From the IMG/VR virus record IMGVR_UViG_3300037843_000337, positions 1-41,257 of that record: a DNA stretch of 41,257 nt. One strand, written 5' to 3'. Numbering within the stretch: the stretch's first letter is position 1; every line of letters starts with the position of its first letter. The translations under genes and the position numbers were made by a program. The notes beneath the pieces were generated by a model, which did no database searches, had not been told where the DNA came from, and was given only the letters and a program-made list of their open reading frames with translations. Origin of the DNA: a virus. This document shows, one piece after another, positions 1-41,257 of the stretch.

Positions 1-50
1 ATGAGATCGATGCGCGCCTGCGTCTCGCGGGCATGAAGCCCGTCGCCTAA
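1..50 (+). CDS. Prohead protease, C-terminal fragment (cut by window edge)
   Basis: The last 15 codons of the protease gene that is complete at 39931-41169, read in phase from base 3 and ending at the TAA at 48-50 (EIDARLRLAGMKPVA). It is the same gene seen twice because the contig ends overlap. On the circular map the protease lies directly upstream of the major capsid gene, as in HK97-type phages. Confidence 0.9.
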   Translation, partial: EIDARLRLAGMKPVA

Positions 51-138
51 TCAAGTTTTGCAAGATCAAAGCCTTCATCCACGCCGGAAGCGGCCGGGCG
101 TAATCGCCCAGGTGGACGCGGGATCACGGAGAAACCCA
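1..138. repeat. Left copy of 138-base terminal direct repeat
   Basis: The first 138 bases repeat as the last 138 bases of the window, with a single difference (C at 127, T at 41246). The repeat cuts through the end of the prohead protease gene and the leader of the capsid gene. This is what an assembler gives for a circular or circularly permuted molecule, so I read it as an assembly overlap, not a biological terminal repeat. The unique genome length is then 41,119 bases. Confidence 0.9.
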
Positions 139-201
139 GCGCCGGGGGCGCCAGGCTGTCCCGAATTCAAATCCCCCCCACGGGGACCAAAGGAAAAGAC
201 C
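51..201 (+). promoter_or_regulatory. Structured leader upstream of the capsid gene
   Basis: This 151-base gap between protease and capsid genes is long for a module where neighbours usually touch. It holds two short GC hairpins: GGGCG-taat-CGCCC (96-109) and GCGCC-ggg-GGCGC (139-151). A purine-rich ribosome site (AAAGGAAAAGACC) lies just before the ATG at 202. It may be a leader that lets capsid protein be made in excess. No clear promoter boxes were seen. Confidence 0.4.
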
Positions 202-1743
202 ATGAGTCAATCACGACTACGCGAAATCGCGGAGAAGCTCGCCCAGCTCAATGAGCAGGCGCAGACCCACCGCCGTGCGATCGCCGACACTAAGTCGACG
301 ACCGATCAAAGGACCGTAGCTAAAGTAGCCTTCAACAAGATCATGGACGAGGTCGACGTTCTCACTGCCGAGCGCGACCAGATCCGCGACGACAACGCAC
401 GCGAAGCTCGCGCCCTGCGTCTCGATGCCGAGATGCGTGGTACCAGGCGTCCGCCACAGGATCCGATCGGCGGCGGAGACATCCCCGCCGCAATCGTCGC
501 CTACGATCGCGCCCTGCGCACTCACGGCGTCTCTGTGACCAAGCGCGGATCCGAGCTCATCTTCAAGAACCATGCCCTCGAGCATGTCTCGGCCGACATC
601 CGGCAGACCGTCGAGGATCTCAACTTCCGCTATTTCGAGGCCTTCCGGCGCTACTCGATCGCGTTCCAGATGGGCGACACAAACCGCTGCCCGGTCGAGG
701 ATCGCGAGATCATCTTCGGGCAAAACCCGGAATTCCGCGGCTTCCTGCTCGGCTCCAATATGGAGTTCAGCGATCGCGAGAAGCGTGACATGGGCATCGG
801 CTCGCTGTCGCTCGGCGGCTACTTCGTTCCCAAGGGCTTCGTCTACGAAGTGGAAGAGGCCTTGAAGTACTACGGCCCGATGCTGCAGGTTTCCGAGATC
901 ATGGACACCGCGACCGGCCAACCGCTGCCCTATCCCACCGACAACGACACCACGGTGTCAGGCGAGATCGTCGGCGAAGGTCAGCAGGTGACCGAGAAAG
1001 ACGTCGCCATCGGCCAGGTGCTCTTCGGAGCCTATAAGTTCTCCACGAGGATGATCAAGTTGAGCCTGGAATTGCTGCAGGACTCGGCCTTCCCGATGGA
1101 GAGCTACCTGAAAAAGAAAATGGCCATTCGTCTCGGCCGCGCCTATAACACCTACTTCACGGTGGGCACGGGCACGAACCAGCCGAACGGAATTGTTACG
1201 GCCGTCATCGCCGCTTGCGGCACTCCGACCGCGACTCCGGGGCAGGCCTATGGCGTGCCGCTGATCGCCGCGGGTTCGTCCACCAACACTGGTGGCGCCG
1301 AAACCGGTGGCACCAGCATCGGCTCGAAGGACCTCGACAATCTCGAGCACACCGTCGATCCTCTCTATCGCCGTGGCGCCGCGTACATGTTCCACGATCA
1401 GACGCTGCGCGTGATCAAAGTGCTGCTCGACAAATACGGCCGTCCGTTGTGGAAGCCGGGCGTGGCCACGGGAGATCCCGACCGGATCAATAACTATCCC
1501 TACCACATCAACAACGACATGACGCCGACGCCGGCCGTCGCCACCACGAACCAGAACACGGTTCTCTTCGGCGAGCTGAATAAGTACACCATCCGTCGCG
1601 TAAAAGAGCTGGGCATCCTGACCCTGCGCGAGCGCTTCGCCGACTATGGCCAATTGGCCTACATCGGCTTTGCCCGTGCCGACGGCCAGTTGCTTGACGC
1701 TGGCACCCACCCGATTTGCTACCTGCAGCAGGCGAGCAGCTAG
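202..1743 (+). CDS. Major capsid protein, HK97 fold
   Basis: 513 residues; forms the icosahedral shell. Residues 1 to about 75 are a charged coiled coil (REIAEKLAQLNEQA) like the scaffolding delta domain of HK97 capsid proteins. The rest has family hallmarks: GGYFVPKGF before the E-loop region, a stretch near LPYPTDNDT, an SLELLQDSAF helix, and a C-terminal DGQLLDAG segment. The frame is open upstream to base 58. I start at ATG 202 because a purine-rich ribosome site sits before it and the upstream residues do not resemble a protein. The protease sits just upstream, so the delta domain is probably cleaved during maturation, as in HK97. Confidence 0.95.
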   Translation: MSQSRLREIAEKLAQLNEQAQTHRRAIADTKSTTDQRTVAKVAFNKIMDEVDVLTAERDQIRDDNAREARALRLDAEMRGTRRPPQDPIGGGDIPAAIVAYDRALRTHGVSVTKRGSELIFKNHALEHVSADIRQTVEDLNFRYFEAFRRYSIAFQMGDTNRCPVEDREIIFGQNPEFRGFLLGSNMEFSDREKRDMGIGSLSLGGYFVPKGFVYEVEEALKYYGPMLQVSEIMDTATGQPLPYPTDNDTTVSGEIVGEGQQVTEKDVAIGQVLFGAYKFSTRMIKLSLELLQDSAFPMESYLKKKMAIRLGRAYNTYFTVGTGTNQPNGIVTAVIAACGTPTATPGQAYGVPLIAAGSSTNTGGAETGGTSIGSKDLDNLEHTVDPLYRRGAAYMFHDQTLRVIKVLLDKYGRPLWKPGVATGDPDRINNYPYHINNDMTPTPAVATTNQNTVLFGELNKYTIRRVKELGILTLRERFADYGQLAYIGFARADGQLLDAGTHPICYLQQASS

Positions 1744-1762
1744 TCGCAATTTCCGCAGCCTG

Positions 1763-1795
1763 GCTCTCGTCCCTGCCTTCAGTGGGGACGGGAGC
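1763..1795 (+). terminator. Strong hairpin after the capsid gene
   Basis: An 11-pair stem (1763-1773 with 1785-1795, one G-U pair) and an 11-base loop begin 19 bases after the capsid stop. No T-run follows, so it is more likely an mRNA-stabilising or partially terminating hairpin than a full terminator. It could protect the capsid message from 3' decay. Confidence 0.5.
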
Positions 1796-1842
1796 TGGAC
1801 CGCGCAACCGTTTTCTAATTCACATTCCGAGGAGCTACTCCC

Positions 1843-2310
1843 ATGACACAATTCACCACGCAAACTCCCGGCCCCATGGTCGGACCGAATTCTCCCGACT
1901 TTGATACTGTCGTCGGGCAGAGCAGCAATCTGCCTTTCCAGTTCGAAGTTCTTACTGGCACGACTGACGTCATCACCGGTGGCGCGGGCGCCCTTGAATT
2001 ACCTCCAGGGTTGAGCGCGGCAACCGTGGTGCCGATCTGCGGCACCTCATTCATCGAGACCGCCGGCGTCGATGCCTGCACTCTCGCTACCCCCGTGGCC
2101 GGCGCGCCGTCCGCTGGAGGGAACGACGGTCTTGAAATCACCATCATCGACAACAGCGGCCACGCCCATACCGTGACCACGGCGGCCAATAAAATCACGC
2201 CGTCTCATCACCTGATCACGTTCGGGGGCACCCAGGGAAGCTTCGTCACTCTGGTGGCCCGCAACGGCTTCTGGATCCCGGTCCAGCAGGCCGGCGTCAC
2301 GATCAGTTAG
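1843..2310 (+). CDS. Putative head decoration or minor head protein
   Basis: 155 residues with a strong ribosome site (GAGGAGCTACTCCC then ATG). No signal peptide, no membrane segment. The sequence is Gly/Thr/Val-rich with predicted beta strands, ending in GSFVTLVARNGFWIPVQQAG. It follows the capsid gene and is flanked by strong hairpins on both sides, which suggests a separately tuned, abundant product. Position and composition fit a capsid-decorating protein, but I do not recognise the family, so this is inference. A trimeric spike or collar protein is another possibility. Confidence 0.6.
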   Translation: MTQFTTQTPGPMVGPNSPDFDTVVGQSSNLPFQFEVLTGTTDVITGGAGALELPPGLSAATVVPICGTSFIETAGVDACTLATPVAGAPSAGGNDGLEITIIDNSGHAHTVTTAANKITPSHHLITFGGTQGSFVTLVARNGFWIPVQQAGVTIS

Positions 2311-2344
2311 CAGCGAGCAGAGAGAGCGGAATCCATCCTGCCGA

Positions 2345-2377
2345 CCGCGCCGAGGGAGAACCTGCCCTCGCGCGCGG
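2345..2377 (+). terminator. Hairpin after the decoration-like gene
   Basis: Arms 2345-2356 and 2365-2377 pair over 12 positions with one bulge (CCGCGC/CGAGGG against CCCTCG/GCGCGG) around an 8-base loop. No T-run follows. Together with the hairpin at 1763-1795 it brackets the 1843-2310 gene, probably creating differently stable mRNA segments. Confidence 0.45.
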
Positions 2378-2421
2378 CCGGCTTCCCGAGAGCCTGGGTC
2401 CCGAGAACTTGGAGAAGCGAA

Positions 2422-2631
2422 ATGTCTGAAAGCATTCCAAAGCTCGTCACCGTCCGGATCCGCGAGAGCGGCCAATGCGCAGAATTTCTGCCTGACGTCG
2501 CGCGCGCCATGCTGGCGAGCGGCGTCGCCGAAGAAATCGCACGCAGCGCCAAACCCGAGAGCGCCATGGTAAAGCCGGCCTCAGAGCAAGCGGTCTCGCA
2601 GACCGCAGCGCGTGCGCGCGGGCGCCGCTGA
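2422..2631 (+). CDS. Small hypothetical head-region protein
   Basis: 69 residues, preceded by GGAGAAGCGA. The middle is Ala-rich and helical (VARAMLASGVAEEIARSA) and the tail is basic (ARARGRR). It stops 8 bases before the connector gene, so it belongs to the head operon. No family recognised. Small proteins with an Ala-rich helix and a basic tail at this locus are common in siphovirus head modules, but their role is usually unknown. Confidence 0.65.
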   Translation: MSESIPKLVTVRIRESGQCAEFLPDVARAMLASGVAEEIARSAKPESAMVKPASEQAVSQTAARARGRR

Positions 2632-2639
2632 GAATTTAG

Positions 2640-3572
2640 ATGGGCTACATCGTCGAAGAATATCCGCCGGCAGTTGAGCCAGTCGTTCTCGCCCAGGCGA
2701 AGAACTGGCTGCGCGTTCCGCAGGTCGTCACCAACGATGACTTGCTGATCGCGGGATACGTTCAGGCCGCGCGCGAAGAAGTAGAACGGATCACCGGACG
2801 CAGTCTCATCAACAAGGGCTACCGGCAGTCGCTCGACAGCTTTCCCTATTTCACCGACTCGGTCATGTCGCAGATGGCCTACCCGCCAGCGTATTACTCG
2901 CTGCCGCGGTACTCGACGACCTTGTGGAACTATTCGCAGATGATCAAACTGCTGCGTTCGCCGCTGCAGTCGATCACTTCTCTCAGTTACACCGACGACC
3001 AGAGCGATCTGGTCGATCACATCTACCCCGCGCTTTTCGGCTGGCTTCCGCTCACCGAGTACTCGCTGGCCGAATCGATCGAAGATCCAAACGGCAATCA
3101 GCAGCAGGTCTCGACCGTTCAGAACGGGAATGAAAACGGCACTTATCTTTCCGGCGCAACCACGCCTAGCTGGGCTACGACGCCAGGCGCGACGACGACC
3201 GACGGCATGCAGTTGATCTGGACCTGCATCGGCCCGGCGCCTGAGGGAAGTTTTATTTACGATGCAGACAGCGCACCGCCGCGAATCTTCCCACTGCCCG
3301 GCTCCTTCTGGCCTTCGTGCCTCTACGTTCCAAACGCCGTGCAGGTGCACTTCATCGCCGGCTACGGCCAGATCCCGTGGGGCAATGGCACCCCGACTAA
3401 CAACACTTGCGAGATCCCGATGGGCTTGATCAAGCTGCTGTTGCAGCTTCTGGCTCACTGGTACCACAACCGCGAACCGGTCGTCGCCGGCACTCCGGGA
3501 ATCGTCCCCATGCACCTAGTAAGTCAGCTGTGGCACTGGCGCGTGATCGACGTCGCGCAGACCCGCGGCTAA
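2640..3572 (+). CDS. Head-tail connector protein, gp6-like, with an inserted module
   Basis: 310 residues. The N-terminus (PVVLAQAKNWLRVP, then DDLLIAGYVQAAREEVERITGRSLI) is the helical pattern of gp6/gp15-type connectors that dock on the portal. The C-terminus (GLIKLLLQLLAHWYHNREPV) is the typical last helix of that family. The family is usually 100-200 residues; here an internal stretch of about 100 residues intervenes, carrying a TTPSWATTPG...TTTDG...WTCIG motif that also appears in the tail tip protein at 19274-21937. The fold call is good; the role of the insert is unknown. Confidence 0.85.
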   Translation: MGYIVEEYPPAVEPVVLAQAKNWLRVPQVVTNDDLLIAGYVQAAREEVERITGRSLINKGYRQSLDSFPYFTDSVMSQMAYPPAYYSLPRYSTTLWNYSQMIKLLRSPLQSITSLSYTDDQSDLVDHIYPALFGWLPLTEYSLAESIEDPNGNQQQVSTVQNGNENGTYLSGATTPSWATTPGATTTDGMQLIWTCIGPAPEGSFIYDADSAPPRIFPLPGSFWPSCLYVPNAVQVHFIAGYGQIPWGNGTPTNNTCEIPMGLIKLLLQLLAHWYHNREPVVAGTPGIVPMHLVSQLWHWRVIDVAQTRG

Positions 3573-3608
3573 GTTCTGGAATTCAACTTTTTTCGAGGAG
3601 ACTAATCC

Positions 3609-4028
3609 ATGTTCCGCAAAATCACCGCTGTCGTTTCCATGCTCACGTTCGTCGCCGTGCTGGCCTTTGCCTCGCAGACGCCGCTCACCCCGACGCAGCT
3701 CAAGCAAAACAATTATTCCGTAGTGGCCGGCGATCTCACCGTCGCCCCCGTTGCCTGCGATGCGGTCAATGGGAACTCTTTCACCGTCACCGGGCAAGAG
3801 ATCCTCGTGGTGCAGAACTCGGGCGCCAGCGCCTACACCTTCACGGTGCAGAGCGTTGCCGATCCCTTCGGACGCACCGACAGCAGTCTGACGAATTACA
3901 GCGTCGCAGCCAGCGGCATCGCAATGATCGAGATGAAGTATCTGATCGGCTGGCAACAGACGGGACAGGTCGTCTACACCAGCTGCAGCAACGCCTCGCT
4001 GAAGTTCGCGATCGTTCGGTGGCAATAG
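3609..4028 (+). CDS. Secreted form of a phage head/neck-associated protein
   Basis: 139 residues. Residues 1-22 are a classic Sec signal peptide: FRK, then hydrophobic AVVSMLTFVAVLAF, then an ASQ cleavage region. The mature part, with NGNSFTVTGQEILVVQN, DPFGRTDSSL and a C-terminal SLKFAIV strand, resembles a beta-sandwich protein I recall near siphovirus head-tail joining genes. Virion proteins assemble in the cytoplasm, so a signal peptide here is odd. Ribosome site is CGAGGAG before ATG. It is the first of six signal-peptide genes in this module. Confidence 0.75.
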   Translation: MFRKITAVVSMLTFVAVLAFASQTPLTPTQLKQNNYSVVAGDLTVAPVACDAVNGNSFTVTGQEILVVQNSGASAYTFTVQSVADPFGRTDSSLTNYSVAASGIAMIEMKYLIGWQQTGQVVYTSCSNASLKFAIVRWQ

Positions 4029-4412
4029 TTGCCCCTACGCCGGCTTAGCCAGGTGCCTCCGCCGGCCGGAGGCTACACGCCGATCGGCGCGATGACCCGG
4101 CAGATCACGTTCTACCTTTCGGGGATCCGCAGCGTGGTCGACGGCAGCACGGGACCGCCCGCGGCTTATGGGACGTCCTGGGCGGCATTTCGCGCCCTGC
4201 AGGGCCAGGAGCTCGACAAAGCGCAGCAGATTGCGCAAAAGGTCACGCACCTGGTCGTCATCCCGTACCAGCCGGGCATCGTCGAGTCGATGACCTTGCA
4301 ACTGGAGCAGCGCATGTTCCAGACCATGGGCATCGAGGATCCTGACGAAATGCACATCGAGCTGCGGCTCTACGTCATGGAGATTGGCCAGAACGCTGGC
4401 CAGCAAAGCTGA
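4029..4412 (+). CDS. Head-tail adaptor, SPP1 gp16-type
   Basis: Up to 127 residues. The pattern RQITFYLSG...SWAAFRALQGQEL..AQQIAQKVTHLVVIPYQPGI...DPDEMHIELRLYVMEI matches the head-tail joining (head-closure) family that seals the portal channel. The start is uncertain: TTG 4029 directly follows the previous stop, GTG 4053 and ATG 4092 are alternatives, and the family match begins near ATG 4092. A GGAGG at 4067-4071 and the palindrome CGCCGATCGGCG (4078-4089) precede that ATG. Confidence 0.85.
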   Translation: MPLRRLSQVPPPAGGYTPIGAMTRQITFYLSGIRSVVDGSTGPPAAYGTSWAAFRALQGQELDKAQQIAQKVTHLVVIPYQPGIVESMTLQLEQRMFQTMGIEDPDEMHIELRLYVMEIGQNAGQQS

Positions 4413-4492
4413 TGACGCTGAAAACTTTTTGCGAAGCTCACGGCCTCTGGATCTTCTGCCTGCTGGTGCTGGCGTGCGCGTTCGCCCGGTAA
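4412..4492 (+). CDS. Tiny membrane peptide, 26 residues
   Basis: ATG at 4412 overlaps the stop of the head-tail adaptor, so it could be translated by coupling. The product is MTLKTFCEAHG followed by a hydrophobic helix LWIFCLLVLACAFA and one Arg, enough for a single membrane span. It ends 6 bases before the next start. It may be real, or just an open stretch; no family known. Confidence 0.35.
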   Translation: MTLKTFCEAHGLWIFCLLVLACAFAR

Positions 4493-4498
4493 TTCACG

Positions 4499-5452
4499 AT
4501 GGCGCCGATACTTCCCGCGCTCTATGCGCAGCTCGCCGCACAAACACCGATCCAGCAACTGATCGGACCAGGCGCCTATAACGGAGCGCCGGCGAATGCG
4601 GTCAGCGCGTTCTTCTTCGGCGCCGCTTCGAAGCAGCCGCCGGCACGCTTCATCGTCATCAACGTGCTCAACGCGCCGCCGGCCGCGACCACGCTCAGCC
4701 AGACGACGGCGCTGATCGATGGCGAGTTTCAGTTCGATAGCTACGCCGAAAGCCAACTGGTCGCTCGCCAGATCTCGGAAACGATCCGCGGGCTGCTGAT
4801 TGACCTGGTCGGGACGTCTCTGCCGAACGGCGTCACCATCACGTTCACCGAGAACACGGTCGATCGTGATCTCGGATACGAGATCGGCGGAGAAAGCTAT
4901 GTCTTCCGGTCGCTCCTGCGGCTGCGCGCCTTCTACAACGAAAGCGGAGGCACGCTGCCCCCTGGCCCGAATCTGTACACGGGGTACGGCGCACCAAGCA
5001 CGCTGCACAACAATGACGATCTCTACTACAACCTCACGAACGGAAATCTCTATGAGCAGCAGAATTACTCCTGGGAGCTCGTCGGCAACATCCCGGTGGG
5101 CGGAGGCGACGAGATGACGCCGAGCTCGCTGTTCCACCTGGTTGCCGCTGCCGGCACCAACGCCAATCTGATCAAGAACGCTTCGGGCCTGGTCACCGGC
5201 TGGAAAGTTTTGAACGACACCGAGTATCCGATCTACGTGAAGCTCTTCAACCTGGCGACGGCGCCGGTTCCTGGATCGAGCACGCCACAGCAGACGATCG
5301 GCGTGCAGGCCGGCGAGAGCGCCGAAGTCTCGATCAATGGCGGCATCACGTACTCCGCTGGGATTGGCCTCGCCATCACCAAGGGGATCGCGGACCTCGA
5401 CGCGACGGCCGTCGCTGCCGGCGACTGCGTCGTCGATGTTTTCTGGCAATAG
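4499..5452 (+). CDS. Tail terminator-like protein fused to a beta domain
   Basis: 317 residues. Residues 1 to about 160 (LPALYAQLAAQTPIQQLIG, ...IDGEFQFDSYAESQLVARQISETIRGLL, ...YVFRSLLRLRAFY) follow the DUF3168/gp17-like tail-completion pattern that caps the tail tube. Residues about 204-317 are a separate beta domain that recurs at the C-terminus of the next gene (its residues 213-322): IYVKLFNLATAP against VYMRFYNTASAP, and GIADLDATAVAAGD against GIADTDTTATAAND. The fusion links a core tail part to a domain shared with a secreted protein. Confidence 0.75.
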   Translation: MAPILPALYAQLAAQTPIQQLIGPGAYNGAPANAVSAFFFGAASKQPPARFIVINVLNAPPAATTLSQTTALIDGEFQFDSYAESQLVARQISETIRGLLIDLVGTSLPNGVTITFTENTVDRDLGYEIGGESYVFRSLLRLRAFYNESGGTLPPGPNLYTGYGAPSTLHNNDDLYYNLTNGNLYEQQNYSWELVGNIPVGGGDEMTPSSLFHLVAAAGTNANLIKNASGLVTGWKVLNDTEYPIYVKLFNLATAPVPGSSTPQQTIGVQAGESAEVSINGGITYSAGIGLAITKGIADLDATAVAAGDCVVDVFWQ

Positions 5453-5487
5453 TTTTTCGACTCCAAAAGAAAAAGGAACCTTCGATT

Positions 5488-6456
5488 ATGAAACTCGTGA
5501 AGCTCTTCGCTCTGCTCTTCGTTTTCTGCTCGCTCGCGCTGGCGCAGCAGCCCGTCAACGTCACCCAGTGGGACGCCACCACGCTTGGGGCGCCCTCCGC
5601 CTACGGAACCGCGCCCGGCGCGGTCAACGTTATGGGTGTGAATGCTTACGTCACGAACAACGTCCCGGTCACCGAGTCGGGCACGTGGAACGTGCGCGTC
5701 ACCGGCAACGCCGGCGGAATCTTCGACACCACTGCGGGCGCCACCGCGGCCGCCGACTCGCTTGAAGTGGGAGCCGTCTATAACAGCTCGGCGCCCACAC
5801 CCTCTACGGGACAGCAGGAACCGCTGCAGCTCGATTCCGCAGCCAATCTGCTCGTCAACGTGAAGGCCGCGCTGCCCACTGGCAGCAACACCATCGGCAA
5901 GGTCGATCTGTTGGGCAACAGCGGCGTCGCGCTGGACGTGGCCGCGGGCGCGACCGCCGCAACGAACTCGGTTCTGACTGGCGGCGTTTACAACTCGGGC
6001 GGCGTTTCGCCCTCTACGGGCCAGCAGGAGCCCTTACAGCTCGATTCCGCGGGACGCGTGCTCGTCAATTGCACCGGCTGCTCGGCGGGTTCGACTGTGC
6101 AGCTGATTCCGGGAACGAGTGGCGGCGTGACTATGTCGCACTTGCTCGCCGCGGCCAGCACCAACGGCACCGTGCTGAAAGGCTCTTCCGGCCAGCTCTA
6201 TGGAGCGGCCATCTACAACAACGCGGCCTATCCCGTCTACATGCGGTTCTACAACACCGCGTCCGCGCCCACCGTCGGAACGACCACGATCGTCTATGAA
6301 GTTCCGGTGCAGGCCGGCACAGAGCGCGAAGTTCACTCCGATGAAGGCCTGGCATTTTCAAGCGGCATCGCGTACTCGCTCACCAAAGGCATTGCCGATA
6401 CGGATACGACTGCCACGGCAGCCAACGATGCCAGCATGGACCTGATCTACAAATGA
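5488..6456 (+). CDS. Secreted repeat protein with virion-type domains
   Basis: 322 residues. Signal peptide: MKLVKLFALLFVFCSLALAQQ. It continues with PVNVTQWD, a start seen in phage structural beta proteins. Residues about 81-127 and 150-196 are an internal repeat (AGATAA...VYNS...PSTGQQEPLQLDSA...LLVN), and residues 213-322 are the beta domain shared with the upstream tail terminator-like protein. Ribosome site AAAAGGAACC. The combination suggests an exported protein built from virion modules. Its job, possibly surface display on the host or a periplasmic role, is not known. Confidence 0.75.
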   Translation: MKLVKLFALLFVFCSLALAQQPVNVTQWDATTLGAPSAYGTAPGAVNVMGVNAYVTNNVPVTESGTWNVRVTGNAGGIFDTTAGATAAADSLEVGAVYNSSAPTPSTGQQEPLQLDSAANLLVNVKAALPTGSNTIGKVDLLGNSGVALDVAAGATAATNSVLTGGVYNSGGVSPSTGQQEPLQLDSAGRVLVNCTGCSAGSTVQLIPGTSGGVTMSHLLAAASTNGTVLKGSSGQLYGAAIYNNAAYPVYMRFYNTASAPTVGTTTIVYEVPVQAGTEREVHSDEGLAFSSGIAYSLTKGIADTDTTATAANDASMDLIYK

Positions 6457-6809
6457 ATCGATTTTCCCTCTTCGCTTTTTTCTTCGGCGCGACGCTTGCG
6501 TTGGGACAGGCTGCGCCGGCGCCGGCCCAGCCTGCGCCTCCACCGGCCGTCACGGTGAGCGATGCCGCCTATCCGTTTCCGATCGAGGAGCGCAGCAAGA
6601 TCCGCGATCTGCAATTCGAGCATGACGAGCTGGAGATCGAGAACCAGAAGATGCTGGTGAAGATCGAACAGAACCGACAGCGCCAGGCGGCGCTGATGGA
6701 TGCGGTGAAGTTCAACGCCTACCAGTTCGCGCAGGCGAAACACATCGACCTCGACGTCTACGACCTCGACGCGAAAGAGATCAAGTTCGTGCGGAAGAAG
6801 GGCAAATGA
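6453..6809 (+). CDS. Secreted coiled-coil protein
   Basis: 118 residues. ATG overlaps the previous stop (ATGA), implying translational coupling. A signal peptide (MNRFSLFAFFFGATLALGQ) leads to a Pro/Ala linker (APAPAQPAPPPA). A charged coiled coil follows, from about residue 48 to 90 (KIRDLQFEHDELEIEN, KIEQNRQRQAALMDAV). The tail is basic. It could oligomerise in the periplasm. No family recognised. Confidence 0.7.
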   Translation: MNRFSLFAFFFGATLALGQAAPAPAQPAPPPAVTVSDAAYPFPIEERSKIRDLQFEHDELEIENQKMLVKIEQNRQRQAALMDAVKFNAYQFAQAKHIDLDVYDLDAKEIKFVRKKGK

Positions 6810-7483
6810 TCCGACGATTCGCAGTCTTGCTTCTGCTGGCTTCGGGCGTCCTCGCGTTCGCGCAGCAGCCCGTAAATCCAGGCGTCGTGCAGACCTCGCC
6901 GGCAAATGGCTCAGCCTATTCGCAAGGCGCTCAGGCGCAGCCCAACGTCGGCACCGACGGGAATCTGTGGACCAGCATCCAGCCGGCGCTGCGTCCGGCC
7001 AGCTACGCCGCCTCGAAGTCATTCGCCGGCAGCTCGACTACAGACAACGCAGCCCTTTACGGAAACTCTTCGAACACGGTTCTCGTGACGCGCGTTCTCG
7101 TCTCCTGCGTCCAGACCACTGCCGGAATTATTACGCTCAGCATGATCAAGCGCTCCTCGGCCGATACGGGCGGCACTTCAGCTTTGATGACGAGTGTCCC
7201 GGACGATTCGACATTTTCCGCCGCAGTCTCAGTGCCGATTTCCTATACCAGCACAGGGCCAACCGTAGGCACGCCAGTCGGCAACGTCGACACCTATCAA
7301 CTAGGCTGCATGGCGGCGGCTACGGCTTCTCCGAACGACATTTACATTCTCGACCGGCGTCTGAAGCCGATCGTGCTTCGCGGCACCGCTCAGCAGCTCG
7401 CGGTGAATTTTGGCGGGGCGATCACTGGCGGCAATCTTACGGTTACCTTTGAGTGGGAAGAAATCGCGACCATCACGCCATGA
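6806..7483 (+). CDS. Secreted beta-rich protein
   Basis: 225 residues; start overlaps the previous stop (ATGA). Signal peptide MIRRFAVLLLLASGVLAFAQ, then QPVNPGVV, echoing the QQPVNV start of the gene at 5488. The remainder is Ser/Thr/Ala-rich and predicted beta (TVLVTRVLVSC, RLKPIVLRGTAQQLAVNFGG, LTVTFEWEEI). The last segment resembles jelly-roll-like proteins I associate with phage structural regions, but I cannot name a family. Second-to-last in the ATGA-linked chain 5488-8190. Confidence 0.65.
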   Translation: MIRRFAVLLLLASGVLAFAQQPVNPGVVQTSPANGSAYSQGAQAQPNVGTDGNLWTSIQPALRPASYAASKSFAGSSTTDNAALYGNSSNTVLVTRVLVSCVQTTAGIITLSMIKRSSADTGGTSALMTSVPDDSTFSAAVSVPISYTSTGPTVGTPVGNVDTYQLGCMAAATASPNDIYILDRRLKPIVLRGTAQQLAVNFGGAITGGNLTVTFEWEEIATITP

Positions 7484-8190
7484 GAAAGCTGCTGGCGGTT
7501 TTCCTGTTTGTGCTGATCCTGATCGGCTCGCCGTACGGGTGGGCGACGGCCTCCTGGGTTGGCGGAGCCAAGAACGACGCGACCGGCAGCGTCACAACCA
7601 TCACCGTTACCTATAGTCCGACGGCGGGAAACACCCTTGTGATCTTTCTTGAGACCGCCCCCGTCTCGGGGGGATCGTGCGCCGATAACAACAGCAATGC
7701 GCTGACGGTCGGGCCGACCATTTCCGCTACCGAATACCAGAGTTCCTACTATGGCACCGCGATCACGGGTGCGACATCCTATACCTGCACCTGGACGACG
7801 AGCACTGAGGCGGGCATCGTGCTCGGAGAATACTCCGGGGTCAGCTCGGTGAACGCCAGCCTTTCCGGAAACACGAACAGCGGAAACAGCGCAACCGCCT
7901 CGGTTACGGTCACAACCCAGGACGCGAACGACTGGATCGCTTGCGGGCTGGGGGATACCTCGGACACGTTGACCGGCAGCGTGGGAACCCAGCGCGAGCA
8001 GGTGGCGGCATCCACAAAAAAAATTACGCTCGTCGATAACACTTCGAGCTCGGCCGGCAGCCTGACCTGCGCAGCGACTTTGACCTCCACCGGATGGGTG
8101 GGGATCGCGCTCGAACTGCGCACCACCTCGGCAGTTTCGGTTTCACAGTTCGACAAACGGCGGAAGCTCACACGCTTGGGCGTTCTCTAA
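7480..8190 (+). CDS. Secreted or surface beta protein with EYSGV motif
   Basis: 236 residues. Start ATG 7480 overlaps the previous stop. N-terminal hydrophobic segment MRKLLAVFLFVLILIGSPYGWATA. The body has strands GNTLVIFLETA and TSYTCTWTTSTEAGIVLGEYSGV, then alternating Ser/Thr strands and GWVGIALELRT. I recall that TWTTS...EYSGV pattern from bacterial surface and phage proteins of unknown function. The C-terminus is basic (FDKRRKLTRLG). Whether it is released or membrane-bound cannot be decided from sequence. Confidence 0.65.
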   Translation: MRKLLAVFLFVLILIGSPYGWATASWVGGAKNDATGSVTTITVTYSPTAGNTLVIFLETAPVSGGSCADNNSNALTVGPTISATEYQSSYYGTAITGATSYTCTWTTSTEAGIVLGEYSGVSSVNASLSGNTNSGNSATASVTVTTQDANDWIACGLGDTSDTLTGSVGTQREQVAASTKKITLVDNTSSSAGSLTCAATLTSTGWVGIALELRTTSAVSVSQFDKRRKLTRLGVL

Positions 8191-8208
8191 ATTTGAAGGA
8201 AAAAGACA

Positions 8209-8844
8209 ATGAAGCAATTTTTCATACTGTTCGCGGTGCTGGCCCTTTGCGGCCTAGCCTTCTCGTCGGTTGCCACTCCCGTCACGATCTCATCGGTGAC
8301 CTGCACGTCGGGCGTTTGCACGGTGACCACCGCAACCGCTCACAGCATCGCTGCCAATAATCCCGGTTTTTGCATCGTCGGCTCCACTCAAACAGCGGAC
8401 AACATCTGTGGCGCGGCGGCTTCGGTCCCGCTTTCAACGACGTACACCGTGAACTCGGCCACGATGACGGCTTGTGCTTCGAGTTGCGGAAGTTCGCAGC
8501 CCGGACCGCTTTTCATCCTCCGCACCTCGCAGGGTGGATTCGGATTGCAGACGATCTTAGGCTGCATGTGGACCTTCACGCCCACAGGCGCGGCTGTTTC
8601 AGGCGCGGTGAGCGCTTGTTCTTCGGTTCTCCCGAGCAATCTGCAGACTGAAGTGAATGCCGCGATCGCCGCGGGAACGTGGATCGAGCAGCCGATCAAT
8701 CGCGCTTTCCCTGCCAGCTACTCGGCGACGACGATTCTCAACCAATTGCTCGACCTGCAGCTCGCGGCACAGGTAGCGCTCGCTGCGGCGACGGCGCCCG
8801 GCAGCGATGCCGGCCTCGAGTGCGACGTGACTGGATGCAACTAG
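8209..8844 (+). CDS. Secreted Cys-containing hypothetical protein
   Basis: 211 residues; good ribosome site GAAGGAAAAAGACA. Signal peptide MKQFFILFAVLALCGLAFSSVA. The mature part is Thr/Ser-rich with about a dozen cysteines (TCTSGVCTV, ACASSCGS, ECDVTGCN), which suits disulphides in an oxidising compartment. A helix NQLLDLQLAAQVALAAA lies near the end. It is the last signal-peptide gene before the tail tube genes. Function unknown. Confidence 0.65.
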   Translation: MKQFFILFAVLALCGLAFSSVATPVTISSVTCTSGVCTVTTATAHSIAANNPGFCIVGSTQTADNICGAAASVPLSTTYTVNSATMTACASSCGSSQPGPLFILRTSQGGFGLQTILGCMWTFTPTGAAVSGAVSACSSVLPSNLQTEVNAAIAAGTWIEQPINRAFPASYSATTILNQLLDLQLAAQVALAAATAPGSDAGLECDVTGCN

Positions 8845-8853
8845 CTTCCGGAA

Positions 8854-9282
8854 ATGCCTTCGACTGCTTATCTCGGCTACGGTTCGAAGCTTTACCAGTC
8901 GACCGATGGCGTCACCTTCGTCGTGACCGCGCAGCTCAAGAAATTCGCGCCGGCCGGCTCGAAGCAGACCATCGTCGACCAGACGAACCTGCGATCGCCG
9001 GGGCCGTTCACGCAGCCCTTCCCTGCCCAGGTCGATACAGGCGAGATCGAACTCGAGGGCATCTACGCGGGAGACTCAACGCAGGCAACGCTTGCCCAGC
9101 TCCACGGGCAGATGGCGCTCGGGTATTTCAAAGGCGTTCTCAGCGACGGCACGACGTGGGCGTTCAGCGCGTACGTCAGTGAATTCAAGCCCTGGGATGT
9201 GACCTACAACAAAGCCATCGTGTTCAGCGGCAAGCTGCGCATCGCCGGCGGCATCGCTCCGCCCTCGGGACCAACGATCTAG
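8854..9282 (+). CDS. Tail tube protein, copy 1
   Basis: 142 residues. TAYLGYGSKLYQS...QLKKFAPAGSK...DQTNLRSPG...YVSEFKPWDVTYNKAIVFSGKLRI is a major tail protein of the lambda gpV-like tube fold: a small beta barrel stacked as hexamers. The next gene is a clear paralogue sharing TAY-G-GS, QLKKFA, TNL-SP and the FKP..V.YNKA..F.G.L.I ending. This copy has a weaker ribosome site than the second, so it may be less abundant. Confidence 0.85.
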   Translation: MPSTAYLGYGSKLYQSTDGVTFVVTAQLKKFAPAGSKQTIVDQTNLRSPGPFTQPFPAQVDTGEIELEGIYAGDSTQATLAQLHGQMALGYFKGVLSDGTTWAFSAYVSEFKPWDVTYNKAIVFSGKLRIAGGIAPPSGPTI

Positions 9283-9323
9283 ACCCTCTTCACAAATTCT
9301 GAAGTTCACCACAGGAGAAAACC

Positions 9324-9758
9324 ATGACCACCACTGCATATCCCGGACGCGGATCCACGCTCGCCAACGGAGGCACGGCCGGCAGCAGCTACACCACACT
9401 GGCGCAGCTCAAGAAGTTTGCCTTTTCCGGACTGAAGGCCGAGAGCGATGACATCACCAATCTCTCGTCTCCGACGATCAACAAAGAATGGCTGAAGACG
9501 ATCGTCGACAGCGATAACGTCACATTCACCGGCGTTCTCAATCCGGCAGACCCGACCTACGAGTCGCTGCTCGCGAACCTCTACACCGCCGGGCAGGCCG
9601 CCACGAACTACTGGCAGATCACGCTCACCGATGGCTCGGTGCTGACCTTCCAGGGCTTCGTTCTCGACTTCAAACCGGCCGACGTGGAGTACAACAAGGC
9701 GCTTTCGTTCACCGGGACGCTGAAGATCACCGGCCAGGTCACCGCGGTCTGGACCTAG
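9324..9758 (+). CDS. Tail tube protein, copy 2
   Basis: 144 residues, with a strong ribosome site (CAGGAGAAAACC). MTTTAYPGRGSTL, LAQLKKFAFSGLK, DDITNLSSPT and FVLDFKPADVEYNKALSFTGTLKITG align with copy 1, so the pair arose by tandem duplication with strong divergence. One may form the bulk tube and the other a special ring, for example the last ring at the tip or neck. That division is inference. Confidence 0.87.
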   Translation: MTTTAYPGRGSTLANGGTAGSSYTTLAQLKKFAFSGLKAESDDITNLSSPTINKEWLKTIVDSDNVTFTGVLNPADPTYESLLANLYTAGQAATNYWQITLTDGSVLTFQGFVLDFKPADVEYNKALSFTGTLKITGQVTAVWT

Positions 9759-9761
9759 CCC

Positions 9762-10142
9762 TTAGCTCGCCTCTTTGAGGCGCTTCTGCGGCGGCAGGAT
9801 CTCGCCTTCGGGCAACGCGGCCTGGTAGAGCAGTTCCCCACGCCGTTTCTGCAGCTGCTCCCATCCGGCCTGTGCCACGTCGGGATCCGCTCCGACGAGG
9901 TCGAGCAGGACCTTGAAGATGGCGAGATCGAACGGAGCGGTTCTCGATGGCTCTTTTTCGACGCCGGCAACGCGATAGGCGCACTGCGGGCAGAGAAAAA
10001 GCCGCTCCGATTTCGAGGTGCGGCGCTTCCCCATCCCAAGCGTCTGGGCAAAGCAGGTGAGGGCGACCGCCTTTTCGGCGGGTTGGATCTCGCGCAGGCA
10101 GCGCGAGGAACAGCAGATCTGTAATTGGCGTGGACGGCCCAT
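9762..10142 (-). CDS. Zinc-finger-like protein, reverse strand, candidate regulator
   Basis: 126 residues from ATG 10142, preceded on its strand by TAGGAGCGTTGCCG. The N-terminal half has CCSSRC, a further Cys, then LFLCPQCAYRV, enough for one or two zinc knuckles between basic segments (GKRRTSKSER). The C-terminal half is helical (FDLAIFKVLLDLVG, WEQLQKRRGELLYQ). It lies backwards inside the tail operon with its own promoter region, which carries two copies of a palindrome. That suggests a gene expressed in the lysogen, possibly a regulator. No HTH was recognised, so this remains inference. Confidence 0.7.
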   Translation of the reverse strand: MGRPRQLQICCSSRCLREIQPAEKAVALTCFAQTLGMGKRRTSKSERLFLCPQCAYRVAGVEKEPSRTAPFDLAIFKVLLDLVGADPDVAQAGWEQLQKRRGELLYQAALPEGEILPPQKRLKEAS

Positions 10143-10160
10143 CGGCAACGCTCCTAAAAC

Positions 10161-10196
10161 GTTTGTTAACAAACTAGCACGGCTTTGGTAACAAAC
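10161..10196 (-). promoter_or_regulatory. Tandem palindromic operators upstream of the reverse zinc-finger gene
   Basis: 10161-10174 is the perfect palindrome GTTTGTTAACAAAC. 10183-10196 is a near copy (CTTTGGTAACAAAC, 12 of 14), centred 22 bases away, about two helical turns. On the reverse strand a TTGTTA (within copy 2) and a TGTTAA (within copy 1) stand 17 bases apart, a possible weak -35/-10 pair overlapped by both sites. The same palindrome occurs at 27740-27753 upstream of the HU gene. Confidence 0.7.
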
Positions 10197-10346
10197 TCCG
10201 GGCGCCGCTGGCGTGCGGAGGTGCGGGTGAACCTTTTCAGTCAACATCCGCGCCGGCCAGTTACGAAGGTGCGGTTCGAGGAGCGCCTAAAGGCCAACGC
10301 GGCCCGCGGCTGCGATACGCTTCAGTCGAACAGGAGAATTCCCCCC

Positions 10347-10724
10347 ATGCACTACCAGAACGGCGAAGTAGCAAAACACGGCGACCTGATCATCCGGCAC
10401 GACGCGTACTCGGACGCTGCCGGCATCCTCACCAACATCACGCCGAACTCTGACGGAGGCACCTGCAACGGCCAGTTATTGGCTGTTGCGACGCGCCAGG
10501 CCGGCACAGAAGCGTGGTTCCCCGTCATTGGTAATCAGAGCGCCTGGCACGTCACGCTGAAGGAATGCAACAGAGTCAGCGTGCAGGACCTGTTCGCGGA
10601 GAAGGAAGCCGATCCGGCGCCCGCGGCCGTCGTTCCGATCGCTCCCACTGTGCCGGGAACCACGGGCAGTTCTGGCATCATCGTGCTTACGCCGAGCACC
10701 GGGGCGCCTCAGGCGACGAGCTAG
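10347..10724 (+). CDS. Hypothetical tail-module protein
   Basis: 125 residues. I start at ATG 10347 because AGGAG lies 11 bases upstream; the longer frame to 10185 runs into the reverse gene's control region. YQNGEVAKHGDLIIRHDAY, GTCNGQLLAVATRQAGTEAWFP and WHVTLKECNRVSVQDLF suggest a small beta domain; the last 45 residues are a Pro/Ala/Thr-rich tail. Similar small proteins sit between tail tube and chaperone genes in other siphophages, but I know no function. Confidence 0.65.
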   Translation: MHYQNGEVAKHGDLIIRHDAYSDAAGILTNITPNSDGGTCNGQLLAVATRQAGTEAWFPVIGNQSAWHVTLKECNRVSVQDLFAEKEADPAPAAVVPIAPTVPGTTGSSGIIVLTPSTGAPQATS

Positions 10725-10730
10725 TTCTCT

Positions 10731-11210
10731 ATGGCTGACCTCATTTCTGAAGAGATCACTGGCGCGGCGGTGAGTGTCTCGATCGCCGGCCTCGAGTGCA
10801 TCGTTTCCTACCCGATGCACAACATTCTCCTGCTCAAAAAGCAGACCGGCCTCTCGCTCTTTGCCCCCGAGATCTGGGACAAGCTCGACTTCGAAGCCGA
10901 CTCCGAGGCCTGGACCGCCTGCCTGTGGGCAGGCCTGCACGTGCGCCATGAGGATGGCTCCTGGACGTCGCCCTTCACCCTTGAGCAACTGAATCGGCCC
11001 GGAGTGATCGGCCTGCATAACGCAGTGACGGTGCACAACGCAATGTTCCGCGCGCTTACCCACTGGATGCCGCGGAAAAAGGCGACCGAGGCTGAGGCCC
11101 CTCCAGATGGCGCCCCGGCCGAAAAAAAAATTCTGACGGCGACGGCTACATTGCCCGACTCTGGGTCTGCGCTCAACGCCGTCTCGGGCTCGGCCGAAAC
11201 GAGTTCCTAG
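10731..11210 (+). CDS. Tail assembly chaperone G-like, short form
   Basis: 159 residues, the in-frame product. SVSIAGLECIVSYPMHNILLLKKQTG and WDKLDFEADSEAWTACLWAGL fit the helical chaperone that coats the tape measure before tail tube assembly. It lies between tube and tape measure genes, the conserved place. Ribosome reading in frame passes a run of nine A's near the end and terminates at 11210; a -1 slip gives the longer form. Confidence 0.8.
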   Translation: MADLISEEITGAAVSVSIAGLECIVSYPMHNILLLKKQTGLSLFAPEIWDKLDFEADSEAWTACLWAGLHVRHEDGSWTSPFTLEQLNRPGVIGLHNAVTVHNAMFRALTHWMPRKKATEAEAPPDGAPAEKKILTATATLPDSGSALNAVSGSAETSS

Positions 11211-11551
11211 CGGTCTCGCCGCGCGAGCTCGCGCTGCTGTTCGAAGAGCAGGCCGCGATCCGCCGGGAAAGCTGGATGCCGGCGGCGCTCGTCGCGAGCG
11301 TGCTCGCGAACATCCACCGGCCAGAAGACGCCGAGCCGTTCACGATTGCAGACTTTCTTCCGGGCGCTCCCGCGCGCAAGAGCGAAGACGAAGAAATGCG
11401 CGAGTTCATCGACGAGATCCAGAGCGACAAAAAATTTGAGCCGCCTCCGCCCGAGCAGCTGGCTGCGTTCAAGCGGTCGATGGAAACAAATTTTTCGAAC
11501 GTTAAGCCTTCGAACGTCAAGCTATGCTCGACATCAACGGCCGCGAAGTAG
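10731..11551 (+). CDS. Tail assembly chaperone GT-like fusion, made by -1 frameshift
   Basis: About 273 residues if ribosomes slip back one base at 11123-11129. The -1 frame is open from the slip site to the stop at 11549-11551 and reads DGYIARLWVCAQRRLGLGRNEFLAVSPREL near the join. That L-G-L-x-x-x-E-F...PREL pattern marks the T part of lambda-type GT proteins. The segment continues to EQLAAFKRSME. The T part contacts tube protein while G coats the tape measure. A separate ATG at 11276 exists in the T frame but has no ribosome site. Confidence 0.85.
11123..11129 (+). other. Programmed -1 ribosomal slip site, A_AAA_AAA
   Basis: In the G frame the codons read GAA AAA AAA ATT, so the canonical heptamer A AAA AAA is correctly phased for tandem tRNA slippage. 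The run of nine A's (11122-11130) stands out in a GC-rich gene. The overlapping T frame is exactly -1. Confidence 0.85.
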
Positions 11552-11724
11552 AGGAAGGGCGCCTCGGCAAGCTGCTCTGCGAAGTCCTGAGCGCGGATCC
11601 CGACGAAGGGCTCCGCGTGCGGATACTGAATTCAGAAATCGAACTGCTGATCGGTTGCAAGCAAGACGAAGCCCTGGGAGGCCTAATCGCCGACTCCGAG
11701 TTCGCGATGCTCGAAGAACAATAG
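11524..11724 (+). CDS. Small acidic hypothetical protein
   Basis: 66 residues. ATG 11524 lies inside the end of the T frame and overlaps it by 28 bases. MLDINGREVEEGRLGKLLCEVLSADPDE...LNSEIELLIGCKQDEALGGLI is acidic and Leu-rich. It sits between the chaperone and the gp10-like gene. The ribosome site is weak (GTCAAG), so coupling to the frameshifted reading is possible. No family recognised. Confidence 0.5.
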   Translation: MLDINGREVEEGRLGKLLCEVLSADPDEGLRVRILNSEIELLIGCKQDEALGGLIADSEFAMLEEQ

Positions 11725-11728
11725 CCGA

Positions 11729-12292
11729 GTGGAAACCACTTTTCATCTCGAAGGCCTTCCCGAGTTCGCGCAGAAGCTCGACTCGATCGCGACGGTTGTC
11801 TCCGGCCCGATCGCCAGACACGGCCTTGAAGCCGGCGGCGAAGTGATCGCCGACCAGGCGCGCGCGAACGTTCACAGGCTTACCGGACTGCTCGCCGGCG
11901 ACGTCGTTGTCGTTGTGCGTGTGCACCAGGAAGCTGGCGAGAGCTATGCGCTGATCGGCCCGGGCTGGGATCCGGAAGCGTTTCGCCGGACGAAGCAGCG
12001 CCGCGGCCGCTGGGCAAACGAAGCGCCGGCGCCGGACCAGACAACGAATCCCGGCCTCTATGGCAAGTTCCTCGAAACCGGACACCGCGAGCCCGAGCAT
12101 GGCCTCGCACACAATCTCGAATACCAGAGGGCGCGGCGCGCGGCTCATGGCCGGATCAACACGGCCGAGTTTGGAACGCTGGCCACGCCGCCCTATCCCT
12201 GGCTCGGCCCAGCGCTCGATGCACGCGGCGAGCAGGCACTCGAAGTCTGCGCCGAAACCATGCGCGGAGATCTTGAAGGATTGAATTTGTGA
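11729..12292 (+). CDS. HK97 gp10-like tail completion/neck protein
   Basis: 187 residues from GTG 11729. FHLEGLPEFAQKLDSI, GLEAGGEVIADQARANVHRLTG, YGKFLETGHREP and PPYPWLGPALDARGEQALE follow the HK97 gp10 family, in which an N-terminal helical pair is followed by a small beta core and a P-W-L-x-P-A motif. Such genes usually lie beside the head-tail adaptor. Here it is displaced to between the tail chaperone and the tape measure, about 7 kb from the adaptor. Confidence 0.8.
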   Translation: METTFHLEGLPEFAQKLDSIATVVSGPIARHGLEAGGEVIADQARANVHRLTGLLAGDVVVVVRVHQEAGESYALIGPGWDPEAFRRTKQRRGRWANEAPAPDQTTNPGLYGKFLETGHREPEHGLAHNLEYQRARRAAHGRINTAEFGTLATPPYPWLGPALDARGEQALEVCAETMRGDLEGLNL

Positions 12293-12606
12293 TCATGCCG
12301 CCCCTATCGGACGACGTAGCGATCAAACACCTTCGCGGGAATACGGCCTTCGAAGCCTTGCGGGATCTGCTCGGCGACGACATGAAGGCCCTTACGGCCT
12401 TCGAAGCCTTGCGGGATCTGCTCGGCGACGACATGAAGGCCCTTACGGCCATGCACGAGGAACATATTTTCGTGAACAACTGCGACGTGCCACTTCCGTT
12501 CGGCAAGGAATTCGCCGCTCGGGTTCGCGGCTACTTGGTTTCACTCAATCTGGAGTGGAACCAGAAGAACCTGCAGGACGCGGTCTCGGCTTCTCTGACT
12601 GACTAA
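12289..12606 (+). CDS. Small hypothetical protein with a 17-residue tandem duplication
   Basis: 105 residues. GTG 12289 overlaps the previous stop (GTGA) and has GAAGGA at a proper distance; ATG 12295 is an alternative. TAFEALRDLLGDDMKAL occurs twice in a row, encoded by an exact 51-base duplication. Without the extra copy the protein would be 88 residues. The C-terminal part (PFGKEFAARVRGYLVSLNLEW) looks folded. No family recognised. Confidence 0.65.
   Translation: MIMPPLSDDVAIKHLRGNTAFEALRDLLGDDMKALTAFEALRDLLGDDMKALTAMHEEHIFVNNCDVPLPFGKEFAARVRGYLVSLNLEWNQKNLQDAVSASLTD
12343..12450 (+). repeat. Exact 51-base tandem duplication in coding sequence
   Basis: Bases 12343-12393 and 12394-12444 are identical, followed by six bases of a third start (ACGGCC). 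The length is a multiple of three, so the frame is kept. Identity at every base, synonymous positions included, means the duplication is recent, or an assembly artefact. Confidence 0.9.
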
Positions 12607-12609
12607 CCA

Positions 12610-15105
12610 ATGTCGACACTCAACGTAGGTGCGATGGCGGCCCGGCTGGGCCTGGACCCTTCAGAATTTCTGGAGAAGATGAAGGGCGTCGAGGGCTTTG
12701 CCTCCGGATCCGGCCAACGCATCGCTGCGGAAATGAAACGCACCTCGCGCGAGGGCGCCGAATCTCTGCGCCTGATCGATGAGGCCCTGGGCGTGCATCT
12801 CTCGCGTCCAGTGACGCGTCTCGTCTCGCAGGAGTTCCCTGCCCTGGCCGCAGGCCTGCAGTCCATCCTGGGCGGAGCCGTGTTCGGCGTGATCGCAATC
12901 GCCGGCGTCGAGGCGTTCGACAAAGTAGCGAAAAAGATCGAGCAGGCGCAAAAGGCGCAGGAAGCCTATCGCGAGTCGACGGAAAAGCTGAAGACTACTT
13001 TCGATGAAATGATGGCCGGCTACGAGAAGAGTGCCGCCGAACGCGGACTCACGGGGATCGACAAGAAAGCGTTCGAGATCGACACGCACTCGCTCAGTGA
13101 AGCGCGACGCCAGCTCGACGAGTTGAGCAAGGGAGCGGAGGACTCGGCGAAGAAAGGCGCCGAGGCCTCTGGCCTCTGGAGTCGTTCCCTTGCCGCCATC
13201 GGAGACGCGATCCACGTCGTCTTTACATCGAGCGCGAGGCTCGGGGTGGAAGAGACGAACAAACAATTTGCAGAAATCAGGAGGCAGTTGGATGCGATCG
13301 CGGTTGCCAGTAGCGCTAATCCGACGAAAGGACTGAAAGATCAGCTCGCTGAGGTCGAGGAAGAGGCCCGAAAAGCTGCGGCTGCGATCGCAGCTCTGGT
13401 CGAGGATCAAAAACGAACACTCAACGTCTATAGCGGCCCAGGCGCGGGGCCGGCCATTTTGCACCCCGACCACAGCGGAGAAATCGCCGCGCAACAGGCG
13501 CAGCTAGATCTCATCACGAAGCAACGCCAAGTGCTGGAAGCGATCCTCGCCGACAATGCTGCAGGCAAGGCTGCGGCCGCAGCGTCGGAGGCTTCAGCGC
13601 AGCTGGAAAAGCAACAGACGGCCATGGAGAGCTTCTATCGCGAGGTGCAGGGCAGCTACTCGAAGCTCACTCCGATCGCGAATCCATTGGTGAAGGTCGA
13701 AGCGGATCTCGAAGAGATGCGCATGAAGGCCGACAACGATTTCGCGGCGCTCGCGGCCTCCGGGGCGAACGCTCTCGAACTGCGGCTCGCGCGGCAGCGG
13801 CTCGACGAGTTCACGAGTTATTTACATCAGAAGATGGCCGAGGCCCGCAAGGATTCCGATCTCTGGGCCTCCGAGCAAGCGCTTCCGAACGCGCTGACGA
13901 TCGCGCCGGCGGGACCGATGGCAGCGTTGCCCACCGCGGCGCCGTCGACTCCAGCTCTCAGCATGGCTCCCATGCGCGCGGACCTCGCTGAACTTGAGAA
14001 GGTGCAGACCGACGCGAATGCAGCCTGGGCGAAAGCCGGCCAGGTGCTCCAGTCGATCGAGTCTCCTGCGGAAAAAGTTCAGATCGAGCTGGAGACGCTG
14101 CGCACGTTGCTCGACCAGGGCCGCATCAGCGAACAGCAATACAACGCAGCCGTCGCGCTGACCAGCGAGCAGCTCACGAAGGCCGCGATCCATGCGCGCG
14201 AGCTGCAGGAGCAATTAGAGAAGCTCGAAAAAGATAGCACCTCGGCCAGTTCGGGGATGAAGGCGTTCCTAACTCAGATCCAGCTCACGGGCAGCGAGAA
14301 CGGCCGCGCTGCTTTCAACTTACTAAGTCAGGGGCTCAACAGCTTCGAAGATGACACCGTGAAGATACTCGAACACGGGCGAGTTAGTTGGCGGAAGTAC
14401 TTCGAAGATCTGGCGGCGATGGCTCTGAAGTTTATGGAGACGAAGACGATCAGCCAGATCGGAACTCAGCTCGAAGCTGCTGTCGTCACCCATCGCAGCA
14501 CGAACATTGGGCCACAGGGCGCCATCTCCAGTTTCGATCAGCGAATGCTTCAGCAGGAATTGCCCTTGCCCCAGGCGCTTCCGCCGGCAGGGTCTCTCAG
14601 CGCCGCAGGAGCTAGTGTTCCCGGCGCTGCCAGCAGCACCGCGAGCATGACCAGCGCCGGAACAACTCTCACCACGGCCGGCACCACGCTCAGCACCGCG
14701 GGCACCAGTCTTTCCGCGGCAGCCGCGGCACTGAACGCCGCGGCGGCCAGCATGAGTGCGACCGGAGCCGCCGCGGGCGCAAGCGGCGCGGCTGATGCCG
14801 GAGGGATCTCGAGCTTCGCAGGTTTTTTTGCCGGCGGCGGCGACGTCATGCCCGGCCAGGACTTCATTGCCGGAGAAGCGGGACCCGAGCTGATCCACGC
14901 CGGGAGCGCTGGGGCGAATGTAAGTCCCAATTCAAAGCTCGGCGGCGGAACGATCTACAACGATTTCAGGGGCACGGTGATGACGGATGACCTGATGCGG
15001 CGCGCCGAAGGGATGCAGGCCATCCAGCACAGCGAGAAACGTATGATGGCCGCGATCCCCACTCTGCAGCGCGAGATCAACCTGCGCCAGCGGACGAACC
15101 GCTAA
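12610..15105 (+). CDS. Tail tape measure protein
   Basis: 831 residues, the second-longest product here. Residues 78-103 form a hydrophobic segment (ILGGAVFGVIAIAGVEAF). Long helical stretches full of Ala, Lys, Glu and Gln follow to about 590, then an Ala/Ser/Thr-rich low-complexity region (about 660-725). The end has FAGFFAGGGDVMPGQDFIAGEAGPELIH, the G-E-x-G-P-E-L motif typical of tape measure C-termini. Its position after the G/GT chaperone supports the call. At about 0.15 nm per residue the tail would be near 125 nm, similar to lambda. Confidence 0.92.
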   Translation: MSTLNVGAMAARLGLDPSEFLEKMKGVEGFASGSGQRIAAEMKRTSREGAESLRLIDEALGVHLSRPVTRLVSQEFPALAAGLQSILGGAVFGVIAIAGVEAFDKVAKKIEQAQKAQEAYRESTEKLKTTFDEMMAGYEKSAAERGLTGIDKKAFEIDTHSLSEARRQLDELSKGAEDSAKKGAEASGLWSRSLAAIGDAIHVVFTSSARLGVEETNKQFAEIRRQLDAIAVASSANPTKGLKDQLAEVEEEARKAAAAIAALVEDQKRTLNVYSGPGAGPAILHPDHSGEIAAQQAQLDLITKQRQVLEAILADNAAGKAAAAASEASAQLEKQQTAMESFYREVQGSYSKLTPIANPLVKVEADLEEMRMKADNDFAALAASGANALELRLARQRLDEFTSYLHQKMAEARKDSDLWASEQALPNALTIAPAGPMAALPTAAPSTPALSMAPMRADLAELEKVQTDANAAWAKAGQVLQSIESPAEKVQIELETLRTLLDQGRISEQQYNAAVALTSEQLTKAAIHARELQEQLEKLEKDSTSASSGMKAFLTQIQLTGSENGRAAFNLLSQGLNSFEDDTVKILEHGRVSWRKYFEDLAAMALKFMETKTISQIGTQLEAAVVTHRSTNIGPQGAISSFDQRMLQQELPLPQALPPAGSLSAAGASVPGAASSTASMTSAGTTLTTAGTTLSTAGTSLSAAAAALNAAAASMSATGAAAGASGAADAGGISSFAGFFAGGGDVMPGQDFIAGEAGPELIHAGSAGANVSPNSKLGGGTIYNDFRGTVMTDDLMRRAEGMQAIQHSEKRMMAAIPTLQREINLRQRTNR

Positions 15106-15332
15106 CGAGTGATCGCCCAGAGCACGATCGCGAGCCCCACCGGCAACGCGAGAAACCAGAGCACCAGGTTGCGAAGTAGATAGCGGGCATCGGCCGAGAT
15201 TTCGGTTCGTGGGTTGAACGGCTTTGACTCTATCTCTTCAGTCTGGGTCGCTCGAAGTCTCTGTTCTTCGCGCTCTTCCGCCTCGACTGCGGCAGGCGGC
15301 CGTGCATCCATCCATTGCTTTAACGAACTCAT
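15102..15332 (-). CDS. Small C-terminally anchored membrane protein, reverse strand
   Basis: 76 residues from ATG 15332. The N-terminal 50 residues are charged and cytosolic-looking (ARPPAAVEAEEREEQRLRAT). The C-terminus is one membrane span (LVLWFLALPVGLAIVLWAI). It overlaps the tape measure stop by four bases, tail to tail. It lies backwards in the tail operon behind a promoter-like block (15345-15371) also found before the secreted reverse gene at 25582-25983, so it is probably an accessory gene expressed in the lysogen. Superinfection exclusion is a guess only. Confidence 0.65.
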   Translation of the reverse strand: MSSLKQWMDARPPAAVEAEEREEQRLRATQTEEIESKPFNPRTEISADARYLLRNLVLWFLALPVGLAIVLWAITR

Positions 15333-15344
15333 AGTGCCCCCAGA

Positions 15345-15371
15345 AGTACCGCGCCCGGCGCGGGAAGTCAA
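15345..15371 (-). promoter_or_regulatory. Shared accessory-gene promoter/operator, copy 1
   Basis: Read on the reverse strand: TTGACT (15371-15366), a 17-base spacer, then TACTTC. The spacer contains the inverted repeat CCGCG-N5-CGCGG. The 27-base block matches 26009-26035 at 23 of 27 positions, and each copy lies just upstream of a reverse-strand accessory gene. TTGACT is a good -35; the -10 match is poor. Confidence 0.65.
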
Positions 15372-15393
15372 TAGCCCGAAGGAGTAACTCAAC

Positions 15394-16515
15394 ATGTCAG
15401 GCTGGAACGGAATTTTCTACAACGGGATCTGGTGCTGCGGCGTGGACTTCCTGCCCACGGGCGCGCTCGGCGCGAACTCGGTTTTCAATTCCACGAGCGG
15501 CGCCACCATCGGCCCCACCTATGCCCGCTTCACGGGCAAGGGCGCCCAGCTCAATTCCAACACCTACAACGGCGGCTATCTCGGCAAAGCCCTGGGCGTC
15601 AACCTCGCCTCGATGTACCTCGGCTTCTCGTTCGAGTCGACCGGCCTTCCGAGCTCCGGCCTTTTCATCATTGCGACTTTCTACGACGCCACCGCGGGCG
15701 GCGCGCAAGTTTCGCTTTGCTACAACTCCTCGGGCGAGCTCGGCTTCTACACCGGCAACGGCCTGCTCAGCTACGATCCCTCGATGACTCTATTGACCGG
15801 CTCGACGCTTTCGGCCGTCAACACGATCATCCCGAACTCATACTGTTACATCGAAGTCTTCCTCACCATCAACGCCGGCTCGGGCGTCCTGCAGGTGAAC
15901 GTGAATGGCCCGAGCGTGCTCAGCCTCTCCGGCCTGAACACGCGCAGCACGGCGAACTCCTGGGTCAACTATGTTTACCTCGGCTCTGGCCAGACCAGCG
16001 GCTATGGCAACAACCACAACATCGACGACATCTACATGCTCGACACCACGGGCGCGGCGCCGTTCAACACTTTCCTCGGGCCTGGCAGAATTCAGACGGA
16101 CGGCCCGACCGCGGACAGCGCGACCTCTGGCCTCAACGCCTGGTCATACACCACGCCGCCGGGCACGGATTACGGCTGCTGTGCCAACATCCCGGCCAAC
16201 GCCACCCAGTACTGCTACGACTCGAACCCCGGCGATCGCATGAGCTTCAAGTTTCCATCGCTCGCCACGGCGAAAGTGTTTTTCCTCAACACCTGGTTCA
16301 GCGTGCAGGAGGATGCGAGCGGCACGCGCACGATCGTGCCGATCTTCCGCAATAACTCCATTGACCAGGTGGGGCCTTCGGCAATCTCTCTCGCCACCAG
16401 TTACAGCTACTACAACCAGATCTCTACGCTCGACCCGAACACCGGTTCTGCCTGGTCGAGTGAAAGCGTCGCGACCGCGGCCGGCTGCGAGATTGGGCTG
16501 AAGGTCGCGAGCTAA
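15394..16515 (+). CDS. Tail protein with lectin-like (concanavalin A-type) fold
   Basis: 373 residues; ribosome site AAGGAGTAACTCAAC. NTYNGGYLGKALGVNLASMYLGFSFE, GELGFYTGNGLL and NIDDIYMLDTTGAAPFNTFLGPGRIQT are hallmarks of a LamG/ConA-like beta-sandwich family common beside tape measure genes in siphophages. The DD-Y-x-LDTTG-x-APFN motif is the best marker. It is likely a carbohydrate-binding accessory of the distal tail, helping adsorption. The C-terminal 150 residues form a second beta region with several Cys. Confidence 0.75.
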   Translation: MSGWNGIFYNGIWCCGVDFLPTGALGANSVFNSTSGATIGPTYARFTGKGAQLNSNTYNGGYLGKALGVNLASMYLGFSFESTGLPSSGLFIIATFYDATAGGAQVSLCYNSSGELGFYTGNGLLSYDPSMTLLTGSTLSAVNTIIPNSYCYIEVFLTINAGSGVLQVNVNGPSVLSLSGLNTRSTANSWVNYVYLGSGQTSGYGNNHNIDDIYMLDTTGAAPFNTFLGPGRIQTDGPTADSATSGLNAWSYTTPPGTDYGCCANIPANATQYCYDSNPGDRMSFKFPSLATAKVFFLNTWFSVQEDASGTRTIVPIFRNNSIDQVGPSAISLATSYSYYNQISTLDPNTGSAWSSESVATAAGCEIGLKVAS

Positions 16516-16523
16516 GCTCCCCA

Positions 16524-17708
16524 ATGCCGAATGCAGATTGCGACCAGCTTGTACGCGAAGCCTTTGCTCAAGACACTCGTCACGCCTGCGTTGACCAACT
16601 TGTCCGCGAAGCCTTTGTCTCGCTGCAGGGTTCGAACGCCGTCGCCGACCAGGTCGTCCGCGAGGCGTTCGCCGTCGACGCTCCGCACGCAAATGCGGAC
16701 CAGATCGTCCGCGAGGTTTGGGGCTATGACGTGCCGGCGGCCAGCTGCGACCAGATCGTCCGCGAAGCGTTCGTTGTTCTCACCCCTTTTGCCGGTCCAT
16801 CTATGCCACTTGTCTACCCTCTGACCATTCCCACCGCGCTCGGAGAATCGAAAGCCGATCTCACGAAGTTCGACGCCATCGGCGAATTCATTTCCGAATT
16901 CACCGGCAACGCCGAGCAGCAACAGTGGCAGGACCAGCACTGGGAGCTCGCGCTCGAATGGCCGGAGATGAACTGGGCGCAGTTCGCCGCCTACGACGCA
17001 TTCATCGGCGCGCTGCACGGCAAGCTGGGAAGCTTCCTCTGGGGTCCTCCTCTCGCCACCGCGCCGCGCGGATCGGGGAGTGGGGCCCCCGTGCTGGGCA
17101 CGGGCAATGCCGCCGGATCCGGCGCGTTGGTTACAACCGGGTGGGCCGCAAGCGCAAGCGGGCTGCTGCTGCCAGGCGATTTTCTGCAGGTCGGGCCTTA
17201 TCCTCTGCCCATCGTCTTCGTCCAGGTCACCAGCTCCGGCGTCCTCGAAATTCTTACGAGCGTGAACTGGTCACTAACGCTGCAGACGCTGCTGACCGGC
17301 AACAACGTCAGCTTCGCCGGCCTGACCGGAGCGACATGGCTCAACGGCGCGGTGCTGCAGGTGGGATACATCACGAACGAAGGCGTGGGCTATGGAACCC
17401 TGATCACGATGGCCACAGTGCCTCCGAACATGCCGATTCCCTACAGCGCTGGTGACGACACCGGCAACGTTACTTTCGGCGCCGCGCGACTCTACCAGTA
17501 CGTCGACTCATCTCCGCTCTCAAGCGATAGCGGCGGCAACGCTACCTTCGATATTTTCCCATGCGTGCGCGAAGCCCTGCCCGCGGGCACCCAGATTTCT
17601 CTGCTGAATCCGCAGGGAACCTTCCGCCTGGCCGACAACCGCCGCACAACTTCGGCCGATGAGCGGAAGCTACTCAAGTTGAAGCTGAAATGCCGCGAGG
17701 CCTTCTAA
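16524..17708 (+). CDS. Distal tail protein with five N-terminal DQ(I/L/V)VREAF repeats
   Basis: 394 residues. Residues 1 to about 88 hold five copies of an 18-residue unit with core DQLVREAF or DQIVREVW. From about residue 94 (MPLVYPLTIPTAL) a tail domain follows: FDAIGEFISEFTGNAEQQQW...HWELALEWPEMNWAQFAAYDAFIGALHGKLGSFLWGPP. A central insert (ATWLNGAVLQV...ITMATVPPNMP...GDDTGN) recurs in the tip protein at 19274-21937. The end, FRLADNRRTTSADERKL, suits a ring-forming distal tail protein. An internal ATG at 16803 could give a repeat-less form. Confidence 0.7.
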   Translation: MPNADCDQLVREAFAQDTRHACVDQLVREAFVSLQGSNAVADQVVREAFAVDAPHANADQIVREVWGYDVPAASCDQIVREAFVVLTPFAGPSMPLVYPLTIPTALGESKADLTKFDAIGEFISEFTGNAEQQQWQDQHWELALEWPEMNWAQFAAYDAFIGALHGKLGSFLWGPPLATAPRGSGSGAPVLGTGNAAGSGALVTTGWAASASGLLLPGDFLQVGPYPLPIVFVQVTSSGVLEILTSVNWSLTLQTLLTGNNVSFAGLTGATWLNGAVLQVGYITNEGVGYGTLITMATVPPNMPIPYSAGDDTGNVTFGAARLYQYVDSSPLSSDSGGNATFDIFPCVREALPAGTQISLLNPQGTFRLADNRRTTSADERKLLKLKLKCREAF

Positions 17709-17884
17709 TGCCGGATCCTGCACTCGAAGCCGCGGCCAAGCGCGCCTATACGGCCTTCGTCGAGAGCGCGAAACAATTTCTTCCTCCAGGCGTGCAGCCG
17801 TGGAGCTCGGTCGCTCATGGCGTGCGTGAAGCATGGATCGCGGCCGCGGCGGCTGCCAGAAACGACCATGCCCCGCAATCTTAG
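17708..17884 (+). CDS. Small conserved phage protein with EAW motif
   Basis: 58 residues. ATG 17708 overlaps the previous stop (TAATG), so translation is probably coupled. LEAAAKRAYTAFVESA and PWSSVAHGVREAWIAAAAAA follow a short helical pattern (Y...W..L....EAW) seen in many phage tail and accessory regions. No function known. Its last 17 bases overlap the next gene. Confidence 0.6.
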   Translation: MPDPALEAAAKRAYTAFVESAKQFLPPGVQPWSSVAHGVREAWIAAAAAARNDHAPQS

Positions 17885-18845
17885 CCCCGCCGTCGTCTCC
17901 GCAATCAAGGCGCCGCAAAAGCGCATGGCATGGTTTGCCGAACTCGTATTCGCGAACCAGACCATCTACGTCTGGACCGGGCTCGGCGGCATCACGCCTA
18001 CAGGCCCAGCATGGGATTCGGGCGCGACGTTTCCTTACGGCCAGCAGTTCACCGGCGTCGGCTGGCTCGGCAGCATTTCGAATTTGCCGCAGACGAGCCA
18101 GCTCACGGCTGAGAACATGCGGCTCACGCTCTCGGGCATTCCAACATCCCTCGCCGGCGACGCCATCAATGCCGTGCGCCTGTTCGGCAGCGTCACCATG
18201 TGGCTTGCGTTTCTCGATACCTCGAACAACGTGATTCCCGATCCGCTGCAGATGTGGCAAGGCGCGACCGACGTGCCCACGCTGAGCGACGGCGCCGATA
18301 CCTGCACACTCGACCTCACGGTTGAAAATTCGCTGCTCGCGTTGAATCTCGCTTCCAACCGGCGATACACGACACTCGATCAGCAGCTCGACTTTCCGGG
18401 CGACGCCGGCTTCGAAATGTTGTCCGCGATGCAGGATCTCTATCTGCCATATCCGGATGGAACGCTCAACGGCAGCCACAACATCGGAGGCACGAGCGAC
18501 CTCGGAAATGCGCCGAGCGGCTGCAACGTGCTTACTCTGACGCCTTCCGGAGCGCAGAAGCTCAGTCTTACTGGATCGCTGCAGATGACGGCCGTCGCGC
18601 AGTTTTCGAGCGGCCCCTGGTCCGTCGCCGGCGGCGGTCCTGGATTTGAAACGGTCACGAGCGCGGGTTTGTGGACGACCAGCGACCCGCTAGTGGCGAC
18701 AGTGACGAACGGAACGCTCGCCTGGGTCCCCGAAGGATCCTGGGGAGTAGGCGGCGGTCTGGTCTCGGCGCGCGGCCGCGGCAACTGCACCATCACTTTC
18801 TTTTTCGGCATGGTCTCAGGATCGCTCACGATTTCAGTCGCATGA
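17868..18845 (+). CDS. DUF2163-type tail protein with C-terminal Ig-like domain
   Basis: 325 residues from ATG 17868. MPRNLSPAVVSAIKAPQ, VYVWTGLG-type strands, FTGVGWLGSIS, LTLSGIPTSL, MWLAFLDTSNNVIPDP and NRRYTTLDQQLDFPGDAGFEML follow the DUF2163 (lambda gpL-like hub) pattern. The C-terminus from about residue 240 looks like a BIG2 immunoglobulin-like domain (LQMTAVAQF, LWTTSDPLVATVTNGTLAW, GNCTITFFF), an accessory often added to tail proteins for weak surface binding. It follows the distal tail protein and precedes the NlpC/P60-like gene, a conserved order. Confidence 0.75.
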   Translation: MPRNLSPAVVSAIKAPQKRMAWFAELVFANQTIYVWTGLGGITPTGPAWDSGATFPYGQQFTGVGWLGSISNLPQTSQLTAENMRLTLSGIPTSLAGDAINAVRLFGSVTMWLAFLDTSNNVIPDPLQMWQGATDVPTLSDGADTCTLDLTVENSLLALNLASNRRYTTLDQQLDFPGDAGFEMLSAMQDLYLPYPDGTLNGSHNIGGTSDLGNAPSGCNVLTLTPSGAQKLSLTGSLQMTAVAQFSSGPWSVAGGGPGFETVTSAGLWTTSDPLVATVTNGTLAWVPEGSWGVGGGLVSARGRGNCTITFFFGMVSGSLTISVA

Positions 18846-19270
18846 TGAAGCGCGTACAAAATTGGCCGGCCTTGGTGCCGGCGCACACTCTGCCCACCCG
18901 CGGCCGCACTTTTGAGTGGGGGCGCTGGGACTGCGCGCTGGCTGTCTGCGACGCGATCCGCGCACTCACCGGCGTCGACCCGGGCGCGGAGTATCGCGGA
19001 ACCTATTCGACGGAAGCGGAAGCTCAGGCTCTGATCGCGAAGTTCGGAGATCTCGGAAACTTCGCCGCGACTATTGCAGCCCAGCATGGAATGCAGGAAG
19101 TTGCGCCGCGCCTGGCGCGCCGCGGCGACGTCGTCTTCGTCGACAACAGCACTGCAGAAGGCGCGCTTGGCCTGGTCGATCTAAGTGGAACCTGCGCCGC
19201 CTGCGTTAGCCAGGAAGGCTACAGGCGCGTTCCCATGCGCCGCTGGAAGCGCGCCTGGCGCGTCGGTTAA
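18842..19270 (+). CDS. NlpC/P60-like tail hub protein, DUF6950-type
   Basis: 142 residues; ATG overlaps the previous stop (ATGA). FEWGRWDCALAVCDAIRALTGVDPGAEYRGTY carries the W-G-x-x-DC motif with the candidate catalytic Cys, and ARRGDVVFVDN fits the middle of the fold. The C-terminus (RRVPMRRWKRAWRVG) is typical of DUF6950. Relatives of this papain-like group sit between hub and J genes and may cut peptidoglycan crosslinks on entry. The canonical catalytic His is not obvious, so activity is uncertain. Confidence 0.75.
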   Translation: MMKRVQNWPALVPAHTLPTRGRTFEWGRWDCALAVCDAIRALTGVDPGAEYRGTYSTEAEAQALIAKFGDLGNFAATIAAQHGMQEVAPRLARRGDVVFVDNSTAEGALGLVDLSGTCAACVSQEGYRRVPMRRWKRAWRVG

Positions 19271-19273
19271 CTC

Positions 19274-21937
19274 ATGTCTCGAACTATTGAAGAAATCGGA
19301 ATGATCGCCGGCGGCCTCGCGATGGCGTTCATGGCCGGCCCACTCGGCGTCGAGGTTTTTCAAAATCTCGTCGTCTGCAACATGATGATCGGCGTCGGCC
19401 TGACGACCGCCCTCGCCGGCACGGTTGGCTTGCTCGCTTCAACGCCGCAGCAGCCTTCAAGCCTTTCGCCGCAGGGCCAGCTTCCGATTCAGACGCCGAA
19501 CCCGCTATGGCGCATCGTCTACGGGCTCTTCCAGTTCGGAGGTACCGTCACTTTTGCCGATGGACCTTTCGACGATTGGGTCGGGACCGTCGCCGAGGAA
19601 CCGCCGGAAAACCAGTACATGCAGTTCGTGCACACTCTCTGCGCTCACCAGATCGCGGGCTTCGTTTCCGTCGTTCTCGACGGACAAACTTTTAACTTCG
19701 GCACCGACCTGGTGCAACTGACTTCCGCGAACCAGGTTGTCGTCAACGGCATTGGCCAGGCCATCTTCTGCGGTCCTGTTGGCGCCTGGGGTTTCATCGA
19801 TCTCTGCAATCCCTGGTGTGGAGTGATCTGGTTCGAGTTCGATGCGGGAAACCCCAATTCGAACGGAGCGTGGCCTTATCCCTTTCCCTCGCTGCTTTAC
19901 GGTTATGAGCAGCTCGTCGGCTACGGCCGGTATTTCGTGACCGGTTCTCCGCGCTGGACATCTGCCTGCCTGCAGCAGGGCCGAGCCAAGGTCCACGTGG
20001 GGATGCACTACGAGCCTTACACAAACGAACCGCAGGGCGGCCAGAACGGCGGCCCGCACCCTTACGTGCTGGGCAGTGGACGCGTCCCGACCATCGAATT
20101 CAAAATTCTCGGCCGCATCATCCGGGACTTCCGCATTCAAACGGCATGGCAGGCCTCGACCGTTTTCGCGAAGTACAGCTATGTCATTGCTCTCGGCGCG
20201 TCGGGCTCCTTCTGCGTCTTCGTGCAAACGAACTCTGCCGGGACGAGCGGGGCTACAGCTCCAGCCTTTTCCGGCATCGCCGTCGGCTCTACGGTGAGCG
20301 ATGGCGGCTGCCTCTGGTTGAATGCTGGGGCGCCCACGTATGCCCTCGGCTGCAATAGCTTCTTCACCCCAACGTTCCTCAACAACCCAGCCTCCAACAA
20401 GCTGCAGAAAAACATTCTGATGGCCGATGCCTGGGGCGGCGGCCTCTCCTACGGCCCACTGTCTGAAGGCGGCGAGGTGATCGAAGCTCCGATCGGTTAT
20501 CTGCAATACGCGGGCTCTTCAACATTTGCCAGCGGAGCCAGCGAGCCGGCCTGGGCCACGACGGTGGGAGGAACAACTGTCGATGGCAGCGGGACATGGA
20601 CGTGTCTCGGCCGCTCGATGTACGCGACCGTGCTGCCTGATTCTGATGGAACGGAAAACGAGGGCGGCTTTTCGAATCCCGCGCTCGTCATCGCCGACTA
20701 TCTAACTACGCCGCGCAATCAGTTTGGGCTCGGCGTGCCGCCTCCTTCCGGCAGCTTTGTGCAGGGCGGCTCTTTGTTGCTTCCTATCGCGAAGATCTAC
20801 GTCGGCGCAGGCGTTCTATACATTTACACCGCCGCTACCTTTTCCCCAGCTCTTGCGGCGGCGCTCACTGCTGCTGCTCTCGCCTTCTCTGGCGCAACGG
20901 CTGCGACCTGGATCAATGGGCAAGTGCTTCAGGTCGCCTCGGCGACCGATTGGTTCATCGGAAGCACCTCGGTTGGAACCTTTCTCACGATGGCAACGAC
21001 GCCGCCCGGCATGCCTACCAACTATGGCCCCGCGGGCGATACTGGCAACGCCATTTTCGGCTTCGCGCAATCCATCAATGCCCCGCTCAGTTCCGACAGC
21101 ATTGAGACGATCGTCGCCGCGGCCAACATCTGCGACGAGCCGCAGGCGATCGAAGTTTTCAGCGATGGCACCACGCTCTACGAACGCAGCTACAGCTGCA
21201 ACGGATGCTTCGACTCGAGCTCCGCATACGGCGACGTGCTGAAAGCTCTCGCGCTTTCGATGGCCGGCTACGTCGTCCCGCCCGGAGACTGCTGGCGCGT
21301 TTATGCGGGAAGCTACCAGCCTCCGCTGCTCGCGCTCAGCGACGCCGATGCGCGCGGGCCGATTAAGGCCGAGATCCGGCTCTCTGCGCGCGACAGTTGC
21401 AACGGAGTGAAGGGCCAATACATTCCGAAGTTTGTTCCGATCAATCCGCTGGGCTCGCTTTCGAGCTCGCCGGCCAGCGCCGCCTGGAAGAAAACCGACT
21501 TCCCGCCCGTGCAGCGATCGCAGTACATCGAGGAAGACGGTGGCGTGATTTTGTGGTCTGACATTTCGCTCGACTTCACCCTCTCGCTGTGGATGGCGCA
21601 GCGCATCGCGCGCATCGTTCTCGAGCGCACGCGGCGCCAGATCACGGTATCGCTGCCGGCGAAGTCGACGCCGCTGCAGCTGCTCGCCGGCGATACGGTC
21701 ACGTTCACGCATCCGCGCTGGGAAGGCGTCACGCCTCCAATGCCCACTGTCTTCTTCGTGGCTCACCTCGGTGCGCGCACGGAAGACTCAGATGGATCTC
21801 CGGCGGTCGGCGTTGACCTGGTGCTGCGCCAGACGGATGCGAACGTGTACATGTTCCAGGGCCCAAGCTCCCCCACCAACTTTGGAGATTATTCGCCTTA
21901 CGGCCAGACCGGCATCGGCGCCGGCAACGCGGAGTAA
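19274..21937 (+). CDS. Tail tip/host specificity protein, J-like
   Basis: 887 residues, the longest gene. The N-terminus is hydrophobic (MIAGGLAMAFMAGPLGV, VGLTTALAGTVGLLA), then LPIQTPNPLWRIVYGLFQFGG, as in J-like proteins of soil phages. Three extra modules interrupt it: two W/C modules (about 20167-20340 and 20485-20620, ending DG..W.C.G or similar) and one ATWINGQVLQV module (about 20815-21060) shared with the distal tail gene. The C-terminal third (WMAQRIARIVLERTRRQITVSLP, LLAGDTVTFTHPRW) is the conserved hub part. It probably binds the host receptor. Confidence 0.82.
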   Translation: MSRTIEEIGMIAGGLAMAFMAGPLGVEVFQNLVVCNMMIGVGLTTALAGTVGLLASTPQQPSSLSPQGQLPIQTPNPLWRIVYGLFQFGGTVTFADGPFDDWVGTVAEEPPENQYMQFVHTLCAHQIAGFVSVVLDGQTFNFGTDLVQLTSANQVVVNGIGQAIFCGPVGAWGFIDLCNPWCGVIWFEFDAGNPNSNGAWPYPFPSLLYGYEQLVGYGRYFVTGSPRWTSACLQQGRAKVHVGMHYEPYTNEPQGGQNGGPHPYVLGSGRVPTIEFKILGRIIRDFRIQTAWQASTVFAKYSYVIALGASGSFCVFVQTNSAGTSGATAPAFSGIAVGSTVSDGGCLWLNAGAPTYALGCNSFFTPTFLNNPASNKLQKNILMADAWGGGLSYGPLSEGGEVIEAPIGYLQYAGSSTFASGASEPAWATTVGGTTVDGSGTWTCLGRSMYATVLPDSDGTENEGGFSNPALVIADYLTTPRNQFGLGVPPPSGSFVQGGSLLLPIAKIYVGAGVLYIYTAATFSPALAAALTAAALAFSGATAATWINGQVLQVASATDWFIGSTSVGTFLTMATTPPGMPTNYGPAGDTGNAIFGFAQSINAPLSSDSIETIVAAANICDEPQAIEVFSDGTTLYERSYSCNGCFDSSSAYGDVLKALALSMAGYVVPPGDCWRVYAGSYQPPLLALSDADARGPIKAEIRLSARDSCNGVKGQYIPKFVPINPLGSLSSSPASAAWKKTDFPPVQRSQYIEEDGGVILWSDISLDFTLSLWMAQRIARIVLERTRRQITVSLPAKSTPLQLLAGDTVTFTHPRWEGVTPPMPTVFFVAHLGARTEDSDGSPAVGVDLVLRQTDANVYMFQGPSSPTNFGDYSPYGQTGIGAGNAE

Positions 21938-21951
21938 GTCGAGTAACTCGC

Positions 21952-22041
21952 GTGCTCCATTCCCGTCAGAAGCTTAGAGCCTGGTGGTGGCTGTACCTTC
22001 TGCCGCTCTGGCGGGGCTGGATGAGAAAGGCAAAGCGATGA
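21952..22041 (+). CDS. Possible tiny membrane peptide before lysozyme
   Basis: 29 residues from GTG 21952; the stop overlaps the lysozyme ATG (ATGA at 22038). The product has a Trp/Leu-rich stretch (AWWWLYLLPLWRGW) between basic ends, long enough to insert in a membrane. A small membrane-active peptide beside lysozyme would suit a lysis role, but the ribosome site is poor and the reading frame could be accidental. Confidence 0.3.
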   Translation: MLHSRQKLRAWWWLYLLPLWRGWMRKAKR

Positions 22042-22448
22042 CGCTGCTCGATCAGTTAGTCCGCGATGAGGGAGTAAGGCTCTTCCCCTACGTCGACACG
22101 GTCGGGAAAATCACGATCGGCATCGGCCGCAACCTGAGCGATGGCGGGATCTCGCGCCAGGAGGCAATACAGTTGCTCGCAAACGACGTCGAGAACGCCG
22201 CAGCGCACCTACAGCGGGCGCTCCCCTGGACTCAAGGCCTCGATGACGTTCGCCACGCGGCGCTGGTGAACATGACCTTCAACATGGGCATCGGGCGGCT
22301 CTGCGATTTTACGAAGATGATTGCTGCACTTCGCGTCGAGGACTGGAAAACGGCGCGAAACGAAATGCTCGACTCCCAATGGGCGAAGCAGGTAGGGGCG
22401 CGCGCTCAACGGCTCGCAATCCAGATCGAAACAGGAGTTTGGCAATGA
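22038..22448 (+). CDS. Endolysin, T4-type lysozyme (GH24)
   Basis: 136 residues from ATG 22038 with AAAGG at a good distance; a longer GTG start at 21984 is possible. It cleaves the glycan of peptidoglycan. E11, D20 and T26 fall at exactly the T4 lysozyme catalytic positions (VRDEG...YVDT..KITIGIGRNL), which supports this start. Later hallmarks are ALVNMTFNMGIGRLCDF and a C-terminal Arg-rich helix. There is no signal peptide, so a holin must open the membrane; candidates lie directly downstream. Confidence 0.92.
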   Translation: MTLLDQLVRDEGVRLFPYVDTVGKITIGIGRNLSDGGISRQEAIQLLANDVENAAAHLQRALPWTQGLDDVRHAALVNMTFNMGIGRLCDFTKMIAALRVEDWKTARNEMLDSQWAKQVGARAQRLAIQIETGVWQ

Positions 22449-22645
22449 AACTTAGTAACAACGTCGTTTTCCAAGGTCTCGCGATGATCGTGCAGTACGG
22501 CAATCAGGCGAGTGGCTTCGTCCCCCCGAAAGCGCAGGTCTGGGTCGGTCTCGTGGTTGGACTTGCGCAAGCGGCCGTGGCCTGGCGCGCGCAGTTCTTC
22601 AATCCTGACGGCACGCCGGCGACGACCGCCTACGTGAAAAAGTAA
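22445..22645 (+). CDS. Small membrane-associated protein of the lysis module
   Basis: 66 residues; ATG overlaps the lysozyme stop (ATGA). Hydrophobic stretches VVFQGLAMIVQYG and VWVGLVVGLAQAAVAW could give one or two membrane passes; the end is FNPDGTPATTAYVKK. Coupling to lysozyme makes a holin or antiholin role plausible. The family is not one I can name. Confidence 0.6.
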   Translation: MKLSNNVVFQGLAMIVQYGNQASGFVPPKAQVWVGLVVGLAQAAVAWRAQFFNPDGTPATTAYVKK

Positions 22646-22969
22646 ATGGACCCGTTTCAGGGACTCGCCGATTTTGTTCTCGGCAAACTAAAACAGTCCG
22701 CGATCGCGCTCTGGCTGCGATTTCTCTTCGAGATCCTGTTCAGTGCGATCGTCTCTTTCCTGCTGATCGCGGGATCGGTGCTCGTCTCGTCGCGCAGTTG
22801 GGCGCTGGCTGTGGGCTCCGGAGCGATCAGCGCGGCAGTGGTCATGACCGTAGTCTTCCGCAAGGAAACTTCTCGACTAACTCGCGGGATGTTCGTCGTC
22901 TTGCCCGCGCTCGAAGCCAACAAGGAACTCACCACCGACTTACAAACCATTCAGAAACCGGAGAAATAA
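22646..22969 (+). CDS. Two-span membrane protein, holin candidate
   Basis: 107 residues; ATG starts right after the previous TAA. Two hydrophobic helices: FEILFSAIVSFLLIAGSVLV and WALAVGSGAISAAVVMTVVF, separated by a short SSRS turn, with a charged C-terminal tail of 40 residues. Two spans plus a charged tail beside lysozyme is a class II holin-like layout. An alternative is a spanin-like accessory. Confidence 0.65.
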   Translation: MDPFQGLADFVLGKLKQSAIALWLRFLFEILFSAIVSFLLIAGSVLVSSRSWALAVGSGAISAAVVMTVVFRKETSRLTRGMFVVLPALEANKELTTDLQTIQKPEK

Positions 22970-22970
22970 C

Positions 22971-23288
22971 ATGAAGGTCGCAACTCTAGAAACCGATGTC
23001 CTCGACATCGCGAAGAAGGTCAAGGAAGGGCTGGCAGCGGCAGAGGGCGATGCCGTCAAGGTCGCCTCGTTCATAGAAAACAATCAGAGCGAGATCACCG
23101 CTCTCGCCAGCCTCGGGGGTGCCGGCACAGCCGCTGTTACCAACGTGGCGCTGGGTCTACTGAATACGGTCATCACGGCCGTCAAAGGAGCGGGCGCCGC
23201 GGGCGCGGCGAACGGGCTCAGCGTGAGCCTGGACGCGGCAACCATCGCCGAAGTGGAAGCCGCGATCGCTGCGATCGAGAAGCTCTAG
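22971..23288 (+). CDS. Ala-rich amphipathic protein of the lysis module
   Basis: 105 residues; ribosome site GGAGAAATAAC overlapping the previous stop. The first half is a charged helix (VLDIAKKVKEGLAAAEGDA). The centre is a weakly hydrophobic Gly/Ala segment (LASLGGAGTAAVTNVALGLLNTVI), and the end is acidic (EVEAAIAAIEKL). It could be a peripheral membrane protein or a minor structural protein. Unknown family. The 120 bases after it hold only very short open frames. Confidence 0.55.
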   Translation: MKVATLETDVLDIAKKVKEGLAAAEGDAVKVASFIENNQSEITALASLGGAGTAAVTNVALGLLNTVITAVKGAGAAGAANGLSVSLDAATIAEVEAAIAAIEKL

Positions 23289-23410
23289 CGGTGTTACCAA
23301 GGTGCGGCGGCTGGAGTCGCAAGCGGAACAGATCGACCAGGCCTTCCCCGGCCGCGCCTTGGGGCGCGAACCCCTGGGAGGCCCTGCCTGAAGCGCCGGG
23401 GGATTGACGT

Positions 23411-23638
23411 TTATATTTTGGGCGGGGGAGTGGCGGAGATTTCGTGAGCCATTTGGACGATATCGGAAGGCCGCGCGCTGAAGATGTTTCGACTTCCCGG
23501 ACGTGTGCACGTGAAGTGCACGTCTCCCGAGGCTTCGCCGTGGATTTCGAGGATTCTAGCCAAGGCCGGCGGCTTGTTTTGGGCCAACCTTACTAGCACC
23601 ATTTGCCCGAGAGAAACGTGCATGCCACGAAGGTCCAT
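23411..23638 (-). CDS. Small SH3/KOW-like hypothetical protein, reverse strand
   Basis: 75 residues from ATG 23638. HVSLGQMVLVRLAQNKPPALARILEIHG and RPSDIVQMA suggest a small beta barrel of the kind that binds nucleic acid or protein. It reads against its neighbours, between the lysis module and the next forward gene. On its strand a 20-codon open frame (23655-23593, with TTAGGAG before its ATG) overlaps the start and could act as a leader. Confidence is moderate. Confidence 0.5.
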   Translation of the reverse strand: MDLRGMHVSLGQMVLVRLAQNKPPALARILEIHGEASGDVHFTCTRPGSRNIFSARPSDIVQMAHEISATPPPKI

Positions 23639-23708
23639 GACGGAAACTCTACCATGAAGCTCCTAATTGCCGTCGTCCAGTGCTCCCACAATCTGAAGGA
23701 ACGAGCGC

Positions 23709-24212
23709 ATGAGCACAGCTATCGCCGTTGAAGTAAAAGCTCCACTGCCCGCCGAGGTCGATGCGCGCGCGGAAGCGTTCCACGCGATCGCAACCTCGAT
23801 CGCCGAGAAAAACGAGAAGCTGAAGGAACTCCGCAAGCGGCTCAGCGACTCGGAGATCGCGCTGATCGAACTGGTGCGATCGTTCGGCGGACCTCACGCC
23901 GCGAAGTCGAAGATCCTGCACGGCATCGTGTGGGAAATGGTCGCGACGTTTTCGAAATTCACCGCTGAAGACTCGGTTGCGATCGAGCGTTTTCGGCTCA
24001 CGCTGGTGAGCGCGAAAAAAGGGCGGCTCCTGAAAAAGCTTTTCGATCGTGACGTCCGCTGGACCATGAAGTCCGGCGCCGGCCAGACGCTCGCGGCCGA
24101 GAACCTGGCGCCCAGGCTGAAAGCGGAACTGCTGGGGCTGCTTCTGCTATGCTCCTCCACAAAGGACAAGAAGCCCTCGCTCGACGTCCGCCAGAAAAAG
24201 AAAACCGCTTAG
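23709..24212 (+). CDS. Hypothetical helical protein before the integrase
   Basis: 167 residues, ribosome site AAGGAACGAGCGC. The N-terminal half is a coiled coil (AFHAIATSIAEKNEKLKELRKRLSD). The rest is basic and helical (RFRLTLVSAKKGRLLKKLFDRDVRW, LKAELLGLLLLCSSTKDKK). It is followed at once by a strong terminator, so it closes the late operon or is a single gene. A DNA-binding role is conceivable from its charge. No family recognised. Confidence 0.6.
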   Translation: MSTAIAVEVKAPLPAEVDARAEAFHAIATSIAEKNEKLKELRKRLSDSEIALIELVRSFGGPHAAKSKILHGIVWEMVATFSKFTAEDSVAIERFRLTLVSAKKGRLLKKLFDRDVRWTMKSGAGQTLAAENLAPRLKAELLGLLLLCSSTKDKKPSLDVRQKKKTA

Positions 24213-24244
24213 ATCTGTCGATCGTTCTCCCCGCTCTCCACCTC

Positions 24245-24281
24245 GCCCGGACCGGCCCCGCAGCCGGGCCGGGCTTTTTTT
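24245..24281 (+). terminator. Rho-independent terminator upstream of the integrase
   Basis: A 12-pair GC stem (24245-24256 with 24263-24274, one mismatch), 6-base loop, then seven T's (24275-24281). It separates the lysis/late transcript from the integrase gene, stopping late read-through into it. Confidence 0.9.
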
Positions 24282-24348
24282 GCGGCCGTTGGTCGTAATC
24301 CCAACGGCATCTAGCGCGGACCTTGCACGCGGCAGCGATAGTAACAAC

Positions 24349-25413
24349 ATGCGAGGAACGGGGACGCTCTACCGGCAGCGGGGAAGCCGCTTCTGGTGGA
24401 TGCAATATTTCGACCACGGGCAACGCTTTCGCGAATCCACGGCGCGCGAGCGCTACAAAGACGCCCAGGACGTCCTCAAGAATAAACTCCTCACGATCGG
24501 CGACGGTCCCTCCATGCAATCCCCGCGCCTCACCGTCGCCGGGCTCTATGCGGCCATTGAACGCGACTACGCGACGAATGGCCGCAAGAGCCTTCATCAC
24601 CTGCAGGGCCTCTGGAAAAATCACCTAGAGAACTTTTTCGGCGCGATCGCGGCCGCGGATCTCAAAAGCTCGCAGATCTCCGAGTACATCGGGCAGCGCC
24701 GCGCCGCCGGCACCGCCAACGCTTCGATCAATCGCGAGCTCGCCGCGCTGAAGCGCATGTTTAAGCTCGCCGTCAAAGAGAGTCGCCTGAAGGCTTCTCC
24801 CTACATCGGGCTCCTCGAGGAGCGCAACGTGCGGAAAGGTTTTCTGCGCGACGCGCAGTACGATGCCCTGGCGCGCGAGACGGCGAAGGCTGGGCTGTGG
24901 CTGCGGGCGATGTTTGAAGTCGCCTACACTTTCGGCTGGCGCAAAAGCGAGCTCACCGAGATGCGCGTGAACCAACTGGATCTCGTCGAAGGCACGATCG
25001 AGCTGAACCCTGGGGAAACCAAAAACGACGAAGGGCGCCTGGTGCTGATGACGGCGCGGATCCGCGCCTTACTCACGGAGTGTATTACCGGCAAGGAAGG
25101 TTCGGACCTGGTCTTCACCCGGGCCGACGGCAAGCCGGCGGGAAACTTCCGCCGCGCCTGGGCGCGCGCGTGCAGTGATGCTGGCGTCCCCGGGTTGCTG
25201 TTCCACGACCTTCGCCGCACCGCGGCTCGGAACATGCGGCGAGCCGGAATCCCAGAGAAGGTCGCGATGCGGATATTGGGGCAGCGCACCAGGTCTGTTT
25301 TCGAACGCTATAACATCGTGGACGCCGCCGATCTTAAACTGGCCGTGGCTGCGCTGGAGCGCCCCGCTGTGGCAGCGCTGGGAGCCGAGCCAGGGCAAGA
25401 GGCCACGCTTTAA
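24349..25413 (+). CDS. int: Tyrosine recombinase (phage integrase)
   Basis: 354 residues from ATG 24349. N-terminal arm-binding part (GTLYRQRGSRFWWMQYFDHGQRFRESTA), a core-binding SAM-like domain (about 60-150), then the catalytic domain. Catalytic residues: R198 (FGWRKSEL), a probable Lys in ETKNDEGR, H286 and R289 (HDLRR), and Y321 (FERYN). The usual His/Trp at Y-9 is Gln312 (LGQRTRSVF), an unusual substitution. It inserts the phage by attP x attB recombination. The attP-like site lies 117 bases downstream. The ribosome site is weak, suggesting low expression. Confidence 0.93.
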   Translation: MRGTGTLYRQRGSRFWWMQYFDHGQRFRESTARERYKDAQDVLKNKLLTIGDGPSMQSPRLTVAGLYAAIERDYATNGRKSLHHLQGLWKNHLENFFGAIAAADLKSSQISEYIGQRRAAGTANASINRELAALKRMFKLAVKESRLKASPYIGLLEERNVRKGFLRDAQYDALARETAKAGLWLRAMFEVAYTFGWRKSELTEMRVNQLDLVEGTIELNPGETKNDEGRLVLMTARIRALLTECITGKEGSDLVFTRADGKPAGNFRRAWARACSDAGVPGLLFHDLRRTAARNMRRAGIPEKVAMRILGQRTRSVFERYNIVDAADLKLAVAALERPAVAALGAEPGQEATL

Positions 25414-25529
25414 CGAACCCTTCCCAGAGGCCCGAAAAGCCGCCGTTTTTCGCCTCCGCGGAGGCCTTCGGGCAGCCATAGAAGCGGCAGAGACCAGCCA
25501 TTTACGCGGGAAAACTGCGGGGTGACTGT
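25414..25529. other. Structured spacer between integrase and attP-like site
   Basis: No gene seen. It holds the perfect palindrome GCCTCCGCGGAGGC (25452-25465) and an outer pair of 7-base arms GCCCGAA (25430-25436) and TTCGGGC (25467-25473). Such symmetric elements beside an attachment core could be arm-type binding sites for integrase or host factors; there is no T-run to make a terminator. Confidence 0.4.
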
Positions 25530-25551
25530 GATTGTTAATCAGATGTCACGG
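25530..25551. other. attP: Candidate attP core, tRNA-Asn anticodon arm identity
   Basis: GATTGTTAATCAGATGTCACGG corresponds to the anticodon loop (TT-GTT-AA), 3' anticodon stem and variable loop (ATGTCAC) of a bacterial tRNA-Asn(GTT). The sequence on either side does not make a tRNA, so this is a fragment. Phage attP cores often copy part of a tRNA gene, and this one lies just after the integrase. Prediction: attB is in a host tRNA-Asn gene. Confidence 0.65.
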
Positions 25552-25581
25552 GCGAGCCGCCGTCCCATTTTCCGGCCCCTC

Positions 25582-25983
25582 TTACCAGGACCCGACAATC
25601 TTCCAGTGCTCGCGGAACTCCTTGTGGTCGACTGGGCGCACATACCTGATCCAGACGTCCGGCTGGCTGCTGGCCTCAGAGCAGTCCTGGCACGATTTTT
25701 TTACCGCCATCTCTGCATCGTACTCGCCGGGAGCCAGGATGTTGCATCCGCTGTGGTTTTCGTAGCACTTCAGCAGCGCATGTTCGCCGTTGATGATGGC
25801 GTTGGTCATGGTCGCCTTCACCGTCGTGTATTCGCCTTTGAAGATGAAACCGCCTTCTACATGTTTTTGGAATCCGTGACTCTGTTCGGCGATCGTAATC
25901 TTCAAAGAGGTGAGGTTCTTCTTCGCCGCAGCCAGTGGAGGGATAACAGAGAGCGTGAGAAATAGAATGAGGGTTGTTTTCAT
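25582..25983 (-). CDS. Secreted accessory protein, reverse strand
   Basis: 133 residues from ATG 25983. Signal peptide MKTTLILFLTLSVIPPLAAA. The mature part has four Cys (KCYENHSGC, SCQDC), suited to two disulphides, and strands such as GGFIFKGEYTTVKATMTNAII. It stands alone on the reverse strand next to the attP-like site, where lysogenic-conversion genes are common, and behind a promoter-like block shared with the reverse gene at 15102-15332. Probably exported by the lysogen to the periplasm or outside. Function unknown. Confidence 0.7.
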   Translation of the reverse strand: MKTTLILFLTLSVIPPLAAAKKNLTSLKITIAEQSHGFQKHVEGGFIFKGEYTTVKATMTNAIINGEHALLKCYENHSGCNILAPGEYDAEMAVKKSCQDCSEASSQPDVWIRYVRPVDHKEFREHWKIVGSW

Positions 25984-26007
25984 GGAGTCAGTCCTCGGGA
26001 CTCCATG
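25981..26007 (-). promoter_or_regulatory. Hairpin over the start region of the secreted accessory gene
   Basis: A 9-base perfect inverted repeat: CATGGAGTC (25981-25989) and GACTCCATG (25999-26007), loop of nine. In the reverse-strand mRNA the ATG start codon lies in the 3' arm and the ribosome site (GAGGA) in the loop, so the fold could limit translation until opened. Confidence 0.6.
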
Positions 26008-26008
26008 T

Positions 26009-26035
26009 AGTACCGCGCTTGCCGCGGAAAGTCAA
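26009..26035 (-). promoter_or_regulatory. Shared accessory-gene promoter/operator, copy 2
   Basis: On the reverse strand: TTGACT (26035-26030), 17-base spacer with CCGCG-N5-CGCGG, then TACTAC. Identical at 23 of 27 positions to 15345-15371. It lies 25 bases upstream of the secreted gene's ATG, so transcripts would have a very short leader made almost wholly of the 25981-26007 hairpin. Confidence 0.68.
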
Positions 26036-26054
26036 GGGTTTGGGATCATGGTGC

Positions 26055-26888
26055 ATGGCCCCCATGGCCCCCAAACTCCTCAAACCCGATCAGTTGGCGG
26101 GAATAGAGGAAAAGCTAAAACGGGCCGACGAGAATATCCTCAATCTCGGCGTCGAGATCAACGCTTTCGTCAAGGACAGCCCCGACACGGGTGCTGCTGA
26201 GCCCAAGGGAAATAAGACTCAGCAGTGGGTTAACTTCCACAAAGATCGAGTCATCCCTCCGCGATTCGGCACGCTTGCGGGCGAGATCGTTCACCATTGG
26301 AGTTCCTGCTTCGATCACATCGCATGGGGTCTCTCCAGTGATAAGTACAGGAGAAAGCATCCGACTCTGATTGCTTTTCCGATTCTGGTCAGACCTCCGA
26401 ATGAAAGAGGACAGGCCCGTTACGACGGAAACATAGAGGGGATCGCCAACAGCACCGCACGTAGACTCATCGAAGATTTGCAGCCACACAAGAGTGCGAA
26501 TCCTGCTGACGAACCACTTGCCATCATCCATGAGTTGGACCGTGTGGACAAGCACCACACGCTCGTCCTGGTTGTCCCGAGCTTCGACGCACAGCTCGTC
26601 ATTCCCCGGAGATTTGTCCTCGGGAGAGTTATCGGCGCTTTTGTACCCAATGAGGATGCGTTTCCCGCCGAGCCTACAGACAGTGGCAAGCTCCAGATTT
26701 CCAGACAGGTAGCGTTCGCGGAGTTTGGTCAGCGGAAAAACCAAGCGGTTGTTCCATCGCTCACGCATCTCTCGCACGAAGTCAGAAACATATGTCAAGG
26801 GATAATTACCTCTGCGATTGTACGTCAGAAGCTCACCGTGACTCGTCGGCCGAACGTGGCGCAGACTTCGCAAAAGCGCAGCCAGTAA
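26055..26888 (+). CDS. Hypothetical cytosolic protein with HELDRVDKHH motif
   Basis: 277 residues from ATG 26055 (ATG 26064 is an alternative). AGIEEKLKRADENILNLG is a helix near the start. GEIVHHWSSCFDHIAWGLS, IIHELDRVDKHHTLVLVV and AQLVIPRRFVLGRVIGAFVP resemble a broad family of bacterial hypothetical proteins I recall by the L..LD..DKHR-type motif. No enzyme motif known. Its last 64 bases overlap the reverse methyltransferase gene tail to tail, so simultaneous transcription would give complementary mRNAs. It may be an accessory gene. Confidence 0.6.
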   Translation: MAPMAPKLLKPDQLAGIEEKLKRADENILNLGVEINAFVKDSPDTGAAEPKGNKTQQWVNFHKDRVIPPRFGTLAGEIVHHWSSCFDHIAWGLSSDKYRRKHPTLIAFPILVRPPNERGQARYDGNIEGIANSTARRLIEDLQPHKSANPADEPLAIIHELDRVDKHHTLVLVVPSFDAQLVIPRRFVLGRVIGAFVPNEDAFPAEPTDSGKLQISRQVAFAEFGQRKNQAVVPSLTHLSHEVRNICQGIITSAIVRQKLTVTRRPNVAQTSQKRSQ

Positions 26889-27343
26889 GCCATCTCTCGA
26901 TCGATGCCGATCGCGCGCCGGCCGACCTTCATTGCGGCCAGCAGCGTAGTGCCACAGCCAGCGTACGGATCGAGCACAACACGGTCCTGACACAGGGCAC
27001 AAGGCCTTCTGGTCATCGCCACCAGCTTGGCCATTTCGTCGACCGGCCGCTGGTTCGGGTGCGCGGCCGTTCGTTGCGGCGCGAGTTGGGGCAGAAAATG
27101 CTTCTCTCCGCGCCAGATGTAGCCGTTCTCTGGATTGGTGAGCACGAGTGCATCAAACTCGACCAGGCCGAGCCGCTTCAGCATCTCGTTGCACTGCTCG
27201 GCGGTTCTGATCGTGTAGGGCGGATCGGTGATGACCACGTAGTCGTCATCGGGCAGCCGCGGAGTCACGTCACCGCAGTCGCCAAGGCAGAAGGCGATCT
27301 GTGGGGCGAAGAGATCTTGCAGGTTTTGGCGACCGATTTTCAC
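26825..27343 (-). CDS. DNA methyltransferase, compact DPPY type
   Basis: 172 residues; ATG 27343 overlaps the HU stop (ATGA), so the two form an operon. VVITDPPYTI is catalytic motif IV (amino methylation of adenine or N4-cytosine). VVLDPYAGCGTTLLAAMKVGRRAIGIDRE is the AdoMet-binding motif I region, in beta-class order (IV before I). HPNQRPVDEMAKLV precedes it, as usual. It is small for the class and has little room for a target-recognition domain. It probably protects phage DNA or marks operators. No restriction enzyme partner seen. Confidence 0.88.
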   Translation of the reverse strand: MKIGRQNLQDLFAPQIAFCLGDCGDVTPRLPDDDYVVITDPPYTIRTAEQCNEMLKRLGLVEFDALVLTNPENGYIWRGEKHFLPQLAPQRTAAHPNQRPVDEMAKLVAMTRRPCALCQDRVVLDPYAGCGTTLLAAMKVGRRAIGIDREMAYWLRFCEVCATFGRRVTVSF

Positions 27344-27624
27344 GAGCGCGATCGGTTCACCAGTTTTTTCAGCTCGGCGCCGGCTTTGAACTTCACCACC
27401 TTCACGGCGGGGATCGTGAGCGTTCTTCCGGTCTGCGGATTGCGGCCCTTGCGGCTACTGCGATGCGCGACGGAAAACGTCCCGAGGCCGATCAGCATCA
27501 CTCGGCCACCTCCGCGCAGGGTTTTCGAGACCGATTGGATCATTGAGTCGATCGCGGCGCTGGCCTGGGCGTGAGAGAGATTGCCGTCGGCAGCGACGCG
27601 GCTTGCCAGATCTGTTTTGTTCAT
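27340..27624 (-). CDS. HU-family DNA-bending protein
   Basis: 94 residues from ATG 27624 with a strong ribosome site (AGGAGGAACTCGACCCT). MNKTDLASRVA, SHAQASAAIDSMIQSVSKTL, GGRVMLIGLGTFSV, RKGRNPQTGRTLTIPAVKVVKFKAGAELKKLVN is a complete HU/IHF chain with the N-P-x-T-G arm. It bends and compacts DNA. Near an integrase it may help form the recombination complex. On its strand TTGACT (27675-27670) could be a -35, and the GTTTGTTAACAAAC palindrome lies further upstream. Confidence 0.93.
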   Translation of the reverse strand: MNKTDLASRVAADGNLSHAQASAAIDSMIQSVSKTLRGGGRVMLIGLGTFSVAHRSSRKGRNPQTGRTLTIPAVKVVKFKAGAELKKLVNRSRS

Positions 27625-27739
27625 AGGGTCGAGTTCCTCCTGACGCCATCTTCAACGGCCGCCGCTGAGAGTCAAGCGAAAAACGCGGCAGCCGCAGTGA
27701 CAGAGCCGTTCTCGACACCGCGACGAGGGCTAGACGCGA

Positions 27740-27753
27740 GTTTGTTAACAAAC
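27740..27753. promoter_or_regulatory. Palindromic operator upstream of HU/methyltransferase operon
   Basis: GTTTGTTAACAAAC, identical to 10161-10174, and the match extends two bases (TA) to 16. It lies about 116 bases upstream of the HU start. A shared perfect palindrome upstream of two reverse-strand operons argues for one phage regulator that controls both. Confidence 0.7.
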
Positions 27754-28237
27754 TAAATACGGGCGAAAACGCGCGCCGATCTCAGAGGCTACGGGTCTCA
27801 GTCTTTGTCGCGGATACTCACTGCGGGTTCTCGGTTTTTTCTTGCTCTCCTGCTCTCTTTTCCGCGCCCGCGCTGCCCGTCTCGCGCGCAAATGTTGGGA
27901 CGACGAATTGCTTCGCCGCTCCTCAGGCGAGGTTTCTCGCTGTCTCGCTGTCTTGCTTTTCGGAAATAGGCGCGCGTTTTTGGCGCGCCTCCGAGTCGGT
28001 TTCTTGTTCGTTGCCCCCTCTTCGCTTTCTCGCTCTATCCTAGGTTTCTCGCTTTCTCTGGTTTCTCGCTCTCTCTTCGCTTTTTCGCTTTCTCGGGGGT
28101 CTGCGCGGCACGAATTTTCGCCTTTTCTGCGAAAATCGGGACCAGATTAGTAACAAGGGGGGGGGCGAAGGCCAATGTTTACACCGTTTCGAGTGTTGGA
28201 GATGGCCTGGATTTGCACAGGCGAAAAAACTTTTCGC
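27754..28237. other. Non-coding region with pyrimidine-rich repeats
   Basis: I find no convincing gene in these 484 bases. From about 27830 to 28125 the + strand is strongly C/T-rich, with at least five copies of TTTCTCG(C) at varying spacing. Then comes a run of nine G's (28157-28165). The frame 27842-28150 is open but its Ser/Leu/Arg/Phe product merely reflects the skew. The region divides reverse-strand lysogeny genes from the forward early run, a fitting place for a replication origin or a cos/pac-like site. Confidence 0.5.
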
Positions 28238-28266
28238 TTGACAGGGTAACCCGGATTACATTACGG
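28238..28266 (+). promoter_or_regulatory. Candidate early promoter
   Basis: TTGACA (28238-28243) is a perfect -35; 17 bases on lies TTACGG, a weak -10 (TACATT at 28257 is closer to consensus but too near). If used, transcription starts about 28273, only bases before ATG 28275, so the first early message would be leaderless or nearly so. It would drive the forward run of small genes. Confidence 0.55.
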
Positions 28267-28274
28267 TTCCCGGC

Positions 28275-28598
28275 ATGGACCAACTTTGCGAGTGCGGCTG
28301 CGGACAGAAATTTGAACCGAAGTTCCCATGGCAACGCTTCTACTCGCGGCGCTGTAAGACTCGCGCGGCTGTGCGCCGACTCAGGGCGCGACGATCCGGC
28401 CATTCCTCCCCGCCCAGCGGCGGAGGCCCCGGCGGCGGCCTGCACGTCGCCTACATGGGCGAAGGGCTGAGCATCACGCGAGAGGACCGGTTACCTGTTA
28501 TCAGACATAAGAAGCCGGCCAAATCGGCTCCCGCCCCTCTCCCGATGTTCCCTGAAAATCCAAGCGCCGGAGGCAGCCGTGACCCAATCGCTGACTAA
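28275..28598 (+). CDS. Small zinc-ribbon protein, first early gene
   Basis: 107 residues. MDQLCECGCGQKFEPKFPWQRFYSRRC is a typical C-x-CGC...F....R.YS..C zinc knuckle; a Lys/Arg-rich segment (RAAVRRLRARR) follows, so nucleic-acid binding is likely. The C-terminal half is Pro/Gly-rich and disordered. No ribosome site is visible, in line with a leaderless start. Confidence 0.6.
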   Translation: MDQLCECGCGQKFEPKFPWQRFYSRRCKTRAAVRRLRARRSGHSSPPSGGGPGGGLHVAYMGEGLSITREDRLPVIRHKKPAKSAPAPLPMFPENPSAGGSRDPIAD

Positions 28599-28734
28599 GT
28601 CGACACGATGGTCGCAGAAGCAGCGCCGATCGCGGCGATGCACATCCTGTGGCAAACCTTCGGAAGAATTCAGCCTGTGCCCGTCCCACCGCATCGAGCA
28701 GACGCAGCGGATGAGGCAACGGAGGGCCGCATGA
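28579..28734 (+). CDS. Small zinc-finger protein
   Basis: 51 residues from GTG 28579, with GGAGG five bases upstream. It overlaps the previous gene by 20 bases. A basic N-terminus (WSQKQRRSRR) precedes CTSCGKPSEEFSLCPSHR, a CxxC...CxxH knuckle, then an Arg/Gln helix. Likely a nucleic-acid-binding early protein. The stop overlaps an ATG (28731), hinting at coupling downstream. Confidence 0.6.
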   Translation: MTQSLTKSTRWSQKQRRSRRCTSCGKPSEEFSLCPSHRIEQTQRMRQRRAA

Positions 28735-28782
28735 TCCGCTCGCTGCTTAAGGCCCTCTTGACCCCGGTGCTACAAGCGCTGC

Positions 28783-29112
28783 ATGGCGAGCGCTTCGGTT
28801 TCGAAGTTCGTCCAGCGAATTCTTTCCCGGTTGGAACGTGCCGAGGGGCACGAACCCAATCCCAGCCTGCAGGCCGACTACCGCATCGCCTGGATCACCG
28901 TGCTTCGCGCATCGAGAGGCGACCCCCTTCCCAGCGTGAGCGCGTCCTACGCAGTTCTCGGCCTGCACCCTACCAAAGTCTGGCCAGCGGTCCTGGCGCG
29001 CCGCAAAGCGCTGCTCGGGCCACTCTACGAAGCGTTCTACGGGGCAAGCTGGCCACCCAAGAAACCGGCGCAAGCGGAGCGCGATCCGCGCCCGGCGGAG
29101 CGCACCGCGTGA
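28783..29112 (+). CDS. Hypothetical early protein
   Basis: 109 residues. ASVSKFVQRILSRLERAEG, YRIAWITVLRASRGD, SVSASYAVLGLHPTKVWPAVLARRKALLGPLYEAFYG gives a helical, basic protein with a disordered tail. The ribosome site is poor. Another frame from ATG 28731 is open through here (to 29126) but its later part looks like a shadow. I prefer this frame for its regular composition. No family recognised. Confidence 0.5.
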   Translation: MASASVSKFVQRILSRLERAEGHEPNPSLQADYRIAWITVLRASRGDPLPSVSASYAVLGLHPTKVWPAVLARRKALLGPLYEAFYGASWPPKKPAQAERDPRPAERTA

Positions 29113-29134
29113 GAGCGTCTCCCTAAAAAGCAAA

Positions 29135-29157
29135 CGGCGCGGTTCGTGGCCGCGCCG
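29135..29157 (+). terminator. GC hairpin after the 28783 gene
   Basis: An 8-pair perfect stem (CGGCGCGG at 29135-29142 with CCGCGCCG at 29150-29157) and a 7-base loop, with an A-rich stretch before it and only a short AATTT after. Likely an attenuator or mRNA-end hairpin between early sub-operons. Confidence 0.5.
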
Positions 29158-29193
29158 CCCAATTTCACCGACACCACCCCGGAGAGAACCTAG

Positions 29194-29532
29194 GTGCCAT
29201 CGATAGCCGTAGCATCCCACAATCCGACGCCCGCGCCAAGAGAAAATTTGCTCCCTGTTTTGAGCGAGTTGCGCCGGGACCACTCGCGGCATGTGGAAAA
29301 CTTCCCCGCGCCTTCTCTCCGGAAAACCGGCAAGGTCAAATGGCACGCCACGAAGAAAAACTTCACCTACGTCACCATGGCCGACGGCCAGGACGTGTTC
29401 CTGCACCAAGATGACTTCGACGGCGACTGGCCTCCGCCCTACCACAAAAGCGTCGAATTCGATCTGCTCGAAAATAACCATCCCCGCTGCAAGTTCAGGG
29501 CGAAGGAAGCAAGGCTGCTGGGGGCGCGATGA
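29194..29532 (+). CDS. Cold-shock-domain-like protein
   Basis: 112 residues from GTG 29194 with GGAGAG upstream. Residues about 46-110 (GKVKWHATKKNFTYVT, GQDVFLHQDDFDGDWPP, KSVEFDLLEN, KEARLL) follow the cold-shock OB fold: GKVKWFN, then DVFVH, then VEF. The first RNP motif aromatics are partly replaced, and the N-terminal 45 residues are extra. It likely binds single-stranded RNA or DNA. Its stop overlaps the next start (ATGA). Confidence 0.75.
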   Translation: MPSIAVASHNPTPAPRENLLPVLSELRRDHSRHVENFPAPSLRKTGKVKWHATKKNFTYVTMADGQDVFLHQDDFDGDWPPPYHKSVEFDLLENNHPRCKFRAKEARLLGAR

Positions 29533-30026
29533 CCGAACAACTCAAACTCGCGGTGAAGGTTGCGCGCTCGCTCGGGATGCCAGAGACGTGGGCCAACCTG
29601 CGGACGATTGAAATCGCGCTGATCTGCGAGACGGCCTTCAGTTCGATTTCGCTACAGGAAGCGTCGGAGTTGATCGTCGCCTGCGCTAAGAATTTTCGCG
29701 TGGGGCCGAACGACTACCGGATGATCCGCTACCTCCCCATCAACCGCTTTTGGTTCGAGGATTCCATCTGGCGCTACACGTTCGACTATGCGACGTGGAA
29801 AGCAGACCGCCCGGACGAAGTGGCGCGGAGAGCAGCTGAAAACCGGCGCGAGGAAGCGATCCGCGCGGCGATTGTGGGCCGGTGCACGGGCTGCCAGCGC
29901 CCCCGATTCCAAAGCGACAAGTGGATTGATTTTTGTTGCGACGGTTGCCGCGAAGACTACGAGGGCCGCGTAGCTCGCCGGGATCGGATCGTGAAAGAGC
30001 ATCGGCAATTGGAGGCAACCGCATGA
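29529..30026 (+). CDS. Hypothetical protein with C-terminal zinc ribbon
   Basis: 165 residues, coupled by ATGA to its neighbours on both sides. The first 100 residues are helical (LKLAVKVARSLGMPE, ISLQEASELIVACAKNF, FDYATWKADRPDEVARRAAEN). The end has GRCTGCQRPRFQ and DFCCDGCREDYE, a CxxC...CxxC zinc ribbon. No family named. Its company suggests an early DNA- or RNA-binding protein. Confidence 0.65.
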   Translation: MTEQLKLAVKVARSLGMPETWANLRTIEIALICETAFSSISLQEASELIVACAKNFRVGPNDYRMIRYLPINRFWFEDSIWRYTFDYATWKADRPDEVARRAAENRREEAIRAAIVGRCTGCQRPRFQSDKWIDFCCDGCREDYEGRVARRDRIVKEHRQLEATA

Positions 30027-30286
30027 CCGTAAGATTCGACGCCGCATTCCTCGATCGCCGCATGTCGGAGCACCAGCGCTGGCAGCACGATGTGCTGAAG
30101 GAGCTGCTCGACGAAGTGTTGAACGAAATGGCGGAAGTGATCCAGGCGCCGGCGTTCGCGAAGCGGGCGAAGGCCCAGAGCTTGCCTTTTCCTGAGCCTC
30201 GCGGGCCCGTGCGGAGGCAGCGGTATGCAGAAAAAGACGGCACGGAATTTTCAAGTCCTCGCGCCGTCACTCGTGCAGTTCGGTAG
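30023..30286 (+). CDS. Small hypothetical early protein
   Basis: 87 residues; ATG overlaps the previous stop (ATGA). FDAAFLDRRMSEHQRWQHDVLKELLDEVLNEMAEVI is one long amphipathic helix; the rest is basic and disordered. A terminator begins at its stop codon, so it ends the first early transcript. Function unknown. Confidence 0.55.
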   Translation: MTVRFDAAFLDRRMSEHQRWQHDVLKELLDEVLNEMAEVIQAPAFAKRAKAQSLPFPEPRGPVRRQRYAEKDGTEFSSPRAVTRAVR

Positions 30287-30318
30287 CGAGGGAGACCCTC
30301 CAGGCCGCCTCGCTTTTT
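30285..30318 (+). terminator. Rho-independent terminator in the early region
   Basis: AGCGAGG (30285-30291) pairs with CCTCGCT (30308-30314) around a 16-base loop, followed by a run of five T's (30314-30318). It starts inside the stop codon of the 30023-30286 gene and divides the early run in two. Confidence 0.7.
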
Positions 30319-30377
30319 GTAGCTTACATCGATTCAAGCTTCGCTGCACCAAGGCGAATGAGAAAGGGGAGCCGCCG

Positions 30378-30671
30378 ATGGCAATGACGCAAGGATTTTT
30401 CGAGTACGTCGGAGACATCGCTCCGCTCGAAACGCAGGTCCAGTTCATGCGGATCTGCGAGAAGTGCCAGTCGGAACAGATCTTCATCGCCGGCTGGGAA
30501 TGTGACGCCGGCTTAGTGGGCTACTGCATCGGTTGCGGCGATGAGCGGATCGCGCCCTTCACACGCAGCAGCACAGGTTTTGCCACGGACATGAAGGGGG
30601 CAGCGGACGCGGAAGCTGCCTCCGGATTACGACCCGGGGCGAGAGGACGGCGCCGGGAAAAGGAACGGTAA
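30378..30671 (+). CDS. Small zinc-ribbon protein
   Basis: 97 residues from ATG 30378, preceded by GAAAGGGGAG; the frame is open upstream to 30225 but crosses the terminator. FMRICEKCQSEQIFIAGWE and VGYCIGCGDERIAPF form a CxxC...CxxC ribbon. The C-terminus is basic (RGRRREKER). Likely nucleic-acid binding. First gene of the second early transcript. Confidence 0.6.
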   Translation: MAMTQGFFEYVGDIAPLETQVQFMRICEKCQSEQIFIAGWECDAGLVGYCIGCGDERIAPFTRSSTGFATDMKGAADAEAASGLRPGARGRRREKER

Positions 30672-30748
30672 CTACTTCTGACAGGCGCAGGGGATCGCCC
30701 CGCAACTTAAACGCATTCGTGCTCAACGTTTCACCAGAGGACCCTCCA

Positions 30749-30964
30749 ATGAACGCTTTGCTAGATCACGACTTTGAAACCGGCCGTCGTCGTCGCCGGC
30801 TCTCTTTTTCACAAGCACTCAGGTTTCTCCCATTGAGCTGGGGGAAAAAGCGGCGCTTTGAAAAGCGTCGCGCTGCGGCACGAGCAGCGAAGGCGGGAGC
30901 GGTCCCCACACCCGCTCCCGCTGCCATCATGCCATGGACAGCGCAGGGAGTTCGCCGTGTGTGA
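30749..30964 (+). CDS. Small very basic hypothetical protein
   Basis: 71 residues from ATG 30749, with GAGGACC upstream. TGRRRRRLSFSQALRFLPLSWGKKRRFEKRRAAARAAKAG has many Arg and Lys, so it may bind nucleic acid or ribosomes. An in-frame GTG at 30719 is a longer alternative. No family recognised. Confidence 0.5.
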   Translation: MNALLDHDFETGRRRRRLSFSQALRFLPLSWGKKRRFEKRRAAARAAKAGAVPTPAPAAIMPWTAQGVRRV

Positions 30965-30981
30965 GCGGAAGGAGCAATCAA

Positions 30982-31179
30982 ATGTCTGAACACTTCACGC
31001 GCAGCACGATCTCCGCGGCTTTCTGGTGCAGCAAGTGCCAGGGCCACACGCAACACCGCATCGATGACGGCCGCAAAGGGCCGTGCCTCGACTGCATTGC
31101 CAAGCTGGAACGCGAGCACATCGCGAACCCAAAGCCGATCCCGGCGGCACAACGCTCGCTGTGGGGAGAGGTTTTCTGA
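30982..31179 (+). CDS. Small zinc-ribbon protein
   Basis: 65 residues from ATG 30982, good ribosome site (GGAAGGAGCAATCAA). AAFWCSKCQGHTQHRI and KGPCLDCIAKLEREH make a CxxC...CxxC ribbon of about 20 residues between the pairs. The stop overlaps the next start (TGATG), so the two are coupled. Confidence 0.65.
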   Translation: MSEHFTRSTISAAFWCSKCQGHTQHRIDDGRKGPCLDCIAKLEREHIANPKPIPAAQRSLWGEVF

Positions 31180-31376
31180 TGGGCACCTATCCCACGAAGC
31201 CCATCGAACGCGGCGACTATGTGCGTCTCCGCGCCTTACCGGCCGACTGCGAACCGACGCCGATCCTGGTCACCCTGGTGCTCACAAGCGGGATGATTCG
31301 CCTGCTCGATCGCAGCGGGTACTACGCGGCGCATCTGTTCGTGGTGGTCGATCCGCCACAGGAGAAAAGCGCATGA
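31179..31376 (+). CDS. Small SH3-like hypothetical protein
   Basis: 65 residues, start coupled to the previous stop. IERGDYVRLRALP, PILVTLVLTSGMIRLLDRSGYYAAHLFVVVDPP has the alternating strands of a small beta barrel. No cysteine pair, unlike its neighbours. Stop overlaps the next ATG (ATGA). Confidence 0.6.
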   Translation: MGTYPTKPIERGDYVRLRALPADCEPTPILVTLVLTSGMIRLLDRSGYYAAHLFVVVDPPQEKSA

Positions 31377-31576
31377 GCAACCACGAGCAGGAATATTTCG
31401 ACGCGCTGAGACAGATCGCTCGCGAGTTTCATCCCTCCGAATGGTTTGAAGCGAACGCGGGAAAAGCTTACGGAGTTTCGCCGCACGAAGCGCTGGAGAT
31501 GGCTTACGACAACATCCAATTTTGCGCCGCGAGCGCGATTCGAAGAAGGCGACGTCCAAAAAAGGGGGGCGCATGA
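31373..31576 (+). CDS. Small hypothetical protein with basic tail
   Basis: 67 residues, ATGA-coupled at both ends. EYFDALRQIAREFHPSEWFEANAGKAYGVSPHEALEMAYDNIQ is a compact helical core; RRRRRPKKGG at the end is strongly basic. Function unknown. Confidence 0.6.
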   Translation: MSNHEQEYFDALRQIAREFHPSEWFEANAGKAYGVSPHEALEMAYDNIQFCAASAIRRRRRPKKGGA

Positions 31577-31818
31577 AGTGCAAATTCTGCGGCTGCACTG
31601 ACAAGAATCCGTGCGCGATACCTATCTGCGAAGGCCCGAACCTTGAGCCGATGCTCGCCACGGAAAGCAACATTGCGGTCGGCGTGATGGCCTGCGGCTG
31701 GCTGCTCGATGAGCCGGGCAACGCTGTATGCACTGCCCCGGCCTGCGTCGACAAAGCCTACGCCGAAGCCGAGCTCCTGGCTGACCAACTTCACTTTTTC
31801 ATCGGGAGGACCGCATGA
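31573..31818 (+). CDS. Small zinc-binding phage protein
   Basis: 81 residues from ATG 31573 (ATGA overlap). MKCKFCGCTDKNPCAIPICE, then CGWLLDEPGNAVCTAPACVDKAYAE, resembles a short phage family with CxxCG...C near the start and W.....CS.P.C further on. Probably binds one or two zinc ions. Role unknown. Confidence 0.65.
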   Translation: MKCKFCGCTDKNPCAIPICEGPNLEPMLATESNIAVGVMACGWLLDEPGNAVCTAPACVDKAYAEAELLADQLHFFIGRTA

Positions 31819-32123
31819 CCGCTCTAGAAACTGTTTCGAATCTTCGCGCCGAGGGCGCGACCGAGGCCATCGAAATCTTCCTGTTCCTCGCCAACCACGC
31901 GCACGAGCTGCGCACCGCCGACGGCCAGAGGATGAACGACGCCACCGACTTCACCGCGTTCCTGCGCGAATTCGCCGAAGCGCTCGCGCCAGCAAAGCCC
32001 CCGAAGCTTGCTTGTCACGATACCTGCCCACGCTGCGGCCACATTCACCAGGGCGAAGAGGAGTGCGGAATGTTCATGGGCGCGAGCGCGGGATTTTGCC
32101 GTTGCGAAGTGCAGGCCGCGTGA
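31815..32123 (+). CDS. Small zinc-binding hypothetical protein
   Basis: 102 residues, ATGA overlap. A helical N-terminal half (EAIEIFLFLANHAHELR, FTAFLREFAEALA) is followed by CHDTCPRCGHIHQGEEECGMFMG...FCRCE, with six Cys and two His. Likely a zinc knuckle. Unknown function. Confidence 0.6.
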   Translation: MTALETVSNLRAEGATEAIEIFLFLANHAHELRTADGQRMNDATDFTAFLREFAEALAPAKPPKLACHDTCPRCGHIHQGEEECGMFMGASAGFCRCEVQAA

Positions 32124-32138
32124 AGTGAGGAGGTTCGC

Positions 32139-32342
32139 ATGACCGAACTGCTCAAGCTCCGCGAAGAAATGCTGGCGATGGCCGCGGCGCGCCCGCGAAT
32201 GCGCTGCAGCACGCTTTGGCTGCTCGTTGTGCTCGGGATCGCGCTGTGTGGCCATCCCTGGACCGGCGCCTGGTTCGCCCTGCCTTGGCTAGTTCATCGG
32301 CGCTGGGAGATTACTCTCGACAGAGAAAGGCCTGTTCGATGA
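32139..32342 (+). CDS. Small membrane protein
   Basis: 67 residues; ribosome site GAGGAGGTTCGC. A short charged N-terminal helix precedes STLWLLVVLGIALCG and TGAWFALPWLVH, one or two membrane spans, then a charged end. It is the only obvious membrane protein in the zinc-protein run. Its stop overlaps the next ATG. Confidence 0.6.
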   Translation: MTELLKLREEMLAMAAARPRMRCSTLWLLVVLGIALCGHPWTGAWFALPWLVHRRWEITLDRERPVR

Positions 32343-32863
32343 AGCCGCCGTGTGCTAAACATTTTGAATGGACGTTTTCCAGTCGAGTGCGCGAGCGGAA
32401 GTGCTCGAACTGCCCAGTGAGCACGACTGGCTATCTGACGCTCAGCAGCGGAGTGCGTAAGCCGTTGTGTTCTGCCTGTTTTCTCGTTTCTGCGAAGACT
32501 GCGGCTCTGGATGTGGGCCGCAGTTCTAAAATCACAACCGGAGTCCACCAAATGAAAAACCCTATCTATCGCCAGGGAGACGTCCTGATTCGGCGCATCA
32601 AGAGCCTGCCGACGCAAAAGGCTCAAACGCGGCTGACCGGGATCCTTGCCTATGGTGAAGTCACCGGGCATGCCCATCGCCTCGAAGACCTGGCGCGTGC
32701 CGAAGTCCTCGAAGTTGGCAAAGGATTATTCCTTCGCGTGGGCGCTGAAGGAGTCCGCATCGTCCATGAAGAGCACGCTCCAGTGAGCCTGCCGGCTGGA
32801 GATTACGAAATCGAAATTCAGCGCGAGTACACGCCGGCGGAGATCCGCAATGTCGCTGACTGA
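32339..32863 (+). CDS. Zinc-ribbon segment joined to a conserved small protein (companion of the DUF6745-like gene)
   Basis: 174 residues from ATG 32339 (ATGA overlap), or 103 from internal ATG 32552, which has its own GGAG site. The first 70 residues hold CAKH, CSNC and CSAC zinc pairs. From NPIYRQGDVLIRR on, LAYGEVTGHAHRLED, VHEEHAPVSLPAGDYEIEIQREYTPAEIRNVAD matches a widespread small family normally starting near RQGDV and usually next to DUF6745 genes, as here. A hairpin (32498-32524) before the internal ATG suggests the second part may be translated separately. The stop lies inside the next gene. Confidence 0.7.
   Translation: MKPPCAKHFEWTFSSRVRERKCSNCPVSTTGYLTLSSGVRKPLCSACFLVSAKTAALDVGRSSKITTGVHQMKNPIYRQGDVLIRRIKSLPTQKAQTRLTGILAYGEVTGHAHRLEDLARAEVLEVGKGLFLRVGAEGVRIVHEEHAPVSLPAGDYEIEIQREYTPAEIRNVAD
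32498..32524 (+). promoter_or_regulatory. Hairpin before an internal start
   Basis: ACTGCGGC (32498-32505) pairs perfectly with GCCGCAGT (32517-32524), loop of 11. It lies inside the open frame, 27 bases before ATG 32552 and its GGAG site, as if it marked a gene boundary there. Confidence 0.4.
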
Positions 32864-34127
32864 GGTCACGCTCCTCGATCAGTTCACCGAGGCCTGCAAT
32901 TATCCAGGGATCATCGACCCGGACGGAGTGGAGCGGGCACTGCGAAAATATGTTTCAGCGCTCGGCGTAGATCGCAAGATCGAACAGCTTAAAGAGGGAT
33001 GGAGCATCTACGATCACCCCTCGCTTTTGAAAACCATATCGGAGATCGTTGATCGTGTCGCACGCGCCGCACTCGACGCACTCGACGCACGCGCCGCACG
33101 CGACGCACTCGACGCACTCGACGCACGCGACGCACTCGACGCACGCGCCGCACGCGACGCACTCGACGCACTCGCCCCACGCGCCGCACGCGCCGCACGC
33201 GACGCACTCGCCGCACTCGCCGCACGCGACGCACTCGCCGCACTCGACGCACGCGACGCACGCGACGCACGCGACGCACTCGACGCACGCGCCGCACTCG
33301 CCGCACTCGACGCACTCGACGCACGCGACGCACGCGCCGCACTCGACGCACTCGACGCACTCGACGCACGCGACGCACGCGAAATAAATTCGCGAATCGC
33401 CTCCGCTTCGCTGCAGCGATTCGCGTCCTGGTGCATACAGTGCGGCGGGTGGTATTCGTGGAGCTTCGAACTTTCCTGGGTGGCGACAACGTTCCTCGGA
33501 GCGCTCCAACTCAAGCTGCCAGCGGTGCAGGCCTGGGCCAAGCCGATTTTTGAAGCGTTTCTGTCTGGCGGATGGCTTCTCTACTGGACGGAGGACACCC
33601 TGTACTGGGCCGCGAAGCCAGAGGTTCATAGAGAACCGTCGAGTCAGGGCGGACGTCGACTTCACAACGATTCCGGGCCGGCGATCCGCTCCGACGTGGA
33701 AAACCTCTATTACTGGCATGGCGTGATGGTGCCAGCGTTCGCTGTGACCAGGCCCGACTGGATCACGCTTCAGCACATTTCCGAAGAAGAAAATGCGGAG
33801 CTGCGAAGGATCTTCATCGAGCGCTACGGCCCCAGCCGCTACCTGGTCGACAGCGGCGCTCGGAAAGTGGCGGAGGATGAATTCGGAGAGCTTTATCGCG
33901 CAGAGATCCCCGGCGACGAACCGCTAGTGATGGTGAAGGTTCTCAACTCAACTCCGGAGCCCGATGGAACTCAGAAGCCTTATTTCCTGCGCGTTCATCC
34001 CGAGCTGCGTCTTCTCCTGAAAGATAGCCTTGGAGACCCGCAGCCGGCCAGCCCCCTCAATGCGATCGCTTCGACGTTCGGCATGACGGGCCAACAATAC
34101 CTGCGCTCGCTCGTTGCCCAGACTTAG
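32850..34127 (+). CDS. DUF6745-like protein with a 107-residue (D/A)A(L/R) repeat
   Basis: 425 residues; start overlaps the previous gene by 14 bases. Residues 1-69 are helical. Residues 71-177 are about 36 units of the tripeptide D/A-A-L/R. After that come a Trp-rich part (CGGWYSWSFELSW, GGWLLYWTEDTLYW) and conserved DUF6745 marks: RRLHNDSGPAIRS, YYWHGVMVP, ISEEENAELRRIFIERYG, VLNSTPEPDGTQKPYFLRVHP. No activity is known to me for this family. The repeat probably forms a long helix or solenoid and can change length in 9-base steps without breaking the frame. Confidence 0.8.
   Translation: MSLTEVTLLDQFTEACNYPGIIDPDGVERALRKYVSALGVDRKIEQLKEGWSIYDHPSLLKTISEIVDRVARAALDALDARAARDALDALDARDALDARAARDALDALAPRAARAARDALAALAARDALAALDARDARDARDALDARAALAALDALDARDARAALDALDALDARDAREINSRIASASLQRFASWCIQCGGWYSWSFELSWVATTFLGALQLKLPAVQAWAKPIFEAFLSGGWLLYWTEDTLYWAAKPEVHREPSSQGGRRLHNDSGPAIRSDVENLYYWHGVMVPAFAVTRPDWITLQHISEEENAELRRIFIERYGPSRYLVDSGARKVAEDEFGELYRAEIPGDEPLVMVKVLNSTPEPDGTQKPYFLRVHPELRLLLKDSLGDPQPASPLNAIASTFGMTGQQYLRSLVAQT
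33060..33380 (+). repeat. 321-base minisatellite of 9-base units
   Basis: About 36 units of G(A/C)C GCA C(T/G)C, so each unit varies at only two bases, giving D or A at position 1 and L or R at position 3. GCA (Ala) is fixed in the middle, except one CCA. Order of variants is irregular, as expected from slippage and unequal exchange. The low complexity opens long false frames on the other strand. Confidence 0.95.
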
Positions 34128-34250
34128 AGGCGTCCGCTGAGCGGTCCCGGCACCTTCGTAATGTGCACTTTTCTTCCCGAAACCGAATAATCCTGTTGCG
34201 GGCTGCGCAGGTACCCTCCAAAGCCCGATCGCATCGCGCTGCGTCACAGC

Positions 34251-34598
34251 GTGTCCCTAAACCTTCGTGTGTCTCAAAACACTGGCGTTATAGCTTTCTA
34301 CGAATCTCCCGCGTCTCGGCCCACGACCTTCATCCCCCGTGATGACGCCGACTTTCTCGTCCAGCGCTTAGTCGCTGAGCGGGTGAGCCGGCGCGTCATT
34401 CGTCTGCTTGCTCCGGACTCAGTCTTCTCCGCCGCAAAGTCCTTCCCGCAACCAAACCCCACTGAAGAAATAAATCTGGACATGCCGCCGGAGCTTCCTG
34501 GGCTGCTCTTCGTGCTGCCACGCGAAAAAGCCGTCACGTGGCTGCTGGTGCGCGAGAGAGCGGCGATTGCGCTGGCGGCGGAATACCGGTGGGCATGA
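34251..34598 (+). CDS. Hypothetical protein
   Basis: 115 residues from GTG 34251, 123 bases after the DUF6745-like gene. LRVSQNTGVIAFYESPASRPTTF, FLVQRLVAERVSRRVIRLL and PGLLFVLPREKAVTWLLVRERAAIAL show mixed alpha/beta character. The ribosome site is poor. No family recognised. The gap before it holds nothing I can identify. Confidence 0.5.
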   Translation: MSLNLRVSQNTGVIAFYESPASRPTTFIPRDDADFLVQRLVAERVSRRVIRLLAPDSVFSAAKSFPQPNPTEEINLDMPPELPGLLFVLPREKAVTWLLVRERAAIALAAEYRWA

Positions 34599-34880
34599 GT
34601 GCGGTCGAGCACGCTGGCCGAGATCTCCGCGGCCGTCGAAGTGGCGCTGATTCGCAATTCGCCTGGCGGCCGCGATCTATCGGACGAGCTCGTACTGCTG
34701 CTCGTTCTGTTGGTTTTCGACGGTTACATGTTGTTTCCGACCGCTGAGGAAAGGAAAGCTCGCGAACCTGTCGAGCCTTCGCTTCCGTGCCCAACGGCAA
34801 GCCGGGCAGTCGCGAGCGGGATCGAATCCGGCGCCGGCCGGCTGATCGCAGCGATGGGCAAAAGGTCCGAGCATATGTAG
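34599..34880 (+). CDS. Small hypothetical protein with one hydrophobic segment
   Basis: 93 residues from GTG 34599, directly after the previous stop (TGAGTG). ELVLLLVLLVFDGYMLF could be a membrane span or a buried helix. The rest is charged. A different frame from ATG 34595 is shorter and less regular. Confidence is limited. Confidence 0.45.
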   Translation: MRSSTLAEISAAVEVALIRNSPGGRDLSDELVLLLVLLVFDGYMLFPTAEERKAREPVEPSLPCPTASRAVASGIESGAGRLIAAMGKRSEHM

Positions 34881-34922
34881 TGCCAGAATGCCTCAATTCA
34901 CGCTGGCTTCAGAGTTACAGAC

Positions 34923-35213
34923 GTGCACCGACTTCCGAGTGAAATGAAGAGCGACGAGTACTACGTGGAACGCGAAGACGTCCGCTACGACTACCGGCAC
35001 CGCACCCACGAGCAACTGGTGCACGACGTCAACGTGGCGCACGACTTCACGCGCAAACTTGTGCGCGAGAAGGACCTCCTCAGCGATCATCTGCGCCTGG
35101 CTCGGATCGAGATCAAGGTGTTGACGGCCGTCGCCACGATCGAGACGGCCGCGATCGGAATTCTGATCAAGGTTGTCCTGGCGTTTGTCCTGGCGCACGT
35201 GGCGGTGAAGTGA
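34923..35213 (+). CDS. Small C-terminally anchored membrane protein
   Basis: 96 residues from GTG 34923, or 89 from ATG 34944. The N-terminal part is charged and helical (DEYYVEREDVRYDYRHRTHEQLVHDVNVAHDF). The C-terminus is a span (AAIGILIKVVLAFVLAHVAV). It lies just before the HNH gene and is coupled to it (TGATG). Unknown function. Confidence 0.55.
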   Translation: MHRLPSEMKSDEYYVEREDVRYDYRHRTHEQLVHDVNVAHDFTRKLVREKDLLSDHLRLARIEIKVLTAVATIETAAIGILIKVVLAFVLAHVAVK

Positions 35214-35563
35214 TGCCTCAGCGCGCGCCGCGGGCGATCCCACAAGGCGGATCCCGGCACTCCGATCGCGATCGACTTCGAGAACGCCGCGCGACTGGAC
35301 TCGGCCGACTCTACGACTCGGCACAATGGCGAAAGCGAACAGTGCGGCGCGTCCTAGCGCGCGATCCGCTTTGCAAGATCGCAAAGCTCTGCGACGGCCG
35401 CGGGCCCAGCACAGATGTCGATCACATCGTTTCCGCAGAGCTTTACGTCGCCCAGCATGGCGGAGATGAACGATTCTTTTTCGACGAGCCCAACCTCCAG
35501 GGGGCCTGCCATGCTGATCACACCGCGAAGACGTCCCGAGAGCGCGATGCCGGCAGGGGGTAG
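35213..35563 (+). CDS. HNH endonuclease of the packaging module
   Basis: 116 residues from ATG 35213 (overlaps the previous stop). LYDSAQWRKRTVRRVLARDPLCKIAKLC, STDVDHIVSAEL and EPNLQGACHADHTAKTSRE give the HNH motif: D-H, then N, then H. It lies next to the terminase genes, as in HK97-type phages, where the HNH protein works with terminase in cutting DNA at cos sites. This suggests cos-type packaging with cohesive ends, which would also give a circular assembly. Confidence 0.85.
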   Translation: MPQRAPRAIPQGGSRHSDRDRLRERRATGLGRLYDSAQWRKRTVRRVLARDPLCKIAKLCDGRGPSTDVDHIVSAELYVAQHGGDERFFFDEPNLQGACHADHTAKTSRERDAGRG

Positions 35564-35649
35564 GGAGGTCGGATCTCAAATCGCGAAGCGCCGGCGACCG
35601 GTTTGCAACTCCACACACACCGCCGCAGCAAAAGATTTTTCGATGAAAA

Positions 35650-36168
35650 ATGGGTGGTAAAGGATCTGGCGGTCGAAATCGAAAGCCCACGGCGCTGAAG
35701 ACGGTCCGTGGCAATCCCGGAAAGCGGAAGATCAACAAGCGCGAGCCGAAGCCGCTGATCGGCGCGCCCGCAATGCCAGAGCATCTCTCGAAACTGGCAA
35801 AGCATGCCTGGCGCCGCCTGGTTCCGATCCTGCTCTCGATGAAAGTTCTGACGATCGCAGACGGCGACGCGCTCGCCGGCTATTGCACCTCGATCGAGCA
35901 ATGGATCCTCGCCAGCGCCGCGATCAGTAAGTACGGGATCCTGATCGCCGAGCTCGACGCGTTCACCGGCCCCGGCAGCGTAAAGCCCAATCCCGCGGTC
36001 CGCGTGCGATCCGACGCACTCCGCCACATGCGCAGCTTTGAAAACGAATTCGGCCTCACTCCGGCCTCGCGCTCCAAACTACAAATTCATGCCGACAGCG
36101 ACACGCCCGACGCGTTCGAAGATTTCCTCGACGACGAACCGACGCAGCCAGCCCGCAAGCCGAACTAA
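35650..36168 (+). CDS. terS: Terminase small subunit, P27 family
   Basis: 172 residues. The basic Gly-rich start (GGKGSGGRNRKPTALKTVRGNPGKRKINKREP) and then MPEHLSKLAKHAWRRLVPILLSMKVLTIADGDALAGYC...WILASAAISKYGIL are typical of P27-type small terminases. It recognises the packaging site and loads the large subunit. The ribosome site is weak. It is followed four bases later by the large subunit start. Confidence 0.9.
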   Translation: MGGKGSGGRNRKPTALKTVRGNPGKRKINKREPKPLIGAPAMPEHLSKLAKHAWRRLVPILLSMKVLTIADGDALAGYCTSIEQWILASAAISKYGILIAELDAFTGPGSVKPNPAVRVRSDALRHMRSFENEFGLTPASRSKLQIHADSDTPDAFEDFLDDEPTQPARKPN

Positions 36169-36172
36169 ACGC

Positions 36173-37870
36173 GTGCACTCCACGCGTGAGGTTCCAGCCT
36201 GGGACCGCTACGTCCAGGGAGTGCTCGCCGGCGACATTCCGGCCAACGCATTGATCAAGCGCGCCTGCCAGCGCCATCTCACCGATCTCGAACTGGGACC
36301 GGCCCGCGGGATCTACTTCGACGTCGACGCGGCCGCGCGCAGCAATAAGTTCTTCAGCTTCCTGCATCACTCGAAGGGCGAGTGGGCAAACCAGCCCTTC
36401 GACCTGGAGCCCTGGCAGTCCTTCATCGATGCCATGCTTTTCGGCTGGAAGCGCTCCGGAGGCGCGCGCCGCTTCCGCCAGGGCTACATCGCGGTCCCGC
36501 GCAAAAATGGCAAAACGACGCTGCTCTCGGGCGAAGGCCTGAAGCTCCTCGTCGCCGACAAAGAACCGGGCGCTGAGGTCTATACCATCGCGTCGACCAG
36601 AGACCAGGCGAAGCTGATCTTCGACGAAGCCGTGCAGATGCGCAACGCCTCGGCGCCTCTCACTCAGCGTGTTGGCCTGGTCAAGAACAATCTCCACGTG
36701 CTGAGCAGCAATTCCCGCTTCATGCCGCTCTCGGCCGACGATGAGACTCACCACGGCCTCAACGCTTCCGCGGGCCTCGCCGACGAGCTCCACGTCCATC
36801 CCAGCCGTGACCTGTGGGACGTCATCGCGACTTCGCAGGCCGCGCGGCGCCAGCCGCTGATGCTCGGCATCACCACGCACGGCTGGGACCGCAACTCCTT
36901 CTGCTACTCCCAATACGAGTACGCCAGGAAGATCCTCGAGGGGATCCTGCAGGACGACACTTTCTTCGCCTTCGTCGCCATGCTCGACGACGGCGCCGAC
37001 TGGGAAGACGAGCGTGAGTGGGCGAAGTGCAATCCGAATTTTGCTAAGTCGGTGAAGGTCGAATATCTGCGCGAGCAGGCGCAGCGTGCGAAGAACGATC
37101 CAACCGCGCTGAACGCTTTCCTGCGTCTTCACCTGAACGTCTGGACCCAGCAGGATGAGCGCGCGATTCTTCCCCACAAGTGGGCAGAGTGCAGCGGCGC
37201 CGCGGCTGATGCCGTCGAAACCCGCGCCCGCTGGATGCAAGAGCTGAAGGGAAAGACCTGCTTCGGCGCGCTCGATCTCTCCAGCAAGCTCGATCTCTCA
37301 GCCGACGTGTTGTTTTTTCCGAAGCAGGCCGGCCTTCCGAAGGCGCGAGTGCTGCCGTTTTTCTTTGTCCCTGACGCGGCGATGGTCGAGCGCTCGAAAC
37401 GCGATCGCGTTCCCTACGACCTTTGGGTGCGACTTGGTTTCATGGTCGCAACTCCTGGCAACGTGATCGACTACGACTTCATTCGTGCCGAGCATTGCAA
37501 GCTGGCGCGGGAATTCCGGATCCAGAAAACTGCCTTTGATCCCTGGAACGCTACGCAGATCGTAACGCAGCTGCAGGGGGACGGCCTCGCGATGATCGAG
37601 CACCAGCAGGGCTACCGGTCGATGACTGATCCGACGAAGGAACTGCTGAAAATGATCGCCGCGGCCGAGTTCGAGCACGGCAATAACCCCGTGCTCACCT
37701 GGATGGCCGACAACCTGGTCATGTCGCAGGATCCCGCGGGCAATCTAAAGCCCGACAAGTCCCGAGCTCGCGAGCGCATCGATGGCATGGTCGCGATGAT
37801 CATGGCGATCGCCTGCGCCACCGCGAACCCGATCGTTGAACGCAACCGCCCGATGGTCACAGTCTTATGA
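36173..37870 (+). CDS. terL: Terminase large subunit
   Basis: 565 residues from GTG 36173; the frame is open upstream to 36038 but there overlaps the small subunit and looks unlike protein. Walker A is VPRKNGKTT (about 108-116) with the Lys and Thr residues, Walker B is AGLADELH (about 199-206). The nuclease half has ALDLSSKLDLSAD (Asp near 368), IDYDFIRAEH, FDPWNATQIVTQL and an end segment RERIDGMVAMIMA. It drives ATP-powered packaging and cuts DNA. Type: HK97-like Terminase_1. Confidence 0.93.
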   Translation: MHSTREVPAWDRYVQGVLAGDIPANALIKRACQRHLTDLELGPARGIYFDVDAAARSNKFFSFLHHSKGEWANQPFDLEPWQSFIDAMLFGWKRSGGARRFRQGYIAVPRKNGKTTLLSGEGLKLLVADKEPGAEVYTIASTRDQAKLIFDEAVQMRNASAPLTQRVGLVKNNLHVLSSNSRFMPLSADDETHHGLNASAGLADELHVHPSRDLWDVIATSQAARRQPLMLGITTHGWDRNSFCYSQYEYARKILEGILQDDTFFAFVAMLDDGADWEDEREWAKCNPNFAKSVKVEYLREQAQRAKNDPTALNAFLRLHLNVWTQQDERAILPHKWAECSGAAADAVETRARWMQELKGKTCFGALDLSSKLDLSADVLFFPKQAGLPKARVLPFFFVPDAAMVERSKRDRVPYDLWVRLGFMVATPGNVIDYDFIRAEHCKLAREFRIQKTAFDPWNATQIVTQLQGDGLAMIEHQQGYRSMTDPTKELLKMIAAAEFEHGNNPVLTWMADNLVMSQDPAGNLKPDKSRARERIDGMVAMIMAIACATANPIVERNRPMVTVL

Positions 37871-38127
37871 GCCAGCTCGCCGAAGTGCCACAGCGGCCGT
37901 CGAAGCCGGAAGAGATCCTCGCCGCGCGCCGGCGGCATGAAACGAAGTCTGACGGGCTCTACGTCGCAGGCGCGGTTCTCGTTGTTCTCGGTATCGCAAC
38001 CATGCGCGGAGGCGGTATTGCCCTCGCCGCGATCGCCGCGGGCGTGTTCTGTTTGGTCCTTCCGCTCACCGAGATCCTGATGAGCTTCATCCGCGGCATG
38101 CGATCGTCCGCAGCCAAGAGTCGATAA
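37867..38127 (+). CDS. Small two-span membrane protein between terminase and portal
   Basis: 86 residues; ATG overlaps the terminase stop (ATGA). The N-terminal 27 residues are charged. Then come two spans: GLYVAGAVLVVLGIATM and IALAAIAAGVFCLVLPLTEILM, ending with a basic tail. The place is fixed by coupling, but its role is unknown. It could tether packaging to the membrane or be an accessory. Confidence 0.65.
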   Translation: MSQLAEVPQRPSKPEEILAARRRHETKSDGLYVAGAVLVVLGIATMRGGGIALAAIAAGVFCLVLPLTEILMSFIRGMRSSAAKSR

Positions 38128-38134
38128 AAACAAG

Positions 38135-39934
38135 ATGGGCCTACTCTCTGAGTTCCGCACGTCGCTCGAAAATCCACAGACGCCGCTGTCCTACCCGGCC
38201 GAGTGGCTGCTCGATATTTTCAACGGCGGCCGCACCGACTCGGGAATGCGCGTCTCCGAGCTCACGGCGCTCCAGGTCACAACCGTCTGGGTCTGCTGCG
38301 AAATTAAGGGGGGCGCCCTCGGCGCGCTCGACCTGAAGATCTTCGAGAAGATCATCAATGCCGACGGCCGGCTGCAGCGGCGCATCGCGCATGAGCACGA
38401 TTTCTGGGAACTGCTGGCCGACGAGCCGAATCCCGAGATGTCGAGCTTCTCGTTTCGAAAGACACTGCAAGTCCACCGCATGCTCTGGGGATATTGCGGC
38501 GCCGAGATCCAACGCGACGGCGCCAACCGTCCAGTCGCTTTCTGGCCACGCAATCCCGCGCGGTTCAAGCCGCGCCGCGCAGATAAGAATTTTCTCATCG
38601 GCGACGAATTGGTCCGCGCCGGCGAGCTGTTCTACGCCACAACCGAAGGCGTCGAGACCATGTCGCTCGATCCGGAGAATCCGATCACCGACGGCTATAC
38701 CAGCGAGCGCGCGATCTCAGCCGCGGACATGATCTACATTCCGGGCCTATCGCTCGACGGCCGCGTCGGGCAAAACGTCATCCAGATGGGGCGTCAGGCT
38801 GTCGGTTTGGCGCTGGCCACCGAGAAGTTCGGCAGCAAGTTCTTCGGTAACGGGGCGCACGGTCAAGGCATTTTCAAATTTCCGACCATGCTCTCGCCCG
38901 AGGACTTCGAGCGCACTCGTCGATCGCTCCAGGAAGCTTATGGCGGCGAGAACGTCATGCGGCCGATCATGCTTGAGGCCGGCGCGGACTACGTCGCGTC
39001 GTCAGTCGATCCCGACAAGGCGCAGGCGATCCAGACTCGCGAACATCAAATCGCTGAGGTTTGCCGCCTCTTCAACGTACCTCCGCACATGGCGGGAGTC
39101 GAAGCGAAGCAGGCGCGCGCCAACACCGAGCAGATCGGCCAGGAGTTCGTCACCTTTTCTCTGGCAGCCGATCTGAAGGCCTGGGAGCAAGAGTTTAAGC
39201 GCAAGCTCTTCCCTTCCCCGACTGTGGGGCGCAACGCCGGCCGGAAGTTCGGCGTGTTCTTCGACACCTGGCCGCTCACCATGCCGGCGGCGAACGACCT
39301 GCGGCAATTCCTCGCCTCAATGATCCAGTTTGGCGTGTTCGAGCCGAACGATGCGCGCGAGCGGCTGCGCATGAATCCCTTGGAGGGCGAGGGTTCCGAC
39401 TCGACCTGGATGCCGATCAACATGGCGCCCTCTGACAAGGCCTACGAGAATCCCGCGCTTCCTTCTGCAGAACCTGACGGCGACGAGGGCAGCGGCGACG
39501 ACGGAAAGAAAAAAAAGCAGCCAAAGAAGGCGAAGGGCGTCGGCGGCGTGCAGCAGGCCTATTCCCGCCTATTCCGGGACGCTTTCGGCCGAATTTGCGC
39601 GCGATCGGAGTGCGATTTGCTGACATTTCAGCGCGCTTTTCTCCCAGTTCTTTTAAGTCTTGGCGAGGTTCTGGAGCCACTCGCGGCCGCTCATCTGCAC
39701 GCCGATCCTGATCCTGACGGATTGGAGCGCTCCAGTTTCCTCGCCGAGTATCTGAAGACCATGCACCACCGCTACCGCAGCGGCTCCTGGAGCCACGCGA
39801 ACGGTGGCGCCGCGGAGATCTGCGATCGCGAACTTAATCGCGCGGCCAAAGCTCTCTCGATCGAGATCTATCGCCAGGCTGCGACTCGCGCCGCCATGGC
39901 AGCAACTGAAATTCCCGAGGAGGTTCAGTCATGA
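38135..39934 (+). CDS. Portal protein, HK97 family
   Basis: 599 residues. MRVSELTALQVTTVWVCCEIKGGALGALDLKIFEK, MLWGYCGAEIQRDG, ADMIYIPGLSLDG, AYGGENVMRPIMLEAGADY and VCRLFNVPPHMAGV are classic HK97 portal marks. It forms the dodecamer at one vertex through which DNA passes. The C-terminal 170 residues include a Lys/Asp/Glu-rich linker (GDEGSGDDGKKKKQPKKAKG) and a helical end. Its stop overlaps the protease start (ATGA). Confidence 0.95.
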   Translation: MGLLSEFRTSLENPQTPLSYPAEWLLDIFNGGRTDSGMRVSELTALQVTTVWVCCEIKGGALGALDLKIFEKIINADGRLQRRIAHEHDFWELLADEPNPEMSSFSFRKTLQVHRMLWGYCGAEIQRDGANRPVAFWPRNPARFKPRRADKNFLIGDELVRAGELFYATTEGVETMSLDPENPITDGYTSERAISAADMIYIPGLSLDGRVGQNVIQMGRQAVGLALATEKFGSKFFGNGAHGQGIFKFPTMLSPEDFERTRRSLQEAYGGENVMRPIMLEAGADYVASSVDPDKAQAIQTREHQIAEVCRLFNVPPHMAGVEAKQARANTEQIGQEFVTFSLAADLKAWEQEFKRKLFPSPTVGRNAGRKFGVFFDTWPLTMPAANDLRQFLASMIQFGVFEPNDARERLRMNPLEGEGSDSTWMPINMAPSDKAYENPALPSAEPDGDEGSGDDGKKKKQPKKAKGVGGVQQAYSRLFRDAFGRICARSECDLLTFQRAFLPVLLSLGEVLEPLAAAHLHADPDPDGLERSSFLAEYLKTMHHRYRSGSWSHANGGAAEICDRELNRAAKALSIEIYRQAATRAAMAATEIPEEVQS

Positions 39935-41169
39935 GAGAACGTCGCATCGTGAAGGACACGCAAGTGCGCTTCCGCGCCAAGGGCGCCGGCGACAAAGGCA
40001 GCCACATCGAAGGCCACGCCGCGGTATTCGACCAGCAGTATGTGCTTTGGGACGGCGGCAACTATCGCGTGGTGGAGATCGTGAAGCCTGGCACATTTAC
40101 CCGCGCGCTTAAAGAGAAGCAGGATGTCCGCTGCCTGTTCAACCACGAGCCCGACAATCTTCTCGGCCGCACCTCTGCCGGCACACTCGCTCTCGACCAG
40201 GACACCGTTGGCTTGAGCTACGACTGCGAGCTCCCTGATACGCAGATGGGCCGCGACGTGGGCACTCTGGTCGAGCGCAAAGATATTACAGGCTGCAGCT
40301 TCGGCTTCACCGTGACCAAGCAGACGACGCGCGAGAAAAAGAAAGATGGCATCACAATCTACACGCGCGAGATCGAGGACGTCGACCTCTTCGACGCGAG
40401 CCCGGTTACTTTCCCTGCCTACGATGGCACGGACGTGAAAGCGCGATCGCGCGAGTCGCAGCATGAGCTGCGCTCCGCCGCGCTCTCGCTCGCAGGCCTG
40501 CCCGCAGAGGTCCGCGCGCGGATCGAACGCGAAGACGGCGCCGAAGAGCAGGAATGCCGTTGCGCCTGTCGCGCCTGCATGTCCGCGGAGTGCGACGAAT
40601 GCGATATGAACATGGCCCGCTGCGGAGATCAGCGGCGCTGCGCCCACATGGCCCGCTCGCTCTCCCGTGGCGATACTCCCACAAAGCGCGTCGACAGCGA
40701 GGATCTCATTTCGGGCTGCTTTATCTACGTCGGCGACGCTGAGAAGCCGGAGACCTGGTCTCTCCCCTGGAAGTTCAAATCGGAGGAGAAGATCAAGTCT
40801 CACCTGCGCAACGCGCTCGCGCGTTTCGATCAGACCCAGAAAATCCCGGCAGACAAAAAGCCCGCGGCCTGGAAGAAACTCGTCCGGCTTTGCAAAAAGT
40901 ACGGCATCACGGTTTCGGACGAAGAGGCGAAGAGCCTCGGCCTCAGCGCCGAGCAGCGTAAGGATCTGCGCGGCGATTCCGGCCCTGGCAGCAACACTCA
41001 GTGTCAGTGCAGCTGCAACGAGTGCCAGACGGGCGATTGCGAGAACTGCTCGAATCCCGATTACGACGGCGATCACGACGGCATCGAGGAGCCCGACGGC
41101 GATCGCGCCGCGGCGCTCGATGAGATCGATGCGCGCCTGCGTCTCGCGGGCATGAAGCCCGTCGCCTAA
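39931..41169 (+). CDS. HK97-type prohead protease with Cys-rich and DUF6582-like extension
   Basis: 412 residues, about twice the usual length. Residues 1-175 are the protease: H72 in LFNHEP and S123 in GCSFGF are the expected catalytic pair, with DVDLFDASPVTFPAY later. Then comes a Cys cluster (about 209-240: CRCACRACMSAECDEC and more), a DUF6582-like domain (KRVDSEDLISGCFIYVGD, KSHLRNALARFDQTQKIP), a second Cys cluster (QCQCSCNECQTGDCENC) and an acidic DGDHDG stretch. The protease cleaves capsid delta domains during maturation. The extension may act as scaffold and bind zinc. Confidence 0.9.
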   Translation: MRERRIVKDTQVRFRAKGAGDKGSHIEGHAAVFDQQYVLWDGGNYRVVEIVKPGTFTRALKEKQDVRCLFNHEPDNLLGRTSAGTLALDQDTVGLSYDCELPDTQMGRDVGTLVERKDITGCSFGFTVTKQTTREKKKDGITIYTREIEDVDLFDASPVTFPAYDGTDVKARSRESQHELRSAALSLAGLPAEVRARIEREDGAEEQECRCACRACMSAECDECDMNMARCGDQRRCAHMARSLSRGDTPTKRVDSEDLISGCFIYVGDAEKPETWSLPWKFKSEEKIKSHLRNALARFDQTQKIPADKKPAAWKKLVRLCKKYGITVSDEEAKSLGLSAEQRKDLRGDSGPGSNTQCQCSCNECQTGDCENCSNPDYDGDHDGIEEPDGDRAAALDEIDARLRLAGMKPVA

Positions 41170-41257
41170 TCAAGTTTTGCAAGATCAAAGCCTTCATCCA
41201 CGCCGGAAGCGGCCGGGCGTAATCGCCCAGGTGGACGCGGGATCATGGAGAAACCCA
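41120..41257. repeat. Right copy of 138-base terminal direct repeat
   Basis: Same as 1-138, apart from T at 41246 (C at 127). It covers the end of the protease gene and the first part of the capsid leader, and so joins the two ends of the window into a circle. Confidence 0.9.

Follow-up and report, generated by a model that had tools for sequence, protein, structure and literature searches.

Predicted signal-peptide proteins encoded within the virion module of a soil siphophage and related environmental phages

Results

Six candidate signal-peptide genes among the head and tail genes

The window analyzed here is the whole 41,257-base virus record from IMG/VR, which originates from a soil tailed phage. 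Judging from its genes, this phage is a temperate siphophage: it encodes a large terminase (36038) and a portal (38135), both tailed-phage genes, as well as an S78 protease (39931), an HK97-type capsid (199), a head-tail adaptor (2640), a head-closure protein (4029), a non-exported tail terminator (4499-5452; sub-threshold hits to PF11367 and phrog_123), a first tail-tube paralog (8854), a tape measure (12610), a distal tail protein (16524-17708), a J-like tail protein (19274), a lysozyme (21984) and an integrase (24280). Because the terminase, portal and protease genes lie at the right end of the window and the capsid gene at its left end, the record is probably circularly permuted and represents a nearly complete genome. 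The distal tail protein presents DQLVREAF-type repeats at its N-terminus, and the gene at 12289-12606 contains an internal tandem repeat (TAFEALRDLLGDDMKAL, twice).

An earlier note on this DNA had pointed to six genes with Sec-type signal peptides (SP) between the head-tail joining and tail-tube genes. Our analysis supports this description and refines the location: the first gene (3609..4028) lies between the adaptor and head-closure genes, and the other five (5488-8844) lie between the terminator gene and the first tail-tube gene. All six are encoded on the plus strand. The 3609 gene encodes a 139-aa protein with a predicted SP at 3609-3671 (cut AFA^SQT; score 5.81) and a mature part modeled as a beta-sandwich with two conserved cysteines (AF2 pLDDT 84). 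This protein matches PHROG 16194 'tail protein' (E 8e-5) and, by fold, phage proteins of 112-124 aa in BFVD, which is the length of the mature form; no match was found in the PDB fold search at E 0.001. The 5488 gene (5488..6456; 322 aa; SP 5488-5544, cut ALA^QQP; score 6.36) encodes repeats followed by a C-terminal domain that is also found in the tail terminator (5114..5449, plus strand), where it constitutes a candidate docking site. The product of the 6453 gene (6453..6809; 118 aa) has the weakest of the six signals (score 3.5; likely cut ALG^QAA, SP about 6453-6506), and its mature part consists of a Pro/Ala linker and a charged, probably helical stretch without cysteine. The 6806 gene (6806..7483; 225 aa; SP 6806-6862, cut AFA^QQP; score 5.84) encodes two invariant mature cysteines; its AF2 model (pLDDT 56) was not used. 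The last two genes are 7480 (7480..8190; 236 aa; SP about 7480-7545, cut GWA^TAS; score 6.25), with four mature cysteines, and 8209 (8209..8844; 211 aa; SP about 8209-8274; score 4.74), for which no relative was found outside the same phage. The latter encodes 11 cysteines, ten of them in the mature part, and corresponds to the protein described in the note as having about a dozen. The relatives of 5488, 6453, 6806 and 7480 retain an SP.

Four of these genes had also been described as chained by ATGA overlaps, and we indeed found three such junctions, at the starts of 6453, 6806 and 7480, which couple 5488-6453-6806-7480 and, taken by themselves, argue for a single coupled unit rather than for morons, i.e., independent accessory genes with their own promoter and terminator. 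This coupling, together with the position of the genes among assembly genes, suggests that the set is expressed with the virion genes. We found no catalytic domain and no toxin domain in the six proteins. Annotated phages yielded no match to 3609, to the C-terminal domain that is shared, to the fibre of L060 or to the domain of L113.

Signal-peptide scores and controls

Signal peptides were detected with a home-made score based on a basic n-region, a hydrophobic core and the -3/-1 rule; SignalP was not used. Eight known SPs of E. coli scored between 3.99 and 5.79 and four negatives scored at most 1.91. The cut-off of 4.7 was passed by 16 of 1915 minus-strand ORFs, i.e., a false-positive rate of 0.8%. 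Among the 122 plus-strand ORFs of the window, the five best scores were those of 5488, 7480, 6806, 3609 and 8209. The sixth gene, 6453, came close behind, with a spurious GTG ORF at 32453 (3.86) ranking above it; its relatives (35-53% identity) scored between 4.67 and 5.6. The window genes present the n-, h- and c-regions with small residues at -3 and -1, 6453 only weakly so. As a control, we scored 74 structural genes from the five siphophages whose annotated capsids are nearest, and none of them qualified as an SP gene.

We compiled a set of 82 SP proteins, and an A-x-A cut site was identified in 56 of them. A lipobox was absent from the six and a lipobox-like sequence was detected in only three of the 82, and almost none of these proteins presented a membrane span after the SP. 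Based on these two properties, we infer that the mature proteins would be soluble, stored outside the inner membrane and released at lysis with the virions. That this space is a periplasm is only assumed, since the hosts of the IMG/VR phages are unknown. A glutamine at +1 past the cut was observed in 33 of the 82 proteins; it resembles the Q-rule of Bacteroidetes and may hint at the host group.

Cysteine parity of mature and precursor proteins

Exported bacterial proteins favor even numbers of cysteines owing to disulfides (PMC7678975). We counted cysteines in the complete SP proteins of the window phage and its relatives, leaving out the 3609 family. Mature counts were even in 42 proteins and odd in 6. 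This bias was gone when the cysteines of the SP were included (20 even and 29 odd), and the conserved genes without SP presented no even bias (129 even and 189 odd). Retaining one protein per homology group yielded 19 even and 5 odd counts (p 0.003); p-values for parity are indicative only, because homologs are not independent. A second set, built from loci with a C-terminal domain shared by SP proteins of L014 and of a podovirus (L082), gave 62 even and 7 odd counts. The mature parts of the six contain, in gene order, 2, 2, 0, 2, 4 and 10 cysteines, all even. It is difficult to account for the contrast between mature and precursor forms unless the SP is removed and the cysteines left behind are paired, and we strongly infer from these counts that SP proteins are cleaved and form disulfides.

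Gain and loss of the signal peptide in the 3609 family

The 3609 family was found in 39 viral loci, including all the capsid relatives that span the region, where it lies near the adaptor, head-closure and tail-terminator genes. Nine aligned members lack the SP, and these start with M-(A/S/P) exactly at the cut site of the SP forms (AFA^SQTPLTP), such that the SP substitutes for the start methionine exactly. Most of these starts lie directly behind a Shine-Dalgarno-like sequence. An alanine, serine or proline in second place permits removal of the start methionine, and therefore the two routes should yield the same N-terminus. Neither the place of the gene nor its mature sequence changes with the presence or absence of the SP.

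We reconstructed the tree of the family from the mature columns. The SP label requires four changes on this tree, at least two of them forced by well supported branches, and a single clade of forms without SP was rejected (AU p 0.0075). These results indicate, as far as the sequences can tell, that the SP of this family was gained or lost at least twice. Among the SP forms, identity is 27% in the n- and h-regions, 94% at the AFA site and 58% in the mature part. Drift of the n- and h-regions with conservation of the AFA site points to selection on these leaders as putatively working signal peptides. We also considered the cysteine pair of the family as an independent correlate of the SP, but this candidate was rejected as it changed only once on the tree. 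At the equivalent place, the phage L062 encodes a fibre with an Mtd_N domain, without SP and without cysteine.

Content of the region in relatives

Relatives were chosen by their capsid (68-100% identity). The earlier note had proposed a search for the same block in related prophages; we found SP genes at the same places, several in each capsid relative that spans the region, with contents that vary strongly. The longest SP proteins of the region reach 1125 aa in these relatives, and searches against Pfam and PHROGs returned almost nothing for such long proteins. No relatives were recovered when genome contigs were searched with the capsid and the 3609 family, and no host could be derived from that route.

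Several SP proteins are fused or share domains. L011 encodes a 1070-aa protein whose C-terminus shares 82% identity with mature 6806; this fusion has a single SP, at its own N-terminus, and the separate 6806 gene has its own. Similarly, a 407-aa SP protein in L039 contains the 6806-type domain as its C-terminal domain. The C-terminus of the tail terminator (window 5126-5446) is 41% identical to the C-terminal domain of 5488. An SP protein and a protein without SP that both carry this domain co-occur in five relatives (L008, L036, L037, L039 and L106), and L040 has neither.

A second kind of leader was observed on two unrelated virion-type proteins, both leaderless in the window: a protein encoded next to the capsid gene (1843..2310, plus strand; weak phrog_15312 hit), which has a hydrophobic leader in many relatives, and a second tail-tube-like paralog (9324..9758, plus strand; phrog_158), which has one in several. 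These hydrophobic leaders measure 30-65 aa, often with two hydrophobic stretches and a basic residue between them. They were found in the 1843 family (L011:7831, L014:11696 and L065:3837) and in the 9324 family (L011:16869, L016:20619, L017:20664, L069:5738 and L089:7697), and were never seen in the first tube paralog (8854 family). Both proteins present a common (A)LFG|T junction exactly where the leaderless forms carry their start methionine, for which the leader substitutes. Finally, a 133-aa ORF of the window (25582-25983, minus strand) adjoins the integrase gene, with an SP score of 5.47 and four mature cysteines; it is possibly a lysogenic conversion gene.

Spread to other phage groups

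One C-terminal domain, carried by an SP protein of L014 and by another of the podovirus L082, was detected in 48 viral loci. An SP was present in 24 of the 35 loci with intact starts, and all 24 of these proteins contained an even number of mature cysteines. Several of the loci adjoin genes for capsid, portal, terminase or neck proteins that belong to other families. One phage whose capsid is of another family has about six SP genes between its capsid and neck genes (L110:1611-6729).

The trait was also identified in Tunturi_1, a cultured Acidobacteriota phage and podovirus whose host is T. psychrotolerans X5P2 (PP887698; PMC11924767). Its gp12, annotated tail spike gp14 and annotated virion structural protein gp17 are scored as SP proteins with 20, 20 and 32 mature cysteines, respectively, and gp13 presents an SP-like start (3.94) with 10 mature cysteines. 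The GenBank starts of gp12, gp14 and gp17 take in the SP, and the annotations of gp14 and gp17 are themselves predictions. The main text of the paper describing this phage (PMC11924767) contains no mention of signal peptides or of structural mass spectrometry. Tunturi_3 infects the same host strain and has no SP gene on the strand carrying its structural genes, which indicates that the host does not force the trait. The gp12, gp14 and gp17 proteins resemble the window's set by their SP, their even number of mature cysteines and their location inside the structural module. In contrast, Tunturi_1 is a podovirus, no sequence similarity was found between these three proteins and the window's set, and the three Tunturi genomes examined have almost no sequence in common with the window. 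That the window phage infects Acidobacteriota is an inference only, and its host remains unknown.

Discussion

Tailed-phage virion proteins assemble in the cytoplasm and should carry no export signal, an expectation that the six do not meet; they do meet the expectation that virion proteins be encoded in the structural module with virion-type domains. Such proteins of the window phage and of many relatives apparently mature and form their disulfides beyond the cytoplasm, the compartment in which tailed phages assemble. The view of the earlier note that the genes form an exported set expressed with the virion genes is well supported by the SP scores, the gain and loss of the SP at the exact mature N-terminus, the parity of cysteines in mature forms only and the recurrence of the trait elsewhere. 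Taken alone, Sec export of the six with cleavage by signal peptidase is very probable on the basis of the sequences. Three of the results reach further than prediction, namely the exact substitution of the start methionine in the 3609 family, the parity of mature cysteines, and the 6806 domain, which relies on the SP of the larger protein when fused and on its own when separate. The roles proposed in the note, namely a coat on the host surface, the blocking of rival phages or late-added virion parts, remain open in the absence of virion mass spectrometry. The sequence evidence leans toward the last of these, because members of the 3609 family have the same mature sequence, N-terminus and position regardless of export and because the 5488 domain is common to the non-exported terminator. 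A role in the virion is further hinted at by the co-occurrence of the two forms of this domain in relatives, by the fold matches of 3609 to short phage proteins and by the SPs of gp14 and gp17 in Tunturi_1, given their predicted annotations.

Under the model that we favor, the six proteins would be made together with the virion genes, exported by Sec and cleaved by signal peptidase, and the paired cysteines of most of them would form disulfides outside the cytoplasm. Heads and tails would be assembled in the cytoplasm, and fibre and decoration proteins would pass to the periplasm, where they would be oxidised and kept. Both pools would meet at lysis, when the exported parts would attach to completed particles, with the neck as a possible site and the domain common to 5488 and the tail terminator as the contact. 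Given export, we consider docking on the virion as an evenly balanced question: it has not been shown, as no virion proteomics is available, and we know of no lysis-stage docking of this kind in tailed phages. Moreover, the long SP proteins of relatives contain no recognisable virion-attachment domain, unlike the L062 protein with its Mtd_N domain, which counts against docking. That the six are virion appendages or decorations built in two compartments, with the last step at lysis not shown, is therefore a reading that we hold at just short of even confidence. The general form of the proposal is slightly more tentative: neck, tail or head appendages would leave the cytoplasm through Sec, become oxidised in the periplasm and join cytoplasm-built particles at lysis, the route would be switched by gain or loss of the leader, and the trait would have spread across several unrelated phage groups.

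The main rival, which we consider unlikely, is that the six are exported blockers: free virion-type binding domains would fill the periplasm, escape at lysis and cover receptors or glycans, both on neighboring cells and on envelope debris, thereby sparing the progeny and excluding rival phages. Exported proteins that are soluble and lack both a lipobox and a later membrane span would indeed leave with the virions, and the strong differences in content between close relatives are expected of ligand-specific proteins. The copy of the 5488 domain in the terminator fits this hypothesis as well, since the two domains could bind the same outside ligand. However, 3609 has the same mature sequence and gene place in phages that export it and in phages that do not, which suggests that its function is unchanged, and known phage blockers are mostly single lipoproteins or membrane proteins, whereas three to six soluble proteins are encoded here.

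It is improbable that the proteins are instead secreted enzymes or adhesins, such as depolymerases or matrix binders. In that case their target would be host polysaccharide, whether during infection, after it or in lysogenic conversion, and the operon would be all they have in common with the virion genes. Some SP proteins elsewhere (L028, L053 and gp17 of Tunturi_1) do contain beta-helix, Fn3-associated or chitobiase C-terminal domains, but the window's six lack a detected catalytic domain, the small 3609 family has a fibre-like context, and the ATGA coupling and the site among assembly genes argue for expression with the virion genes. We give still less credit to membrane-anchored assembly, in which uncleaved leaders would hold virion proteins at the inner membrane during particle formation; the second leader type of the relatives, with its frequent pair of hydrophobic stretches, would suit such a role, but the A-x-A cut sites are conserved and parity holds for the mature part only, which implies cleavage and an oxidising compartment. 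Finally, the low score of 6453 and the use of a home-made score leave little more than a nominal chance that the N-termini are not signal peptides or that the starts are misplaced, considering the low false-positive rate, the absence of hits in control siphophages, the conserved cut site, the cysteine parity and the SPs within the GenBank starts of Tunturi_1.

The pattern could reflect either a novel mode of particle construction in phages or the release of several blocking proteins. If the exported proteins are virion parts, the premise of wholly cytoplasmic assembly of tailed phages fails for a broad set of environmental phages, disulfide-bonded fibres become possible, and annotation would have to give up counting signal peptides against a virion role. 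Released blockers, in turn, would represent multi-protein exported sets built from virion-type domains. The cultured pair of Tunturi_1 and Tunturiibacter makes this question directly testable.

The earlier note knew of no described system of this form, and we likewise found no description of an exported virion-module set in tailed phages in the full-text open-access literature, a search that leaves out most subscription papers and preprints. Several known systems nevertheless share part of the pattern. The Llp protein of T5 masks the receptor of its own phage. Like the six, Llp and Ltp of TP-J34 (PMC3952083) are phage-encoded and exported and may spare progeny or exclude rivals; these are single lipoproteins, whereas the window encodes a set without lipobox inside the virion module. 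A different likeness is found among lambdoid phages. Their toxins, such as Shiga toxin, are expressed late, exported by Sec, disulfide-bonded and released by phage lysis. The genes of these toxins lie near the lysis genes, whereas the six lie between head and tail genes and no toxin domain was found in them. Fibre and decoration proteins of tailed phages present the same operon position (the L062 fibre), a matching fold (the BFVD matches of 3609) and similar repeats (the long proteins), but the L062 protein has neither signal peptide nor cysteine, and both synthesis and assembly of such proteins take place in the cytoplasm. Filamentous phages (Inoviridae) possess no tail and extrude through the envelope, and their pIII is a virion protein with a cleaved signal peptide and disulfides that joins the particle from outside the cytoplasm. 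In contrast, the window belongs to a tailed dsDNA phage that encodes a tape measure as well as terminase, portal and capsid, and that is expected to assemble inside the cytoplasm and to exit by lysis; its tailed-phage terminase, portal, capsid and tail genes exclude the six from the exported coat proteins of inoviruses. As an exported, disulfide-bonded virion protein, pIII represents the closest working analogue of the proteins proposed here.

Follow-up and report, generated by a model that had tools for sequence, protein, structure and literature searches.

Paired promoter-like blocks ahead of two lone leftward genes in a temperate phage genome

Two short noncoding blocks in a phage genome, identical at 23 of 27 bases, are probably promoters of the sigma-70 type, each of which would drive a single leftward gene of the moron type. 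The genome is an IMG/VR virus record that was analysed over its whole length of 41,257 nucleotides (41.3 kb, hereafter the window), and its 138-base terminal direct repeat suggests that it is probably a complete circular assembly. Its genes include those of a major capsid protein of the Phage_capsid family, the tape measure, a distal tail protein, a tyrosine integrase and the small terminase subunit, and the source is therefore a temperate tailed phage, probably of the siphovirus type. Nearly all genes in the window run rightward, and noncoding DNA makes up ~8.4% of it according to a rough gene map. Apart from the two genes considered below, leftward reading frames are located at 9762–10142 (minus strand, 126 aa) and 23411–23638 (minus strand, 75 aa), and a leftward methyltransferase/HU pair at 26825–27624 (minus strand).

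The blocks occupy positions 15345–15371 (copy 1) and 26009–26035 (copy 2), and on the minus strand they read TTGACTTCCCGCGCCGGGCGCGGTACT (15371–15345) and TTGACTTTCCGCGGCAAGCGCGGTACT (26035–26009), respectively. Both start with a -35 element TTGACT (15371–15366 in copy 1), continue with a 17-base spacer that carries the inverted repeat CCGCG-N5-CGCGG and end in a -10 element that begins with TACT (TACTTC in copy 1, TACTAC in copy 2), all of which had been noted in a preliminary description of this DNA and was found again. They share the same orientation and lie inside short gaps that separate divergent genes. The string TTGACTN17TACT occurs twice in the window, once in each block and each time ahead of a leftward gene, and never in shuffled sequences; whole-block copies with up to three mismatches likewise number two. 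Rfam held no match for the blocks, and among phages and plasmids a blastn search with them returned only hits with E values of at least 1.

Each block lies just upstream of a lone leftward accessory gene, in agreement with the preliminary description, the helices of both products being judged by eye. The gene beside copy 1 (15102–15332, minus strand) encodes 76 aa with a C-terminal membrane helix; its ATG is located 10 bases past the -10 element, making it nearly leaderless, and its stop codon overlaps that of the tape-measure gene. The gene beside copy 2 (25582–25983, minus strand) encodes 133 aa with an N-terminal signal-like helix, has GAGGA 8 bases ahead of its ATG and is AT-richer (53.5% GC against 61.4%). 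A family search gave no match for the 76-aa protein. The 133-aa secreted protein had no credible match among families, phages and plasmids, none was present in the genome contigs searched, and its predicted structure has a mean pLDDT of 39. On the other side of the blocks the divergent genes run rightward: a late (tail-region) gene assigned to phrog_2448 (15394–16515, plus strand), the start of which is 23 bases from copy 1, and a gene of unknown function adjoining copy 2 (26055–26888, plus strand), so that both blocks stand ~20 bases ahead of a rightward start.

We infer promoter activity from the -35/-10 spacing, the distance to the start codons, the depletion and placement of TTGAC(A/T) in this phage, and the -35 and TAC-type -10 of its early promoter. 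TTGACT is close to TTGACA, and the spacing of 17 bases in both blocks falls within the 16–18 bases of such promoters. In the window TTGACT is seen 6 times versus 12.6 expected and TTGACA twice versus 12.3, a three-fold depletion of TTGAC(A/T), and half of these eight copies lie in noncoding DNA even though only ~8% of the window is noncoding. All four noncoding copies sit 37–52 bases ahead of a start codon; counted from where the -35 begins, two start codons follow at 37 and 39 bases, with no leader or almost none, and two at 51 and 52 bases, with a short leader containing AGGAGG or GAGGA. One of them belongs to an early promoter at 28238–28277 (plus strand) that reads TTGACA-18-TACGGT and precedes the leaderless ATG (28275) of an early-region gene, and a related phage (G001, below) has an early promoter TTGACA-18-TACCGT with a different spacer (L030, near 3491, minus strand). 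The spacer of the window's early promoter carries the near palindrome GTAACCCGGATTAC, which is missing in that relative. A further TTGACT element at 27670–27675 (minus strand) precedes the HU gene (27624–27340) by 51 bases and lacks the spacer of the blocks. The HU-family gene overlaps that of a short DNA methyltransferase, which has 172 aa and a DPPY motif, and the pair (26825–27624, minus strand) forms one leftward operon behind this element.

One objection to the promoter reading concerns the -10 element. TACTTC and TACTAC, which lack the final T, would rank as poor in E. coli, and a strict consensus scan found no promoter at the blocks; the consensus used is of the E. coli type and may not be that of the host. 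The early promoters of two phages have a TAC-type -10, which would make both hexamers acceptable, and a TAC-type -10 is plausible in this phage, where such elements seem usual. A second objection is that copy 1 is found in G001 without the leftward gene, where its transcripts would run antisense into the tape-measure gene. If the promoter reading is correct, the two blocks would be copies of one sigma-70-type promoter with a -35 TTGACT, a 17-base spacer and a TAC-type -10, each driving a single accessory gene that was inserted, as a moron-type unit of gene plus promoter, into an otherwise rightward genome. The host RNA polymerase would then transcribe the gene of the 76-aa membrane protein from a nearly leaderless start and that of the 133-aa exported protein from a start with a short Shine–Dalgarno leader. 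Transcription of both genes would be independent of the lytic operons, and would thus probably take place in the lysogen.

Only two relatives with the block pattern were found in IMG/VR, and protein-based searches of IMG/VR returned no others. The first, G002, is a 24.8 kb contig that is nearly identical to the window and retains both copies; the second, G001, is a 39.3 kb contig, ~90% identical where aligned and with large mosaic differences. Copy 1 is kept at 27 of 27 positions in both relatives, whereas the region of copy 2, kept in G002, has been replaced in G001, where no block is present. The 76-aa gene is missing from G001, in which CGAACCGCTAG runs straight into TACCGCGCCCGGCGCGGGAAGTCAA: 241 bases are absent, from the tape-measure stop codon to the -10 element of copy 1, and the open reading frame takes up 231 of them. 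This fit argues for a genuine gene unit, one that differs cleanly in presence or absence between phages. Copy 1 in G001 may either be a promoter that outlived a lost gene or predate a gene that was gained beside an existing block. At the other locus the replacement in G001 begins inside the 3′-terminal part of the 133-aa gene (25661). The mosaic exchange there pairs window positions 25661–27738 (~2 kb) with positions 59–544 of L007 in G001, which holds a single unrelated 139-aa cysteine-containing open reading frame in place of the secreted protein, gene 26055 and the methyltransferase/HU pair.

The conservation of copy 1 permits two interpretations. From copy 1 to the next gene (52 bases) G001 shows zero substitutions and one 1-base indel, while the flanks are ~12% different, both in the tape-measure end and over the initial 160 bases of the following gene. 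This is suggestive of a function of the spacer; patchy recombination is a fair alternative, because from 15553 on the window and G001 hardly differ over ~1.9 kb.

The claim that conservation in noncoding DNA implies function was too strong: besides this nearby mosaic stretch, the match itself does not exceed chance. In 20 dinucleotide shuffles, a mean of 1.0 pair of 27-mers per window agreed at 23 positions or more, and the real window contains nine pairs at 23/27, mostly local repeats (a 9-bp tandem repeat was excluded), so that the 23/27 match by itself is no evidence. Two tandem repeats in coding DNA may be recorded here: a perfect 51-base in-frame duplication at 12342–12443, in the gene preceding the tape measure, of which G001 has a single copy, and a long 9-base repeat at 32996–33430, which gives the frame 32850–34127 a stretch rich in Ala, Arg, Asp and Leu (ARDALDALDA...). 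The block pair is unlikely to be due to chance on account of its position and not of its match length, as both copies are noncoding; for such pairs ~0.007 are expected, a figure obtained by plain arithmetic from the shuffle mean and the ~8.4% noncoding share of the rough gene map. Given in addition that the copies have the same orientation, are each followed by a leftward start and both fall on the -35 consensus, it is very unlikely that the likeness is a coincidence between unrelated promoters or intergenic stretches of high GC content, for all that about one 23/27 pair is expected per window. The spacers agree at 13 of 17 positions (p ~5e-4 for two GC-rich 17-mers of the window), a likeness for which shared ancestry of the promoter would be the best explanation. 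An origin as a recombinase core site, or as a boundary sequence for gene exchange, would account for the indel, one end of which coincides exactly with the edge of copy 1, and for the distance of ~600 bases between copy 2 and the integrase gene; we consider it highly improbable, since copy 2 is absent from G001 despite an 86% identical integrase and shared adjoining DNA, and does not lie at the exchange boundary (25661). The same absence makes copy 2 an unlikely attP. It is also quite unlikely that the block acts on the plus strand, as a hairpin or leader of the rightward genes 15394 and 26055, with a leftward gene later inserted beside copy 1. The position of both copies ahead of rightward starts agrees with such a role, as do the persistence of copy 1 between the tape measure and gene 15394 in G001 and its folding into a 6-bp hairpin, but the folding is no better than that of shuffles (z ~0 and +0.8 for the plus strand), the plus strand of copy 2 folds otherwise, and the TTGACT and TACT parts are left unexplained. 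An intrinsic terminator at the blocks was ruled out, there being no T-run.

The preliminary description had further proposed that a repressor or activator bound between -35 and -10 controls both genes together. Its promoter part agrees with the sequence, but the claim of a shared operator is weak and gains no support from recurrence. A dedicated operator, at which a dimeric protein of the phage or host binds CCGCG-N5-CGCGG and represses or activates both genes, would add to the promoter reading and not replace it, and we regard it as possible but doubtful. The inverted repeat is placed alike in the two spacers, its arms agree at all ten positions, and of the four bases at which the spacers differ, three belong to the 5-base loop. 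Copy 1 is moreover unchanged over its 27 bases in G001 between diverged flanks; this last identity could also reflect recent recombination. Against an operator, the palindrome turns up often in DNA as GC-rich as this (6 exact occurrences in the window, and 18 with up to one mismatch versus 13.6 expected), it is absent from the other promoters of this phage, and no phage regulator can be named. Scanning IMG/VR with the pattern TTGACTT-N-CCGCG-N5-CGCGG and a control with swapped arms gave four unrelated contigs each, and TTGACTT plus palindrome is thus not enriched among viral contigs. Two of the contigs with the real pattern hold one and the same site within a long open frame, and a third has a repeat-rich site within a 196-codon open frame. 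The only intergenic, promoter-like match, in the prophage-like contig L020 (TTGACT-17-TATTAT, TTGACTTCCCGCGCAAATCGCGGTATTAT), was taken as chance and not as independent support, the control giving an equal contig count. Recurrence at co-regulated promoters above expectation, the mark of a regulon, was accordingly not observed, with two copies in the window and four contigs against four. Nor is the block scattered at random over many unrelated genomes: a stricter block pattern had zero matches in the genome contigs searched. Copies with up to three mismatches were absent from two Granulicella plasmids, chosen on a guessed acidobacterial host. The search across related phages that had been suggested recovered the block in two relatives, yet in G001 copy 1 persists without its supposed target gene. 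This empty site would suggest that genes come and go while the promoter stays; that a single regulator of CCGCG-N5-CGCGG co-regulates two unrelated envelope-associated genes, with the promoter as a reusable landing site, seems unlikely.

Another sequence in the window is a perfect palindrome, GTTTGTTAACAAAC, at 10161–10174 and 27740–27753, upstream of the leftward 126-aa gene and of the HU operon, respectively. It is kept in G001 at both matching places (L029 372–385 and L030 3998–4011), one of them beside replaced DNA, and because of this conservation it is a better candidate than the block for a phage operator or some other binding site; it may also be related to replication.

Morons are independently transcribed accessory genes of temperate phages (PMC6469090). 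The two genes resemble them in being lone genes that run counter to the direction of transcription, in their own promoter-like elements, in presence or absence among close relatives and, for one of the two, in AT-richness; they differ in that two are found in one genome with nearly the same promoter, spacer included. A scan for a clear intrinsic terminator of the two leftward genes found none. In Cluster O mycobacteriophages the SigA promoter PL2 serves a lone leftward gene in the structural operon, with a predicted start at the first codon (PMC4351075), which parallels the predicted host sigma-factor promoter, the setting within a structural operon and the leaderless or nearly leaderless start described here. 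The 17-bp dyad repeat of the same phages occurs in over 30 copies, mostly not at promoters (PMC4351075), in contrast to two copies here, both inside putative promoters. The start-associated and extended start-associated sequences of Cluster K mycobacteriophages are likewise short conserved noncoding repeats ahead of the starts of unrelated genes; they occur in large numbers, are located at the start codon and have a proposed role in translation (PMC3203893), whereas the block has two copies in promoter position. The stoperators of Cluster A mycobacteriophages are numerous asymmetric repressor sites (PMC9283540); the blocks are similar as repeated short sites in a temperate phage and dissimilar in being only two, palindromic and without a known repressor. 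Many genome-wide copies, as stoperators and start-associated sequences have, are not seen in the window, where two copies exist at up to three mismatches. The Cluster O SigA promoter and the short repeats of mycobacteriophages are the nearest parallels in the literature searched, and the block belongs to none of these.

The blocks represent mostly ordinary phage biology, and the evidence for a shared regulator is thin. If they are promoters, they mark genes that the phage probably expresses outside its lytic programme, and TTGAC(T/A)-17/18-TAC would be a first promoter signature for this phage. If the promoter outlives the gene, then regulatory sites, and not only genes, would persist as hot spots for the gain of accessory genes.
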